Of a stretch of 64,000 nt of DNA, positions 1-64,000 are shown piece after piece. The stretch's first letter is position 1, and every line of letters starts with the position of its first letter. The notes under the pieces are model-generated. The model did not search any database. It saw only the letters and a list, made by a program, of their open reading frames with translations, and was not told where the DNA came from. Source of the DNA: Strigops habroptila. Its lineage: Eukaryota > Chordata > Aves > Psittaciformes > Psittacidae. The DNA is taken from contig NC_046358.1 in the NCBI RefSeq assembly GCF_004027225.2, positions 7,347,284 to 7,411,283 of the forward strand. Direction: 5' to 3'. The translations under genes were made by a program, and so were the position numbers.

Positions 1-3000
1 TGTGTTGCTATTTCCCTAAGGTAACTGGATCTTGGATTTCTTACATTTTATTTAGCTTAGTTTTTCAATTAAAAAACTTAAAATTACTGACTACTACATC
101 TCAGAATTTAGACAGTAGAATAAAGAGAGTAAAAATGTCTGGAAATTTCTCTGTAGGTCTTTCTTTAATCAGTAGGAGGTTTCTTTTGCCATGTCCCCAT
201 GAGAAAGAGTAAACAAATAAAGAATACGTACAATTGCTCATTTAGAAAAGTCAAAGTATAACTGAACTGTTACAAAAAAGAATTGGAGAACACATAAATA
301 TGTATGTATGTTTAACAGTGAACAAAGAAAGGTACAGGAACAAATCCATCTCTCCCTAATTGCAAGGAAACATGAAAAATTCATAATCCTTAAAACGATG
401 TTAAAATATAAACCAAAGGTTTTATTGAATGACCCCATGTGGAGGCTTACAGGCACGGATTTGATCGAGTTTGCTTTGCCTGTAAGGATTTAATGAAGAA
501 CTTCTTGTAACTCATCATTCTTTGTCTTTTCTCTGAAACAAACCCTAGCAGAAGGGTAAGCTTATCTGATACTTCCTGCTATATGTTTGGCACTGTTTCT
601 TGCTTTACCTGTTTGTTGGCTACCCTAAAATGTGTGACTTCTTTCAGGAATGAGGTTTTGGATACATGCTTAAACCCAGAAACATTCCTTTAACACAATG
701 GTTGTAAGAAAATCCTAGAGGAACCTTAGATATAATAGATTGTTATTTAACTAAGAGTTTATCAAATGGGTGTTAGAAAGCGTGTATTAAGAAGCACAAG
801 TAAAGGACAATCATAGCTGCATATATGATCACGATATAAATATCCAAAAAAGGCAGAAACAAAGTTTAGATGTGAATTTCTGAAGTCTAGAGGAAGCTTT
901 TGTTTGGGATATAATTTAAGTAAGCTTGCTATATCCAGGCTTGAACAAGATGCCTATACAACTACATGCCAATTAATAAACACAATTTGTGTATAGGTAA
1001 GCAAGCAAAACATTGCACAAATGTTCTTTTGAAAATCAGTGTCATGGGGCTGTATCCTTTGATTCCTTGTGCTCTTTTGGTCTCTGTCAGCACACAGCAA
1101 AGGAGAAAATCATCTACAGAGATTGCAATCACCCCACATCCAGAGGGTTAATTCTTCCAGAGAAAGAAACACTAGTTAGGAGATATTTACCTATACCTGC
1201 CAAGACTGTAGTCTTTGGTGCTGTTCAGCTGTTAGCACTTGAAGATAGGAAATTCTCTAAGATCCTCAGACCAACCCTGTTATGGCTTTCTCTTGGGGCA
1301 GTAAAGAAAAATGCCTTTTATTCCTTTTTTGCAACATAATTCATATATTTTAGTCTCCATTAAGGAAGACTAAATTCAAATTCTATGTAAGGAGAAAAAC
1401 CCGTAATCAGCCAAGCGCGTATGCCAGTTACTTTAGTATGTGTACACAGGGACTGACAGAACTTTGGATATAGGCATATTACCCTTAAGAGAATTCATCA
1501 CCAAGTTAACGAACATGCCAAGTTGTTTTGAAGATCAATAAAGCAGAAAATCAGAAATGGAAGCCTCTATGATTATACTAAATAGTTCAAATGAGAAGAA
1601 AGAATGCATTAGTTTTTCTTTTCAAGCCAGCCAAAACACTTCAAGTGTTTGAGTGCAAGTCTGGGGAATGCAGGCATTTTGCCCACATTGAAAATGAAGT
1701 TATAGTGAATTTTCTTTGAACAGCTGTAGTACTGTCAAGGCTATGGAAAATGATTTGACTTTGATTTTTCTTTTTGATTAATGGAAACTGCTCACTTTGA
1801 TCAAATAAGCCTTTGAAAAATTGCAGCTTGCTTATTCGAATGGTTGTTAGATACCCACATCCCAGCATACAAATTCTTTTGGTGCTGGTGGGGAATGGGC
1901 CATGCTCAATCCACTGTGACTCGATTTCTTCAGATCATGCATTTTACAGGACTATCAGTTACTCTTGTAGCAGGTATTGTACCTATGTTAAAGAAGGACC
2001 AGGAGTGGCAGGAAAACTGATCGTGGCAACAATAGGGCCATTAGTCTGACTCAACAGCGTGCAAAGCTTTAGAACAGATTTTAAAGGAAAGAAGTAATTA
2101 AGTTAGGACAATAAAATGGAACATATGTTTTTCCAAAGGTAGATCATACTGTACTGATCCGATATCTTTGATAAAAGAAATTATCCAGTTAAGAGAAATG
2201 CTGTTGATTTAATTTGCCCAGACTTCAGGAGAACGCGCAATGTAGAACCAGCGTGCAAATCTTGCAGCTGAGAAAGCTGCACTTCTGATGAACACAGTAA
2301 TGACATACAGGGTCTTCAGAGCGATTAATGTGTGGTGTGATCAAAATCTAGGATAGAAAGAAGATGGAGAGAGTGAATGGGACATGACAGGCTATTGGAT
2401 TAGTGGGTACAGCGGGGTAAGGCTGTATCTATTAAGGCCTGAGAAGAGGCAGTGCTAGTAACTGATGTGTGAAGGGCAACAGTCTAGTTATGAGTTTTAT
2501 TTTTTGAGACAAAATAACTGAGGAACTGTGGAGGTTTCTCTGCATATTCTCTATTCCTTTTTATGTTTGTTAATGAATGTTGCTTTTTCATGTGTAAGAA
2601 GTCTATGCTACTTTCCCTCCTTTCCCCTGCCAGGAGAGAAAATATATCTCTTCTAAACGCAGATCAGAGCATCGACAGTTTTGTGGTTGTTTTTTGTTGC
2701 TTTTCTTTGGGGTTTTTTGTTTTTGTTTTTTTCTAAGACTGTTGAAGGAACTTGCATATAAAATACCAAAACCAAATGTATTTTGCATTGGTTATTTAAA
2801 TAATAAAATTTAAATAGCTTTGAATTATGGAAAAGCTGGGTGGCAAATCAACTACCCAGAGATGAACAGAGTTTATGCAGAGAATGCAGCCCAAGCACTA
2901 ATCCTGCTATCTGCTTCCAGAGGTCTTACTGGCTTCTTATTAGGTTACCCTGTCACTTCATCTATTTGCCTCAGCACTCAAACATATCAGTAACATATAC

Positions 3001-3045
3001 AGGTATTAGTGTAATCTTATTTTTTACATGGAAAATCTTATCCCC
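1..3045. other. AT-rich noncoding DNA, no gene recognised
   Basis: Only short chance reading frames occur here, none with a family signature or convincing splice signals. A T-rich low-complexity stretch lies near 2690-2735. I see no repeat that I can name. Confidence 0.6.
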
Positions 3046-3372
3046 ATATCAAGTGCTGAAGATCACCCTGTTTGACTGTGACCCAGATTTCTCCCTGCCA
3101 AATGTTTGTTTGAGACACACCTGCACTTAGAAATGTATCTACAGGCGATTTAAATATATATAATCCATTTTCATTAGTTTACTTGGGGCAAATAATACAC
3201 TGGTTTGTGTGTAACTGATATTATTATGCTCTGAGCTACCATGAGAGTATATCCATTAATGGTTACCCACGTATGGAGGCAAAGGGTGCCATATACAGAT
3301 ACTCCTATATATTGAGTTGTACAACTTTTTTCTATTGTAAGAGTTTGTTAATTATAATCTTTCCGAAATTCA
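3046..3372 (+). repeat. Unidentified old dispersed repeat, copy A
   Basis: This stretch aligns by eye, in the same orientation and order, with 16205-16545. Shared blocks include a GATCACCC core, a TTGAGACAC block, the block TAGTTTACTTGG.GCAAATA, then AACTGATATTA and GGTGCCATATAC. Identity looks like roughly 65-75% with several indels, so the copies are old. I do not recognise the family; it is not CR1 3' sequence. It could be an old transposable element or a very old local duplication. Confidence 0.55.
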
Positions 3373-6300
3373 GTTGTTCAGATTGAAAAAGCACAGGTTT
3401 GATTTTTACTTGTTACTTTGTGCAATTAAAACTAGAATTCATTTGATATTTCCAAAGCAAGATTAGTGTATTATGTTGCAGGTCACCATTTTAGAAGATA
3501 AAAGTAATAACTAATGCCTGCTACAAGCCATCATGTGACAAGAGAGTATGAAGTCAGCCCTTTAGGCTCCCGTGTGTTACATTTTTGGGAAAATACACAT
3601 TTCAAACGTGGACTTAATGAAGCTGAATGTTTTCCCTGTGTTACTGATAGGAGTTCTTTCCTGGCACCAGCTCCACTACTTCTGTTTGTACTTTACGGAT
3701 GATTTCAAAGACTGGGGAGGGTCATAAGAATAATCAAAGTAACTGAAGGGTGTTTATGATGAGTGCATTTCCAAGTCACCAACTGCTCTTTTCTTGTTTT
3801 TATTCCTATCTTTGTTCCACCTTGCAGACCAAAGTTTGACCTTGCAGAAGCCTGTTCAGTCTGCCTGGGGAAGTGTTTAACAAGGTTCTGGGGCTAGTGG
3901 CTGAGTTCAGGCAAATTCAGGCTGGGGAAAAAGGTGAAAAATGTTCATTAGGAAGGACAGGAGCAGTGGTGAGTTAAGGTAGACAAACTGAGGATGGACT
4001 CCTTATTAAAAACTAGGTGCTTTCTTGAAAAGTGTGGTTTAGCCCAAACCCATGTATTTAGTTTCAGGCAGTAACTGAATCAGGTGTGAGTTCTGCAAGG
4101 GACTAGCTGAGATAACCAAAGTCTGTTGCCCCATTAGATCTAGTAATGTTTTTCCCATACTAAAGCTCTTGGTCACTTCACTAGGAAGCTCTCATACATC
4201 CATGATGTGAACCAGGAAGTTATCAATGTTGTTCCAGTAATGGGAATAGAATTTTGTGAAGATACATCCATATTTGGATGCTTTATATCTCTCTAATTAA
4301 GTCTTTTAAGTCATGGAAATTTTCAGCTATATTCTTCAAGAACTGTATGTATGGCAAGCAGGACTTCCCAGCTTTGCAGGAACTGTGAGATGCTGTAATA
4401 CAGGGTACCACAACTGAAAACATGGGCTCTTTTTTCCTTTGCTATATCTTCTCCTTTTCGCACCACAGGCAGAAATAAAGTGAATTTAAAAAAAGCTCTA
4501 TGAGAGAGAGCAGTAAAGTTACTTAAAAGACTTAAAATATCCTCTTCAGTTTGCACCATGTTATTCTGTATTATCAGTGTTTGCTGATCGCTCTCACATC
4601 TGCAAATGTGAGCATGTTAAAACACTTTTTTGTGATCTGCGATGCCTTTTCTCTACCATAAATATATATCCCTGTGCTTTTGATAAAAACGTGAGAGTGA
4701 GATAAAGGAGGAAGAAACCCCCTTATTTCTCTAATACTAAAGACACACTGATATGTTGGAAGCTTCTGCTTAGGCTCCCTAATACCAAGTGCACTCCATC
4801 AGAATCAGTTTGTTTTATTAGTACTCCTTTTGATTTAGGCTTTCTGGTTGGGGATTGGCTTTCTGTTGTATTTGCAGATAAGGACAACAAGCTTCTGATA
4901 ATTCTCTAGGTATTTCTTTCATAAAAACATACCTGATGATTGTTCTTTGTATGTCATACTTTTGTCACAGTTGGTTTGGTTGATTAACTCATGAAGTTTT
5001 ATAGGTAGCTTATAACTGGTGCAGTTGTGGTTTTAGCTGATGAGATGTTGCTCTGCCAAACAGGATGCAGGACAAAGGTAATCTGGAGTTTATTCAATCT
5101 AGAAAGCTTATTAAATTATGATTGGCCAAAATAATCAATAACTGGCCTTCATCCATCAGAGGAGAAATAAAGCACAGACGACAGAAAAAATGTATTGGGG
5201 AGCAAATTCCAGTGAACTTCTGTGGCTTTTCTCCCTTTTTCTTTAAATGAATAGTAGTTAACATAGTGCTATTCCTGCTGAAGGTATAAAATCAGCAACT
5301 TTATCAAGAAAACCACTTACACATTTTTTAATGGAAACCATACCACTTTTTGTCTTTACGGGAATTGAACACATCAGGTTTGTGCTGTGGACTAGGCTCT
5401 TAGGGTGTTGCCCTTCCTTTGAATAGGTGTGCACCAGTGATACACATCTTTAGGTGGTCAGTGGGATCTAGTGATGAGGTCTGATTTTCGTTTCCCAAAC
5501 TAAACTCTATTGCAGACTGCAGAGTCTCAGTTTCGAGGTATGAGTGAGGGTGTGAAATAAGCTAAAAGACAAGCCTAGGCAAAGCTGTTGATGCAGAACT
5601 ACAGGGAGCTACTGTGTTCCAAATCAGACCTGAAGTTTTTGTGAGCTCAGTTTACTGTCAGTGTCAACACGTAATGAGCCAGGCTTACAAAGTGTAGTTT
5701 ACATCATACAGTCCCCTTCCTGCTTATGACAAAGGTGCAGTCACAGTACACAGGGTGTTATGTGTAGGATAGCCCCGTTTTCTGTTTACGTATTTGTTAG
5801 AGTTGAACAATGTTTTTCATGATATCATCACTGATCTGCAAGAGGGTTAAGGACAGACATTGGAGAAAGATTTCCAAATCTTCCTTTCTGAAGTAGAAGT
5901 AAACAGGTTGCGTAGGATGAAGCAAAATGTTTAAAATCAAAGAAAATATTCAAAATTAAGGTAGAGGTCACTCAGCCCAAATATTTTCTTCCATTTTTTC
6001 TTAGGGTCTAATACAGCTAAGAAAAAAATTCAAACTCTCTTGCTGAAGACAGACCATAATGGGTTGTGCTGCACGTATGGTATTTGAGGATACACCTTTT
6101 TATTTGAGCTGAGGCATTAAGTAAACAGAAAGCAAACTGGAGCCAGAGTTCTGCAAAGCTGTGTCTGCACAGGAAGCTCCAGAGGCAGAAAATGTTGTAG
6201 AGGTACTTTCTCTTCTTTTTTTTTCTATTTCTCTTAGAACATTAGTATGATTTTTTTATTCCTTTGAGGTGTTTTGCTAGTAAATCAAAGTATTTTTGTT

Positions 6301-8223
6301 CTCTATTTGTGTTTTAAAAGATACTGTGTTCTGACTTCAGGTTTAGTGATGTCAAAGGCAATTGGCTTTTCAATTGATCTCTTCAGACTTATAAATAATT
6401 TTGCAGTTGTTAATGCTTTGGTGTGTTTCTGTTTTTGTTTTTACATTGCCTTCATGGCAGTGAAAAGAAAATAATAAATACACAAAACTTTAGCTAGAAA
6501 TCCAGTGACTAATTCCTATGACCTGGGTATTGTGTGTAATAAGTGTAAAAGAGAAGCATAAATCAGATAAAATGCTAAATATTTTGTAGATAATAGATTT
6601 AAAATAGTAGAAGAAGAAATCTTGATGTAATTTATAGACTATTTTAACCTTCACAGGTATTCTACATTTTCTGTATTTCTTTTCTATCTACGTTGATTAA
6701 AAGCCAGGACACAATCTTATTTAGCATCTTCAGTTTCTTCTTTGATATCTAAAACTTTTAGCTGCAAACTGCTAGGAAAGTGCTCTCAAGGCACAAGGAT
6801 TTTTGCCCTTCTGACCTTCTGAAATACATTTATCTACCAATGTGATGTCGTAAACCTATTTTTATGCTTGTGCAAGGACACATTCATGAAAACATAAAGT
6901 ACAAAGACGCACCCAAGTTTCTTCTTTTACTGTCATTTCATCATTGAGATTGTTTCCAGAATACTCTTTTCCTTTTGTGTTACAACCTGAAGTTGCTTTG
7001 GAAATCTTTCCTCAATAAAACTTCTGAGCACTTTTACCTGTAGGATGAGTTCTACTACCCTATTTCAGAGGTAGTAAGCTGCCTTCGTTTTTCAGCTCTT
7101 GCAGCAATTGAATAAGGGTTGCCAAGGCTTACTGAGAGTACAAATTCATTACTAGTTTCTGTTTCACATTCTGCTGTAATCTTTTTTAAATTTTAGACTT
7201 TTGAAAGGTGTTAATAGTTCTAAATTTGAAACGAAATTGAAATAAAGGGTCACCTTGAGTTTTTTCCTCTCAGGCTTCACATATTCCAGGAGTGCTTCAC
7301 TAGTTAGAAATTCTTGTGAACTGTATTGGCAGGTTTTCTTGACTAAGCACATAAATGTAAACCGGACGTGTGCTTTATACATTTGGTCATCCCTGTGTTG
7401 TGTGGATGAAGCAAAAGATACTTCTGAAAGGGCCATTTAATTGTGACTGTACAAAGTGCTTCTGCTGTCTTCCTCTCTCATTCATATAGATTTTCTTCAT
7501 TCTGCTATGGTAACCCCTGAGTGAGCGAGACATACGTGTGGTTAGTCACCATATTATGGTTATACAACATGTTACCACATCCTGTTTCTTAAATAACTGT
7601 AAAAAGGACCATTAAAAGCCATATTTTCTTTGTATTGCTATGTTCAGCCTGAACTAGGATCTGTTAAAAATCATAATCAATGCAGAGTGAATAATTAAAA
7701 AGGTTATGATCTTTTCAGAGAGTGCCATTGCAGGCTTTCATGCAGATGTGCTTTTCCAAGGCTACATTAGTTATCCTAAATCTAGATGCTGCTATTGCTT
7801 CTTTTCTTTTTAGAGGAGTAGAAGTTGTGGGAAAGCTGAGGTTTATCTTAATTATTACTTAGTTTTAGATACTGTTCTTATTAATTAGCATAGTTTAGAT
7901 TGACATCTCTCATCTTTGCAGCCTTATAAGAATACTGATACCATAAAACAATTCCACATTGTCACAAAAATCTATCTTACATCTGAAAATATCAATGCAT
8001 CTTTTATCCTCAAGGGACCAGCTATTGCTTCGTGTACTGGAACTTGGGGCTTGGGACTTTTAAGTTTATCAAACATTTTATTGCATCCTCCACTTAACTT
8101 CAATGGAAGATGGGCTCAGGAGCACAGCTATTGGCATTTTGGGCCTCAGTCACTGATATCAATGGTGGGTTATAGTTGAAAGGACTGTGCTCAGGCAGGA
8201 AGATAGAGGTTGCCTTTATATGT
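3373..8223. other. AT-rich noncoding DNA, no gene recognised
   Basis: About 4.8 kb with no protein-coding signature on either strand and no clear repeat. The reading frames are 60-90 residues long, of unbiased composition, and lack flanking splice signals. Confidence 0.55.
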
Positions 8224-8775
8224 AAGGCTTCTATGAGGTCTCCACACAGCTTCTCTTCTCCAGGCTGAACAGCCCCAACTTTCTCAGCCTGTCTTCATGT
8301 GCTCCAGCCCCCTGATAATCCTCATGGCCTCCTCTGGACTTGCTCCAAAGGCTCCATGTCCTTCTTATGTTGAGGACACCAGAACTGTACACAATACTCC
8401 AAGTGAGGTCTCACAAGAGCAGAGTAAAGGGGCAGGATCACCTCCCCAGACCTGCTGGTCACGCTTCTTTTGATGCAACCCAGCACATGGGTGGTTTGTG
8501 GGCTGTGAGCGCACACTGAAGCCGGCTCATGTTCAATTTCTCGTTGACCAACACCCCAAGCCCTTCTCCTCAGGGCTGCTCTGAATCACGTCTCCACCCA
8601 ACCTATAGCTGTGCCTGGGATTGCTCCGACCCAGGTGCAGGACCTTGCACTCAGCTTGGGTAAACATGAGGTTTGCATTGGCCTATGTCTCAGGCATGAC
8701 AGGGTCTCTCTGAATGGCATCCCTTCCCTCCAGTGTGTCGATGGAACCCCTCAGAACCTCACACTTGTAAACACA
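8224..8775 (-). mobile_element. CR1 LINE internal fragment (ORF2 C-terminal region)
   Basis: On the minus strand this matches the ORF2 segment after the reverse transcriptase core. The frame at 8322-8516 contains [23 protein letters not shown] and [11 protein letters not shown], all shared with the longer CR1 copies in this window. Both ends are missing: it lacks the CR1 3' UTR and (ATTCTATG)n tail as well as everything upstream. CR1 copies are normally truncated only at the 5' end, so this one probably lost its 3' part by a later deletion. Substitutions and stops show it is old and inactive. Ends are accurate to about 15 bases. Confidence 0.85.
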
Positions 8776-10653
8776 GGTAAAAATAAATGTGTTTTCTCCT
8801 ATAGATAATTTCTCTTATTTGTCAAAAGCATTCTGGATTTAATGTGTCCTGCAATGTGTTACCTGTTCATCTGGGCTTATCGTTATCCACAAGGTTGAAG
8901 GACTTTATCCAAGTCATTAGTGACTTGGGCCATTACGTGGCCATGAGCAGATCCAGATGGAATCTCACTGGTTATATTCTTGGAGTTCGATAGCAAATGA
9001 TTAAAAACTAATCTTAAAGTCTGTGGTTATTTCCCCCCTTTCCCCTCCCCTCTTCTTCCCCGGTAGTTTTGACTCTCCCTGAAGTAGTTTCATTTACTTT
9101 CATTTACATTCATTTAATTTACTTTTGAAAATGTTATGATTTAATGTCAATAACATTCTTAGAACATATTACATGACCTGCTTCTTCTCCGTTTATGAGA
9201 CTTGTTGCCCTGTTACAGAAATTAATAGCCAACATGTCAAAAATATAAAGCAATATAGCTTTAAAAACTATCTCTCTCCTTTCATGAATTTTTTTAAATT
9301 ATAGTATTTTTTTCAGAATTTGTCTCTTCGTCATTTCTTGGTTTTTAAATATGAGCAATGTGGTCACCTCTTCACACATTTCTCACACGACTTCTGAGAT
9401 TATGCAGAGGAAGCTAACAGCTCTGTTCTCAGGGTATCTTCATATGTACTTCCTCGGGCCCAGCTGTCACTATGGAGATAGGACTCATTTCACCTAAATT
9501 TAGCTGCTCATAAAATAGCCATCTATATCTGTGCAGGGTGTAGGTCCCTATCACAGTTAAGTGAGACTTAGTACGGTCAATGACCGATAGAGCACTCTTC
9601 TGGAGACATGTTGTACAAGCATACTTGAAGATGAGTGAACTGCAGTATTTCCAATTATTCTCAGACCTCTTCTTTTCCTATTTTAGATGAATTCTTTCTT
9701 ACTGATTTTAGTTGTTAGTTGTGTAATTAGGGGTCATCCTTTTATGAAGAGTGATGGAAAATGTACCTCAGCCTTCTGCAGGTGAGCTGTCACTAGGTTT
9801 TTCTTTTCCTTACAGAGTTGTTTTCTTGCTATCCCTTATGTCCATTTCTTTGTGTAGTTAAATTTGTGCTTTATCCTTTCTGACTTTGTTTCAGCATCTT
9901 GTGCTATTCTTTCATGCTTGTCCTTAGGAGTTTGACCTGGTTTCTACTTGCTGTACATTTCTTTCTCGTGTTTCAGGTCATTGAAGACCATGTTGCTTAG
10001 CCAAGTTGATCTCTGACCATACTTCCTATCCTCCTACTGTGTGGGATTGTTTGTGTTTGTACCCTAAACATCATTCCTTTAAGGAACTGCCAACTCTACT
10101 GAATTCCTTCTGCTTTGCCCGTGTTTCCCATGAGAACTTAACCTTCCAGTTCCCAGGGTTTATTGGAGTCTTCTTGTATAGAGTCCATTGGGTTTGAATT
10201 GATCTTTTCTCTTGTCCCTCATCTAAAAATAATATACATTATCACATCACAGTTGCTCTCAACCAAATTACCTTTACCCTCATGTTCCCAACCATCCTCC
10301 TTCTTGGTTGCTTAGCAGGCAGCCTCTTGGCAGGCTGCTGTTGAAGGATTTGGCAGGCTCTGACAGCTGCTGTAGACCATACGCAGGGAGTGGTTAAATG
10401 CTGCTCATTATACCCAGAGACAGACACAGCACACTGCTTTGTAATATGCAACTGGAGATGCTTACCTAAACGTTCACAGGGAAACACTTGCATCTTTTAG
10501 TTGGATGTTTGATCAAAACAAAGACAAATACTCCGTTTACAGCATTTCAGATGCTCTTCTGGGAAAACATCTATGTGGATGCAGAAACGCTTTGCCCAGC
10601 CTTGAAGTCCAGGTAAGGAGAAGACAAAAACCTCTTCCCTATTTCCTTTGCAG
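8776..10653. other. Noncoding DNA, no gene recognised
   Basis: AT-rich sequence with only short chance frames on both strands. No repeat or conserved motif could be named. Confidence 0.5.
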
Positions 10654-10772
10654 ACCTAGGCATAAAATTAAAGTACTGTGTCTCTTTGGATTGATCTTTC
10701 TTTGTCTAATCTTTATTTTCTATTTACCATCACTCAAAGGAATGGGAAATCTCCACTGAGGTTCTCTGATTG
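10654..10772 (+). other. Candidate exon (possibly noncoding), weak
   Basis: A 119-base segment sits between a good 3' splice site (pyrimidine tract ending TTTGCAG at 10653) and a good 5' splice site (GTGAGTAA from 10773). One frame across it encodes a basic stretch followed by about 20 hydrophobic residues, like a signal anchor, but meets TGA at 10757-10759 before the donor. It could be a 5' untranslated exon of the downstream sulfotransferase gene or a chance match. No conserved coding sequence is recognised. Confidence 0.2.
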
Positions 10773-13700
10773 GTGAGTAAAATTGGATTGTTAATAGTTT
10801 TTCATGTTACCGTGATTTTCATAGTATAGTCAAATCTTCACAAAGAAAGATTTCTTTGTCACAGAGGTTTTTTGGGTTTGCTTTGGTTTTTTCATTTATA
10901 TATTTAGAAATTGCCATTGAATCTCTCAAGAAATAAACCGAGACATTATTTAGCATGTGAAATCACACCAAGATGAAGTGAATCTACAGAGGATTTTTTT
11001 GGCAGTCTCTTTTTCATTGCCGTAGCTCTCCTCAGTTAAGAACAGGGGAGTTTAACATACAGCTAAAAGTTGGCTCTGCAAGGATTCTGGTGCCTGAATG
11101 AAGACATGGAAGCTCCCATTCACTTTCTGGCTTTCCTAATGGTAATATGCACCTTGACTCTTCTTGTTTCAATACAGTTTGCAGCTGCATAGGATTTTGT
11201 CAAGTGTTTAAGCAGAAATTCTCCATGCTAGGTATCTGCCTCAGGATAACTTTTAAAAGCCTTTGAGCAAAGATAATTTACATCTTTTTATACAGGGTGT
11301 TTGGAAACTATGCTCTTTTTTCTCATCCTAAATGGTTCCGGTGACCTCTCCTCTAAGAAGTACTTTGCAGGCTTTGGAAAAAGCATTTGAAAAATGAGGT
11401 TAAGGGAAGATTCCTCTTGTATATTCTCAGTGAAACCTTTGCTGGACTGAGGTGGCACAGGGGAGTAAACCATCCACTTTAAATAACAGGGCAAGCACGA
11501 GCAAGATTTTATGGGGGAAAGTTGGGGATCAGTGGTGAAATAGATTCAAGGAACGAAATCAGCAGGAAGAAATTGTGCCTTGATCAGTAGTGTGAAAAGG
11601 GATGTGGGAGGGAAAAGAAAGGAAAATGTGTCAGTATAGTTTGGGAGATACTAAAATAGATAGAGGAGCTGAAGTGCAGAGCCTGGGACTAGCTGAGTAC
11701 AGAACTGAGAGCGAGAAGCAGTGTGGCTGTGTGGGAGGCTTGGAAGAAGGAAAGACAGATCTGATGAGCTGGGCTCGGAAGTGTGGGGGGCTGTGAGGCT
11801 GACTGAGGAGACTAAGGGAGGAGTCTGGCGGTGGGAGCCAGCAAAGAGCTGGCTTGTGCATGGGGAAGGCTGAACAGCAGAATCGGAGTGAGGTTGGATG
11901 GACATTTGGAAAGGTGGAAAACAGGATTTGCTGGGCAAGCTGACTGGACACAATACAAGGATGGCTTTTGGAGGTAAGGGTTTGCTTGAGTCCGGGTTAA
12001 AATTTAGCCTGAGGAGTGGAAGCAGAGACTGGGGAAGAAGGGGTCACACCTGGGGTGGTGGATGAGGGAAAAGCGTTGGTGCCCATGCAAATTATGTCCA
12101 GCAGGAGGGGAACTCAGTGTTGGAGAGCTGCTAGGGAGTGGGGTGCAAGGAGGTGGAATTGGGAGTAGCAGGAGTGGAAGGCTGGGCAGGCCGTGCTGAT
12201 GGTGGGAGCAGGGGAAGCAGGGACAAGCTCCTTCAATGCCAGGGATGGCATCCTACATGCCTGAGCCTTGCCATTTTGTGGCTGTCAGCGGGTAAGTCTG
12301 ACAAGCTTGGGTCTCGTTATTACTGATGCTGGGTCTGTTCAGAAGATAGGAACCTGCTGCACTGTCAGTTATTCCATTAGAGTATCATAAAATCAAGGGA
12401 GCCAAATGATTTACCACTGACAGTGATTGTTGTGCATGTTGTTATGATGCCACATAAATACATTTTTCGGTAGTTTTTTAACACTTGTGTTTAAGAAACA
12501 AGATATTCCACACAGCTTGACACATGCAGTTCACAGGATGGACATGCTCTTAAGATGCTCTAGGGCTGTGCAGTAGGATCCCCACTACCTACAGCAGATG
12601 AGGGAAGGTGTGCAGTGAGTCAGGCAAGAGGTTTTAGGATGAGAGTTGGAGTTCATTGTCTGCCACAATAATTCCACATGATGTGGAGCACCCACCTTTT
12701 CAGACACTCATTGACTGTCCATTGTTCATTTTCTGGGTGCTTGAGCAGGCTCTGAAAAACAGATTTGTAGATTTTTTGAGCATTCATATCTGTAACTGAA
12801 TCGGCAAGACTATTTTGAACTTAGAGTGTACTGTAATGCTAAATACTCTGAGGTGTCAGCTCTTTAGTTTCAAGACTGTGCTGCCAAAAGCCAGGAGATA
12901 CTTCACCTTATGCTCTCTGATTTAGCTCAAGCACCACTTTAATCCTTCTCTTTCCTCACTTCTTCATATTTGCTACTACATGTGCCATAGTATGATGTAA
13001 AAACATGTTTCATAAAGCAGATTTTAAACAGAACATTTCTGCTGAGCAGCTTGTCTCACAATATAGAGGAGACCAGAAAAGAAAGGAAAAATAGGCCTAG
13101 ATTCTTGTAGGAAGGGAGAAGAATGCATACACACAGTTTGTCAGTAAGGATGTTTCAGGTGAAGAGGTATTTCTGTAAAAGAGCAGGCACCAAAACATTG
13201 GTGTAAGTACTTGTACATGAGCACAGGAGTCTTTGGAGGAGTATAACACAGGAAGAGTTGGGGAGAGCGAGAGTAGAGGTATGGCTTTGAAAATAAACAG
13301 TGTTGGATCCTGAAAATGAGGGTCAAAAGCTGGACTAGAATGATGGAAGGAGCTGATGGGATGGGTGCAAAAAGGAAACTAATTCAAGGAGAGACATTTT
13401 GTATGCACTGGAGTATAAGAAAAGAAAATGAGATAATGGCTGCAATCAGTTATGGTAGAGGGGTACTAGTGGAGGGAATACAAGAAGGCTATAACAAGGT
13501 GAACAGCAGCCAGGAGGTTGCCTGGGGGTTGTGTGCTAAGAGGCTGGACTATTACAGTCAGTCTGGCTATGCTGTTTGGTATGCAATAGCAGGAATGAAT
13601 GAGTCAAGTTTACACAGGGAAGGGAAAAGCAGGAGGGGATCTAGGGTTGAGACAAGGTGGATAAACTTCAATGGCAAGGACAACATTGCTATTACTGACA

Positions 13701-16204
13701 ATGACTGAGAAATATGGGAGGGGACTTAAGACACATGAAAAGCCAGAGACATAGTTATCAATATAGTGAGAAAAGCAGAGGGATTTTGTGAGGCCCCATC
13801 TCCCAGAAACAAGCCTGAGAGGAGGTTATTCATGGCACCGTAGCAGGAGTACATCATGTTCTAAGGTTTTCTTCCATACTCTCTTCTCTCCCTTTCTTCC
13901 TACTTTCCAAGTTTCTTAGGCTCATCTAGATTCCCTAAAAGAAAATGGTAAAGGTTGCTGTCCTATGGTTAGTTCTGTAGTGGTTTAAATGGCAGTTGAT
14001 ACGTGCATGGGATCTTGAATTACACATGTAGGTAAGAAGTCCCCACAGTCCATTACCAGGTAATGAAGCAGAGGGGGTGGACTTTGTTCTCATATTGTCT
14101 GTCAGGCCCCAAAAGCACTAACAGGGCACCAACTATCCCTGCCCAGCCCCCTTTGGGGCTTTTTTGCCATTGTGGATTTCTCCTACCCTGCCCACAGCCC
14201 ATGTCAGCCCCTCAAGGGCCATCAGTCCCTGCCCCAGCGATGCTGCAGGTGGGCTGGTCCCCAGCTCCCCATGGCCCAGCCAGGCTGGGCCCACCCATGA
14301 GCTGATGGCACCATGGCTCTGCCTGATGATCTGGTTTCTTGGCTGAACCTGGCCACCATCTCCAGGTCTTCACCCTTCAGGGGTGCTGTTGGATCCAGGC
14401 TGGTCAGGCCCCTGCCACACTGGCCATGTGTTTATTGCACTTGTCTCCCAGCTCCCCATCCTGAAGGGAAGAGCTGTCCCTCACTGCTTCCTAACAATAT
14501 CAGTGGGAAGTGGCCACACTTACAGAATCAAAAGCCTGTGGCCTTTCTGGCTACAACTACAGGAAGAAAAACAGAGACAAATTTGATCACACAAGTAAGG
14601 GTTGGGTTCCAGTGACTGCGGTGCATTTAATCTCTGTTTGTTAGAGAATTTTGCATAATCCTTTCTGTACTCATTGCCTTGAATTCGTTCTTCTCCATCT
14701 TCACCGAATTGCACTTCACGTCTATTCCACTCCCATTCTCAACCTCCCTTTCCCACAACATCATTTGAGCAGGCTACACAGCCTTTCTATTTCCCGTGGC
14801 CTGGGCTCTGCCACTCAGGTTGCTGCTCCCTGCCTCTCTGGGACGTTTTTTCTGTCAGACTCTGTGCTGCCTTTTCCCATGTACTCTTTTTTCTCCTCAT
14901 TTTGGTTCTTTTCATCCCCAAATTGGCTCTTCCTTTAGCTTGCTCTTTTGTGGGCTGTTTGGTAATAGTTCTAGCACACTGGCAGCCTAACTGGTGTTGG
15001 CATCCCTGAAAAGAAGGGTTTTAAAGAGTGATTTTAGGTGAAAAACGTAATAGCTCTGTAGGTGCTTCAGAAATTTCTTTCAAAAAGGGGGGCAGCAGAG
15101 GAGAAAGCAGAAGCTGTTTGCTATTGGGGGCTAATGGTGGCAGGGGCTAGCAATATGACTGATCAGGAGGTAAAGGTGAGCTTTTAATACTGCATGAGAA
15201 ATGACGGGTAGAGAAAAACGTTGGAAGACAAGACAAGGAGATGACATGGGATGAAATAGAGAAGGAGAATCTAAAAGATAGGCATGAGAAGATGATGTAA
15301 TCAGAATAATAAGCAGTTTAATAGTGGCAATGAGGAAAGTAGCACTGCAGTTGCTGAGACCAGAGAGAAATCTAATGCAGTACGGGAGGGCTGAGATGTC
15401 CACTGCAGGGAACAAGAGTTTTAGCTTGTGCCTGTGTTGGAAGTTGTGACTTTGTACCCACCTAACTGCTGTGAAGAGTGCTATTCTGAGACACCCCTCT
15501 CAGTCTCTTCCTCAGTAGCCCGCAGTCTAGCTCATACGTTGTCTCCCTACTGAGATTGTACCTGAGCTTCCACCTACTGAGCACAACTCCTTTCAGCCCT
15601 TGCTGCTGCAAGTGAGATGATGTCAGACCTTGGCTCTTGTTGGCAAAATGACCTATATCAGATGGTTCTTCCAGCCCTTGACTGACTGTGGCCTGCTGGA
15701 GGTCCCTAATCCACTAATGATTTTCCAGCCTGCCTGCTGAGACTCCAATTTCTGGGGTCTCCCTCTTTCTCTCCTGTCCATCCATAGCGAGCTGTACAGG
15801 AACAAGGTGGGTACAGATTTGGGTGAGCAAGGGTCTTGCTTCTAAAGGCACAATTTACCCTGTTATAGCAGCACAATCAGAAGTTCATCCAGCAAAGCTT
15901 GTTTTTCCTGTTTGTTTTTTTATTCTGGCTGTTCCTGGGGGGTTTCCACACGTCATCCGCTCCTCACCTTCTGTGTACCCAGGTACATATCAGTATGTAT
16001 GTATTTGCAGTTGTCTTTTTGAAGGGATTAGCAGGGTTTAAGTACAGAATGGGACTCAGCGACTGAGAATGTTATCTGTTTCCAGAGATTTACCTGCCTT
16101 CCACTGAACTGCGCTACTGGTACCTTTTTTAACTTCTGGCTTCAAATGTATCAGGAACACAAAAAAGTGTTGTAAGTTCATTCTTTTAATCTGGCAAGTC
16201 CCAC
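10773..16204. other. Noncoding DNA with purine-rich and GC-rich patches
   Basis: No gene is recognised. The + strand is notably purine-rich around 11530-12250, 13040-13760 and 15010-15420, which creates long but featureless frames (for example 130 codons at 13316-13708). A GC-richer patch lies at about 14060-14480. These could be remains of old repeats; no LTR ends, pol motifs or splice structure were found. Confidence 0.45.
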
Positions 16205-16545
16205 TTATCATCAAGTGGGGTGCAGAGGATCACCCCGTATGCTCAGCTGTGACCAAGGCCTGTCTGCAAAAAATGAGCTTGAGACACGTCTTTGTAAGTT
16301 TATCAGCAGGAGACTTTAAATCCTTATCGGACTACTTAGTTAGTTTACTTGGAGCAAATAGTATGCCAATATAACTGATATTAATGTGTTTCTGAACTAC
16401 GCTTGTATGTATTTATTTACACATCCATATAGTTCAGAAATATATACACACACGAGTGTGTGTACATGAATTTCAGTACTTGGGTAATAGGTGCCATATA
16501 CAAAGACTTAACATTATTCAACATTTCCAGTTATAGGACTTCTAA
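16205..16545 (+). repeat. Unidentified old dispersed repeat, copy B
   Basis: Same-orientation partner of 3046-3372, with the conserved blocks in the same order. Near its 3' part it carries an extra alternating AC/GT palindrome (about 16443-16462) that copy A lacks. Family unknown. Confidence 0.55.
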
Positions 16546-18588
16546 TTTTTTTAAAGATTGTTTTTTTCAGACTGATTTTTTAATACTTCTTTACAAACTG
16601 CAGTTTTTTCAATTGGTTCAGGAGAATGGATTAAGGAATGCTATATTATGAATTATTGTTTTAGTAGTGCAAGGACAGAATGATGTACCAGTGATAGCTG
16701 TTCAAGGCGACGCAATGTATTCCCTGGGTGCTTGGTCGCGTGATGTGCAGGTCGTTTACTTACTTGACTTTCTCGTTAAAACATCTTTGGACTGTCTATT
16801 TCCTAATTGAAAGCGTACTAGAGATTCTATATCAGACCTTGTTTTCATCAGGGGAAAAGGAACTCATTACAAACCCAAGGTTGGTGGTTGGGTAAGTGTG
16901 AGTGGTTGTGGTGTGGCTGCATATGGTATGAATAGTTAAAGTCCAGACCATGAACAGACGTATAGGATAGTTGCAGAAGGTCTAGTATCACAAAATGAAA
17001 AGCAAGTATGAGGTGAATGAACCAACAGAAAGCGATTTAACGGATAAAGTTATCTGATAACTCAAGCATACGACAATTCTGTGAGTGCACTGGAAAAGTA
17101 CCCTCTCACTGAGATAGAAAACTCTTCTGTGTCAGATGATCTAGCTTGACATACAGGGATGTGCAAGTAGGTTTCCAGTCACTCCTCCACACCCAATGTA
17201 GCACACAAAAAAAGGGGATGTTGAAAGTAATTCAAAGCAGAAAATTGTCATAAATTTCTTGAAGGGAACAGAAGAATGGAAAGAATATTTTATGATCAGC
17301 AAACTTAAGAACAAAGACACAAACAACATGATATAACTTATTTTGGTTTTGTTATGAGGAGCGTGTATAGAAGGAAGAAAAGAATCTTAACAATGGATTA
17401 GCAGAGAGAGATGGTAGAATTATCAGCAGTGCAAAGAAAGTTGAAATTCAATAAAACCCACTCATTTTATGAAGGCCTCGGGCCTTTTTCCCTGTCTTGC
17501 ATGAACGTAAGATGATTAGCATTGCTTTCTCCAATGATCTGTTCTCCGTTTGATACCACTCTTGGCTTGAGCAATTATGGATTATGTTATAGGAAATGGA
17601 TCTCACCACACTGACATACTATTTTTGTTTGGATTTGGTTGATTAAGGTAATAACATTGATATAGTGGATTTAGAATTGTATAAAGCATTCAAATTGATA
17701 CTGCAGCATATTTTGGCTAAGAAACTAGAAAGCTGATCCATCACATCAGCTGGACACACATTGGAGGAATTGAACACTCCCTAACACACAGGCCTCAAAA
17801 AATCTCATCACCTAATAGAAATCCTTCTGAAAGGGTTCTGCAAGAAAGAGTTCTATGAGGATCATTCCTCTTACTGCCTGGTAGTAATGTCCAAGAAAGT
17901 CATAAAAGGATTTCTAATGAAAGCTGCAGAATCTGGTAAGACATGCAGAGCTGGACACATTAAGCCATAGCGATGTATGGTTGATCTATAATGATGTGAT
18001 CTGAAGAACAAGCAAAACCCAATTATATGCTTCATTAAAAATGAAAACCAAAAAAATCTACAACTCTCCCCCCAACTATGTGTAACAAGAACAAAGCAGA
18101 TTAATGCCCTATAATGAGTTTTTAGTAATTTCTCCTCCCTCTGGGTATATGTTTGTTTCAAAGAGACATTTAGATCTCTATTTGCTGTGTTACTTTTCAC
18201 TATAAGATATTTCTGGCTTTTTTTTTTGAGTTCTGTGGTACTGTCATTCTCCTTTGCCTGTGGGAGTCTGTTCTGCTGCCCTTTGGTTACAGCAGAACTA
18301 GACTATTATGGAGTTGTTGTGTTAATAGACTCACCACACCTTGACTGAGGAATGCCTTGTAGTTACCCACTTACCTTAAATCACACTTAATTCTGGGTAG
18401 GATGAGGTAAAATGCAAATAGAAGGATTAATTCCTTACGTCTAAACCAGACAACACAATTACAAATATCTGGAAAACACATAAGTGAAAAAATAGAAGAA
18501 AAAGTTCATCTGATCTACTGACACTGAATGTATCACGAAGGTGGTTTTTAGTTTGGATTTCCCTCCCCTCCCCTTTTTTCATTTCCAG
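16546..18588. other. Noncoding DNA, no gene recognised
   Basis: AT-rich, with short chance frames only. A pyrimidine-rich stretch at its end forms the 3' splice-like signal that precedes the candidate exon at 18589. Confidence 0.5.
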
Positions 18589-18759
18589 GTGACTTGTCCC
18601 TCTTCTGACAAAACAGCTCTCAGAATTTTCTTTCCTCCTATTCCTCAGGTTGCTCTTAGGTGGTTTTCATCCCTGAAGACCTTGCATTGTACAGAACTCC
18701 GTATTGCAGTGCCCCATCAGAAAACGTCTTCAGAAGAAGCCTTTGGACTTCACCTTCAG
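18589..18759 (+). other. Candidate upstream exon of the sulfotransferase gene
   Basis: A 171-base segment is preceded by a long pyrimidine tract and TTTCCAG (AG at 18587-18588) and ends at a strong donor CAG|GTAGGT (GT at 18760). A second good acceptor inside (AG at 18647-18648) would give a 111-base version. One frame is open throughout but its product is not recognisable. The coding exon at 21238 begins at an acceptor and has an in-frame TAG before its ATG, so the gene needs at least one upstream noncoding exon. This is the best-placed candidate, 2.5 kb upstream on the same strand. Inferred from splice-site quality only. Confidence 0.3.
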
Positions 18760-20454
18760 GTAGGTTCTCTGAATTGTCATGTTGATCTCACTTGATATTG
18801 GATGGCTTTAGCTCTTACATCCAGTCTGCACTTTGATGTTTTCTAAGGGGTCCAGACAGATTTTACCTGTCACCTTTTAGCTTGTTCTATCCCTGCTTAT
18901 GGTCTGGCTATTCTCCTGAATTAAAATAAGGATTCTTTTGCTTCCACAAATATGCAGATGTCTTAGAAGACGTCTCCTGTGTTTCCCTAGCTCATAAACA
19001 ACTTCTTTCCCTCAAGGAAGCAAGTGTCCTCTGGTGACCCATTGACACGTTTCAACATGAAATGTGTTTTACAGCAGACCTTATATTCTGTACCAGTAAT
19101 TTAATTAACAAATATATATGATAGAAGTATCTAAATAGGGTAAATTATCTAGTTAATTTTCTGATTTCTGAGACAGGTATGATAACAGTAACTACTCTTA
19201 CACCCTGAAGTGACAGCATTTAAGGTAAATGAAGCCTAACTTCTTTCTCCTAACCATATTCTAACAAGGAGTCCCTTTACAGAATTGTTTAGTGTCCTAT
19301 TTATTTTAATTGCTACACAGTATGAAATAGTATCTTCAAACCACTTGTGAAGAAGAATATAAAGGGATCACCCAGTCTTGGACCTCGTGAGTTCAATGAA
19401 CAACCTATCTTGACTTTAGCTGGCCTTGAAAGTAGCCTTTGATGCATTAGAAATCAATAGATAACATGATGAAGGGAGAATTGATGTGCAGCGTAGCAAA
19501 GGCTAAAGGCTGAAGATTAAACCATGTTTTTTCTCGTAGCCTTTATAGTAGTCTTATTCAGCCAAGAAAACACAAAAATATTGGCTAAATACGATAGTAC
19601 GTAAAAATACTACTATTGATTTGAATTGAATATAACACAAGTAAATTATTAATATATGTGACTGCAGATGTGTTCATAATGATGTTTACAGGTCAGAGAG
19701 AATGAACAGTCATCCCTCTCCATTTCACAGGTCGTGCCTAAACTAAGAAAGATTTAATCATGAGTAATGCTGTTAACTGTCTGAGTTTGAAGATATTTGG
19801 GTAAAGATGTGTGACCTAATAATCACCCATCACCCCTGAAAGGAAGAAGCCCTATGTGCAAGTACATTTTCAGCAATTTAACTAGTGCTGCCTCTAGTGC
19901 TCTCTCAGAACACACAAGAAGAGTTTCCATTATGGCAGTTCCATTCCATATGGAACATATGTAATGTTCCATACATGAACATTATGGAGTTCATGTACAT
20001 CCACACTGAGGGGGTGAGGGGCATCACAAATAAGTTCCAGAGTAGTCCTGTTGTATCTCCGTAAAAACAAAACAGAAAGAAGTTTAAGTTACATCCTTAA
20101 GAAATCCAGGCAATGATGTTTTTATTGCCAGCAGGTTCTGGGTGAAAAAATGAAAAGTGGAAAAGGAAGATGGTGTTGTTTGACTTTTTTGATGGTGCAG
20201 ACTTTATGGGACAGAAATAGAAAGTCACATTTGCCAGTAGTTACGGTTTTGCACTTAACTTTGCTATTTCAAACAAAAAATGATGAAAAGCATGCTACTG
20301 AAAGCTTTCTAATGGGGGCAACACAGGAAGTTTGCATAGAGGTCTTAGAAAACTCTCTTCAGGAAGTGCAAACGGACAGAATGAATGAGCACAGGAGAGG
20401 GAATACGTTGCGTGTTGGACTGCATTGGTCTTCTCTCCTTTTATCTGGGGTAAT
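18760..20454. other. Noncoding DNA with a cluster of short palindromes
   Basis: No gene is seen. At 19944-19998 three overlapping hairpins occur: a perfect 12-base palindrome TTCCATATGGAA, then GGAACAT/ATGTTCC arms, then TACATGAAC/GTTCATGTA arms. The rest is AT-rich and featureless. Confidence 0.45.
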
Positions 20455-20510
20455 GGGTAGACTTGCTGATCTTAAAGGTCTTTTCCAACCTAGCTGATTC
20501 TATGATTCTA
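20455..20510 (+). mobile_element. CR1 LINE 3' end, short remnant
   Basis: The final ~55 bases of a CR1 3' UTR: the GATCTTAAAGGTC and TTTTCCAACCTA blocks are followed by two units of the ATTCTATG-type tail. Sequence upstream is too diverged or truncated to assign. Confidence 0.75.
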
Positions 20511-21237
20511 ACATGGGACAGACATCTCCTTTCCTGTTGTTTCCTCTGCTCTGTTTCTATATGCTGCCTGCCACAGTGAAACATTTGGGAGCTCTTATGC
20601 TGCAGCAATAATGACAGCAAACATTATTTTGTTTGGGAGAGAGAGAGAATGAGACAATTCATCTGTTATTAGCAGTTAGGATTCTCTGGATTGTGGATTC
20701 TCCTGCATATTTATTGATTATATTGATTTATTTGTACAAAATGGAACAGGGCAAGAGATGGGAAGAATCTCATCCTGAATGTATCGTAGGCTTGCAGATA
20801 AGCCTGTTGCAGGTTACAGAAAACTTTGTACTCCCAGATTCTAACAAGTAATGTTATTTTTTAAAAGAATACAACTCTGTAATCATAAACGAAGTTATTA
20901 TTACACGATGTGAAGGGATAGAAAGTTTGCTTGGCTGGAACACCATATTTACATGAGGAGAAGGGGGAAGCATTTGCTCATACGCAGTCCATTGTTCTAA
21001 GAATGTATGTTTTATGTTTTCTAATACTTTGAAATGGTCATATTATGTATCTGTTTAGCCTAACAGTATAATTGTGGTGAGCTTTTTCATAGGAGAATTT
21101 TTACTTATTAGCAAAGCCTGTTTTTATAGGGTTTAAAAGGTCTTTCTGCTGTTATAAAGTCTGTAAGGGAATACCCTGTTATCTTTGTTATATCAGTCAT
21201 ATAAAGTCTAACTTGTATTGTTTTTCCTTGTTGACAG
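20511..21237. other. Noncoding, probable 5' intron of the sulfotransferase gene
   Basis: No coding signal. It ends in a pyrimidine tract and TTGACAG (AG at 21236-21237), a good 3' splice site for the first coding exon. It contains a short GA-rich run near 20637-20648. Confidence 0.4.
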
Positions 21238-21291
21238 AAAGGCAGATTTCCACTTTAGAGTTCATGTCCTCCTCCTTCCCGTGAAAATAAT
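21238..21291 (+). other. 5' UTR part of the sulfotransferase first coding exon
   Basis: The segment lies between the 3' splice site at 21237 and the chosen ATG at 21292. An in-frame TAG at 21256-21258 shows that translation cannot begin upstream in this exon, which supports ATG 21292 and implies further upstream noncoding exon(s). Confidence 0.55.
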
Positions 21292-21385
21292 ATGAACCAG
21301 AAGGTGTTAATTTTCCTTCTCCCAAATTTTATTTTTGGGATATTTCTTTTTGGCTTTTTTTGTAAGAGGCAAAAAAACCTAACAG
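21292..21385 (+). CDS. Carbohydrate sulfotransferase (CHST8/9-like), first coding exon
   Basis: This short exon encodes residues 1-31 and the first base of codon 32. It starts MNQK, a tiny cytosolic tail with one lysine. About 19 strongly hydrophobic residues follow (roughly 5-23, rich in Phe, Leu and Ile), then a basic CKRQKN segment. That is the expected plan of a type II Golgi signal anchor. The ATG has A at -3 and an in-frame stop lies upstream. The donor is a perfect GTGAGT at 21386, leaving phase 1. The next exon begins with GT at 21840, so the split codon becomes GGT (Gly) and the frame continues. The exon is too short to stand out as a reading frame; it was recognised from phase, splice signals and the expected anchor. 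Alternative N-termini from other upstream exons cannot be excluded. Confidence 0.75.
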
Positions 21386-21839
21386 GTGAGTAAAGAATTT
21401 ACCAACAAGAAGACTGAATGTATTCTAGAACCAGGGGTACCTTTCCCAAACATTTTAGAAAGTAACTATGGAGCCTAAGTGGTAAACAATGTTGTGAAAA
21501 CATCCAAGGCCCTGCCACTGTGATAGCTAGCTTAGCAGTATATGAGAGGAAGAGCACTACAAAGGGCCAGTTGACATTAGAAGTGTCAGAACATCAATTT
21601 TGCTTAAAGTAACACTGCTAACATGTTGAAAGTTTTCATTTTAACAGACTTTTCGCTAAGCAGGATAGTTTACTGTGTGTTTGCCATGGTGGAGTCTGGT
21701 GACAGTAAACAAAAAATGGATTTTAGCATCTTCATTAGTTTTTGTATGCAGGATGATAGAATGAGTGCTATGATTGTCACAAAGAGATTTAAATAAGTCT
21801 ATTTCACACTGATGGTTTCAAGTTCTTTCTTGGTTGCAG
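21386..21839 (+). other. Intron of the sulfotransferase gene (phase 1, 454 bp)
   Basis: Bounded by GTGAGT at 21386 and TTGGTTGCAG ending at 21839. The reading frame of the catalytic exon stays open back to an ATG at 21812 inside this intron. That ATG is judged false, because the acceptor is strong and the upstream exon supplies the membrane anchor in matching phase. Confidence 0.7.
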
Positions 21840-22690
21840 GTGGTTTTCCTGATCCCGCTGAAGACTGGCTGGCAATTCAGAATGATCGCAAAAGCACACT
21901 GGCTTCTGTCTGTCTGAAGAACAGTCTCCTCAAATTAAGAAGCAAATTGGATTCTCAGGTTGCAAGCCAGCTCTTTGTGGAGCACAGACATAAATTTATC
22001 TACTGTGAGGTGCCCAAGGTAGGCTGCTCCAACTGGAAGAGAACTATTTTTCTTCTCCAAGCAGACTTAAATGCTGAAGCTTCTGAAATTGAGCATGACC
22101 ACATCCACCAAACCTCGGTGATCAAGAGGCTGGTGGCTTACCCTCCTGCCATGCAAAAACAATTTCTGAACAATTACACCAAAGTGATGTTCACCAGACA
22201 TCCCTTTGAACGGCTGGTTTCAGCTTACAGAGACAAACTTCTGCACTCTGAGCCATTCTACAGTGGCACTGTTGCTGATGAGATTAAGGCAATGTTCAGG
22301 AAAAACAAAAATTCGTCTGGAAAAGTGAGTTTCCAGGAGTTTGTCAATTTCATTGTAGCAAAACCACCAAATAGTCTTGACATTCACTGGAAACCGATGT
22401 TTCTGCTCTGTGATCCTTGCAACATTCACTATGATATTCTGGGTAAGTACGAAACTCTTAGGTTAGATTCTGAGCATGTTCTGGAGGCCATTGGAGCACC
22501 AAAGAGCCTGCACTTCCCCGACTTGAAGAGGTATGGCTCGGAGAAACGAACTAATGGTGATATCACTTTGGAGTACCTCAGACAGTTGAACTCAGAACAA
22601 ATTGAGAAGATCAAAAAATTGTATCAAATGGATTTTTTCTTATTCAACTATACTATGGAATATGAGGATTATTTTTCCCTGAATGACTAA
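21840..22690 (+). CDS. Golgi carbohydrate sulfotransferase, CHST8/9/11-14 family, catalytic exon
   Basis: This exon encodes residues 32-314 of a predicted 314-residue type II enzyme and stops at TAA 22688-22690. Family members move sulfate from PAPS to GalNAc or related sugars on glycoproteins or chondroitin/dermatan in the Golgi lumen. The 5'-phosphosulfate-binding motif PKVGCSNWKR lies at about residues 90-99. The 3'-phosphate-binding motif RHPFERLVSAYRDKL lies at about 151-165. The family signature HW...LC.PC.IHYD..GKYETL follows at about 214-238, and the C-terminal FNYT segment near 299-302. N-glycosylation sequons occur at about 143, 189 and 300. YCEVPK.GCSNWKR is closer to CHST8/CHST9 than to CHST11-14 (VPKVACTNWKR). 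At 314 residues it is shorter than those enzymes (about 340-440) because the stem is short. All core motifs are intact and no frameshift is seen. Exact orthology and substrate cannot be set from sequence, so no symbol is given. Confidence 0.93.
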
Positions 22691-25600
22691 CGTAGGTTAA
22701 ACAAAGAACAGTTTGTTTTGTACAAAATGGGCTGAACCTGTCCTCACAGTGCTTGATAGGTGGGTTGTTGACTGACTGCTGCTGAGATTCTGCTGGTGGT
22801 TGGAGACATGGTTAATCATCCTAAGCACTCTTATAACAAATCTCTGCCATGATCTGTTGTACTGTACAGTACTTTACCTATATGAAATGATTGTCTTCTG
22901 GTTGATCGTTAATGGCATATGTTTGTTTTGTGAAGATTGTTTATAAATAATAGATCTTGTCTGTTGGTAAAAGGTAGGGGAAGGATGGAGAATGTTGCTT
23001 TTCACAATGAATATTTTTAGGACATAATGTTTTTTTACATTAAGGACTTTAACTTTTTATTAGAAAAAGACATAAGAAGCAATAAGTTACCTGCTTTAGA
23101 GTCAAACCACTCTTTGTCTGCAAGAGCCTCAATCATGAATCCTGTAGAAAAGAAGCAAATAACTTCAGATGCTTGAAGCTGTGTTGCACGGAACTTAATG
23201 CCTGATTATATTCTCTTTTAGCAGTGCTGTCACCACAGCCCACCAGCCTTATCCCTCAAGCAGCTTAGTTGGCAGCAATCCAGCCAAGGTTTCCCTTATA
23301 TCTCTTTAAAATCTTCTGATGAGCAGCAAGTCTGGTGTTCCTGGTGACTTTACAAACTCTTTTCACCACCTTTGTGAGCATTATGGTCGGATTTAAGGGG
23401 GAGGGCCTGAAAAATGTATCTTTTTTTGAGAGAAGTAGTTAGAGGTACCCTCTAAACTGTACAACTGAGGTGTTGCAGGATCTAAACCTTCAGTGGAAAG
23501 GTGACTCTTCTCTGTCCTCCAAAAGCACTTACCACCCAGTCAGCTGACGGGGCAGTCAGCACAGGCAGGACAGTGTTTGGGCTTTCCCAATTTGTGCCTG
23601 CTGGAGCCCATGAGCCCTCGGGACCTGCCTGAACATGGCACTTAGGTGTAGCTGGGTAACTTCAGGTACTACATTTGTTCTGCCTGCTGCTTTCTCACCT
23701 CACAGGAGATTGAGTGCAAAGAAATTGGTTGTAGAATGATGGTGAGGGGAGCAATGAAGCATGTGCGAGAAGCAACTCAAGTCATTATCCACTTCCTAGG
23801 TGGCTTTGCTTTTAGATCTATAACTGCTATTATATTGAGACTTGCTCCATTTTTTGAAAATCTATTGCCTAGTCGCACTGGAAATTAATTTGTGATCATA
23901 TTAATCGTAGCAAGTTTTAGAAACTGAGTATTAGCACCACCTTTAGGGGATGTCGCTCTCTCAGGAGCTAACTTGAAAATGTCTCAAATCACTTAGTTCC
24001 TATCAGCTATATCTGCAAATGTGCAAAGGCTGGCAGGCAAGTCCTGGATCCAGACTTGGCTCACAGCTTCTAATTACATAGAAAATGACAGGGACAAAAT
24101 AACTTAATCACACTGCAGCCACCAATCTGTACAGCCTTTGCTGCCAGCAGCATGGCCAAGGGAGAAGGAAAAGAAGGCTGGTAAAAACGGATGCAATGGG
24201 ATTTGGGTCATGAGGTTTGTGAAGAGAGCTTCCAATGCAGGGTGGTCTACCTCAGTGGGAAGATGCAGTGATATATTGAACATCAGCTGGAGACACTGAT
24301 GGGACCACAGTGTCAGGAGGAGGCAGAGGAAGAAGCTCGCTACATCCCTCCTTGATGGCAGATGGCACACAAAGCCAGGACTACAGTTCGGTACATCTGG
24401 CAGCTCTTGCATGGCTGACTCTTCCGTAAATGGGGCAGCTTTGGCACAGGGAGAGATCCAAATTGAGAAGGCCAAGCAAGAACAGCAAAACAGGGGTTTT
24501 TTTTGTTTAAAATAGCTTGTGATTTTATGTGGAGTGATTCATGGTTCTGGATCTCACCTTTACCACCACCATATTTGGTGTCGCCACAGTCCTGCTATCC
24601 CCTGATACTGGACTGCTCATGCTGCCCTGGCAACCCTGTAATTCATGTGGATTTCTTTTACTTTTGAATTGTGCTGAGGCAGAGGAAGCTGGAAATGACT
24701 CCTGTCAGGAGGCTTCCATCACGTGGCTATGCAGAGGGCTGCAGTCTCTCTCTCTCCCCCCCTCTCCCCTGAATCAGAGCCATCTCCAGCTACCTGCTCC
24801 TACTTTCTTTGTCAGATCATGCAGAGGAAGAGGGGAATAAGATTTGCTTCATAACTTGCTTCTACATGACAGATCCCTCCAGAGCTATAAGTATATCTAA
24901 AGCTGTAAGTATATCTAAAGACACTTTAATTTTCTGGCACCAACAGCCAGCCTAGGAAAACTCTGAAGAAATGATACTGACAGTTTGATAAGTGTCTTTC
25001 TTATCAGCACTTAAGTAGTTAACACTCCCCTCCAGTTTCTTGCTGTTAGATGCGAGTTGCTTTCTATTCTTAATTCCTCTTTCACACAGGATCTCATATT
25101 CTTCCTACAGTGCTGACAGAAAACGGATGGCTAATTCATTCATCACAAGCACTAGGCAGTAACAGAGGCTATCTACTGGTGCAGAAAAATCTCTTAACTA
25201 TTCACAGTGGACTTTCAGATTTGACATTTGCCTATAGGAAACTGTAAGTAGCACATTGCCTGGAACCACTGGCTGCTGTAATGCTGTTAACTGGTTTGGA
25301 TCTCAACAAAAGAAACCTGCAGAAGATGTGTGTGCATGTGTGCACATATAACAGCAGTTTTAGGAAGCAGTGTGATAAAAGTTGTGCATTACCAGTGCTA
25401 ACAAAATGAGCATAACAGGCTGATATCTGTTGGAAAACAGAAAAAAATGGACATTACCTCATAAAGGATATTGTAGCATTCCCATGTAGGCATCTTTTAA
25501 TGCTCAACCCAATTTACTGCATTTCCATTTCTGTGAGCTTGAGAATACTTCCTCACATCCCCCACCCAAGAGCTGCTGTGCTGTGGTGCAGGAGTATGTA

Positions 25601-25968
25601 AGAGCTCTGCAATATGCCTCAGAGTTAATGAAAACAATGGCCACTTGCTGTATGTTGTAAAAAGCTTTCACAGCTTGTGAAGATGGGCACGGAAGTTCAG
25701 GCTGAGCTGAAAACATGCATCTGCAGGAGAAAATTGCGAGGTCTTTAGTAATTGCATTGAGTTGGTTGTATTTTTTAATGATAGCTGTCAAGTGCTTGTG
25801 GAAAACTGTGGTTTATAATATTTCCTAATGTGTGAGCAATAGAGCAGAGTGGGGACTGTAGCACCTTATTTATTTCCCAGGTGAACCCCAAGACTCATTC
25901 CACTGGACAGCATAGTAAGTTTGCTGATGAAAGGGCTTACTGTTTTTTCATTCTTGATATTGTAATGT

Positions 25969-25974
25969 AATAAA
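25969..25974 (+). terminator. Candidate polyadenylation signal AATAAA
   Basis: AATAAA on the + strand about 3.3 kb after the sulfotransferase stop, followed within 60-90 bases by T-rich sequence. It could end a long 3' UTR, but the same hexamer occurs by chance elsewhere in AT-rich DNA. Confidence 0.2.
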
Positions 25975-26383
25975 AGTTGATGAAGACTCTGGAACTTGTC
26001 CTACAGCCCGCAAGAGCTGCAAGACACCTGTAAACTTTATCTCTCTTCATGTCTCTTCATGTCCTGGGAGAGAGCTCTCCTGTACAGCCTTCCCTACAAG
26101 TGTACTGTGTAAAACAAAGGCTCTAAGCTGAGCCGGCATCCTTCCTGTCTTTGCCTAAAGAACCCTCATTGGAGCTTCTTTCCTTTGGATGCTGACTCTG
26201 GGTGATGTTTTCGTGGGAGGGTGGGTGCTTGCAGTTGGGAGTGGGGGTGGAGGGCTGTGGTGGGGCTTGGGGCTCAGGTTCTGTGGTGGATTCAAAGGGG
26301 TAGCAGGTGCTATATCTAATCTTCTGGTTTAATGGTATATGCCTGTGATATGGCCATTGCTATGTTTTGTTTCTAATTACCTT

Positions 26384-26389
26384 AATAAA
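26384..26389 (+). terminator. Candidate polyadenylation signal AATAAA
   Basis: AATAAA within CTTAATAAACC, followed about 30 bases later by a TG/T-rich element (TCTGTTTGTTC). This is slightly better placed than the one at 25969 but about 3.7 kb from the stop codon. Weak evidence without transcript data. Confidence 0.2.
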
Positions 26390-27323
26390 CCATAGTGAGT
26401 TAACACATTAATCTGTTTGTTCATCCTTCTCAGTAACGTCTGTTTAATAAAAAAGACCTGGAGGTGTTCCATCAAATCATAACATAGGGCACATCCTGTT
26501 AGACAACAATAAACAGAAGGGCACTTGGCTCTGCTTTGGTACATTAATATAAAGCTGTCTCACAGGACTTTTCAAGAACTAGCAAATACTAATGAGTGTT
26601 CCCATTTGGAGGAAAAATGGAGTTAAGTGGGAAAAGAAAAGGAAACAAATCTTGTGAAGTCAAGCTTGCAGCTTTCCTACAAATCCATCTATAAGCAGGG
26701 AGGAAATAAGAGAGATTTTCCTATTCTCATGGATGTCCACGCAGACAACCTTTCAGGATAGGTATCCACAAACCTGACACCACGCTTTCTTTGTGGAAGT
26801 ATAACATAGAGATCTGGTAGTTGATCAGTGCATGTCAGCAATGGAGACCATATCACCAGTTGTTCCTTGAAGCAGGCATTTCCTCCATTTAGAAGTGATG
26901 ATTCTGCCCATCAGCAATCCTAATTTTTCGCAGTGTGAGTCTTAACATGCTAACTGTGACTAGTGGTTTCTTGTTCAGAGAACTTCCCAAAGCAGGACAG
27001 CTGTGAACAGAATAAAAGGCATGAGCAAGAAACTTGGAGTGTTTGCTGCTCCACAGAAGTATCCTCTGACCAAGAGGAAGAAAAGGAAACCCCACCAGTG
27101 CAAGTCATTGTGCATTGAACAAACTGCAGCTCTCATGGCTCGCAGCTAGAAGGATATTCTATTTCTGCATTCAGGCTGTTAGTAAGTCAAAACCTTCAAG
27201 ATCTGTTTGTCTGCTGTAGAGGTAGAAAAGGAAAAGGAAATCGGAAACAAGAAAATTAAAATACACTAATGCTCTGTGGTTGTGGTGTAGGCCTGCCATG
27301 ATTTCTTCCTGTCACAGTACTTA

Positions 27324-27341
27324 CCTTCCTTCCTTCCTTCC
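27324..27341 (+). repeat. (CCTT)n microsatellite
   Basis: Four and a half uninterrupted tetranucleotide units. Confidence 0.9.
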
Positions 27342-28899
27342 AGAATTATAGGCCAAGTCATGCTTTAGTATAAAACAAAAAGTTATTAGATGATATAACC
27401 TACATAAATTAATGTAAACCAAGTAAAATCAAAACAGGTGGAGAATTTACCTGATAAAAATGTCTGGAATTTCACGAAGTCCTCTTGGAAGTTTTGACTG
27501 GGTATCACATGTACACAGGGGTGCAATTACAATGCTGCTTCTAGAAAGAATGATTTTTAAAGAAAAAGCTCAAGTGATCATAAACCGCAGTCAGTACACT
27601 GAGACTAAAATTCCAAAGAATCAGCAGACCAAAATGAATGGTACATCACAGGATCAGGTCTGAGAAAACAACTCAACACTCTTTTAGCACTACCTGTGCA
27701 CACCTTTGTTTACAACTACTAGAACGCTTCCTTTGTACCTCCAGGATCCTTCTTGTAGATTCTTCTGGAGATGTACCAAAGCTCAGCAGATGTAAAGGCT
27801 TCCTCAAAAGGTCCCCTCATCCCTCCCTGTAGAGACATTCTTAATGAGATTATACATCGTTTGTGGTGTCCCACCAAAGGTACAACAGTTCATCCAGTTC
27901 TGGAGCTCAGAGCAGAACTTAAGAGTACCCAAAGCCAGGCATACTCCAGTTTGTATTTAGCAGAAGTATGGGGAAAGCTTTTTACCTACAAACCTATGAC
28001 TAACACCCTGATTCCCACTCACTTAATTGCATTGTCCTCCTTTTTCTCCCAGATCCCTTCTTCAGCATTCACCTGAGCTGCATGTGTGGAGTCCTGCTGA
28101 GTTAGGGGCCAGCAAACAGGTACTGCAGATGCTGACTTGGGCACAGGTTGCTACCAGGTGCATGATGCATCCAGGTACTGGATGTATTGCAACCATTGTA
28201 AGAAGGCTGCTTGCGTGAGAAAGTTCTTCAAGCACCTGCTCCATGAGTGAGATATTACAACAAGGTGAGATGCGAATAGAAAGTGAAGTATGTTTTGAAG
28301 GCATTTCCTCCTTAAACTCATCTTCCATTCAGATAGGTTTTGTGGGTAAGGGAGAAAGCTAATTTCAGAGGCCTATGTTCATGGCAAGCCAAAAGGGACA
28401 GGGAAACCCTCTCTCATGAGGGGTCATCATTCTCTGCAGGGTTAAATGTTGTTTACCCACAGAGATTTGTGAAAACTTGTCCCCAGGGTTGCCTACATGG
28501 TAAAGGAGCCCCTTGAGGCCCTTAGCTTTTGATAAGCATGCAAAAGTAGAGTGATCACGTTGGAAGAGAATCCACCTGACATCTAAACATTAAACAATCG
28601 ATTCTGGGTCCATCCTGTTCCAGAAAGCATGGGTAAGAAACAAAAACAGGGGCAAAATCAAACAAATTAATACAAACAAATTATCCTGAAGGTTTTTGGT
28701 ATGCAGTAACTGTATCATACAACTCTTGCTCTTTGTTCATAAGATTCCTATCTAGAAGGCTGAGATCATGGGTTTGGTTTTTTTTTGCACTTGCTGCATA
28801 GCAACGATTGCTACAGGTAGTGCCCTTTAGGTTTTGTAATTTTAAACAAAGGGTGACAACAAGCTTTTATTTGTAGTAACGTTCTTCCTTGCTGTTTAG

Positions 28900-28954
28900 A
28901 GCCAGACACCCACTTAGCTGTTGCTGTGCAGAGCCAGATACCCACTTAGCTGTA
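28900..28954 (+). repeat. Two-copy direct repeat, ~24 bp unit
   Basis: AGAGCCAGA.ACCCACTTAG and the next few bases occur twice, about 31 bases apart, with one mismatch. Probably a replication-slippage or patch duplication. Confidence 0.8.
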
Positions 28955-31900
28955 TACTGTGGCAGAATTTGGATGTGTTCCCTAAGTTCCTGTTATTTAC
29001 CAGTCGCAGGACTCTCAGGATTACCCTGTCTCACTGTTGGCAGCTGACTGTGTGCTACGTTTGAGGCATTTGTTACAGCCTCTGCCAAGGCTTTTCATTC
29101 TACTCAGGTCTTGGTGTTCTGTTCGTATCTGAAACAGATTTGGCTTCCACATTCTGCAAAATGCAGGTTTAGGAGTTGAGGAGAATATATAGTCTCTGTA
29201 AGTTTGTATTAATATACATTAAAAATAGTGGTTTTAACCACTTCATAAGTAAACCGTTCTAGATTTTTTTTATATGAATTTAAGTCTTGCAGCCTTAGTA
29301 AAGTCCATGTGTTGCAATTCCTGTTTGCTTTATTTTTTCCTCAATTTTGTTCTAATAAAGCTTGGATTTTGTGAGTTTAGAAGGCAAAGGTCTACCTAAA
29401 TCAGGTCTACCTAAAAAGGCCTGTAACTTGGACACACACAACACCCTGCAGTAACAATTAACAATTGAAATTTATCATTGAAGGAGAAGGTGTCTATACT
29501 GATTATAATGATCTTGTAGTGTTTGAAGGGTAAAATATATAAACAAATCAGTACATCAGTGAATATTTCCTCTTCTCTCCCTCAGAATAAGGCACCTGAA
29601 AGCAAGGAATGGATGCCCCGTACAGGTATTGGTAATATTTTACAGGGCTGTACTGCAGTGCTTTATGTTCCTGTCTGACTGTGCAGAATTCCACAAGACA
29701 TTCCTTCAGGGTGAGAGACAGATGAACTCTGAAAAGCATGGCAATAATTTTTGATACAGAAATAGATTAGCAGACTGATTCAGATGCTTACACAGCATTA
29801 CATCAACATGTCAGAGGAGTGAACATGGTTTATGCTACAGCTACGTATGTGGAGTGCTTTCCACATTTGTATTAAGGCTAAAGAGGACTCCTCTAGATAA
29901 AAATTTTTCACTTCCAGGATTAATGCCCTAGTCTGAAAAGAAAAGTAGGATTTGGTGCTGTAGCTGTTGGGTCTTGGGAAAATCATAGTCCTTTATGTGT
30001 GGGACCAGTGAATCCTGTGCACACTGACCAGCAAGGATGCCTCAAGGGCTGTGAGCTCAGGATTGTCCAGCCTGGAGATTTCAAGTGGTTGTAGGCAGGA
30101 GAGAAAACAGATGCTTGGAAAACAACTTTTATTGCTTTCCCCTCCTCTCCTGAAGCATGGGGCCCAAAGCTGGGTGCAATCCTGTGACTTTACAAGTGCC
30201 ATCTAGATTGAAAGCATGAACTCAGCTATGTCACATATTACATTCCCATTTGTACTGTCATTCCAATGTCATTCTTGTACTAGGGCATTGCCTCCTGTGT
30301 TTTTAAGACTGAACCATGACGCTGCCTCCAAACATTCCCAGGACTTGAGATGTAGATTCTGATCCAGCTTTTGAACCTGGAGCTGTTCTGACTTTCCAGC
30401 CTCATACACCCAGACTTTTAGATGTTTGATTCAGTTTAGTTTAGTTTTGTCTTCTTTTCCTTCGGCAGCTAGCACCCTTGCAAATTAGACTTTGAAAACG
30501 TTATACCTTTGAAGCAAGAAATCAACTACTCATCCAAGTTCATGTGGGGCCATCTGCTGGTGCAGAGGAGGGCAGGCAAGATAGGACTACCCGAAGGGAG
30601 GTACTTGATGGCTGGTGTGTTTCAATTCTTTTGACGTGAATGAAGTCTTGTATCTCTCATGCCTGTTCTTTCTCCCCCTCTGATCATCTCCCTCTTCCCC
30701 TGGCTTTCTTGTCAGAGTAGTTTGTCCACCAGTTTGCCCCAAGTCTTCATCCCTAACCTGCTAAGATGTGAGGACTGTGCCTGCAACTGGGCAGGAAAAT
30801 ATGGCATAATGGATTTGATTTATCAGCACCCTCATCAAGTTCTAACTGAACTTTATGGTTCAGTGTTGTATAAAAATGAATTATGAAGACAGTTGATTTT
30901 CGGTTGCTGACATTTCAAAAAGGCATTTTCTTTTGTGTGCTTCGATTCTTCTCTGTCGTTTTTTACAGTGAGATATTTGTCCATTTACCCTCTTTGAATA
31001 TCTCTTTGATTTTGATCTTCATGTGACAATCTGAAAACCAGGGTGTGATATATGGTTATGTTTGAACATCTGACCTGCCATTAGGTATTTTCTGTGTGAA
31101 ATGCAACTCAATACCTCTGTTACTAATCTCAGCCAATATTCTGCTGATGTATTCACACAATTAAATCTGCAGATAACATTGTTTTCCAGGAATCCATATG
31201 CGTGTGTATCAAAGAGAAATGGCTTGCATGAAAGTGACCAAAAACTGCCTGTGAGGGAAAAGGAGTTCCTAAAACAAAAATGAAACCCACCAAACAAAGT
31301 CCTAGACACTTTGTATGTGTCTCCCTGTATCATCTCAGCCCAGTGTTTCCACTTCGGAAGGTGCTTATGTCCTCATGAGGCAACTTCTCAAACTATTTGG
31401 CAAGAACTTTGATAACATTGTAAGAGAAATGGGATTCATTATTCCTCTAACTGATATACGTAACCCCACCCCCAAATAAACCATTAGGTTCTAGTTAGTA
31501 TGTATCATAACTAATTAATAGTCACCCTTGCCAACTTCAAACAAACAAACACACACCACCACCACCTCCCCCCAAAAAATACAAACAAAAACCCCTCAAG
31601 CTAAACCCAAAGAGTGTTTCTTCAGGCTGGTAACAACCCCACTAAGGAAGCAAAGGTCTCCTCCTTGCAATTTCAAAGAGGATGTGGTGTTTTGTGCTTC
31701 CTTTCTGGTCATCATACAGACTTGCAAAATTGTACTTACCTAAGGCAATAATGTATTAGATGCATGAGTAAAATACCCTTAGCAATTTTTCTTTGTTTTG
31801 GTGTATTTCTTCCACGATGGTAAAGACCATTTTAATAGGTTTCTATGCCAGTAAAAGTATGCAGTATTTTTCCCCTTGTACTTTTGTTTATTAGGACAAT

Positions 31901-32777
31901 TTGTGCAACTATTCCCCTTGAAATGATGGAACAGTGGAAAGGACTATGGGTTCAGGAGGTTGGAGGAATACCTGGTTGCTGAGCCACCTATTCTGCCACA
32001 TGAATCAGAAGAATTTGCTGAAAGATTGACCAACCCTGGCTTAATACAATATAATAATTATAATGTAATTCATTACAAGGAAGAATGGATGTTTTAGTCC
32101 TGTCTTGTTTTCAGTGTCTTTTTCCAGCAATCTGCTGCCTTGGAATGAGAAACAGAGATGGAAACCAAGTCTAATGATCTGCAATCACTGAAGAGAACTC
32201 TTTGTGCTCTTACTAATGGCAGAAACACCAAAGACAAGTGCCAGATATTAGCTCAGCACATGGATATGACAGCATTAACTTTTGCAGCAAGGTCCTGGGT
32301 AGTTTGTTTATGCACAGAACTGAAGAATCCCATCAGAGCAATGGTGTAGAAAATTTCAGCATTTATCCACTAGGCTGAAGGAGAAGATAGAGCAGTTTCT
32401 ATTCTGATTTGAAAAAAATAACAAATGAAAAAGATCTGTGGCCCTACGGAAAGCAGACCTTCTGACAGTCCCCGGTATTGATTTACTTTAGCAGAAATTG
32501 AGACTTAATATTTCTTTAATGCAAAATCAGGGGTGATTTTCCATTCAGCCTACTACCTGCTTTACTTTCAAAATAATATGAAAAAAAAAAAAGGGTAATT
32601 TAAACTTCACACACATTACCATAGAAAAAGCTTAGAAGAACCAGAACTTAACCATACATTTTGCATGTTATTTTATCTACTTTTTATACTGATTTAGTCT
32701 TGCAGCATTTTGTGCAATGGGCTGGGATTGGTTACATGGCATCAATGGTTATGCCATGCCTCTGTTAGCAGCATCTT

Positions 32778-33122
32778 ATCATAGAATCATAGAATGGTTT
32801 GGGTTGGAAAGGACCTTAAAGCTCATCCAGCCCCAACCCCCTGCCACAGGCAGGGACACCTTCCACTAGAGCAGGTTGCTCCAAGCCCCTGTGTCCAACC
32901 TGGCCTTGAACACTGCCAGGGATGGGGCAGCCACAGCTTCTCTGGGCACCCTGTGCCAGTGTCTCATCAACCTCACAGTAAAGAACTTCTTCCTAATGTC
33001 TAATCTAAATCTACCCTCTGTCAGTTTAAAGCTATTCCCCCTTGTCCTATCACTATTTCTTCTTACAAAAAGCCCCTCTCCAGCTTTCTTGTCAGCACCT
33101 TTATGTACTGGAAGGCTGCTAT
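32778..33122 (-). mobile_element. CR1 LINE, 5'-truncated 3' fragment
   Basis: On the minus strand this is about 345 bases of CR1 3' end: the last ~70 codons of ORF2 ([25 protein letters not shown]), the short 3' UTR with AAGGTCCTTTCCAACCC, and the (ATTCTATG)n tail at 32778-32792. It differs from the young copies at 33686 and 45737 and is 5' truncated, as is typical for CR1. The sequence beyond 33122 is AT-rich and unrelated. Confidence 0.9.
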
Positions 33123-33339
33123 TTATTTTATTATTTATTATTATGGTTACAATGTTAGTGTTGCTTGAATGTTTAAGAATCTTATCAGACACATTTTAGT
33201 GGCATTACTAGTAGCGGTGGTTTTGGGGACTTCTAGGTGACAACAGAATACGGGTTCTCTGTTTTGAAGCCATAACTGCCAATGTAACTTGCTGCAAGCA
33301 TTAAGCTTTCTTTTGATTTTAGATACTGCTTTGGTACCA

Positions 33340-33600
33340 TCAGCCCCGCAGTGACCTGCCCTACCAAAGCGAGCTGCCCCTCGGTGATATGGAAACCCCA
33401 AAGTTACACTTTCCGGGAGGAAGGGTCGTTTGGGAGAGGCGGGTGTCCCGGGGCTGGTGGAAGGCGCCCGCGGCCACCGGGAGCTTGTGAGCTGTCCGCG
33501 GTGCTGAAAGGGGCCCCGGGCCCGGCGAGGCCGCGGGAGGGGTCCAGCCCTCGGTAAGGCACCGCACTCACCCCTGCGCTGAGCCTCGGAGTGCCCCTCT
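33340..33600 (+). promoter_or_regulatory. Small GC/CpG-rich island, possible promoter with donor site
   Basis: About 260 bases of high GC with many CpGs, in sharp contrast to AT-rich flanks and CR1 on both sides. A strong splice donor TCG|GTAAGG sits on the + strand at 33553/33554, so a noncoding first exon ending at 33553 is possible. The open minus-strand frame (33147-33641) has no recognisable protein and runs into CR1, so it is probably a composition artefact. It might be an alternative upstream ITPKA or lncRNA promoter, or a GC-rich relic. Confidence 0.3.
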
Positions 33601-33685
33601 CGTGGTGTATTGTAATTCTGCTGTTCTTTGGTGAATTTCATAGACCAACCTCTTCCCTGTCAGGTTTATGATGGACTGGAGGAAG

Positions 33686-36064
33686 TCATAGAATCATAGA
33701 ATCATAGAATCGTAAGGGTTGGAAAGGACCTTAAGATCATCTAGTTCCAACCCCCCTGCCATGGGCAGGGACACCTTGCCCTAAACCATGTGGCTCAAGG
33801 CTCTGTCCAACCTGGCCTTGAACACCGCCAGGGATGGAGCATCCACAACCTCCCTGGGCAACCCATTCCAGTGCTTCACCACCCTCACTGTAAAGAACTT
33901 CTTCCTTATATCTAATCTAAACTTCCTCTGTTTAAGTTTGAACCCATTACCCCTTGTCCTACCACTACAGTCCCTAAGGAAGAGTCCCTCCCCAGCATCC
34001 TTGTAGACCCCCTTCAGATACTGGAAGGCTGCTATGAGGTCACCACGCAGCCTCCTCTTCTCCAGGCTGAACAGCCCCAACTTTCTCAGCCTGTCTTCAT
34101 ATGGAAGGTGCTCCAGCCCTCTTATCATCCTCGTGGCCCTCCTCTGGACTCGCTCCAACAGCTCCATGTCCTTTTTATGTTGAGGACACCAGAACTGTAC
34201 GCAGTACTCCAAGTGGGGTCTCACAAGAGCAGAGTAGAGGGGCAGGATCACCTCCTTCGACCTGCTGGCCACGCTTCTTTTGATGCAGCCCAGGATACGG
34301 TTGGCTTTCTGGGCTGCAAGCGCACACTGCCGGCTCATGTTAAGCTTCTCGTCAACCAACACCCCCAAGTCCTTTTCTGCAGGGCTGCTCTGAATCTCTT
34401 CTCTGCCCAGCCTGTAGCAGTGCCTGGGGTTGCCCCGACCCAGATGTAGGACCTTGCACTTGGCTTGGTTAAACTTCATAAGGTTGGCATCGGCCCACCT
34501 CACAAGCGTGTCAAGGTCCCTCTGGATGGCATCCCTTCCCTCCAGCGTATCAACCGAACCACACAGCTTGGTGTCGTCGGCAAACTTGCTGAGGGCGCAC
34601 TCAATCCCACTGTCCATGTCACCGACAAAGATGTTGAACAGGACCGGTCCCAACACCGATCCCTGAGGGACACCACTCGTTACAGGTTTCCAACTGGACA
34701 TCGAGCCGTTTACCACAACTCTTTGCGTGCGGCCATCGAGCCAGTTTTTTATCCACCGAGTGGTCCATCTATCAAATTGATGTCTCTCCAGTTTAGAGAC
34801 AAGGATGTCATGTGGGACAGTGTCGAATGCTTTGCACAAGTCCAGGTAGATGACATCAACTGCTCTGCCGCTGTCCATCAGTTCCGTGGCTCCATCATAG
34901 AAGGCCACCAAATTGGTCAGGCAGGATTTCCCCTTAGTGAAGCCATGTTGGCTGTCACCAACCACCTCGTTGTTTTTCATGTGCCTTAGCATGTTTTCCA
35001 GGAGAAACTGTTCCAAGATTTTGCCAGGCACAGAGGTGAGACTGACTGGTCTGTAGTTCCCCGGGTCTTCCACCTTCCGCTTCTTGAAAATGGGGGTTAT
35101 ATTACCCTTCTTCCAGTCATCGGGAACTTCACCTGACTGCCAGGATTTTTCGAATATGATGGACAGTGGCTTAGCAACTTCATTCGCCAGCTCCTTCAGG
35201 ACCCGTGGATGGATTTCATCAGGTCCCATGGACTTGTGCACGTTCAGGTTCTTAAGATGGTCTCGAACCTGATCCTCTCCTACAGTGGGCCTAAGGTCTT
35301 CGTTCTCACAGTCCCTGCATTTGCTTTCCAAGACTTGGGTTGTGTGGTCAGAGCATTTGCTGGTGAAGACTGAGGCAAAGAAGTCATTAAGAACCTCAGC
35401 CTTCTCCAAATCCATGGTAGCCAGTTCTCCTGATAGCTTCTGGAGAGGGCCTACATTGTCCCTAGCCTGTCTTTTATTTGCTACATATCTATAGAATCCT
35501 TTCCTGTTATCTTTTACATCCCTTGCCAAACTTAATTCTAGCTGGGCCTTAGCTTTCCTAACCTGGTCCCTAGCTTCTCGGGCAATGTTCCTGTATTCTT
35601 CCCAGGCCGCCTGTCCTCGCTTCCACCTTCTATAAGCTTCTTTTTTCCCTCTAAGTTTCCTCAGCAGCTCCTTGTCCATCCATGGAGGTCTCCTGGCCCT
35701 CCTGCTGCACTTTCTTCTAGTCGGGATGCAACACTCTTGAGCACGTAGCAGGTGATCCTTGAATACCAACCAGCAGTCTTGGGCCCCCCTGCCCTCTAGG
35801 ACTGTATCCCATGAAACCTTACTAAGGAGGTTCCTGAAGAGGCCAAAGTCTGCTTTCTTGAAGTCCAGGGCAGTGAGCTTGCTGCACGCTCTTCTCACCG
35901 TCCTGAGGATCTCAAACTCAACCATCTCGTGATCACTAGAGCCAAGGCTGCCCTGGAGCGTTACATTTCCAACCAGTCCCTCCCTGTTGGTGAGCACAAG
36001 GTCCAGCATGGCACCTCTCCTCGTCGGCTCCTCTACTGCTTGAAAGAGGAAGTTGTCTTCCAAG
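33686..36064 (-). mobile_element. Young CR1 LINE, 5'-truncated, RT frame intact
   Basis: A 2.38-kb CR1 copy on the minus strand. Its 3' tail of three ATTCTATG-type units lies at about 33686-33711, with a short 3' UTR up to 33780. Above that is an uninterrupted ORF2 segment to 36063, where the copy is truncated inside the endonuclease domain. Its 5' edge abuts the tail of another CR1 (36065-36795). The 33686-35529 part is nearly identical to 45737-47578 in inverted orientation. An intact frame and low divergence indicate recent insertion, but without the endonuclease N-terminus and 5' UTR it cannot move by itself. Confidence 0.95.
33781..36063 (-). CDS. CR1 ORF2 polyprotein, partial (endonuclease end plus reverse transcriptase)
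   Basis: About 760 codons with no stop or frameshift. The first ~50 residues are the C-terminal end of the APE-type endonuclease, ending in the conserved SDH (about 43-45). The reverse transcriptase follows: [10 protein letters not shown] (about 335-344), [11 protein letters not shown] (about 406-416), [10 protein letters not shown] (about 464-473) and the catalytic FADD (about 494-497). A C-terminal region contains [15 protein letters not shown] and a final [13 protein letters not shown] block. Full CR1 ORF2 is longer, so 150-200 or more N-terminal residues are missing. There is no true start codon; the frame simply begins at the truncation point. It is retrotransposon protein rather than a host gene. 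Confidence 0.92.
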
Positions 36065-36795
36065 TCATAGAATCATAGAATGGTTTGGGTTGGAAAGGAC
36101 CTTAAAGCTCATCTGGTTTCAACCCCCCTGCCACGGGCAGGGACACCTTCCACTAGATCAGGTTGCTCCAAGCCCCATCCAGTCTGGTCTTGAACACTGC
36201 CAGGGATAGGGCACCCACAGCTTCTTTGGGCAACTTGTTCCAGTGCCTCACTACCCTTACAGTGAATAACTTCCTAATTTCTAATTTAAATCTACCCTCT
36301 CTCACTTTTAAAACATTCCCCCTTATCCTGCCACTACATGCCTTTGTAAAAAGTATCTCTCCAGATTTCTTGGAGGCCTTCTTTTGGTACTGGAAGCTGC
36401 TCTAAGGTCTCCCCAGAGCCTTCTCTTCTCCAGGCTGAACAACCCCAACTCTCTCAGCCTGTCTTCGTAGGAGAGGTGCTGCCACCCTCTGATCATCTTC
36501 GTGGCCTCCTCTGTACTTGCTCCAACAGGTCCATGTCCTTCTTATGTTGGACTCCCCAAAGCTGAACGCAGGACTGCAGGTGGGGTCTCACAAGAGCGGA
36601 GTAGAGGGGGAGAATCACCTCCCTCAACCTTCTGGTCATACTTCTTTTGATGCAGCCCAGGACATGGTTGGCTTTCTGGGCTGTGAGTGCTGGGTCATGT
36701 TAAGCTTCTCATTGACCAGTACCCCCAAGCCCTTCCCCTCAGGGCTGCTCTCAATCCAGTCTCAACACAGCTTGTAGTTGTACTTGGGATTGCAA
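36065..36795 (-). mobile_element. Older CR1 LINE, 5'-truncated
   Basis: About 730 bases on the minus strand, with tail at 36065-36079, 3' UTR and the C-terminal part of ORF2, interrupted by indels and stops. Its TGGTTTGGGTTGG 3' UTR variant matches the copies at 32778 and 40666 rather than the young copy next to it, so it belongs to another subfamily. It lies directly upstream of, and in the same orientation as, the young CR1 at 33686-36064. Confidence 0.9.
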
Positions 36796-39700
36796 CTCAT
36801 TATGCAATATGCTCCTTTGCAATACTCTTCAGATAAAGAATATGCCAGAGACATGTAGTGAAAACCCCTTTGAAGACAGTGACAGTAAGCATGTACTTAC
36901 ATTAGTGCTAAATTTGTTCCTATCACTTCAAGAAAGGAAAGCATGTGTAAGTATGTCTCAGAGGCAAATAAATAAAAAGCATATAGATATTTAATTTTAT
37001 GAAACAACAACAAAAAAATCCCAGAGAAAGTGTCTCCTGAATAGTTTTGCAAATTATTTCAATTTTTTATTTTGATCTTGTATTTCTATTTTTATTCTGT
37101 ATTTCAGTTGATTCCAGAGGATGAATTATAAAGTCCTGTGAATAAAAATCCCTGTCAAGTTCTTCATCACACTGTGATCCAGTCTACAAAGCTGGGCAAA
37201 TGTGTGTGCCAGCAGGGAAAGGTGAGCATTGCTATAGAGAGATTTGCACTACTTTGCAATTAGGTCATGCCAAAGAGCACCTGCATATCCTAAAAAACTC
37301 TAAAAAACATTGAGTAATTTTGCACAAGTGCAAATGAGGCCCTCACATTAAAACAAAGCTGCTTGCTCATTGTTTAGTAGTTACTCCTGCTTACCTTTTG
37401 CTTAAAATACACTCATACGGCATCATTAATATTGCTGCAGTGTGTCTATGCCTTTTCAGGATGTATTTGATTTTTAGTGCAGCACTGTCAGATGAACTGG
37501 CAAAGCAAACTGTCGACAAAGAAATCTTTAATGTATTAAACCTCCCCCCCCAGCTATTCAATTGTTCAGCAAGAAGTTTTAAGAATTTTCCAGCAATTTC
37601 CCTCTTGAAAAGAGAAATAAAAATCTATGACTGTGGAGAGAGAAATTTTTGACCACATGTATGTAGTAGCATTCTTCATTAAAAAGACTATTTCAATTCA
37701 GGTATATTAAATTTGTTGCTGTAATAAATGCTACTGCTTTAATCTTTGTTAAAATCTAAACTAGCTATTTCAGACTTTCAGTTTTCTCCATAATCCGGAG
37801 GGACTTTTATAATCTATACATTCAAATGTCTTAAAAGTGGAGTGTTCTCTTGCCTTTTAATATCTTCCGATAGGGAAGAACCATGATTTGTTGTGTAAAT
37901 ATACCCCCAGACTGCAGGGTGAACAGGGGAAATTAAACTTCCAGCAACAGTCTGTCTATATACACAATGAGACACATCCTGCTCTTCTTTACACAGGAGT
38001 AAATCCACAGAATTTAATGTAAGCATCACTGTAAGTACAGGCAAATATGTCCCAATGTTCTGAGGGACTATGAATGGCAAGCCAAAAATAACACCTGTGC
38101 TTACTTAAAGCATAAAGCTAATAAGTGGTTTCACTGGAGTAATTAACTTTAAATGAAATCTTCATATTTAAGTTCTCACAGTCAGCTCACAGGGAACTGG
38201 TTGTTAGAGTGAAGTGTTACCTGTAATCATCTCACACACATGACAGCCAAACTTCCTCTTGTTTTGTTATGACATTCTTGCATGGATTTTCTGCTAAAAT
38301 GACAGTTGTGGAAGATGAATCTTTTATTTAAGCTGAGAACAGGCAAAATACAAGCAGAAACCATGACAGTATCTCAGATGCTCTTCTACAAAGCTGCAGG
38401 CACTCTGAGGAGGCAGCGCGCTATTCACGACCTGCAGCCAGTTGCTACCTGGCTGCTCCTTTCAGCACATGCTTCCCATCATGGAATAGCACCCATGGGG
38501 CCTCTCCTCCTCCCTGATTTTATTCTGTTCCCTGGATATACTGGCCCGCAGGCCAGCAGTAAGAGTGTGAGGGAGAAAAGTAGTGGTGACAGGCTGAGAG
38601 GGAAGTGGGAAGAAAAGGCCTTATTCTTCCCCTTTCATAAGGAAGAACGGCAACTGCCTGCAGCATGAGATGGGGCAGATGTGGAAGAAAAGTGGTTTTT
38701 CTTCCAGATGTTTTCCCCTCTGTTGCAACCTTCCCTCTCTTCACCTTCTGTGTGGCTTCTCTACCCTTCCCTGTAGAGTAACTCTACACTCTATGCCAGC
38801 AGACCACTGTGAGTCATTTAGGTAGCAGCAGGGGTGCTGGGTACGCTCCTTCCTTCCCCCTGGCCTTATCCTTGTGTCTTTTCTCACTGTCATCGCTGTC
38901 ACTTTATGCTCTCAAACACTTGCAACCCCTTTTCCAAGAGGACATGTTTCCTTCCCCACTAGCTCTCGCTCTTGCATCTGAGTATGTGAGGTAGCTGAGT
39001 AGTTCCAGGTGCTCTTGTTCAGGCGTTTGACTTGGAAATGTAATTTTAATTCCAGCCACGAGGGGACCTTCACATCTCATTGTCTCTTTCGTGCGGGTTC
39101 ATGTGATCCATACATTGAGACCTATACAACCGTGTGCACTTCCACCAATATACTACATCTCCGTCCTAGCTAAGGATCTGCTCAAATCCCAGTATCCCTT
39201 GATAAGTCAGTTGACATACCCTTGGAAACTGCATCCAACTTTATTCCACTGCTTAAACCCAACAGCATCTTTCCTGTGTTTGCCCAGCAGCTTTGGCTTC
39301 CCCTTTCATGTCACCAATGCTCCATAGCCTTTGGGTTGCTTAGGGGTAATACCATGGGGTACCAGCAGCTGAGCTGACAGCAGGGCTGGGGAATGGAAGA
39401 AATGATTTCTGTGTGTGCCAATCCACAGTTTCTGGGCCAGAGAGCGAGGGACAACTGAAGCCGAAGCATTGCTTGTGTCACTGCACATCTTAATAATCCA
39501 GCCACAATATGATATTAAAAATTGCTTCCTGAGTTACAGCTTTGCTGCTTCTTAGGTAAAAACAGATTCCTAATTCTTTTTCTCATATGGCATTCATTGA
39601 GCAGATGTCCAGAGTTTACGTCAAAAAGACTTGCACAGAGAAATTTGGCAAATAGCCTACAAAAACTAATCTGAAAAATAAAGAGCTGCTATTTATTGAA

Positions 39701-40665
39701 GCAATTACTTCCACATCATATAACCTGAGGCTGGGGGCTCATAATAAAAATTTAATTTGATATAATAATAATTTGATATATAGCCAGCTAATTTAATCTG
39801 GCTATGTTTGTATGACAAAAAGAGGACGAGACTATAACATCCACTAACTTGTTCACCCGATGTGGCAGAGAGAGAGCAAATGAAGCTCTCGGCCGGGGTC
39901 CGCAGCCCGGTCGTGGCTGGTGCCTGCCCTCACCGCCGCTCTAGGCTGCCAGCTACACCAGGCTGGCCATCCCGCAACTGCTCTGCTCCCACGCCTCTGG
40001 CAGGGACCATCGCCGCCCCGCTGGGCTGTTCCAGACGGAATGCCAGCCCATCTCTTTCTTTTTCACTTTCCAGGTGGAGCTGTCATCTGCATGTCAGCCA
40101 CTGGAGGGAACCTCAGCCTTAGTCATGAAGAAAAGGCCGTGGGAGAGGTGGGATCTCCCCATAGAACCGACCAGCTTTCAGCCCCACGTACCTTTCTTCG
40201 AGTTCTGGAAAAGGGCCTTCCTAAATGAAAACGTATCCATCTTTTTTTCTTCCCCAATTATATCCTGAAAGAAATATTATAACTACTTATAAACTTATAG
40301 TACACTTGCATCTGTTGTATTCAAGGGAGAAATATGAATCACAACTCTCAATGACTTTTCAAGTCTTAGGTCATGATCAGGTAGGAATTGAAGGACATGG
40401 TCACGCTCAGAACCCTCTGAGAAGTCTCAGGTGGGCAATGAAGTATTTTGTACATATTGAGTAGGCCAAGTTAAACACAAGACCCCCCTCTACATCATAT
40501 TTAAACCATTGTCTATGTGAAAGCTTTCAAATCTGTTAGAAGCGTCCATAGTATCTTTACCTCTGTATTGTTGAGGCTTGGACACCCTATGGGAATGCAA
40601 ACTAAAAGGAAGTAAGAATAAGCAATACATTGATTATAACAATGTTTATAAAGGGACATCATGGG
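36796..40665. other. Intergenic noncoding DNA with one GC-rich patch
   Basis: No gene recognised. A CpG-containing patch at about 39885-40050 is followed by a pyrimidine tract and TTTCCAG (AG at 40072-40073), so an lncRNA or untranslated exon is conceivable but unsupported. A C8 run occurs near 37545. The longest frame (38306-38668) has no family signature. Confidence 0.4.
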
Positions 40666-40918
40666 AATCATAGAATGGTTTGGGTTGGAAAGGACCTTAA
40701 AGCTCATCTAGTTCCCACCCCTGCCAGGGCTCCAAGCCCTGTCCAACCTGGCCTTGAACACTGCCAGGGATGGAGCATTCACAATTTCCTTGGGCAGCCT
40801 GTTCCACTGCCTCAGCGCTCTTACAGTGAAGAATTTCTTACTTATATCTAACCTAAATCTCCCATTTAAGTTTGAACCCGTTGCCCCTTGTCCTATCACT
40901 ACAGTCCCTGATGAAGAA
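40666..40918 (-). mobile_element. CR1 LINE 3' fragment with internal deletion
   Basis: About 250 bases on the minus strand: the tail, 3' UTR and final ORF2 codons ([25 protein letters not shown]). Relative to the copy at 32778 it lacks about 30 bases of 3' UTR around the CTGCC/GGCAGGG region. Same TGGTTTGGGTTGG subfamily. Confidence 0.88.
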
Positions 40919-41049
40919 ATAAAGAACAGAAGTTCATTTTGTAGCAGGAGTGTGTGAAATGAGAAGCCCTGGCAGGCAGAAGCAATACCAATATGAATCA
41001 GAATGACTGCGATAAACAGAACACTTTACCCCTGGAGGTGGGAACATGA

Positions 41050-41185
41050 TCTGGTGGTTACAGTAGCAGTGAGCAAATCTGAAGCATCCGTTTCTGCCCC
41101 TGACTCTCTATATGACTGTAGTCAACTCATGTACTGCCTGTACGTCAGTTTACCTACCTGTAAAATAGGGATACACATATCTGTT
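41050..41185 (+). mobile_element. MIR-type SINE, ancient
   Basis: The sequence follows the MIR layout: GTGGTTACAGTAG near the start, a diverged middle (TTCTGCCCCTGACT...TATGACTGTAGTCAA, resembling the 'tgtgaccttgggcaa' core), then CAGTTTACCTACCTGTAAAA and TAGGGATA, close to the well-known MIR 'cagttt..c.catctgtaaaa.ggg' block. MIRs predate the amniote radiation, and old copies are expected in birds. Recognised from memory of the consensus, not from an alignment. Confidence 0.65.
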
Positions 41186-43079
41186 ATCAGATCTAGCTCC
41201 TGCCAAGCATCATTAATGGATGCTGGCAGCCCTTTGCTAACAGGAAGGCAGGATTTCACAAGTGGAAAGTAGGAGTCATTGCCACTTTGCCAGAAGTGAG
41301 AGCACCACTCCTTTTGTTAAAATAGTTGTACACTTCCACACAAACATGGTGATACACAGCTGACTGAAGAATCTCTTTATTCTCCTGGTAGTGTTGAAAG
41401 ACTTCGAGTTAAATCTCACACAAACTTCAGCAATCAGTAGCCCTCTAAAGCTGACATGCTATAAAAGCAGTCAATTAAACCCATCTAATCTTATCCAACC
41501 AGAAAAGATTCAATCAGCAATCACCATTAATCGGTATTACTGAAAGGACATTTTTCTATTTTTACACGTGCATTAATTCATTAAAATTAAATGTTTGCAT
41601 ATGTTTCGCTTCTATCCTCATTAATTGAAAGTAAAACCTTTAAAATTATATTTTACGACCTAACTATTAACTAATCTTAGGCCTATATGGAGTGGTTGAT
41701 CTCAGAACCATTGCTAAGGTTAAGGTTTCCAAAATAAGGAAACCTTTCAAATAAGGTTTCCTAATCACAGACCACACATAACCCTGTAATCGCAGAGTCA
41801 GCAGACAGAGTAACGGCTGACAGGCTGGAAACCAAAATGTCCTTCCACGTGCAGCAGGGCTCCTTGAGGGGTTCCTGTGTGGCCTGTGACAGATCCCACT
41901 TAACCTCTCTCCTGTGAGTAAATGTTTCCTATCTTGCTTGCCTACATTTGGAAGCTGCCACAGCTACATAAGTTAAACGGGTCCAACCTCTGTGTGTGTG
42001 ATCTCGGATACTCATTTGAAACTGGCCTCCGTGCTTTCTGCTCTATGTATGAACTTACTACCATGAGACTTCTTATAAAACCATCAATTATAAAATCATG
42101 CTATATATATTAAACTGTTGTGACTTCAGGTATGCATTAGGCCTAGTCGGTCTTCATGTTTTGAGACTGCTTTTCTGTACTACAAAATTTGAAACTAATT
42201 ACAAAATAAATAACAAAAGTGGGGACTCTTCTTCCAGAAAGAACTTACACTCTTTATGGTCTACCATGAAGGAATACCCTCCTACAGACACTTCTGTCTG
42301 TTGGTGAAAAGCTGCCCTACCAACCATTTTCTTCTGCACTTTACCACTAGTGCTTTTACATACTTTGGTGATAGCTGTCACTCCTGCCTCACCCACCACA
42401 TATACCTTGGCAGCTCCTTGGAATAACTCCCACAATGGCTAAAGAACTAAATCCCCCACAAGCCTTGGCCATTTCAGCTGGAAATTCAGACGGTCCAAAT
42501 TCCTGGCTCGGCACCACCTAATTCCAGAAAAGCATCTGAAGACGCCTGGATTTTTATTTATGAAGTTTTATTTATGAAGCTGCCTTCCTGTCTGCTCCGG
42601 GGCATTTGCAAGCTGTGGGCTTTGTGAGTGGAATGAGAGAAGGCACGTCACTCAGTGCCTGTTCAAACTGACTTCTCCAAACACAACTTGCAAGATGGGG
42701 CTGTAAAATAGTCAGCGGCAGCTGAATAATGTGAATGAATCAAGGCAGGTTAGCAAATAATTTATAGTGTCAGAGGACCAGGGAGTCCCTGTGCGGCCTG
42801 GGCTTTGCTGCGTTACGTGCTGGGTGAGCACAGCCCCTTCTGCAAGGAGCTCGCAGCCGGAGCACCAGGAGAGAGACAACAGATGGCAAGAGACAGATGG
42901 GAGAGTACAAGGAAACAATGAGATAAATGAGCAAAAACTAAGTTGAAGACTTTAGCATTTGGTTCCAAAATTGTTAATTTTAATAATCATTTCAGCTGAT
43001 GTAACCCTACGGTAGGATGCCTTTAACGTTCCAAAGGTTTTAATAGCTACAGTTTACAACACATGCATCCCAGCACGCG
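41186..43079. other. Upstream flank of ITPKA, noncoding
   Basis: No coding sequence recognised. At 41722-41761 AAGGTTTCC occurs twice and its reverse complement GGAAACCTT once between them. The stretch 41470-41660 is AT-rich with many ATTA/TAAT cores. A 14-bp tandem duplication built on TTTATTTATGAAG lies at about 42551-42580. GC content rises towards the CpG island. Confidence 0.45.
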
Positions 43080-43921
43080 TTACATTCCGGGTGAGGAGGG
43101 GGAGCCGACCAGGTACCTGCCGCGGTGGGGGGTGTTATCTGCTGGTATTCGTTCAGCCGCGGGGGGGTCGGGTATCTCGGCAACCTGGGGCTTAAGGCGC
43201 CCTGATCCCGCACGGCTCAGGCGGCGAAGCGCTGACTGAGGGAAACCCGGGCTTTGCGGGAGGCCGCTCTGTCCCGCAGCCTCACAACACGCGGGGGACG
43301 AGGCGGGAGGCCACACACTGACCCCCCTGAGGGGGCCTGACGGGAGGTCGCCCAAACCCGCCCCTCACCTCCCTCAGCGGGGAGGGGGCTCTGTCGGGCC
43401 GCGCCGCCCCTCCGGCCCGCGGGCGCTGCGCAGCCGCCGTGCCCGCCCCGGGGGAGCCGTGACCCCCGGCCGGGGGCGGCGGGCGACAGGGGAGGTCGCC
43501 GGGGCGGGCGCTGAGGGAAGGCGGGAGGCGGCACCTCAGGCAAAGCGAAACCAAAAGGGCGGAGGCGGCGGCGGGGAAGAGGCGGGCAGGCGGGACGGGG
43601 CTCCCCGCGGCGCGGCTCGCTCCTCCCCTCAGCGCCGAGGCGGAGCGGGGCGGTGGCGAAGGGGTTGATCGTGCCCCTATGGCCCTGGCGCGGGGTCAGC
43701 GGGCACGGTAGCCGCCTCCGGCTGTCGCCGCGGGTGAGTCAGAGCTGCCCAGGGAGGGCGGGCTGGACATGAGCCTCGCCGCCGGGCTCCGAGCAGCGGC
43801 CGGAGGCTGAGCCACAAAGAAGTTTCCCGGGCGGTCGGCGGCGGCGCGGCGCTCCCCCATGCACACCCCCGGCCGCCGGCCCTGGGGCGCTGCCCCTCAG
43901 GCGCCCGGCGCCGACCGCGCC
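43080..43921 (+). promoter_or_regulatory. ITPKA CpG-island promoter and 5' UTR
   Basis: GC-rich, CpG-dense sequence runs from about 43080 through exon 1 to about 44430, with a TATA-less housekeeping-type appearance. Several GC boxes of the GGGGCGG type occur (around 43472, 43501 and 43647), and a perfect AP-1 site TGAGTCA lies at 43735-43741. The start site is probably within the last few hundred bases before the ATG. Long antisense frames here (up to 236 codons at 43739-44449) come from GC composition. Confidence 0.65.
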
Positions 43922-44362
43922 ATGGAGCCCCGCGCGGGGCTGCACAGCAGCCCGGAGCTCACCCGGTCCAAGCGGCTGAGCGTCGGGGAGCTCCGCTCCC
44001 TCTTCGAGGCTCGCTGCGCCGCTGTCGCCGCCGCCGCCGCCCGGCAGCTGCCTGACCCGGCGAAGAGGGGCTGCCGGCCCCCTAACGGGGTGCTGCCGCC
44101 CGTCATCCCCCGGCTCACCGTCACCGCCGAGGAGAGCGAGGAGTCGCAGGGCAGCCCCCAGGCGCAGACGCCGCGCACGGAGGGCGGCTGGCTGAGGACG
44201 GACAGCTCGCTGCACCTGCAGTCCCGACGGCTTTCCACCTCCTCGCTCTCCTCCACCGGCTCCTCGTCCCTCTTGGAGGACTCTGAGGACGACATACTGA
44301 GCGACACAGAGGGCAGGAGCCAGGGCATCGTGCACCTGGAGCACGGCGAGGACAGCAACCAG
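43922..44362 (+). CDS. ITPKA: Inositol-trisphosphate 3-kinase A, first coding exon
   Basis: ITPKA phosphorylates Ins(1,4,5)P3 to Ins(1,3,4,5)P4 and bundles F-actin through its N-terminus in dendritic spines. This exon supplies the non-catalytic N-terminal region. Recognisable ITPKA blocks are SVGELRSLFEARCAAVAAAAA (about residues 20-40, in the actin-binding segment), PVIPRLTVTAEE (about 60-71), RRLSTSSLSSTGSSSLLEDS (about 102-121) and EDDILSD. The exon ends at CAG|GTAGGG (donor 44363) in phase 0, matching the human exon-1 boundary as I recall it. The start at 43922 has a strong Kozak context (GCGCCATGG) and gives 147 codons. An in-frame ATG at 43859 has a weak context and would add 21 residues; the human protein's length here is intermediate. 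The calmodulin-binding and kinase domains lie in later exons not found in this window. Confidence 0.9.
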
Positions 44363-45736
44363 GTAGGGAGTCTTAGGGGGAGTGGGGGGAACGGGACGGT
44401 TTGCCCGCTGGGTGCTCCCGGATGCTCCCGCTTGGAGTGAGGTTTCCATGACCCAACTCCACGCGAACTCCGGGAAACTCCTGCCTTGGGGCCGGCAGCA
44501 GCGTGGTACAGCGTACAGGCTGCTGTGCCCGTTTGAAAGACGCTGCTACACGTTGGCTCTCCTCAAACCCGGCCAGGTGTGCGCTTGTTTCCTTCCTGCT
44601 GTGAAACTGTGCTTGATGTCCCAAGAACACACGGAACGCTTTTTGGTCATAAGCGGGTTCTTTTCTTTCACTTCTTTTATTTTCCAGTCTCCTTTATCAG
44701 ATCTTCAAAATAAAATTTTTCCAGGCATTTACCAGCAGGTATTATTTTTTGTCTCTTTCAGTCCTGGAGTCTGTGGTTGTCAATTTCTGAGCTGCTTCTT
44801 GCTGTGAGCATGACAGGAGAGGGGGAGGAGCTTGGAATGGGTAGAATGCATGCTTTTGTCCGTTCTGGCAGTAACACATTCTTCTCAGTAAATCCCCTCT
44901 GTAATTTGGCAGCTTTCATCCATGAAGTGCACTTTTAAAGGCATATAGTTAGTTGCTTTCTCATGATCTTTAATGTATATTTGCCTGACTCTTTATGGTA
45001 TGCTTCTTGGGGTACAAAGTAGCTGAAATCTGTTGCTGTAGCAAATTCACCCTCCTACCTTTATTGAGACCACAACTTAAATTGTTGTTCTACTGCCAGC
45101 TCACTGGCACAGAATTGTTTTCAAGCAGAGCGTATGTTCTGAAAAAATGTATAAGCAAAAAGTAATGCAACTTGTAGGTGATACCTCCAGCTGGACTTTT
45201 CTCATGGTAATTGTGGGTTTACTACTCTAGAGGACACATAGTACAGGGGCTGAAATGCTGTGCACAGCGTTGGTTTTGTTCGCATCAACTTGTGGCCTGT
45301 TTTTGAAAGAGAGAAAGAAACAAAAGGTTTTGTACTTTGTCATAGTGTATGTCAAGAAACTGATAATAATGCTACTTAATTTGTACTTTTGATCCTGAGA
45401 TAGAATCTGGTGCGTAGGGGAAACGATTACTGTTGTTCTGCTTTCTTTTCTAAAATACATGTTGTGCTAGAGGCGATTTTGTGAAAGCAGCAAAAGAAAA
45501 GAAAAGATGGAAAAGCACTAAGGGTCCTTTGACTCAGTACCCCTGCTATTGCAGTGGGCTGTGTTAATAGGGAACAAGAATTTAGTGATAACACTTTAGC
45601 AATAGGGAGAACTCTGAGATGGCATTGTGGCATCTGGTTACCTTGTCTGTGAATAGACTGAAGCAAAACCAATTCTTCACTCAAGAAGCCATGCCGCCTT
45701 TAAGGTTTTGCTTCTGCATATTTGAAGTCATTGATA
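44363..45736 (+). other. ITPKA intron 1, first part
   Basis: Begins at the GTAGGG donor. The CpG island fades by about 44430 and the sequence becomes AT-rich. No exon-like coding segment is recognised before the CR1 insertion. Confidence 0.6.
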
Positions 45737-47485
45737 TTGGCAAGGGATGTAAAAGATAACATGAAAGGATTCTATAGATACGTAGCAAATAAAAGACAGG
45801 CTAGGGACAATGTAGGCCCTCTCCAGAAGCTATCAGGAGAACTGGCTACCATGGATTTGGAGAAGGCTGAGGTTCTTAATGACTTCTTTGCCTCAGTCTT
45901 CACCAGCAAATGCTCTGACCACACAACCCAAGTCTTGGAAAGCAAATGCAGGGACTGTGAGAACGAAGACCTTAGGCCCACTGTAGGAGAGGATCAGGTT
46001 CGAGACCATCTTAAGAACCTGAACGTGCACAAGTCCATGGGACCTGATGAAATCCATCCACGGGTCCTGAAGGAGCTGGCGAATGAAGTTGCTAAGCCAC
46101 TGTCCATCATATTCGAAAAATCCTGGCAGTCAGGTGAAGTTCCCGATGACTGGAAGAAGGGAAATATAACCCCCATTTTCAAGAAGGGGAAGGTGGAAGA
46201 CCCGGGGAACTACAGACCAGTCAGCCTCACCTCTGTGCCTGGCAAAATCTTGGAACAGTTTCTCCTGGAAAACATGCTAAGGCACATGAAAAACAACGAG
46301 GTGGTTGGTGACAGCCAACATGGCTTCACTAAGGGGAAATCCTGCCTGACCAATTTGGTGGCCTTCTATGATGGAGCCACGGAACTGATGGACAGCGGCA
46401 GAGCAGTTGATGTCATCTACCTGGACTTGTGCAAAGCATTCGACACTGTCCCACATGACATCCTTGTCTCTAAACTGGAGAGACATCAATTTGATAGATG
46501 GACCACTCGGTGGATAAAAAACTGGCTCGATGGCCGCACGCAAAGAGTTGTGGTAAACGGCTCGATGTCCAGTTGGAAACCTGTAACGAGTGGTGTCCCT
46601 CAGGGATCGGTGTTGGGACCGGTCCTGTTCAACATCTTTGTCGGTGACATGGACAGTGGGATTGAGTGCGCCCTCAGCAAGTTTGCCGACGACACCAAGC
46701 TGTGTGGTTCGGTTGATACGCTGGAGGGAAGGGATGCCATCCAGAGGGACCTTGACACGCTTGTGAGGTGGGCCGATGCCAACCTTATGAAGTTTAACCA
46801 AGCCAAGTGCAAGGTCCTACATCTGGGTCGGGGCAACCCCAGGCACTGCTACAGGCTGGGCAGAGAAGAGATTCAGAGCAGCCCTGCAGAAAAGGACTTG
46901 GGGGTGTTGGTTGACGAGAAGCTTAACATGAGCCGGCAGTGTGCGCTTGCAGCCCAGAAAGCCAACCGTATCCTGGGCTGCATCAAAAGAAGCGTGGCCA
47001 GCAGGTCGAAGGAGGTGATCCTGCCCCTCTACTCTGCTCTTGTGAGACCCCACTTGGAGTACTGCGTACGGTTCTGGTGTCCTCAACATAAAAAGGACAT
47101 GGAGCTGTTGGAGCGAGTCCAGAGGAGGGCCACGAGGATGATAAGAGGGCTGGAGCACCTTCCATATGAAGACAGGCTGAGAAAGTTGGGGCTGTTCAGC
47201 CTGGAGAAGAGGAGGCTGCGTGGTGACCTCATAGCAGCCTTCCAGTGTCTGAAGGGGGTCTACAAGGATGCTGGGGAGGGACTCTTCCTTAGGGACTGTA
47301 GTGGTAGGACAAGGGGTAATGGGTTCAAACTTAAACAGAGGAAGTTTAGATTAGATATAAGGAAGAAGTTCTTTACAGTGAGGGTGGTGAAGCACTGGAA
47401 TGGGTTGCCCAGGGAGGTTGTGGATGCTCCATCCCTGGCGGTGTTCAAGGCCAGGTTGGACAGAGCCTTGAGCCACATGGTTTAG
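45722..47485 (+). CDS. CR1 ORF2 polyprotein, partial (reverse transcriptase)
   Basis: 587 codons, open throughout. The first five or so codons come from flanking intron DNA and the element frame begins near LARDVKDN. Reverse transcriptase motifs are intact: [11 protein letters not shown] (about 233-243), [10 protein letters not shown] (about 291-300) and FADD (about 321-324), followed by the C-terminal ORF2 block ending SHMV. Compared with the copy at 33781-36063, I count four amino-acid differences over about 580 shared residues (R/M, R/G, Q/R, Y/C). It has no endonuclease domain. This is retrotransposon sequence rather than an ITPKA exon. Confidence 0.9.
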
Positions 47486-47578
47486 GGCAAGGTGTCCCTG
47501 CCCATGGCAGGGGGGTTGGAACTAGATGATCTTAAGGTCCTTTCCAACCCTTACGATTCTATGATTCTATGATTCTAT
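45737..47578 (+). mobile_element. Young CR1 LINE, 5'-truncated, RT frame intact, in ITPKA intron 1
   Basis: A 1.84-kb CR1 on the + strand, in the same sense as ITPKA. It starts at TTGGCAAGGGATG inside ORF2 and runs through the ORF2 stop at 47485, the short 3' UTR, and a tail of about three ATTCTATG-type units ending near 47578. It is the inverted, almost identical counterpart of 33686-35529. The truncation point lies about 190 codons further into ORF2 than that of the other copy. Confidence 0.95.
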
Positions 47579-50500
47579 ATGCAATATTGAGTCCTAAATC
47601 ATTCATTAGAGCTGTATCTTTCCCTGTAGACTGACGCGCATGTGCCTAAAGCATAACTGGATGTGAGTAGTACTTTCTTTTAAGTTACATGAAGTTTCTA
47701 GACACCATAAAGTTGGAAAAGGCTTTGGTCACCTTTTAATTACAAGGAAGTTGTAAAAGTAAAGAGCAATGATTTATATTCAAACTAAAAATAGCTGTGT
47801 TATGTTTTAATGAATAGGACATTCAGCATTTTAGGTGTGTGAGAAATTGAGAACTGTAATAGTATTATGAGAATCCAGTTTTTGGAAAAGCTTTCCCAAG
47901 TTTAGTGCAGGATTTTTTAATGTTTCCTTGGTAAAGTAAGTATTCACTCAAATGGTAGATACTTTGTGTTTTTAAAAGCTGAGTTACTTTTCCATACCTG
48001 CAGTGTAGGGGAAGATGGGGCAAACTGCCTACCAAGAGCCTGCATTCTGACTGTTCTTTATCTCATTACTCTGTGGCAAGTTGGCAAACCAGGGCTGGGA
48101 CTGGTGCCTAGGACTCTAAAACAGCAGAACGAAGTATCACCAACTTTGTGACATTGCTTAATAAATTAAATGGGCCAAATCTTTAATCTGCTTAATGCAT
48201 GCTTATGTAGTTCATCCTCCTTCCCTTGATGCATTAGCCACTGAGAGGTCAAATCCTGGGAATCTGCAGTTTTCTCTGTGGTCAGGCACACTGCCCTTCA
48301 TCTCAGGTGGCTGCACTGTGTGCTTGCTGGTACCTGGAGGTGACCAGGACAGGCTTGTCCTTGTGTTTGATGTCTTTTGGTACCAGGCAATGCTGTGATA
48401 CTAGCAGTCCTTATGTTCAGGCTTTACAGACACTGTTTCTTTGGCGTGTTATGTGCTTACTGCTTCACTACGGTAGGGGCCTGTGCTTTGAATCTCTGGG
48501 GGTTCAACTTTACAGGGTGTGTCCTTTGTACTAATTAATCTCGAGGCAGCATGAATAAGCGTGTTTTAGAACAGAAGCCTTTGGGCTCAAGGCAGGCACA
48601 TAAATGTGAAAATAACTATAAATTTTATGATAACCTGAGGAATGGGTTTATATTTTGAAGATTCTGTTTAGAGACAAATTTTGTTCATATTTGGTGTTTT
48701 TAGTGTCTGTATTTTTAATAGACGAAGGCTTGTTCTCCGAGTGGAACGCATAGGATGAAGACTTTTCTGAAGGAAACTGAAGCCAGAGGTGGGCCAAACT
48801 TGCTGTTTCCTAATCCATGCGAAATTGTGACATTTTAAAATTTCCCTTGTATTGGAATTTCCTTAGACAATTTCTTTGGAAATGTTAGAAATTAATTTGG
48901 AGCCTGGCACCTTATGGCTAAGCTCAGACCAGTGCTCAGAGGACTGCTGGGTCTGGTAGGTAGAGGACTTGACTGGTAGGTCAAGCCTACCAGAATCTCC
49001 AGTGCCGTGCAGGGACCTTGGAAACTTGCCCAGGTCTTCAACTGCGGGAGCAGAAATTCTGATAATGTTCCTGTTATCAGGGCTTCAAGGCTTCCATCTG
49101 CAGGCTCAGGAGCTTGAGACCTAAGCTGAAGAAGGTACTCCCAGGCTTCTCTGCTGGAGGCTTCTTTTTTGTTGACCTGGAAATCAAGACCCTGTTGGGT
49201 CTTTGAAATATTGTGGGTTCTCAAGCTAACTGTGCAGGCCCTTGTGAAACAATGGAGCCCTTCCTCTGTGTACAGGGCTTGCTGCCCTGGAGTTACCAGG
49301 CCTTAAATCCCGGGATGGTAAGCCTGGGAGTGCTGTCTCCAAGTGTGTCCCTTGGAGGATGGTTCTCCCTGGCAGCTCACTAGGCAAACGGAGCTCTCCA
49401 AGAGGAGGAGTGATTCAGTTAAGCATTTCACAGAGCATTTTGAGTTGGATGAATTGGCATATCATGACAACATTACATTTTTGTTTCATTTTGAGAGCAG
49501 TATGTGGGCATGTCCCTGAAGTATAAGGGCCCCTACTGCGGGAGTGAATACCTTGGGACCTATGACTGGTGATTACAGTGGAGTCCCAGCAGGGCCAAAA
49601 CACCGTTCTCATCTAGGCAGACCCACCTTTGAGAGAAGCTCAGTGGGTGGTGTTCCAGTTCCTCAGCACAAGTTCTGCATTTCATTTTGCAGTGATTAAC
49701 AGAGGCTTTGGAAACTGGACTGCCCTGGCTTCCTGGGGGAAGACCCCTCCAGCATGGAAGAGTTGCAAGTGTGAGAGAAGCCTGTTCTGCTGCTGTCCTG
49801 TTAAGCTGAACTTTTGGCTCTGTGAAAACCAATTGCACGTAGCTGTGCTAATGTCTTTGCATAACGCCATAGCTGGAGCTTCACAAATCTTGGCAGTTAA
49901 CTTAATAAAAAAAAAAAAAGGTTGATTTTTTTAATAGCCAATTGACAGAATAGATTTTACCCTGTGACAACAGTTAACATTCTCTTGCCTTCCCTTGCAT
50001 TTAAATGGGAAGCATGCTTTTCTACCCTTGCTTCACGCCATCTGGAAAGTGTATATACACAGTTGAATCTTGCAGTGAAAGTGCCAGTGGTCCATTTATA
50101 GTAATGGAGAGAGTGCAAGAGTTCTATATTTTTGTCTTCATTCTGTGAGTGAGCAATTTTAAGAAATAAGTCTGGTTAGCACCTTCTTTGTTGGGACAGA
50201 GACTTTAAAACATGGTTTTCACAGAGAATAAACACCATGAGAATGTACAGCAGCCTCTTGTCCTCTGCATAGGAGAATGTTATTTACTAGATAGAAACAT
50301 GCCAAATAAATCTACTCGTTCTCATAACTGTGACCTGTCATTCCAAATTCCTAGATCTGTAACCATGAGAACAGCTGACAGCTTGCTAGAGAAAAAGCAG
50401 TTCAGTTCTTACTTGCAATGATACCAGTCCAGAAACTTTGGGGGATAGCTGTTAGTGAAGCTTATTTGGTTTCACTGATGATCTCACCATTATTTTTCAT

Positions 50501-53500
50501 CATACCAAGCACCTTAAAATGGACCAACATATAGAGAGGCACTCACACTTAATAAACACCAACCAAAATTTTCAACTAGTTTGGCTCAGGGGTGGGTTAC
50601 ATAAGCTAATGCAGTAGAATAGAATTGTTATTTTTAAATGAAGAATGGGAATGAAGGGATGACATAAGTAAGACTGTTAATGGGCTTTTAGCCCACTTTC
50701 CAGAGGAAAGAAAGCTTGTGTAATCACTCTATCAATTCTATTTTCACAACTTTAGTAGATTTCAGCCAAATTTGGCAGTGGCATAGACATCTCAAAGTTT
50801 CTTGAAGAACTCTTTAAAGTTCTACAAAGATGAGTCTCTGGGTAGAAGAGAGGAAAACAAAATAAGTGCATACCTTTTCTTCTCAGGGGGAAAAGGTGCA
50901 AGATGAGTTCAGCAGTTGTCTTCTGTTTTGCTTAACTAACAAATTGGCATGTGCATACTGGGTAGTGGACCAGTGCTTGCTGCTTGAGCCAGCCACAGCA
51001 GGTAGTGCCTCTTGTCCTGAGGGTAATTAGGAGAAAGCATGGGAGGGAGCATGCAGAGGGAGCGTGGCTGGTGAGGTTAGGGAATGTGGAAGGCACTAGT
51101 TGAGGGCAGGGAAGGAGGGTGAGGAAATTGCGGGGGGATGTGGAAATGTGAGTGGGATTGAAGGTTTTTTGGCACAAGCTTACAAGGGGACAGTGACAAG
51201 CTGTAGTTACTCTGATAAGGGTGCAGGACAGTAGCTACAAGTCAAGTAGAAACCAGGCTTCATTTTAGTTTGCTGCTCATGGAACTACTACTTTTAATGG
51301 GATACATTTCATGCTTGTAAAAAAGCCACACTGATTTATAATGACAGGCTTGTATACTGGTATCTTTTTCTTGTATATGAACAAACATGAGGTGAACAGC
51401 AGAAGCGTACGTTCCGCACTTCCACATTGCACGGTTATTGGGTCAAAACTCTGAATTGGGAGCCTTCTCTCAGCTGGAGGATGGCTTCTTCACTACTTGT
51501 ATGCTTAAGTGGTGGAGTATATTGAAACATCAGCAGAATCAGTTTCAGGTGCCTATCTCAAAAGGAATAAAAGTAGTGGCTGGAGCAGTAGTTTGGAAAT
51601 TTTGCATGTCTGAATATTTTTGGGTTCTGACACTTTTTACCTGTTAAACTGGTGTGGTGTTCATTTAAAAACATGTTCATCCTTGTGTGGTGGTTAACAT
51701 AGACAAAAATGACCTCTCAACTCACATCTAAGGTTTATTATAAATGAAAGGTGTTAAAGTGAATCAGTTTAATTAAATGCTCACAATGTGGTGCAACTTA
51801 ATACAGCTAATGTTTCTGGAAGCTGAGAATGCACATTATGCTTATGTATTAGATAGCTGTTTTGTTTAGCAGTGATTGAGAGAAGAACTGAGGATCATCG
51901 TACAGCATTTTGTGTGATTATCTACAAAATGTGATGGCAGAAAATGTAATATTATCCTTGCACATCTTGGAAGGAAAAAGTGATCATGTCTTATGTACAG
52001 CACCAGTCAAGTCACTGTTTGTCTCTCTTCTACCTTCTCTGTCAATGTAGTTTTTGCAGAGAAAGGGGGCTGAGGCAGGAAAAATTGGCTTGTCAGTCCA
52101 TCTTGCGTAGCGTAGGTTTAGATTGCATTTTTAAGTGCTCTTCTCAACATTCTCTACCAACAGAGAGAATGTTTTTCTCTAAAAAGCTCACAAGTTGGGC
52201 AAGATGGATTGTCTCTCCATAGCATAGCACACATGAAGAAAAATACCATTAAAAAAAGAAAAAGGTGGGGAGGAGGGAGGGAAAAGAGTTAGTCTCCATC
52301 AACTCATTCTAAACAAAAGCATGGGGAAGGGGAAAGGCTACCTGTTCATCCAGTGTCAGACTAGTAAATACATTGGTATATTGTTTCTAGTGCTTAACTG
52401 ATCCATTCTTATCAGTAATGGAGGATGTTTTCTGGGATAATGCATAGCCAGCAGCATTTGGGTGGGTTTTTGTATCTAGAAACGCTGAACTTCTCACAAG
52501 GAATGAAATTTTCCTTTACATTCCAAAACATGGAAGTGTGAGACTGATGCTATAGAACTTACCCTGAACCAGCAGGCCTGGCTATTATTGCCTGTTATCA
52601 AACCTTCTGTTCCTTGGCAAGCTTGGGAAGAAGTTAGCCAAAGACCAATTGGCAGCTCATTCGAAGCAATATCATAGACCTGGCACAATCCAGATTTAGA
52701 GCCTGGGACAGAATCTCCAAGCCAGTTGATGACTATAGCAAGCATGACACAGATGCTGCTTTGTGGGAGCTTGGCATTAACCCAGAATCCAGGATCACTC
52801 CTTATCTACAGGCTGGAATATCCACGTAAGGTGGTGCAGTGAATGCAAACTCTGAACTGCTTAACCGCAGCCTACCAATATCACCTTTATTTTACTCACA
52901 TTCAGCTGCAATCTGCTACACCTCGTCAGCCTTTTGACCTCATCCATACTTGAGCCATGTTGATAACAGAGGTGCGGATACAGGTGATAAAGAATAGCTT
53001 GCATGTTATGTCTGCATGTAATGAGAACTGAAATGTGTGATTCATCAGTCCACCAAATGATTACCTGTTTTGCAGGAAGCTGGGATGTTGCAGAACTGTG
53101 TGAGTAAGAAAGCTAGTGGCAATGGCACAGTTTACTTATGATGTATCAGAGGAGAATACAAATTGCTGTAGTCTTCATACAATTTTCATATGAATGTCTC
53201 TTGGTAATGTCTCTTGGTAAATTATATTGAACACTGCATAGAAAGAGAATGCCTTTGTTTTCCAGTGATGGTAGGAAATCATCGTTCATTGTCAACGTAG
53301 ATGATTGGCCCCTGGTCTCTGCCTCATCCTGACATAGATGATACAGTCTTAGCTTTAGCTGCCTTCACTACTCTGAGCTGCTACAGAGAACACAGCTTTC
53401 TTTGTGTCTTAGATTTTATTTTTTTCAAGCAGCTCCATACAGTTGAGAACACTGCAGTGGTTCTTCTCAGTGATGTTCACTGTGGACCGCATGTCATTTC

Positions 53501-53611
53501 TCTGCCCTACTTTCTTTGCTTCCTGTGGTGGAGTGCAGAATCAAATATAGGTTACTACTACTCACCTTTGAGGTGATGGCGGTTGTCAGAGGCTGTATGT
53601 AATGCATACAA
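47579..53611 (+). other. ITPKA intron 1, middle part
   Basis: AT-rich with chance frames only. A 13-base A run lies at 49907-49919, and a tandem duplication of ATGTCTCTTGGTA at about 53194-53219. I looked for the conserved second-exon block of ITPKA (HWQKIRTMVNLP-like) and did not see it. Confidence 0.5.
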
Positions 53612-53808
53612 GGAGCTCAGCTGTGAAGGATATGTTCCCATCTCACTCTTCAGACGCATGAGGCAGTTTGAGGAGGCTCAGCTGTGCATGAGACACCAGG
53701 CAGCTGTGACCCAGGTTTGCCCAATACAAGAGGGACATCTCTCACTGGGACTGAAAAGCCTCTCCAAGTACAACACTCCTTTGAGTGCCCTCTTTAGCAC
53801 AGGCATGT
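53612..53808 (+). repeat. 197-bp inverted repeat, left arm
   Basis: This arm is matched in reverse complement by 54866-55062. The arms begin GGAGCTCAGCTGTGAAGG and end AGCACAGGCATGT. By eye they are about 90% identical with small compensating indels. Both arms keep an open frame containing RHQAAVTQVCPIQ and LSALFSTGM, but no known protein is recognised. Identity stops abruptly at both ends, and no target-site duplication is seen. Confidence 0.85.
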
Positions 53809-53834
53809 CTTCATTCTCCTACTGACCAACTTCA

Positions 53835-54133
53835 AAGCTGGAAAGGGACTTTTTACAAGGGAATGTAGTTACAGGACAAGGGGTAGTAGCTTAAAACTGA
53901 AAGAGGGTAGTTTTAGATTGGATATTAGGAAGAAGCTGTTTACTGTGAGGGTGGTGAGACACTGGTACAGGTTGCCCAGAGAAGCTGTGGCTGCCCCATC
54001 CCTGCCAGTGTTCAAGGTTGGATGGGGCTTGGAGCAACCTGGTCCAGTGGAAGGTGTCCCTGCCTGTGGCAGGGGGTTGGAACTGGATGAGCTTTAAGGA
54101 CCCTTCCAACCCAAACCATTCTGTGATTCTATG
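53835..54133 (+). mobile_element. CR1 LINE 3' fragment between the inverted arms
   Basis: About 300 bases on the + strand: the final ORF2 codons (diverged FRLDIRKK block), the 3' UTR with CTTTAAGGACCCTTCCAACC, and a one-to-two-unit ATTCTATG tail. It belongs to the TGGTTTGGGTTGG subfamily and is more diverged than the young copies. It lies 26 bases inside the left arm of the 197-bp inverted repeat. Confidence 0.9.
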
Positions 54134-54865
54134 ACTTCAGAGTATGGGTCTTACCAGCAGAAATGCTGAACACTTGTACCTGCAACCGAAGTTAATGGGA
54201 GCTGTTTTGCAACACTGTTCTACGATATCGTATAACACCAGGTATTAGGAAAAGCAAAAAGTGAAACCTCAGATTGGGATTTCAGAATTAATGGGTACTT
54301 TTCATATTAACCTACATTTCCTGCCATATTTTGCCTGTAAGATATGAGCAAAACAGTTTGTGTAACAGAGATCGTGAAAACAAATTCATTACAATTCATA
54401 AAGCACTCTACTGCAGTGGTGGCTGTCTTAAACTACCACATACAACTTAGTAACTATGTTTATAGTAGATTTCCAGTAAGTGAAGTAAAAATGGTAAAGC
54501 CACTGAGCACAGAATTAAAAAAAAAAAGAGCTGCTTTTTATAGAGTCAGGAATTGTTTGTTTACACTGAATAGGAACCACAATATGTTATTATGTAATTA
54601 AAAACTATATCATAAGCTCTGCAGAAAAGGGTAAGTGTTGCCATAAAGAGGATAACTAACTAAAGTTTGCACCTAAAACTTCAATTCTGAAAATTCTTGA
54701 GTACTCAGTTTTGCATTTGAGACATTAGTAAAGTTCCAGTGCAGACATAATTCTGCATCGGAACAAGTTGCAGTAGTGGAAGGTGCTGACACATGGCAAT
54801 GATGTTTCAACCACCATTTCCAAAGTGTGTGCTACAGAATAAGCCAGAGCTGGGAGGCCCATTTA
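54134..54865 (+). other. ITPKA intron 1, loop of the inverted repeat
   Basis: AT-rich unique-looking sequence between the CR1 fragment and the right arm. An A-run of about 12 bases lies near 54518-54529. No gene or known repeat is recognised. Confidence 0.5.
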
Positions 54866-55062
54866 ACATGCCTGTGCTAAAGAGGGCACTCAGAGGAGTG
54901 CTGTACTTGGAGAGGCTCTTCAAGCCCAGTGAGAGATGGCTGTCTTGTATTGGACAAACCTGGGTCACAGCTGCCTGGTGTCTCATGCGCAGCTGAGCCT
55001 CCTCAAGCTCGCCTTGTGTGTCTGAAGAGTGGGATGGGAACATACCCTTCACAGCTGAGCTC
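54866..55062 (-). repeat. 197-bp inverted repeat, right arm
   Basis: Reverse-complement partner of 53612-53808, about 1.06 kb away. In transcripts of ITPKA intron 1 the two arms could pair into a long imperfect stem enclosing the CR1 fragment. On the minus strand the frame through the arm differs from the left arm by about four residues over 47. Confidence 0.85.
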
Positions 55063-58000
55063 CATCAATCCTTTGTGTGTGCTTGGCCCAGCAGTCTCTA
55101 CAAAAGGTAATTTCTAAAGACTAATGAGCACCTACTGCAAATTAACTTGTTCTTACAGTTTGCCGGATTTGGTCAGGTTGACTTCTGCTCTTCCTGTGGT
55201 CTGCTCCTGCTCTGAAACTCTCCTTTTGCCAAATCTCGGGCTTATTTCTCGAAATTCAAGGTTGAAAAGCTTTTCAGAGGATTCATCAGAAATTTTGTGA
55301 TGGCACCAGTATGTATTTTTTGAGCCTTGGAAACACCTGAAGCTTTGTTGGAATTGTTTGGTCTGAAGCAAAAATGTCCTTCTTTGTGGTGAGTAAATGT
55401 AGAGCAATTCTCAGAAGAATGAGGTACACAGAAACAGAAAGACTTCTTGTGTTTTGGTGGCTGTACAGGAAATCTGGCTTTTGAGACCCTGATCTTCTGA
55501 AAGAGGCAGAGCTAGAGCAGGTCTTAAAAGACCTGCTTTTAGGTCTGTGTATTTTTCTCCACTGCTGTATGCTTATGTGATGCCGTGATAGAAAGGATAA
55601 AAATCTGCATGAACAGTGTTTGCGCAGATCAGCTGTTTGTTATCTTTTGTGAGGTTTGAGTGGGTTGTTGGCTAAGAGCACTTGACCTGAATGTTCTAAT
55701 GATGATAATCTGGGATTGCTGTGGGTTCCCTCCGCAGCCATTCCCACCCATGCATGTTCTGTGGGAACAGCGACGCCGGTTCCACAAAGGGTCAGCTTTG
55801 TTCAGAGACGAATGTAATCTGAAGAAACTAGGAAACCTTCCTACGCTCCAGCTTTCGCTTTTCATAGTGCGAGATGCTGAGTGTCAGAATTTTGGGCTGA
55901 TAATCGGATACAGTTTGTATTGTCTTGCTCTGTGGAATTTAGAAAATTCAGGATTTTTTTGCCTTTGTACTAACCCAGAGGAGTAAGCAGTTAAATCCCC
56001 AGATACTCACTTCAGGGCAGATTGGGCCGTTCTGTTGGAAATCCTATGAGAAGATTTTCAGTGGAGATTCTTGACTTCCAGACTTGCTCTTGCCTATTAC
56101 TTGCTCATGATGCCACCATGGCTACTAAAGGCATTCAGTAGAAAAAATAATGAAGCCGTATTTTAAATATATTAGGAAGAAGTGAGTCTCTGGAGTTCTC
56201 TGGCCTAATGATCTGCATGGATTTGGGCACTAGTCAGGCCCCTGTAACAGTTTCATTACTTGTTTACCCAAAGTTTATAGGAAGACCAAGCAAGAATGTG
56301 TGACTGACTGCCTTCAGCAACGAGATGAGGGTGGGAGGGAGGAAGTCCTGTGCTATCTAATAGCCCTGTGCTTGTTGATCACTACACCAGCAATCTCCAA
56401 GTCTTTCTCCAGCAGTGGGACTGCCAGATGTCCTGAGCATGGTTTCCCATTCCAGTATTAAAATTGGAGTGACAGAAAACTAATGATTTTTTTTCTTTAT
56501 CCCTGTTTATCCATTGGGAGTTTCTAAACTATCTCTAGAAATATGTCCTCTCCCATTGTCATAGTTGTGTGTCTTGGTCCCAGTTTGCCTTTCCAGTCCT
56601 CTGTATAGGCAGCAATCCTGTCTTGGACAGGGATGGCTATAGGATGAATGTAGCCAACTTGACAATTTTCGTTTTACATCGTATTCTTCAAGAAAAAGAG
56701 CAGACAAGGCAGCAAAATCAGTCTTAGCTTGTGAAGTGACTTGTTCCCTTGTGTGTAGTGTAAACCATAAACCACTTGCAAATGATCTCTCAATGCCTGC
56801 CTGCTCTTTGCCTGCTGAGCCCCAGTGTGTTGATGTTGGTCACTCTTGGGTTCTGCTACTGATGCCCAATCTAGCATAGAAGCTGCTGCTTGCTCCATAT
56901 TTAGGGAGGTTGGTGTAGGTGGTTGTGCGGGATATGGGAGTGTGGCTTGCAGTTCTGTTGCTAGGAGCCAACAGTATTAAATTCTTAAGTTTTATGGGGG
57001 CTTTAGTCTCTTTTACTATGAGATAAAAGTTTTGGTAGATAAATGTCTATGTATAAACTACACCCTGTTTATTTTATTTTTAGGTGGGTCTTAATAATTA
57101 GCAATTGACGTTTGTGTTTCCAAAAAGGTGGGATCTCCAGCATCTTGAGTGTAAACACATGTGTTTACCTTCAGGGCAGGGGAAACATACTCTGCACAAC
57201 ACATTCACTATTGTTCAAACACCCACAACTCTTCAGGAAGGCAGATGCCTTGTTTCAGTTTCAGTCTTTCATTGAGTCACTCCTGCTTATGTAAGATCTG
57301 AATTTGACTCTTTCTTAAGGCAACATTATGGAAAGTAAAATCTTAAATAATCCCGTGTCTGCAGGGACTACCTGCTCCTCATACGGAGGAGGAATTCAAC
57401 TTTTATGTTGCTCTGTTATCAGAAATTCTCTTTTGATCTGTAGTTTTGCTCAAGGGAGAAGTCATCTCTTCTCTGGATTCTGTACATAGTTTCTAGTGCT
57501 ACTTGGGGCAGGGAGAGTTTCCCTAATCTAAGGTTTGCTCCAAAACCAAACAACTACCTCATAAGCGAGAAGATCCTCTCCCTCCTATGGGGGAAGGTGA
57601 AGGGTCCCCATTTCTATATAATTCCATATAATTTCTATATAATGATGGTTTCTCCATCATTTCCATATTCCACGGATGGGCCAGGCTCCCATCTTGTCTG
57701 GGACATTGGCCTTACTTGTACTGTTGTGATGCTAACCGAAATAGGACTGTGGTTTTAGTTTGTGTTTTTTGTGTTGTTTTGGTGGTGGTGTTTTGGGGTT
57801 TTTAATCCTTTTGACACAGTGGTTTGGAATAATCTCACAGTTACTATGTTAAAGCTCAGAGTTATTAAAGTGACTGCTGAAGGATGTGGCCTTCCCCTCG
57901 GTAAATACCACACCCCGCTAAATAACAGTGCCTATCGTGTGTTGACACTCACATTCCATTGCACAGGGTGGGCCATATTTGAACAGTGGCATACGTGATA

Positions 58001-61000
58001 GGTGAAGTAGTAACTGCCTATGCTTCTTTAGAGGAAAATGGAGGTGTGAGTTTGGGGGAGACAAAGGAGGAGAGAAGAGATGGAGTACTGGACTTTGTCT
58101 TGAGATAGATGAGGAGAGCAGATGGCAAACTGTTACCAGTGTATGTCTGATCTGGTTTTTACATGAGGTTTTTAGGCTCTAATAATCCGTTTCACTTAAT
58201 GCTATTGCTGCTTATTTGAATACTTGAATGCCTTATTTACATGCCTTTAATTTAGTTTGCAAGCATTAATTACTTGAATTGTTCACTGGTGTTCTGAAGT
58301 GGAGCTATTATAGCCTGCAGTGGTGGGAACAGGAGCAGAGAAAGGGCACGTGTCTGGGCCTAGATCCCATCCTGAAGCAGTGGAGTTTGCTCAAATCTTT
58401 TGTAAATGAGTGTTGGATGTTTTAGGATGTTAGAAGTTGAATTATCATGGTAGGAAAGAAAAAAGTTATGTAAGTACATTTTAAAAATGAAGACCTGTCA
58501 GTAACCTCTTTCTATGTATGTGCATATATACGTGTGTGTACAATAACTTCAGAAACCCTGAATTACAGACAAGTGACTTAAGTTTTTAACTGACTGTTTT
58601 AATACCTTTTAGGAAATGGGAAATAAGGCATGGAAAAGGGATCATGTTCTGTAGGACATAAGAATCTTTAGCTGATACGCTGCGCACACTGATTATGAAC
58701 TATCTTGGTGCCTGTGACTAGAACTCTTTTAAAAGCGTTACAACTCATGGACACTGGGATCAACCCAGTTCTATTGTGGTGGCAGGTGTCCCTTGTGAGT
58801 GAGCGAGACCATGGTTTTACAGGCATTTGTCAAGCCCATTTGAAAACTTATGGATACCCCTGGAAAGCCCTTTTCTGATCTCTCACCTGAATGTTTTGGT
58901 TTTGTTACGCATTAAAGCTATTTACTCCTGTCCTTCCCAATGGACATGAAGAACAATTGACTGCTCTTATAGTTGTGAAAACATGTGTATTCAAGACAGT
59001 TGCCATGCTTGGCCCTCTCAGAATGAATTCTTTCAGCCTCAGCAATACAATCTTTGTTATTCATCCCTGAACTTTCTTCCATTTTGCCAAAACTTTCATG
59101 AAATAGTGACCAAAATGGAGCACAACCATCACAGATAACCAGTGGATTCTTACAGCAACCTGAATTCTATTCTTGTGTTTCCTATCCTTTCCTACAGGAA
59201 AAAATGAATTATAGCGCAATAGCCTTCCACTGTTTGTGTTACTTTCTTTTCAGGCAGGATCTCAAAGTTATAAGGGATTTTGGGGCCCTTACACAAGGAT
59301 ACATTGAAAGCATAGTAAGCTTTTAACACGGCTTTGTTAACCGAAGCTGCTAGGGATAGGAAAAGAGGAATCTTTGACCAGTTAATAGAAGATAGTTTTG
59401 CAATTTCTGTCTGATAGTGGTTTGTGGTGAATGGGGAAGTGTAATAAGGGGCAAGCATTAAAATTTCCTTCATTTCTCTTTATCTGCTCAGGCTGAAGTT
59501 TCTCCTGTGGACACTGAGTCACTGGGGTGTTAAACTGGTGGTGGGCCTAGCCCTGAGCTGCTGGGCTGGCAGGAAAGAGCTTTATGTGTGTCTGCACCAC
59601 CTCAGCAAACAAGATGGGAGCACACCGTCAGCTTCCTTCACAAGTGCCTGGAGTTCACTCAGGGGAGATCAGCTTCTGGAAGTTATTTCCTGGCTTGTGG
59701 CCAGAACACACTCTTCTCTTGATGTTATGCAGAAACTACACCTGATCGAAGTGGATTGGCACTTGTGGTACAGCTGGGTTTGAGGTCATGTGCGGTTCAC
59801 AGATGATGTGTTCGTGCCTTGACAATTGTGCTTCTGTTTTCGGCTCAACCCGTTTATTGGTCTATGCATAGAAAAGTGTGGATGTGTTTGGGATTTAAGT
59901 ATTCCCAAGATTCATCCTGTTTGAAACTGGTAGTTCTGTGTCCTACCTGAGGGAATGTTAGGCTCATTTTTTCATCTAAAGAGTGTTGTCTTTCTAGATG
60001 TCACTTTCTCGTGACTGGTGGTGTCAATCAGTGGCCCATGACAAGTGGAGGATGAATGGAGGATGGGCAGAGAATCTCAATTGCTAAACTGTGGCATAGA
60101 AAGTTTTTGAAGACCCAAACTGCAGTTGTTTTGGAGGTTAAAAAAGATTTCTTTCCTTCTGCCTCACCATCTGCTAAAGTGATGTTTGATTTACCACAAA
60201 AATTTTGTGAGTGATGGACAGCCTGGATAAATCTCAAATGTCTGGGCTCTGTAAGTGACTCAACTTTCCTGTAGTGAGGAACTTTCCATTTACTTCTTGG
60301 ATAATAACATTTCAGTTTCCAGTGAGACTGATGTTCTGGCAGAACCCTGGTAGGGGCAGAACCTCCTTTGGTTAAGTTTTCCTGTGCTCAGCAGGGACAT
60401 AGGGCAGAGCTTCATCCTATTAGAGAACCAGTGTCTTTCAGAGCAGAGCACAGCACAAACTGCAAAGATAGGGATAATGGCCGCGTTTAATGCCTGCTAT
60501 CAAAGATGGACATTTTGGTATTCCTTAAAACAGAAAATGTTGATTTTTACTGAAATAAAATCTGTCTTTCAGTGAACAGTGTTGGCTTTTACAACATCTC
60601 AGTGAGAAAAGAGAAGGAAACCCTTGTGACAGTGCAGCTTTAAAGCTGTTTAATTCCTTGACTATTTTAACTTTTGAGTTAGGAATGACATAAAGGTTGT
60701 AGATATTTCACCAGATAATGGTCAGAAACTAAATGCCAACATTGATTCCTGCAGAACAGTCAGCACACTTGTCATGAACCCAGGACAACACTGCAGCTCT
60801 TGATGGTGTTTGCAGGAAGGCAAGCAATGCTTTCGCTTCTTTGCACTTCATTTTCCTCTGATTTGGAGAGGGACTCCTGGAACTATAGGTAGAATCCAAC
60901 TGTGGAGTGAGACATGGGATTTTGTGCTCCTAGTAAATCAGTCTGATACTGGCTGTGCGTTTCTCTTCACTTCTTCCTTTACTCCAGATGTAGTGAATAT

Positions 61001-64000
61001 CCAGAGAGCTTTACCAAGCATCCTAAAGGGTAGAACAACATATACATCTCACTGCACAGTGAGGCACAACAGAGGAGAAAACATGGGAACCTGAGCCTTC
61101 TGTCTTGCTGTGCTGTTTCTGCTTATGGCATTAAGTGTTTCTCATGACTCTGAAGATTTAGCCCAGCCTATCTTGAGTGTGGTACAAACAGGAAATGAAA
61201 CCCCTGCAGTCAGAGGATACACCTGCCAAAGGCTGGTGGAGCAGCTGAGGCCCTCACCCATGGTTGAGTGCAGAACCGGAAGCATCAAGGGCTAAGTACA
61301 GGCTGAACACCGTTTCTTAAAGGTTTGGAGGCTGGATGGTGAGAGGGAGGGATGAAGGTGTAGTCACAGTTTGCCTGGCAGTCTGATGAGAGGTGCTGAT
61401 CAGGAAGTTGCTCATGTAGCATGCAAATTGCTGTTCTCTAGGAGTTCTCCCTTGCTGTGGATATCAGTCTTACAGCTCCAGCTGGCACTCGTACACCGTA
61501 GGAAGATCAACTGTGTGACAAAGCAAGAGAGTGTTGGTTCCCTTGGGGACTGAAGCAGATAGAAGGTTGGTCAAGGCACCCAAGGCGTCTGGCACATTGA
61601 GGTTGCTCAGTGACTTCCTTCATCAAGGACATGGTATATTGGTACATATTCCTTGAGTGACAGCTGACAGCATTTGAAGTAGCCCTGGCAGAAGGCCAGT
61701 TGCAGTGATTTGGCCAAATTATCAGTTGATGTGGTTGGCATAGCACCTCTGTCAGGCTGAAGAATGATGCTGTTGCATTTTAGGTCAGGTCACAGACTTT
61801 TTAAAGCCGATGCTCATGCATCCAGACTCTGGGCTGGGCTATCCGTTGATGCAAGTTATCATAGGGCAACATTTAGGTTCTGGCCCTAAACACCTTTCTG
61901 GCTAACCATGAATAATCAGTACTGTGTGGACTAGGGTTTGTGTGCATCAGGAACCTGTTTACTGCCCACGGACAAGAGAAGATGAAATGTGGTAATAATG
62001 GGGCTAAGTCAGTTGCTGTGAGAGCCTCACCCTTAGGACCTGAATCAAATGTTGGGCTCAGAAATTTAGTTATAAAGGTTTGTGTGAGTGTTTGCTCACA
62101 TACTCCTGTTGGAGCTTGCTTGGGAAGCATTCATCTTGTTGACTTGCTCTTTCACCTCCCACCCATTGAGATCTTTGTCTTGATTTGTGATTCATGTCTG
62201 ATTCAGCCAAGTGGGTAGTAGACTTGGCAGCAAGAATCTTCTTAGTTTCAGGATTCCAGAAACCTTTAATAAGGGGCAAAAGCACAGAAATGACTGCTGA
62301 AAGTATGAAGTAAGTGGCTTATATGACAAATTTGGTGATATCTTGTTATTTGGGGCATTTTTGTTTTAGCTGTGGGCAAATCTTGCACCTTGCTTCCCCG
62401 CACAAAGCTTTTGTGGATATTTAAGTTAAATTTCTCCCAACTAATAAGGTAAAAATGACATGTATGCCTCACTTTCTTCATTGCAGTACAATGACTTGTT
62501 AGGTCTTCTAAGTTTCTTCAAATACCAAATGATCCCAAGCCTAGGAGATCCCAAGCTGTTGTAGCCTGGACAATTAAAAAAAGTCATGGAATTTTGATTG
62601 ACTGCAAAGAAAAGCTTTTACTATCTGCTTTAGATATTTTAAAAGTGTATGTATATATTTGTATATATTGCTAGAAGAAAAAACAAGGATAATTATAATT
62701 TGTTATATATTTGGCATAAAAATGTCTGCCGTTCCAGGATCTGGATCTGATCAAGTCAACTGCCTGCCTCTTTCAGAGCTACAAAGACAACTCCACTAAG
62801 CCTCAAACTGAAAGAACTCAAACTAAAAATCCCTCTGTAAGCAAATTCTCTGACTGTAACCAGAAAGATACCATGTTGCTCAGCAACTCTCATTATCTTT
62901 TAATTATTTTTGTTTTATATATAACATCACTCAATTCTCCATGAGATGAAACCATCTGGTTGGCTGTGCCAGAACTGCACTCCCTTGAAAAACTGAAATC
63001 CCCAATAACCTTTGAAGCTGGCTGTTGCAAAGCTGCGCCCATGGGAGGCTCACTGCTTTGGTGGGAATTAAGCTGATGATAACATGTCTTGGTAGAATAT
63101 TGTAATTTTGACAAATCAGTAGATTCTTTGTTAAAGTGTTTGTGATTCTATTTTTAATAGTTTGCAGTTATAGTACTGTAGTTATTAATTCCATTCACAC
63201 AGAGAAGCATATCTAATTAAAGGGTAATTAAATTATGCTAGTAATTGTCCTGGCTGTGGTCTGCTCAGAATGATTTCTTATGGATAGTGGCTGCATTGAG
63301 ACAAATGAAAGCAAAGTTTTGTTTGGGCCAGGTTTAGTTCATTAAAATAATATGTTTAGTAGCTTTAGACCTACATTGAAGTTCTTTGCCTGTGCAGGTC
63401 CGGTATGTGAGGTCAAAGCTAATTCAAATAAGGTGACAAACAACACTGAAAATGAACAGTTATGTACAAAATCCTCAACTGTCTTTCTTACCTTAGTTTA
63501 TTGAAATTCAAAGAGCTTGAAAGATAGGGTTTTTTTAATCCTTTATGCTATTTTACTCAATTATTTAATTCAATTTAGAAAATGAAATTAACTCAGAGGG
63601 TTAAGAGAACATTTTATTATTAAGAAAGTGTATATACTATTAAAAGTAAAACAAATAATAATAAAGCTGTAAAACATACACAGAGTTTAGAAGGAACAAA
63701 TATTAACAGAGAGCTATTCGCAGGACTAGACCCTAGCACCTGCTCACACTGCTGCTTACCACAGCTCTGTGAATAACCTTACAGACCTCGTGAGGGTTTG
63801 TTGTATCACTCGGAGTAATACGGGTGCTCGTGTGTGACCCAGGAGGAAGAGAAGGGGCGTGGTGGGGAAATCACAGCAGAAGGGTGAGCCGCTGGAGAAT
63901 GACTAGTACCGTGCATGGATAAATCATACCCGATACCCAGCTTAGTAATGCTTAGTGTTAGCTTAAGGCCTGCTCATAGGAGGCAGTTCCAGCTAATGGT
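55063..64000 (+). other. ITPKA intron 1, last part in the window (inferred)
   Basis: About 8.9 kb without a recognisable exon, RNA gene or named repeat. Small local structures: a duplicated TTTCTATATAAT block and a GATGG/CCATC hairpin at about 57614-57652, and ATTA-rich patches at about 58230-58290 and 63195-63240. The final ~300 bases are less AT-rich with several CpGs but show no splice or coding signal. That this is still intron 1 is inferred from not seeing exon 2. Confidence 0.4.

What the first reader, a model, noticed from the sequence alone, without database searches (positions are those of the whole stretch)
21238..22690. Intact, short-stem CHST8/9-like sulfotransferase upstream of ITPKA
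The catalytic exon has complete PAPS-binding motifs but does not match any one of CHST8, 9, 11, 12, 13 or 14 closely as I recall them. Its membrane anchor sits in a separate 94-base coding piece, found only by matching intron phase (phase 1, Gly codon split G|GT). The total of 314 residues is short for the family. In human, as I recall, the gene next to ITPKA is RTF1, not a sulfotransferase. This may be a sauropsid or bird paralogue lost in mammals, with unknown substrate.
Basis: partly seen in the sequence, partly recalled or inferred. Interest (0 to 1): 0.7.

Follow-up and report, generated by a model that had tools for sequence, protein, structure and literature searches.

The report
Intact divergent CHST8/9-like sulfotransferase gene
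Next to the kinase gene ITPKA, this vertebrate genome carries an intact two-exon gene for a Golgi-type sugar sulfotransferase related to, but apparently distinct from, human CHST8 and CHST9; it looks like an extra member of a known enzyme family whose sugar target is unknown.

Summary
The donor at 21385 is the only CAG|GTGAGT in the window on either strand. The anchor exon is the only candidate of its kind in 20 kb upstream. ITPKA exon 1 is confirmed 21 kb downstream.

Its pairing with CHST8 or CHST9 alone has p-AU 0.02-0.09; pairing with CHST14 is rejected once bacterial outgroups are added. In a second look at Foldseek's candidates, all 50 rows shown for the catalytic-exon model are sulfotransferases.

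Most likely it is a Golgi type II sulfotransferase moving sulfate from PAPS to a terminal GalNAc-type sugar. Substrate, expression, host species and presence in other vertebrates are untested. "Lost in mammals" is plausible but not shown. No vertebrate genome could be searched: the genome search was busy at all 14 attempts. It may already be annotated as "CHST9-like" in databases I could not see. New member of a known kind.

The parts
21238..21385 (+). Exon A: 5' UTR (21238-21291, with a 6-codon upstream ORF from ATG 21264) plus coding start 21292-21385 (residues 1-31 and first base of Gly32)
   Evidence: acceptor ttgttgacag|AAAGG, donor CAG|GTGAGT 9/9, only such 9-mer on either strand of the window; upstream ORF read
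21304..21363 (+). Signal anchor, about residues 5-24 (VLIFLLPNFIFGIFLFGFFC)
   Evidence: Kyte-Doolittle 19-residue mean 2.45 at residue 5; maximum beyond residue 40 is 0.41
21386..21839 (+). Phase-1 intron, 454 bases
   Evidence: splice signals; 5 internal-exon candidates in it, all with weak donors (6/9)
21840..22690 (+). Exon B: stem, catalytic domain and stop codon TAA 22688-22690
   Evidence: Sulfotransfer_2 PF03567, E 6.7e-54; 297-codon stop-free run
22010..22042 (+). 5'-PAPS phosphosulfate-binding motif VPKVGCSNWKR (residues 89-99)
   Evidence: pattern shared with recalled human CHST8, 9, 11, 12, 13, 14, not CHST10
22196..22237 (+). 3'-PAPS phosphate-binding motif RHPFERLVSAYRDK (residues 151-164)
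   Evidence: pattern shared with recalled CHST8, 9, 11, 13, 14, not CHST10 or 12; the RHP form is reported for fly family members (PMC5050403, passage)
43904..44362 (+). Neighbouring gene ITPKA, exon 1 (extent of the matches; later exons not found in the window)
   Evidence: phmmer to human ITPKA 9qgk, E 2.1e-31; tblastn with recalled human ITPKA residues 4-163, E 3.9e-36

Best explanation
A functional gene for a Golgi type II membrane sulfotransferase of the HNK-1/CHST8-14 family. A short N-terminal tail and one signal anchor hold the enzyme in the Golgi membrane, and a stem much shorter than in CHST8/9 joins it to a lumenal PAPS-binding catalytic domain. The domain moves sulfate from PAPS to a hydroxyl of a sugar, most likely the 4-hydroxyl of a terminal N-acetylgalactosamine, as CHST8 and CHST9 do. 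It descends from an ancient duplication next to the CHST8/9 split and has evolved fast since. Shown: the reading frame, splice signals, domain and motifs; the predicted fold agrees. Inferred: Golgi location, activity, substrate and age.
Confidence: 0.72

Rival explanations
1. It is simply this species' orthologue of CHST8 or CHST9, moved or fast-evolving, not a separate paralogue.
For: CHST8 and CHST9 are its nearest relatives among the seven compared, and in the outgroup-free tree the pairings with CHST8 or CHST9 are not rejected (p-AU 0.09 each).
Against: With bacterial outgroups p-AU is 0.020 and 0.023, and 0.024-0.044 in three variants; CHST8+CHST9 form a starred clade without the query in those four trees.
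Confidence: 0.1
2. It arose as a local duplicate of CHST14, which lies on 15q15.1 in human like ITPKA.
For: Same human chromosome band region (CHST14 15q15.1, PMC9957132 table passage; ITPKA 15q15, PMC4329558 table passage).
Against: Query+CHST14 is rejected with outgroups (p-AU 0.0044; 0.0032-0.0082), though not without them (0.097). Identity to CHST14 is lower than to CHST8/9 (32% against 37-39%).
Confidence: 0.05
3. It is a recently silenced or untranscribed copy whose frame has not yet decayed.
For: No expression evidence was available; the nearest AATAAA downstream is at 25969, 3.3 kb beyond the stop, with one TATAAA variant at 22942.
Against: Full-length domain without stops, conserved catalytic motifs despite about 38% identity to its nearest relatives, and good splice sites. 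Divergence this old with an open frame implies long selection (inference).
Confidence: 0.08

Closest known systems
CHST8 (GalNAc-4-ST1) and CHST9 (GalNAc-4-ST2)
   Same: Same Pfam-type domain region, VPKxGCSNWKR and R.P.ERLVSA.RDK motifs, C-terminal FNY[ST] sequon, hydrophobic N-terminus (human rows recalled)
   Different: 37-39% identity only; about 105-130 fewer residues ahead of the conserved block (query 41 aligns to CHST8 146, query 45 to CHST9 175); RHP instead of REP/RDP; five residues missing before V.F.EF
CHST10 (HNK-1 sulfotransferase)
   Same: Same family; grouping with it is not rejected
   Different: 28% identity; long branch of its own; its 5' motif does not fit the pattern that the query shares with CHST8 and CHST9
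CHST11, 12, 13, 14 (chondroitin/dermatan 4-O-sulfotransferases)
   Same: Family and PAPS sites
   Different: 30-34% identity; pairings with 11, 12 and 13 singly rejected (p-AU 0.0009, 0.013, 0.0009), with 14 rejected only with outgroups; the group of query plus all four rejected (0.0037)
Bacterial Sulfotransfer_2-like proteins (L001-L014)
   Same: Homologous catalytic domain, 21-29% identity
   Different: Match the catalytic region only (query residues from 65-84 on); grouping the query with the six used as outgroup is rejected (p-AU 0.004)
CHST16
   Same: Precedent for an extra carbohydrate sulfotransferase kept in frogs and lost in amniotes (PMC10043435, passages)
   Different: Belongs to the separate 6-O family

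Membership tests
Pfam Sulfotransfer_2 (CHST8-14 type) | Domain match above the curated cut-off over the full profile | tested here: met
   184.1 bits against cut-off 22, profile 2-251 of 252
Pfam Sulfotransfer_2 (CHST8-14 type) | 5'- and 3'-PAPS binding motifs | tested here: met
   VPKVGCSNWKR and RHPFERLVSAYRDK; RHP also in fly members (PMC5050403, passage)
Pfam Sulfotransfer_2 (CHST8-14 type) | PAPS-dependent sulfotransferase fold | tested here: met
Golgi type II carbohydrate sulfotransferase | N-terminal signal anchor and stem | tested here: inconclusive
   One hydrophobic segment predicted in exon A; membrane orientation and Golgi location not testable
CHST8 or CHST9 orthologue | Falls within the CHST8 or the CHST9 clade | tested here: inconclusive
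   Outside both in 5 of 5 trees; p-AU 0.02-0.09 against either pairing; human rows were recalled, one species only
GalNAc-4-O-sulfotransferase (activity) | Sulfates the 4-position of terminal GalNAc | not testable with these tools
   needs an enzyme assay
2R ohnologue of CHST8/9 | Conserved linkage to the paralogon in several vertebrates | not tested
   The genome search not answered at 14 of 14 attempts; only human cytobands from papers

The most novel reading that the evidence does not exclude
A third GalNAc-sulfotransferase-type gene, kept beside ITPKA since the early vertebrate genome duplications and lost from mammals. ITPKA and ITPKC are duplicates on human 15q15 and 19q13, and CHST8 also lies at 19q13.11, so this gene could be the 15q-side partner of CHST8 or of the CHST8/9 ancestor. 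A shortened stem and changed loop would give it a different acceptor, for example on egg, pituitary or mucin glycans of birds or reptiles. The tree puts it outside CHST8+CHST9, so an origin at the first duplication round, or earlier, fits better than a sister of CHST8.
Probability: 0.3. Interest if true: 0.5.

Novelty: new member of a known kind. Interest (0 to 1): 0.36.

Why it matters
If mammals lack it, textbook counts of the family, which are built on human CHST8-14, miss an enzyme that helps shape sulfated glycans in other vertebrates, and mammalian substrates cannot simply be carried over. CHST16 shows that such losses happen in sulfotransferases. The finding is directly testable by comparing the ITPKA locus across vertebrates and assaying the lumenal domain.

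Tried and rejected
Upstream neighbour: the recalled last 201 residues of human RTF1 gave nothing at E 0.01 and nothing better than E 2.5 in a looser run. No Pfam family was found in six frames of about 1-21.3 kb. Short exons without a domain would be missed, so RTF1 or another gene may still lie there or beyond the window.

Later ITPKA exons: with recalled human ITPKA, only residues 4-163 match well (43904-44362); the best listed match to later residues is E 1.8 (one search printed the 15 best of 89). The PDB search for this stretch used one of three + frames, 43700-58696.

Solved homologue by sequence: none. phmmer of the 314-residue protein gave E>=0.95 only. A profile of the catalytic exon plus 14 bacterial relatives gave three matches up to E 1: heparan sulfate 3-O-sulfotransferase 5 at 0.24 and 0.4, and a lipase chaperone at 0.46. 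NCBIfam gave 0 families.

Close relatives in collections: viral contigs gave none with the protein or with alignment A1. Genome contigs gave 14 loci, all titled as bacterial records, and no vertebrate contamination. Rfam gave no match in the window.

Internal exon lengthening the stem: five overlapping candidates in the intron, all with weak sites; considered unlikely.

Printed account of this gene: searches (terms such as 'carbohydrate sulfotransferase 9-like', CHST9L, ITPKA+RTF1+sulfotransferase, CHST8+CHST9+chicken) listed none that I could recognise from title and abstract start. One search found one paper, on honeybees (PMC4491870, listing only), holding 'carbohydrate sulfotransferase 8-like'. 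A genome-wide screen for lost genes does not hold 'sulfotransferase' or 'CHST' in its main text (PMC10416458, find). Only the open-licence PMC library was searched; one search listed 20 of 71 papers. PMC7353957 (the CHST16 paper) was not held.

Full report
What is there. The + strand holds a gene with coding sequence join(21292..21385, 21840..22690): 945 bases, 314 residues and a TAA stop. Exon A begins after the acceptor ttgttgacag at 21238; an in-frame TAG at 21256 precedes the ATG at 21292, so the start cannot lie further upstream in this exon beyond that stop, and no other in-frame ATG lies between (read). A short upstream ORF starts at ATG 21264. The donor CAG|GTGAGT matches 9 of 9 consensus positions and occurs once in the 64 kb window, counting both strands.

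Is it more than chance. The exon B frame is stop-free for 297 codons, while 200 first-order Markov simulations of the surrounding 20 kb gave a longest run of 218 codons on both strands. The two longer runs in the window (763 and 593 codons) lie in LINE copies (reverse transcriptase match for the second; 1842 bases shared by both at 99.6%). The protein matches Pfam Sulfotransfer_2 with E 6.7e-54 over nearly the whole profile. For the anchor exon I searched for any ATG-open frame with a hydrophobic segment ending in phase 1 at a donor of 8/9 or better. The 20 kb upstream gave only 21292-21385. Controls gave nothing on the + strand beyond 22.7 kb and one weaker locus on the - strand of the window.

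Neighbours. ITPKA exon 1 lies on the same strand about 21 kb downstream (43904-44362; 9qgk, E 2.1e-31; recalled human ITPKA, E 3.9e-36). No later ITPKA exon was found with the recalled protein, so intron 1 apparently exceeds the remaining 19.6 kb. Upstream, six-frame Pfam scans of about 1-21.3 kb found nothing at E<=1e-3, and a recalled RTF1 C-terminus gave no credible match. A paper names RTF1, NDUFAF1, NUSAP1, LTK, RPAP1 and TYRO3 in its figure of ITPKA neighbours in human, mouse, two frogs and zebrafish and says non-conserved ones are not shown (PMC12283734, passages; the figure itself was not seen).

Family position. Local identities: CHST9 39%, CHST8 37%, CHST11 34%, CHST14 32%, CHST12 31%, CHST13 30%, CHST10 28%. 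Without outgroup, query+CHST8+CHST9 has support 81/81, and pairing with CHST8 or CHST9 alone (p-AU 0.09 each), with CHST14 (0.097) or with CHST10 (0.20) is not rejected. With six bacterial outgroups CHST8+CHST9 is starred (98/97), the query sits just outside (81/68), and pairing with CHST8 (0.020), CHST9 (0.023) or CHST14 (0.004) is rejected, but with CHST10 is not (0.246). Dropping the longest bacterial row, also dropping CHST10, or adding 5% random errors to the recalled rows leaves the placement unchanged (82/80, 100/96, 86/85; p-AU 0.024-0.044 against CHST8 or CHST9). So a plain CHST8 or CHST9 orthologue is unlikely but not excluded: branch lengths are large and only one species represents each paralogue.

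Origin. ITPKA, ITPKB and ITPKC lie on human 15q15, 1q42 and 19q13 (PMC4329558, table passages) and are attributed to whole-genome duplication (PMC11000326, passages including part of the abstract). CHST8 lies at 19q13.11 (PMC2709426, passage), CHST9 at 18q11.2 (PMC5603563, passages), CHST14 at 15q15.1 (PMC9957132, table passage). A CHST8/9 relative beside ITPKA is thus where an ohnologue of CHST8 might sit. Against this, 19q13 is a large band; the ITPK paper calls A and C sisters (its sentence is self-contradictory), which would predict query+CHST8, and the tree disfavours that. A CHST gene lost in one vertebrate group has precedent in CHST16, lost in amniotes (PMC10043435, passages).

Limits. 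The gene may already be annotated in public vertebrate databases under a 'CHST9-like' type name; six paper searches did not list it, but they cover open-licence papers only.

Noticed in passing
33688-35529 (-) and 45737-47578 (+): Two LINE copies in inverted orientation, 99.6% identical over 1842 bases, with long open frames of 763 and 593 codons; the 45.7 kb copy matches LINE-1 ORF2 and R2 reverse transcriptases in the PDB. The CR1 type is my recollection, not a tool result. They suggest recent activity or a recent local copy.
   Followed up: partly
22304-22339 (residues 187-198, NKNSSGKVSFQE): This loop resembles an EF-hand calcium loop: weak Pfam EF-hand matches (E 0.006-0.008, below cut-offs) and polcalcin as the best, non-significant PDB hit. 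In the relatives aligned, CHST8, 9 and 11 have five more residues here, so the likeness probably comes from a shortened loop. Asn/Ser stand where Asp is usual; calcium binding was not tested.
   Followed up: partly
44363-64000: Only ITPKA exon 1 was found; no later ITPKA exon was seen in the remaining 19.6 kb with a recalled human protein, implying a long first intron or an assembly feature.
   Followed up: partly
L008, L009, L010: The bacterial frames holding the sulfotransferase match are 560-604 codons here, about twice the domain, so the protein may be fused to a second domain.
   Followed up: no
53612-53808 and 54866-55063: A 198-base segment present twice in inverted orientation, 91% identical, 1.1 kb apart.
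   Followed up: no
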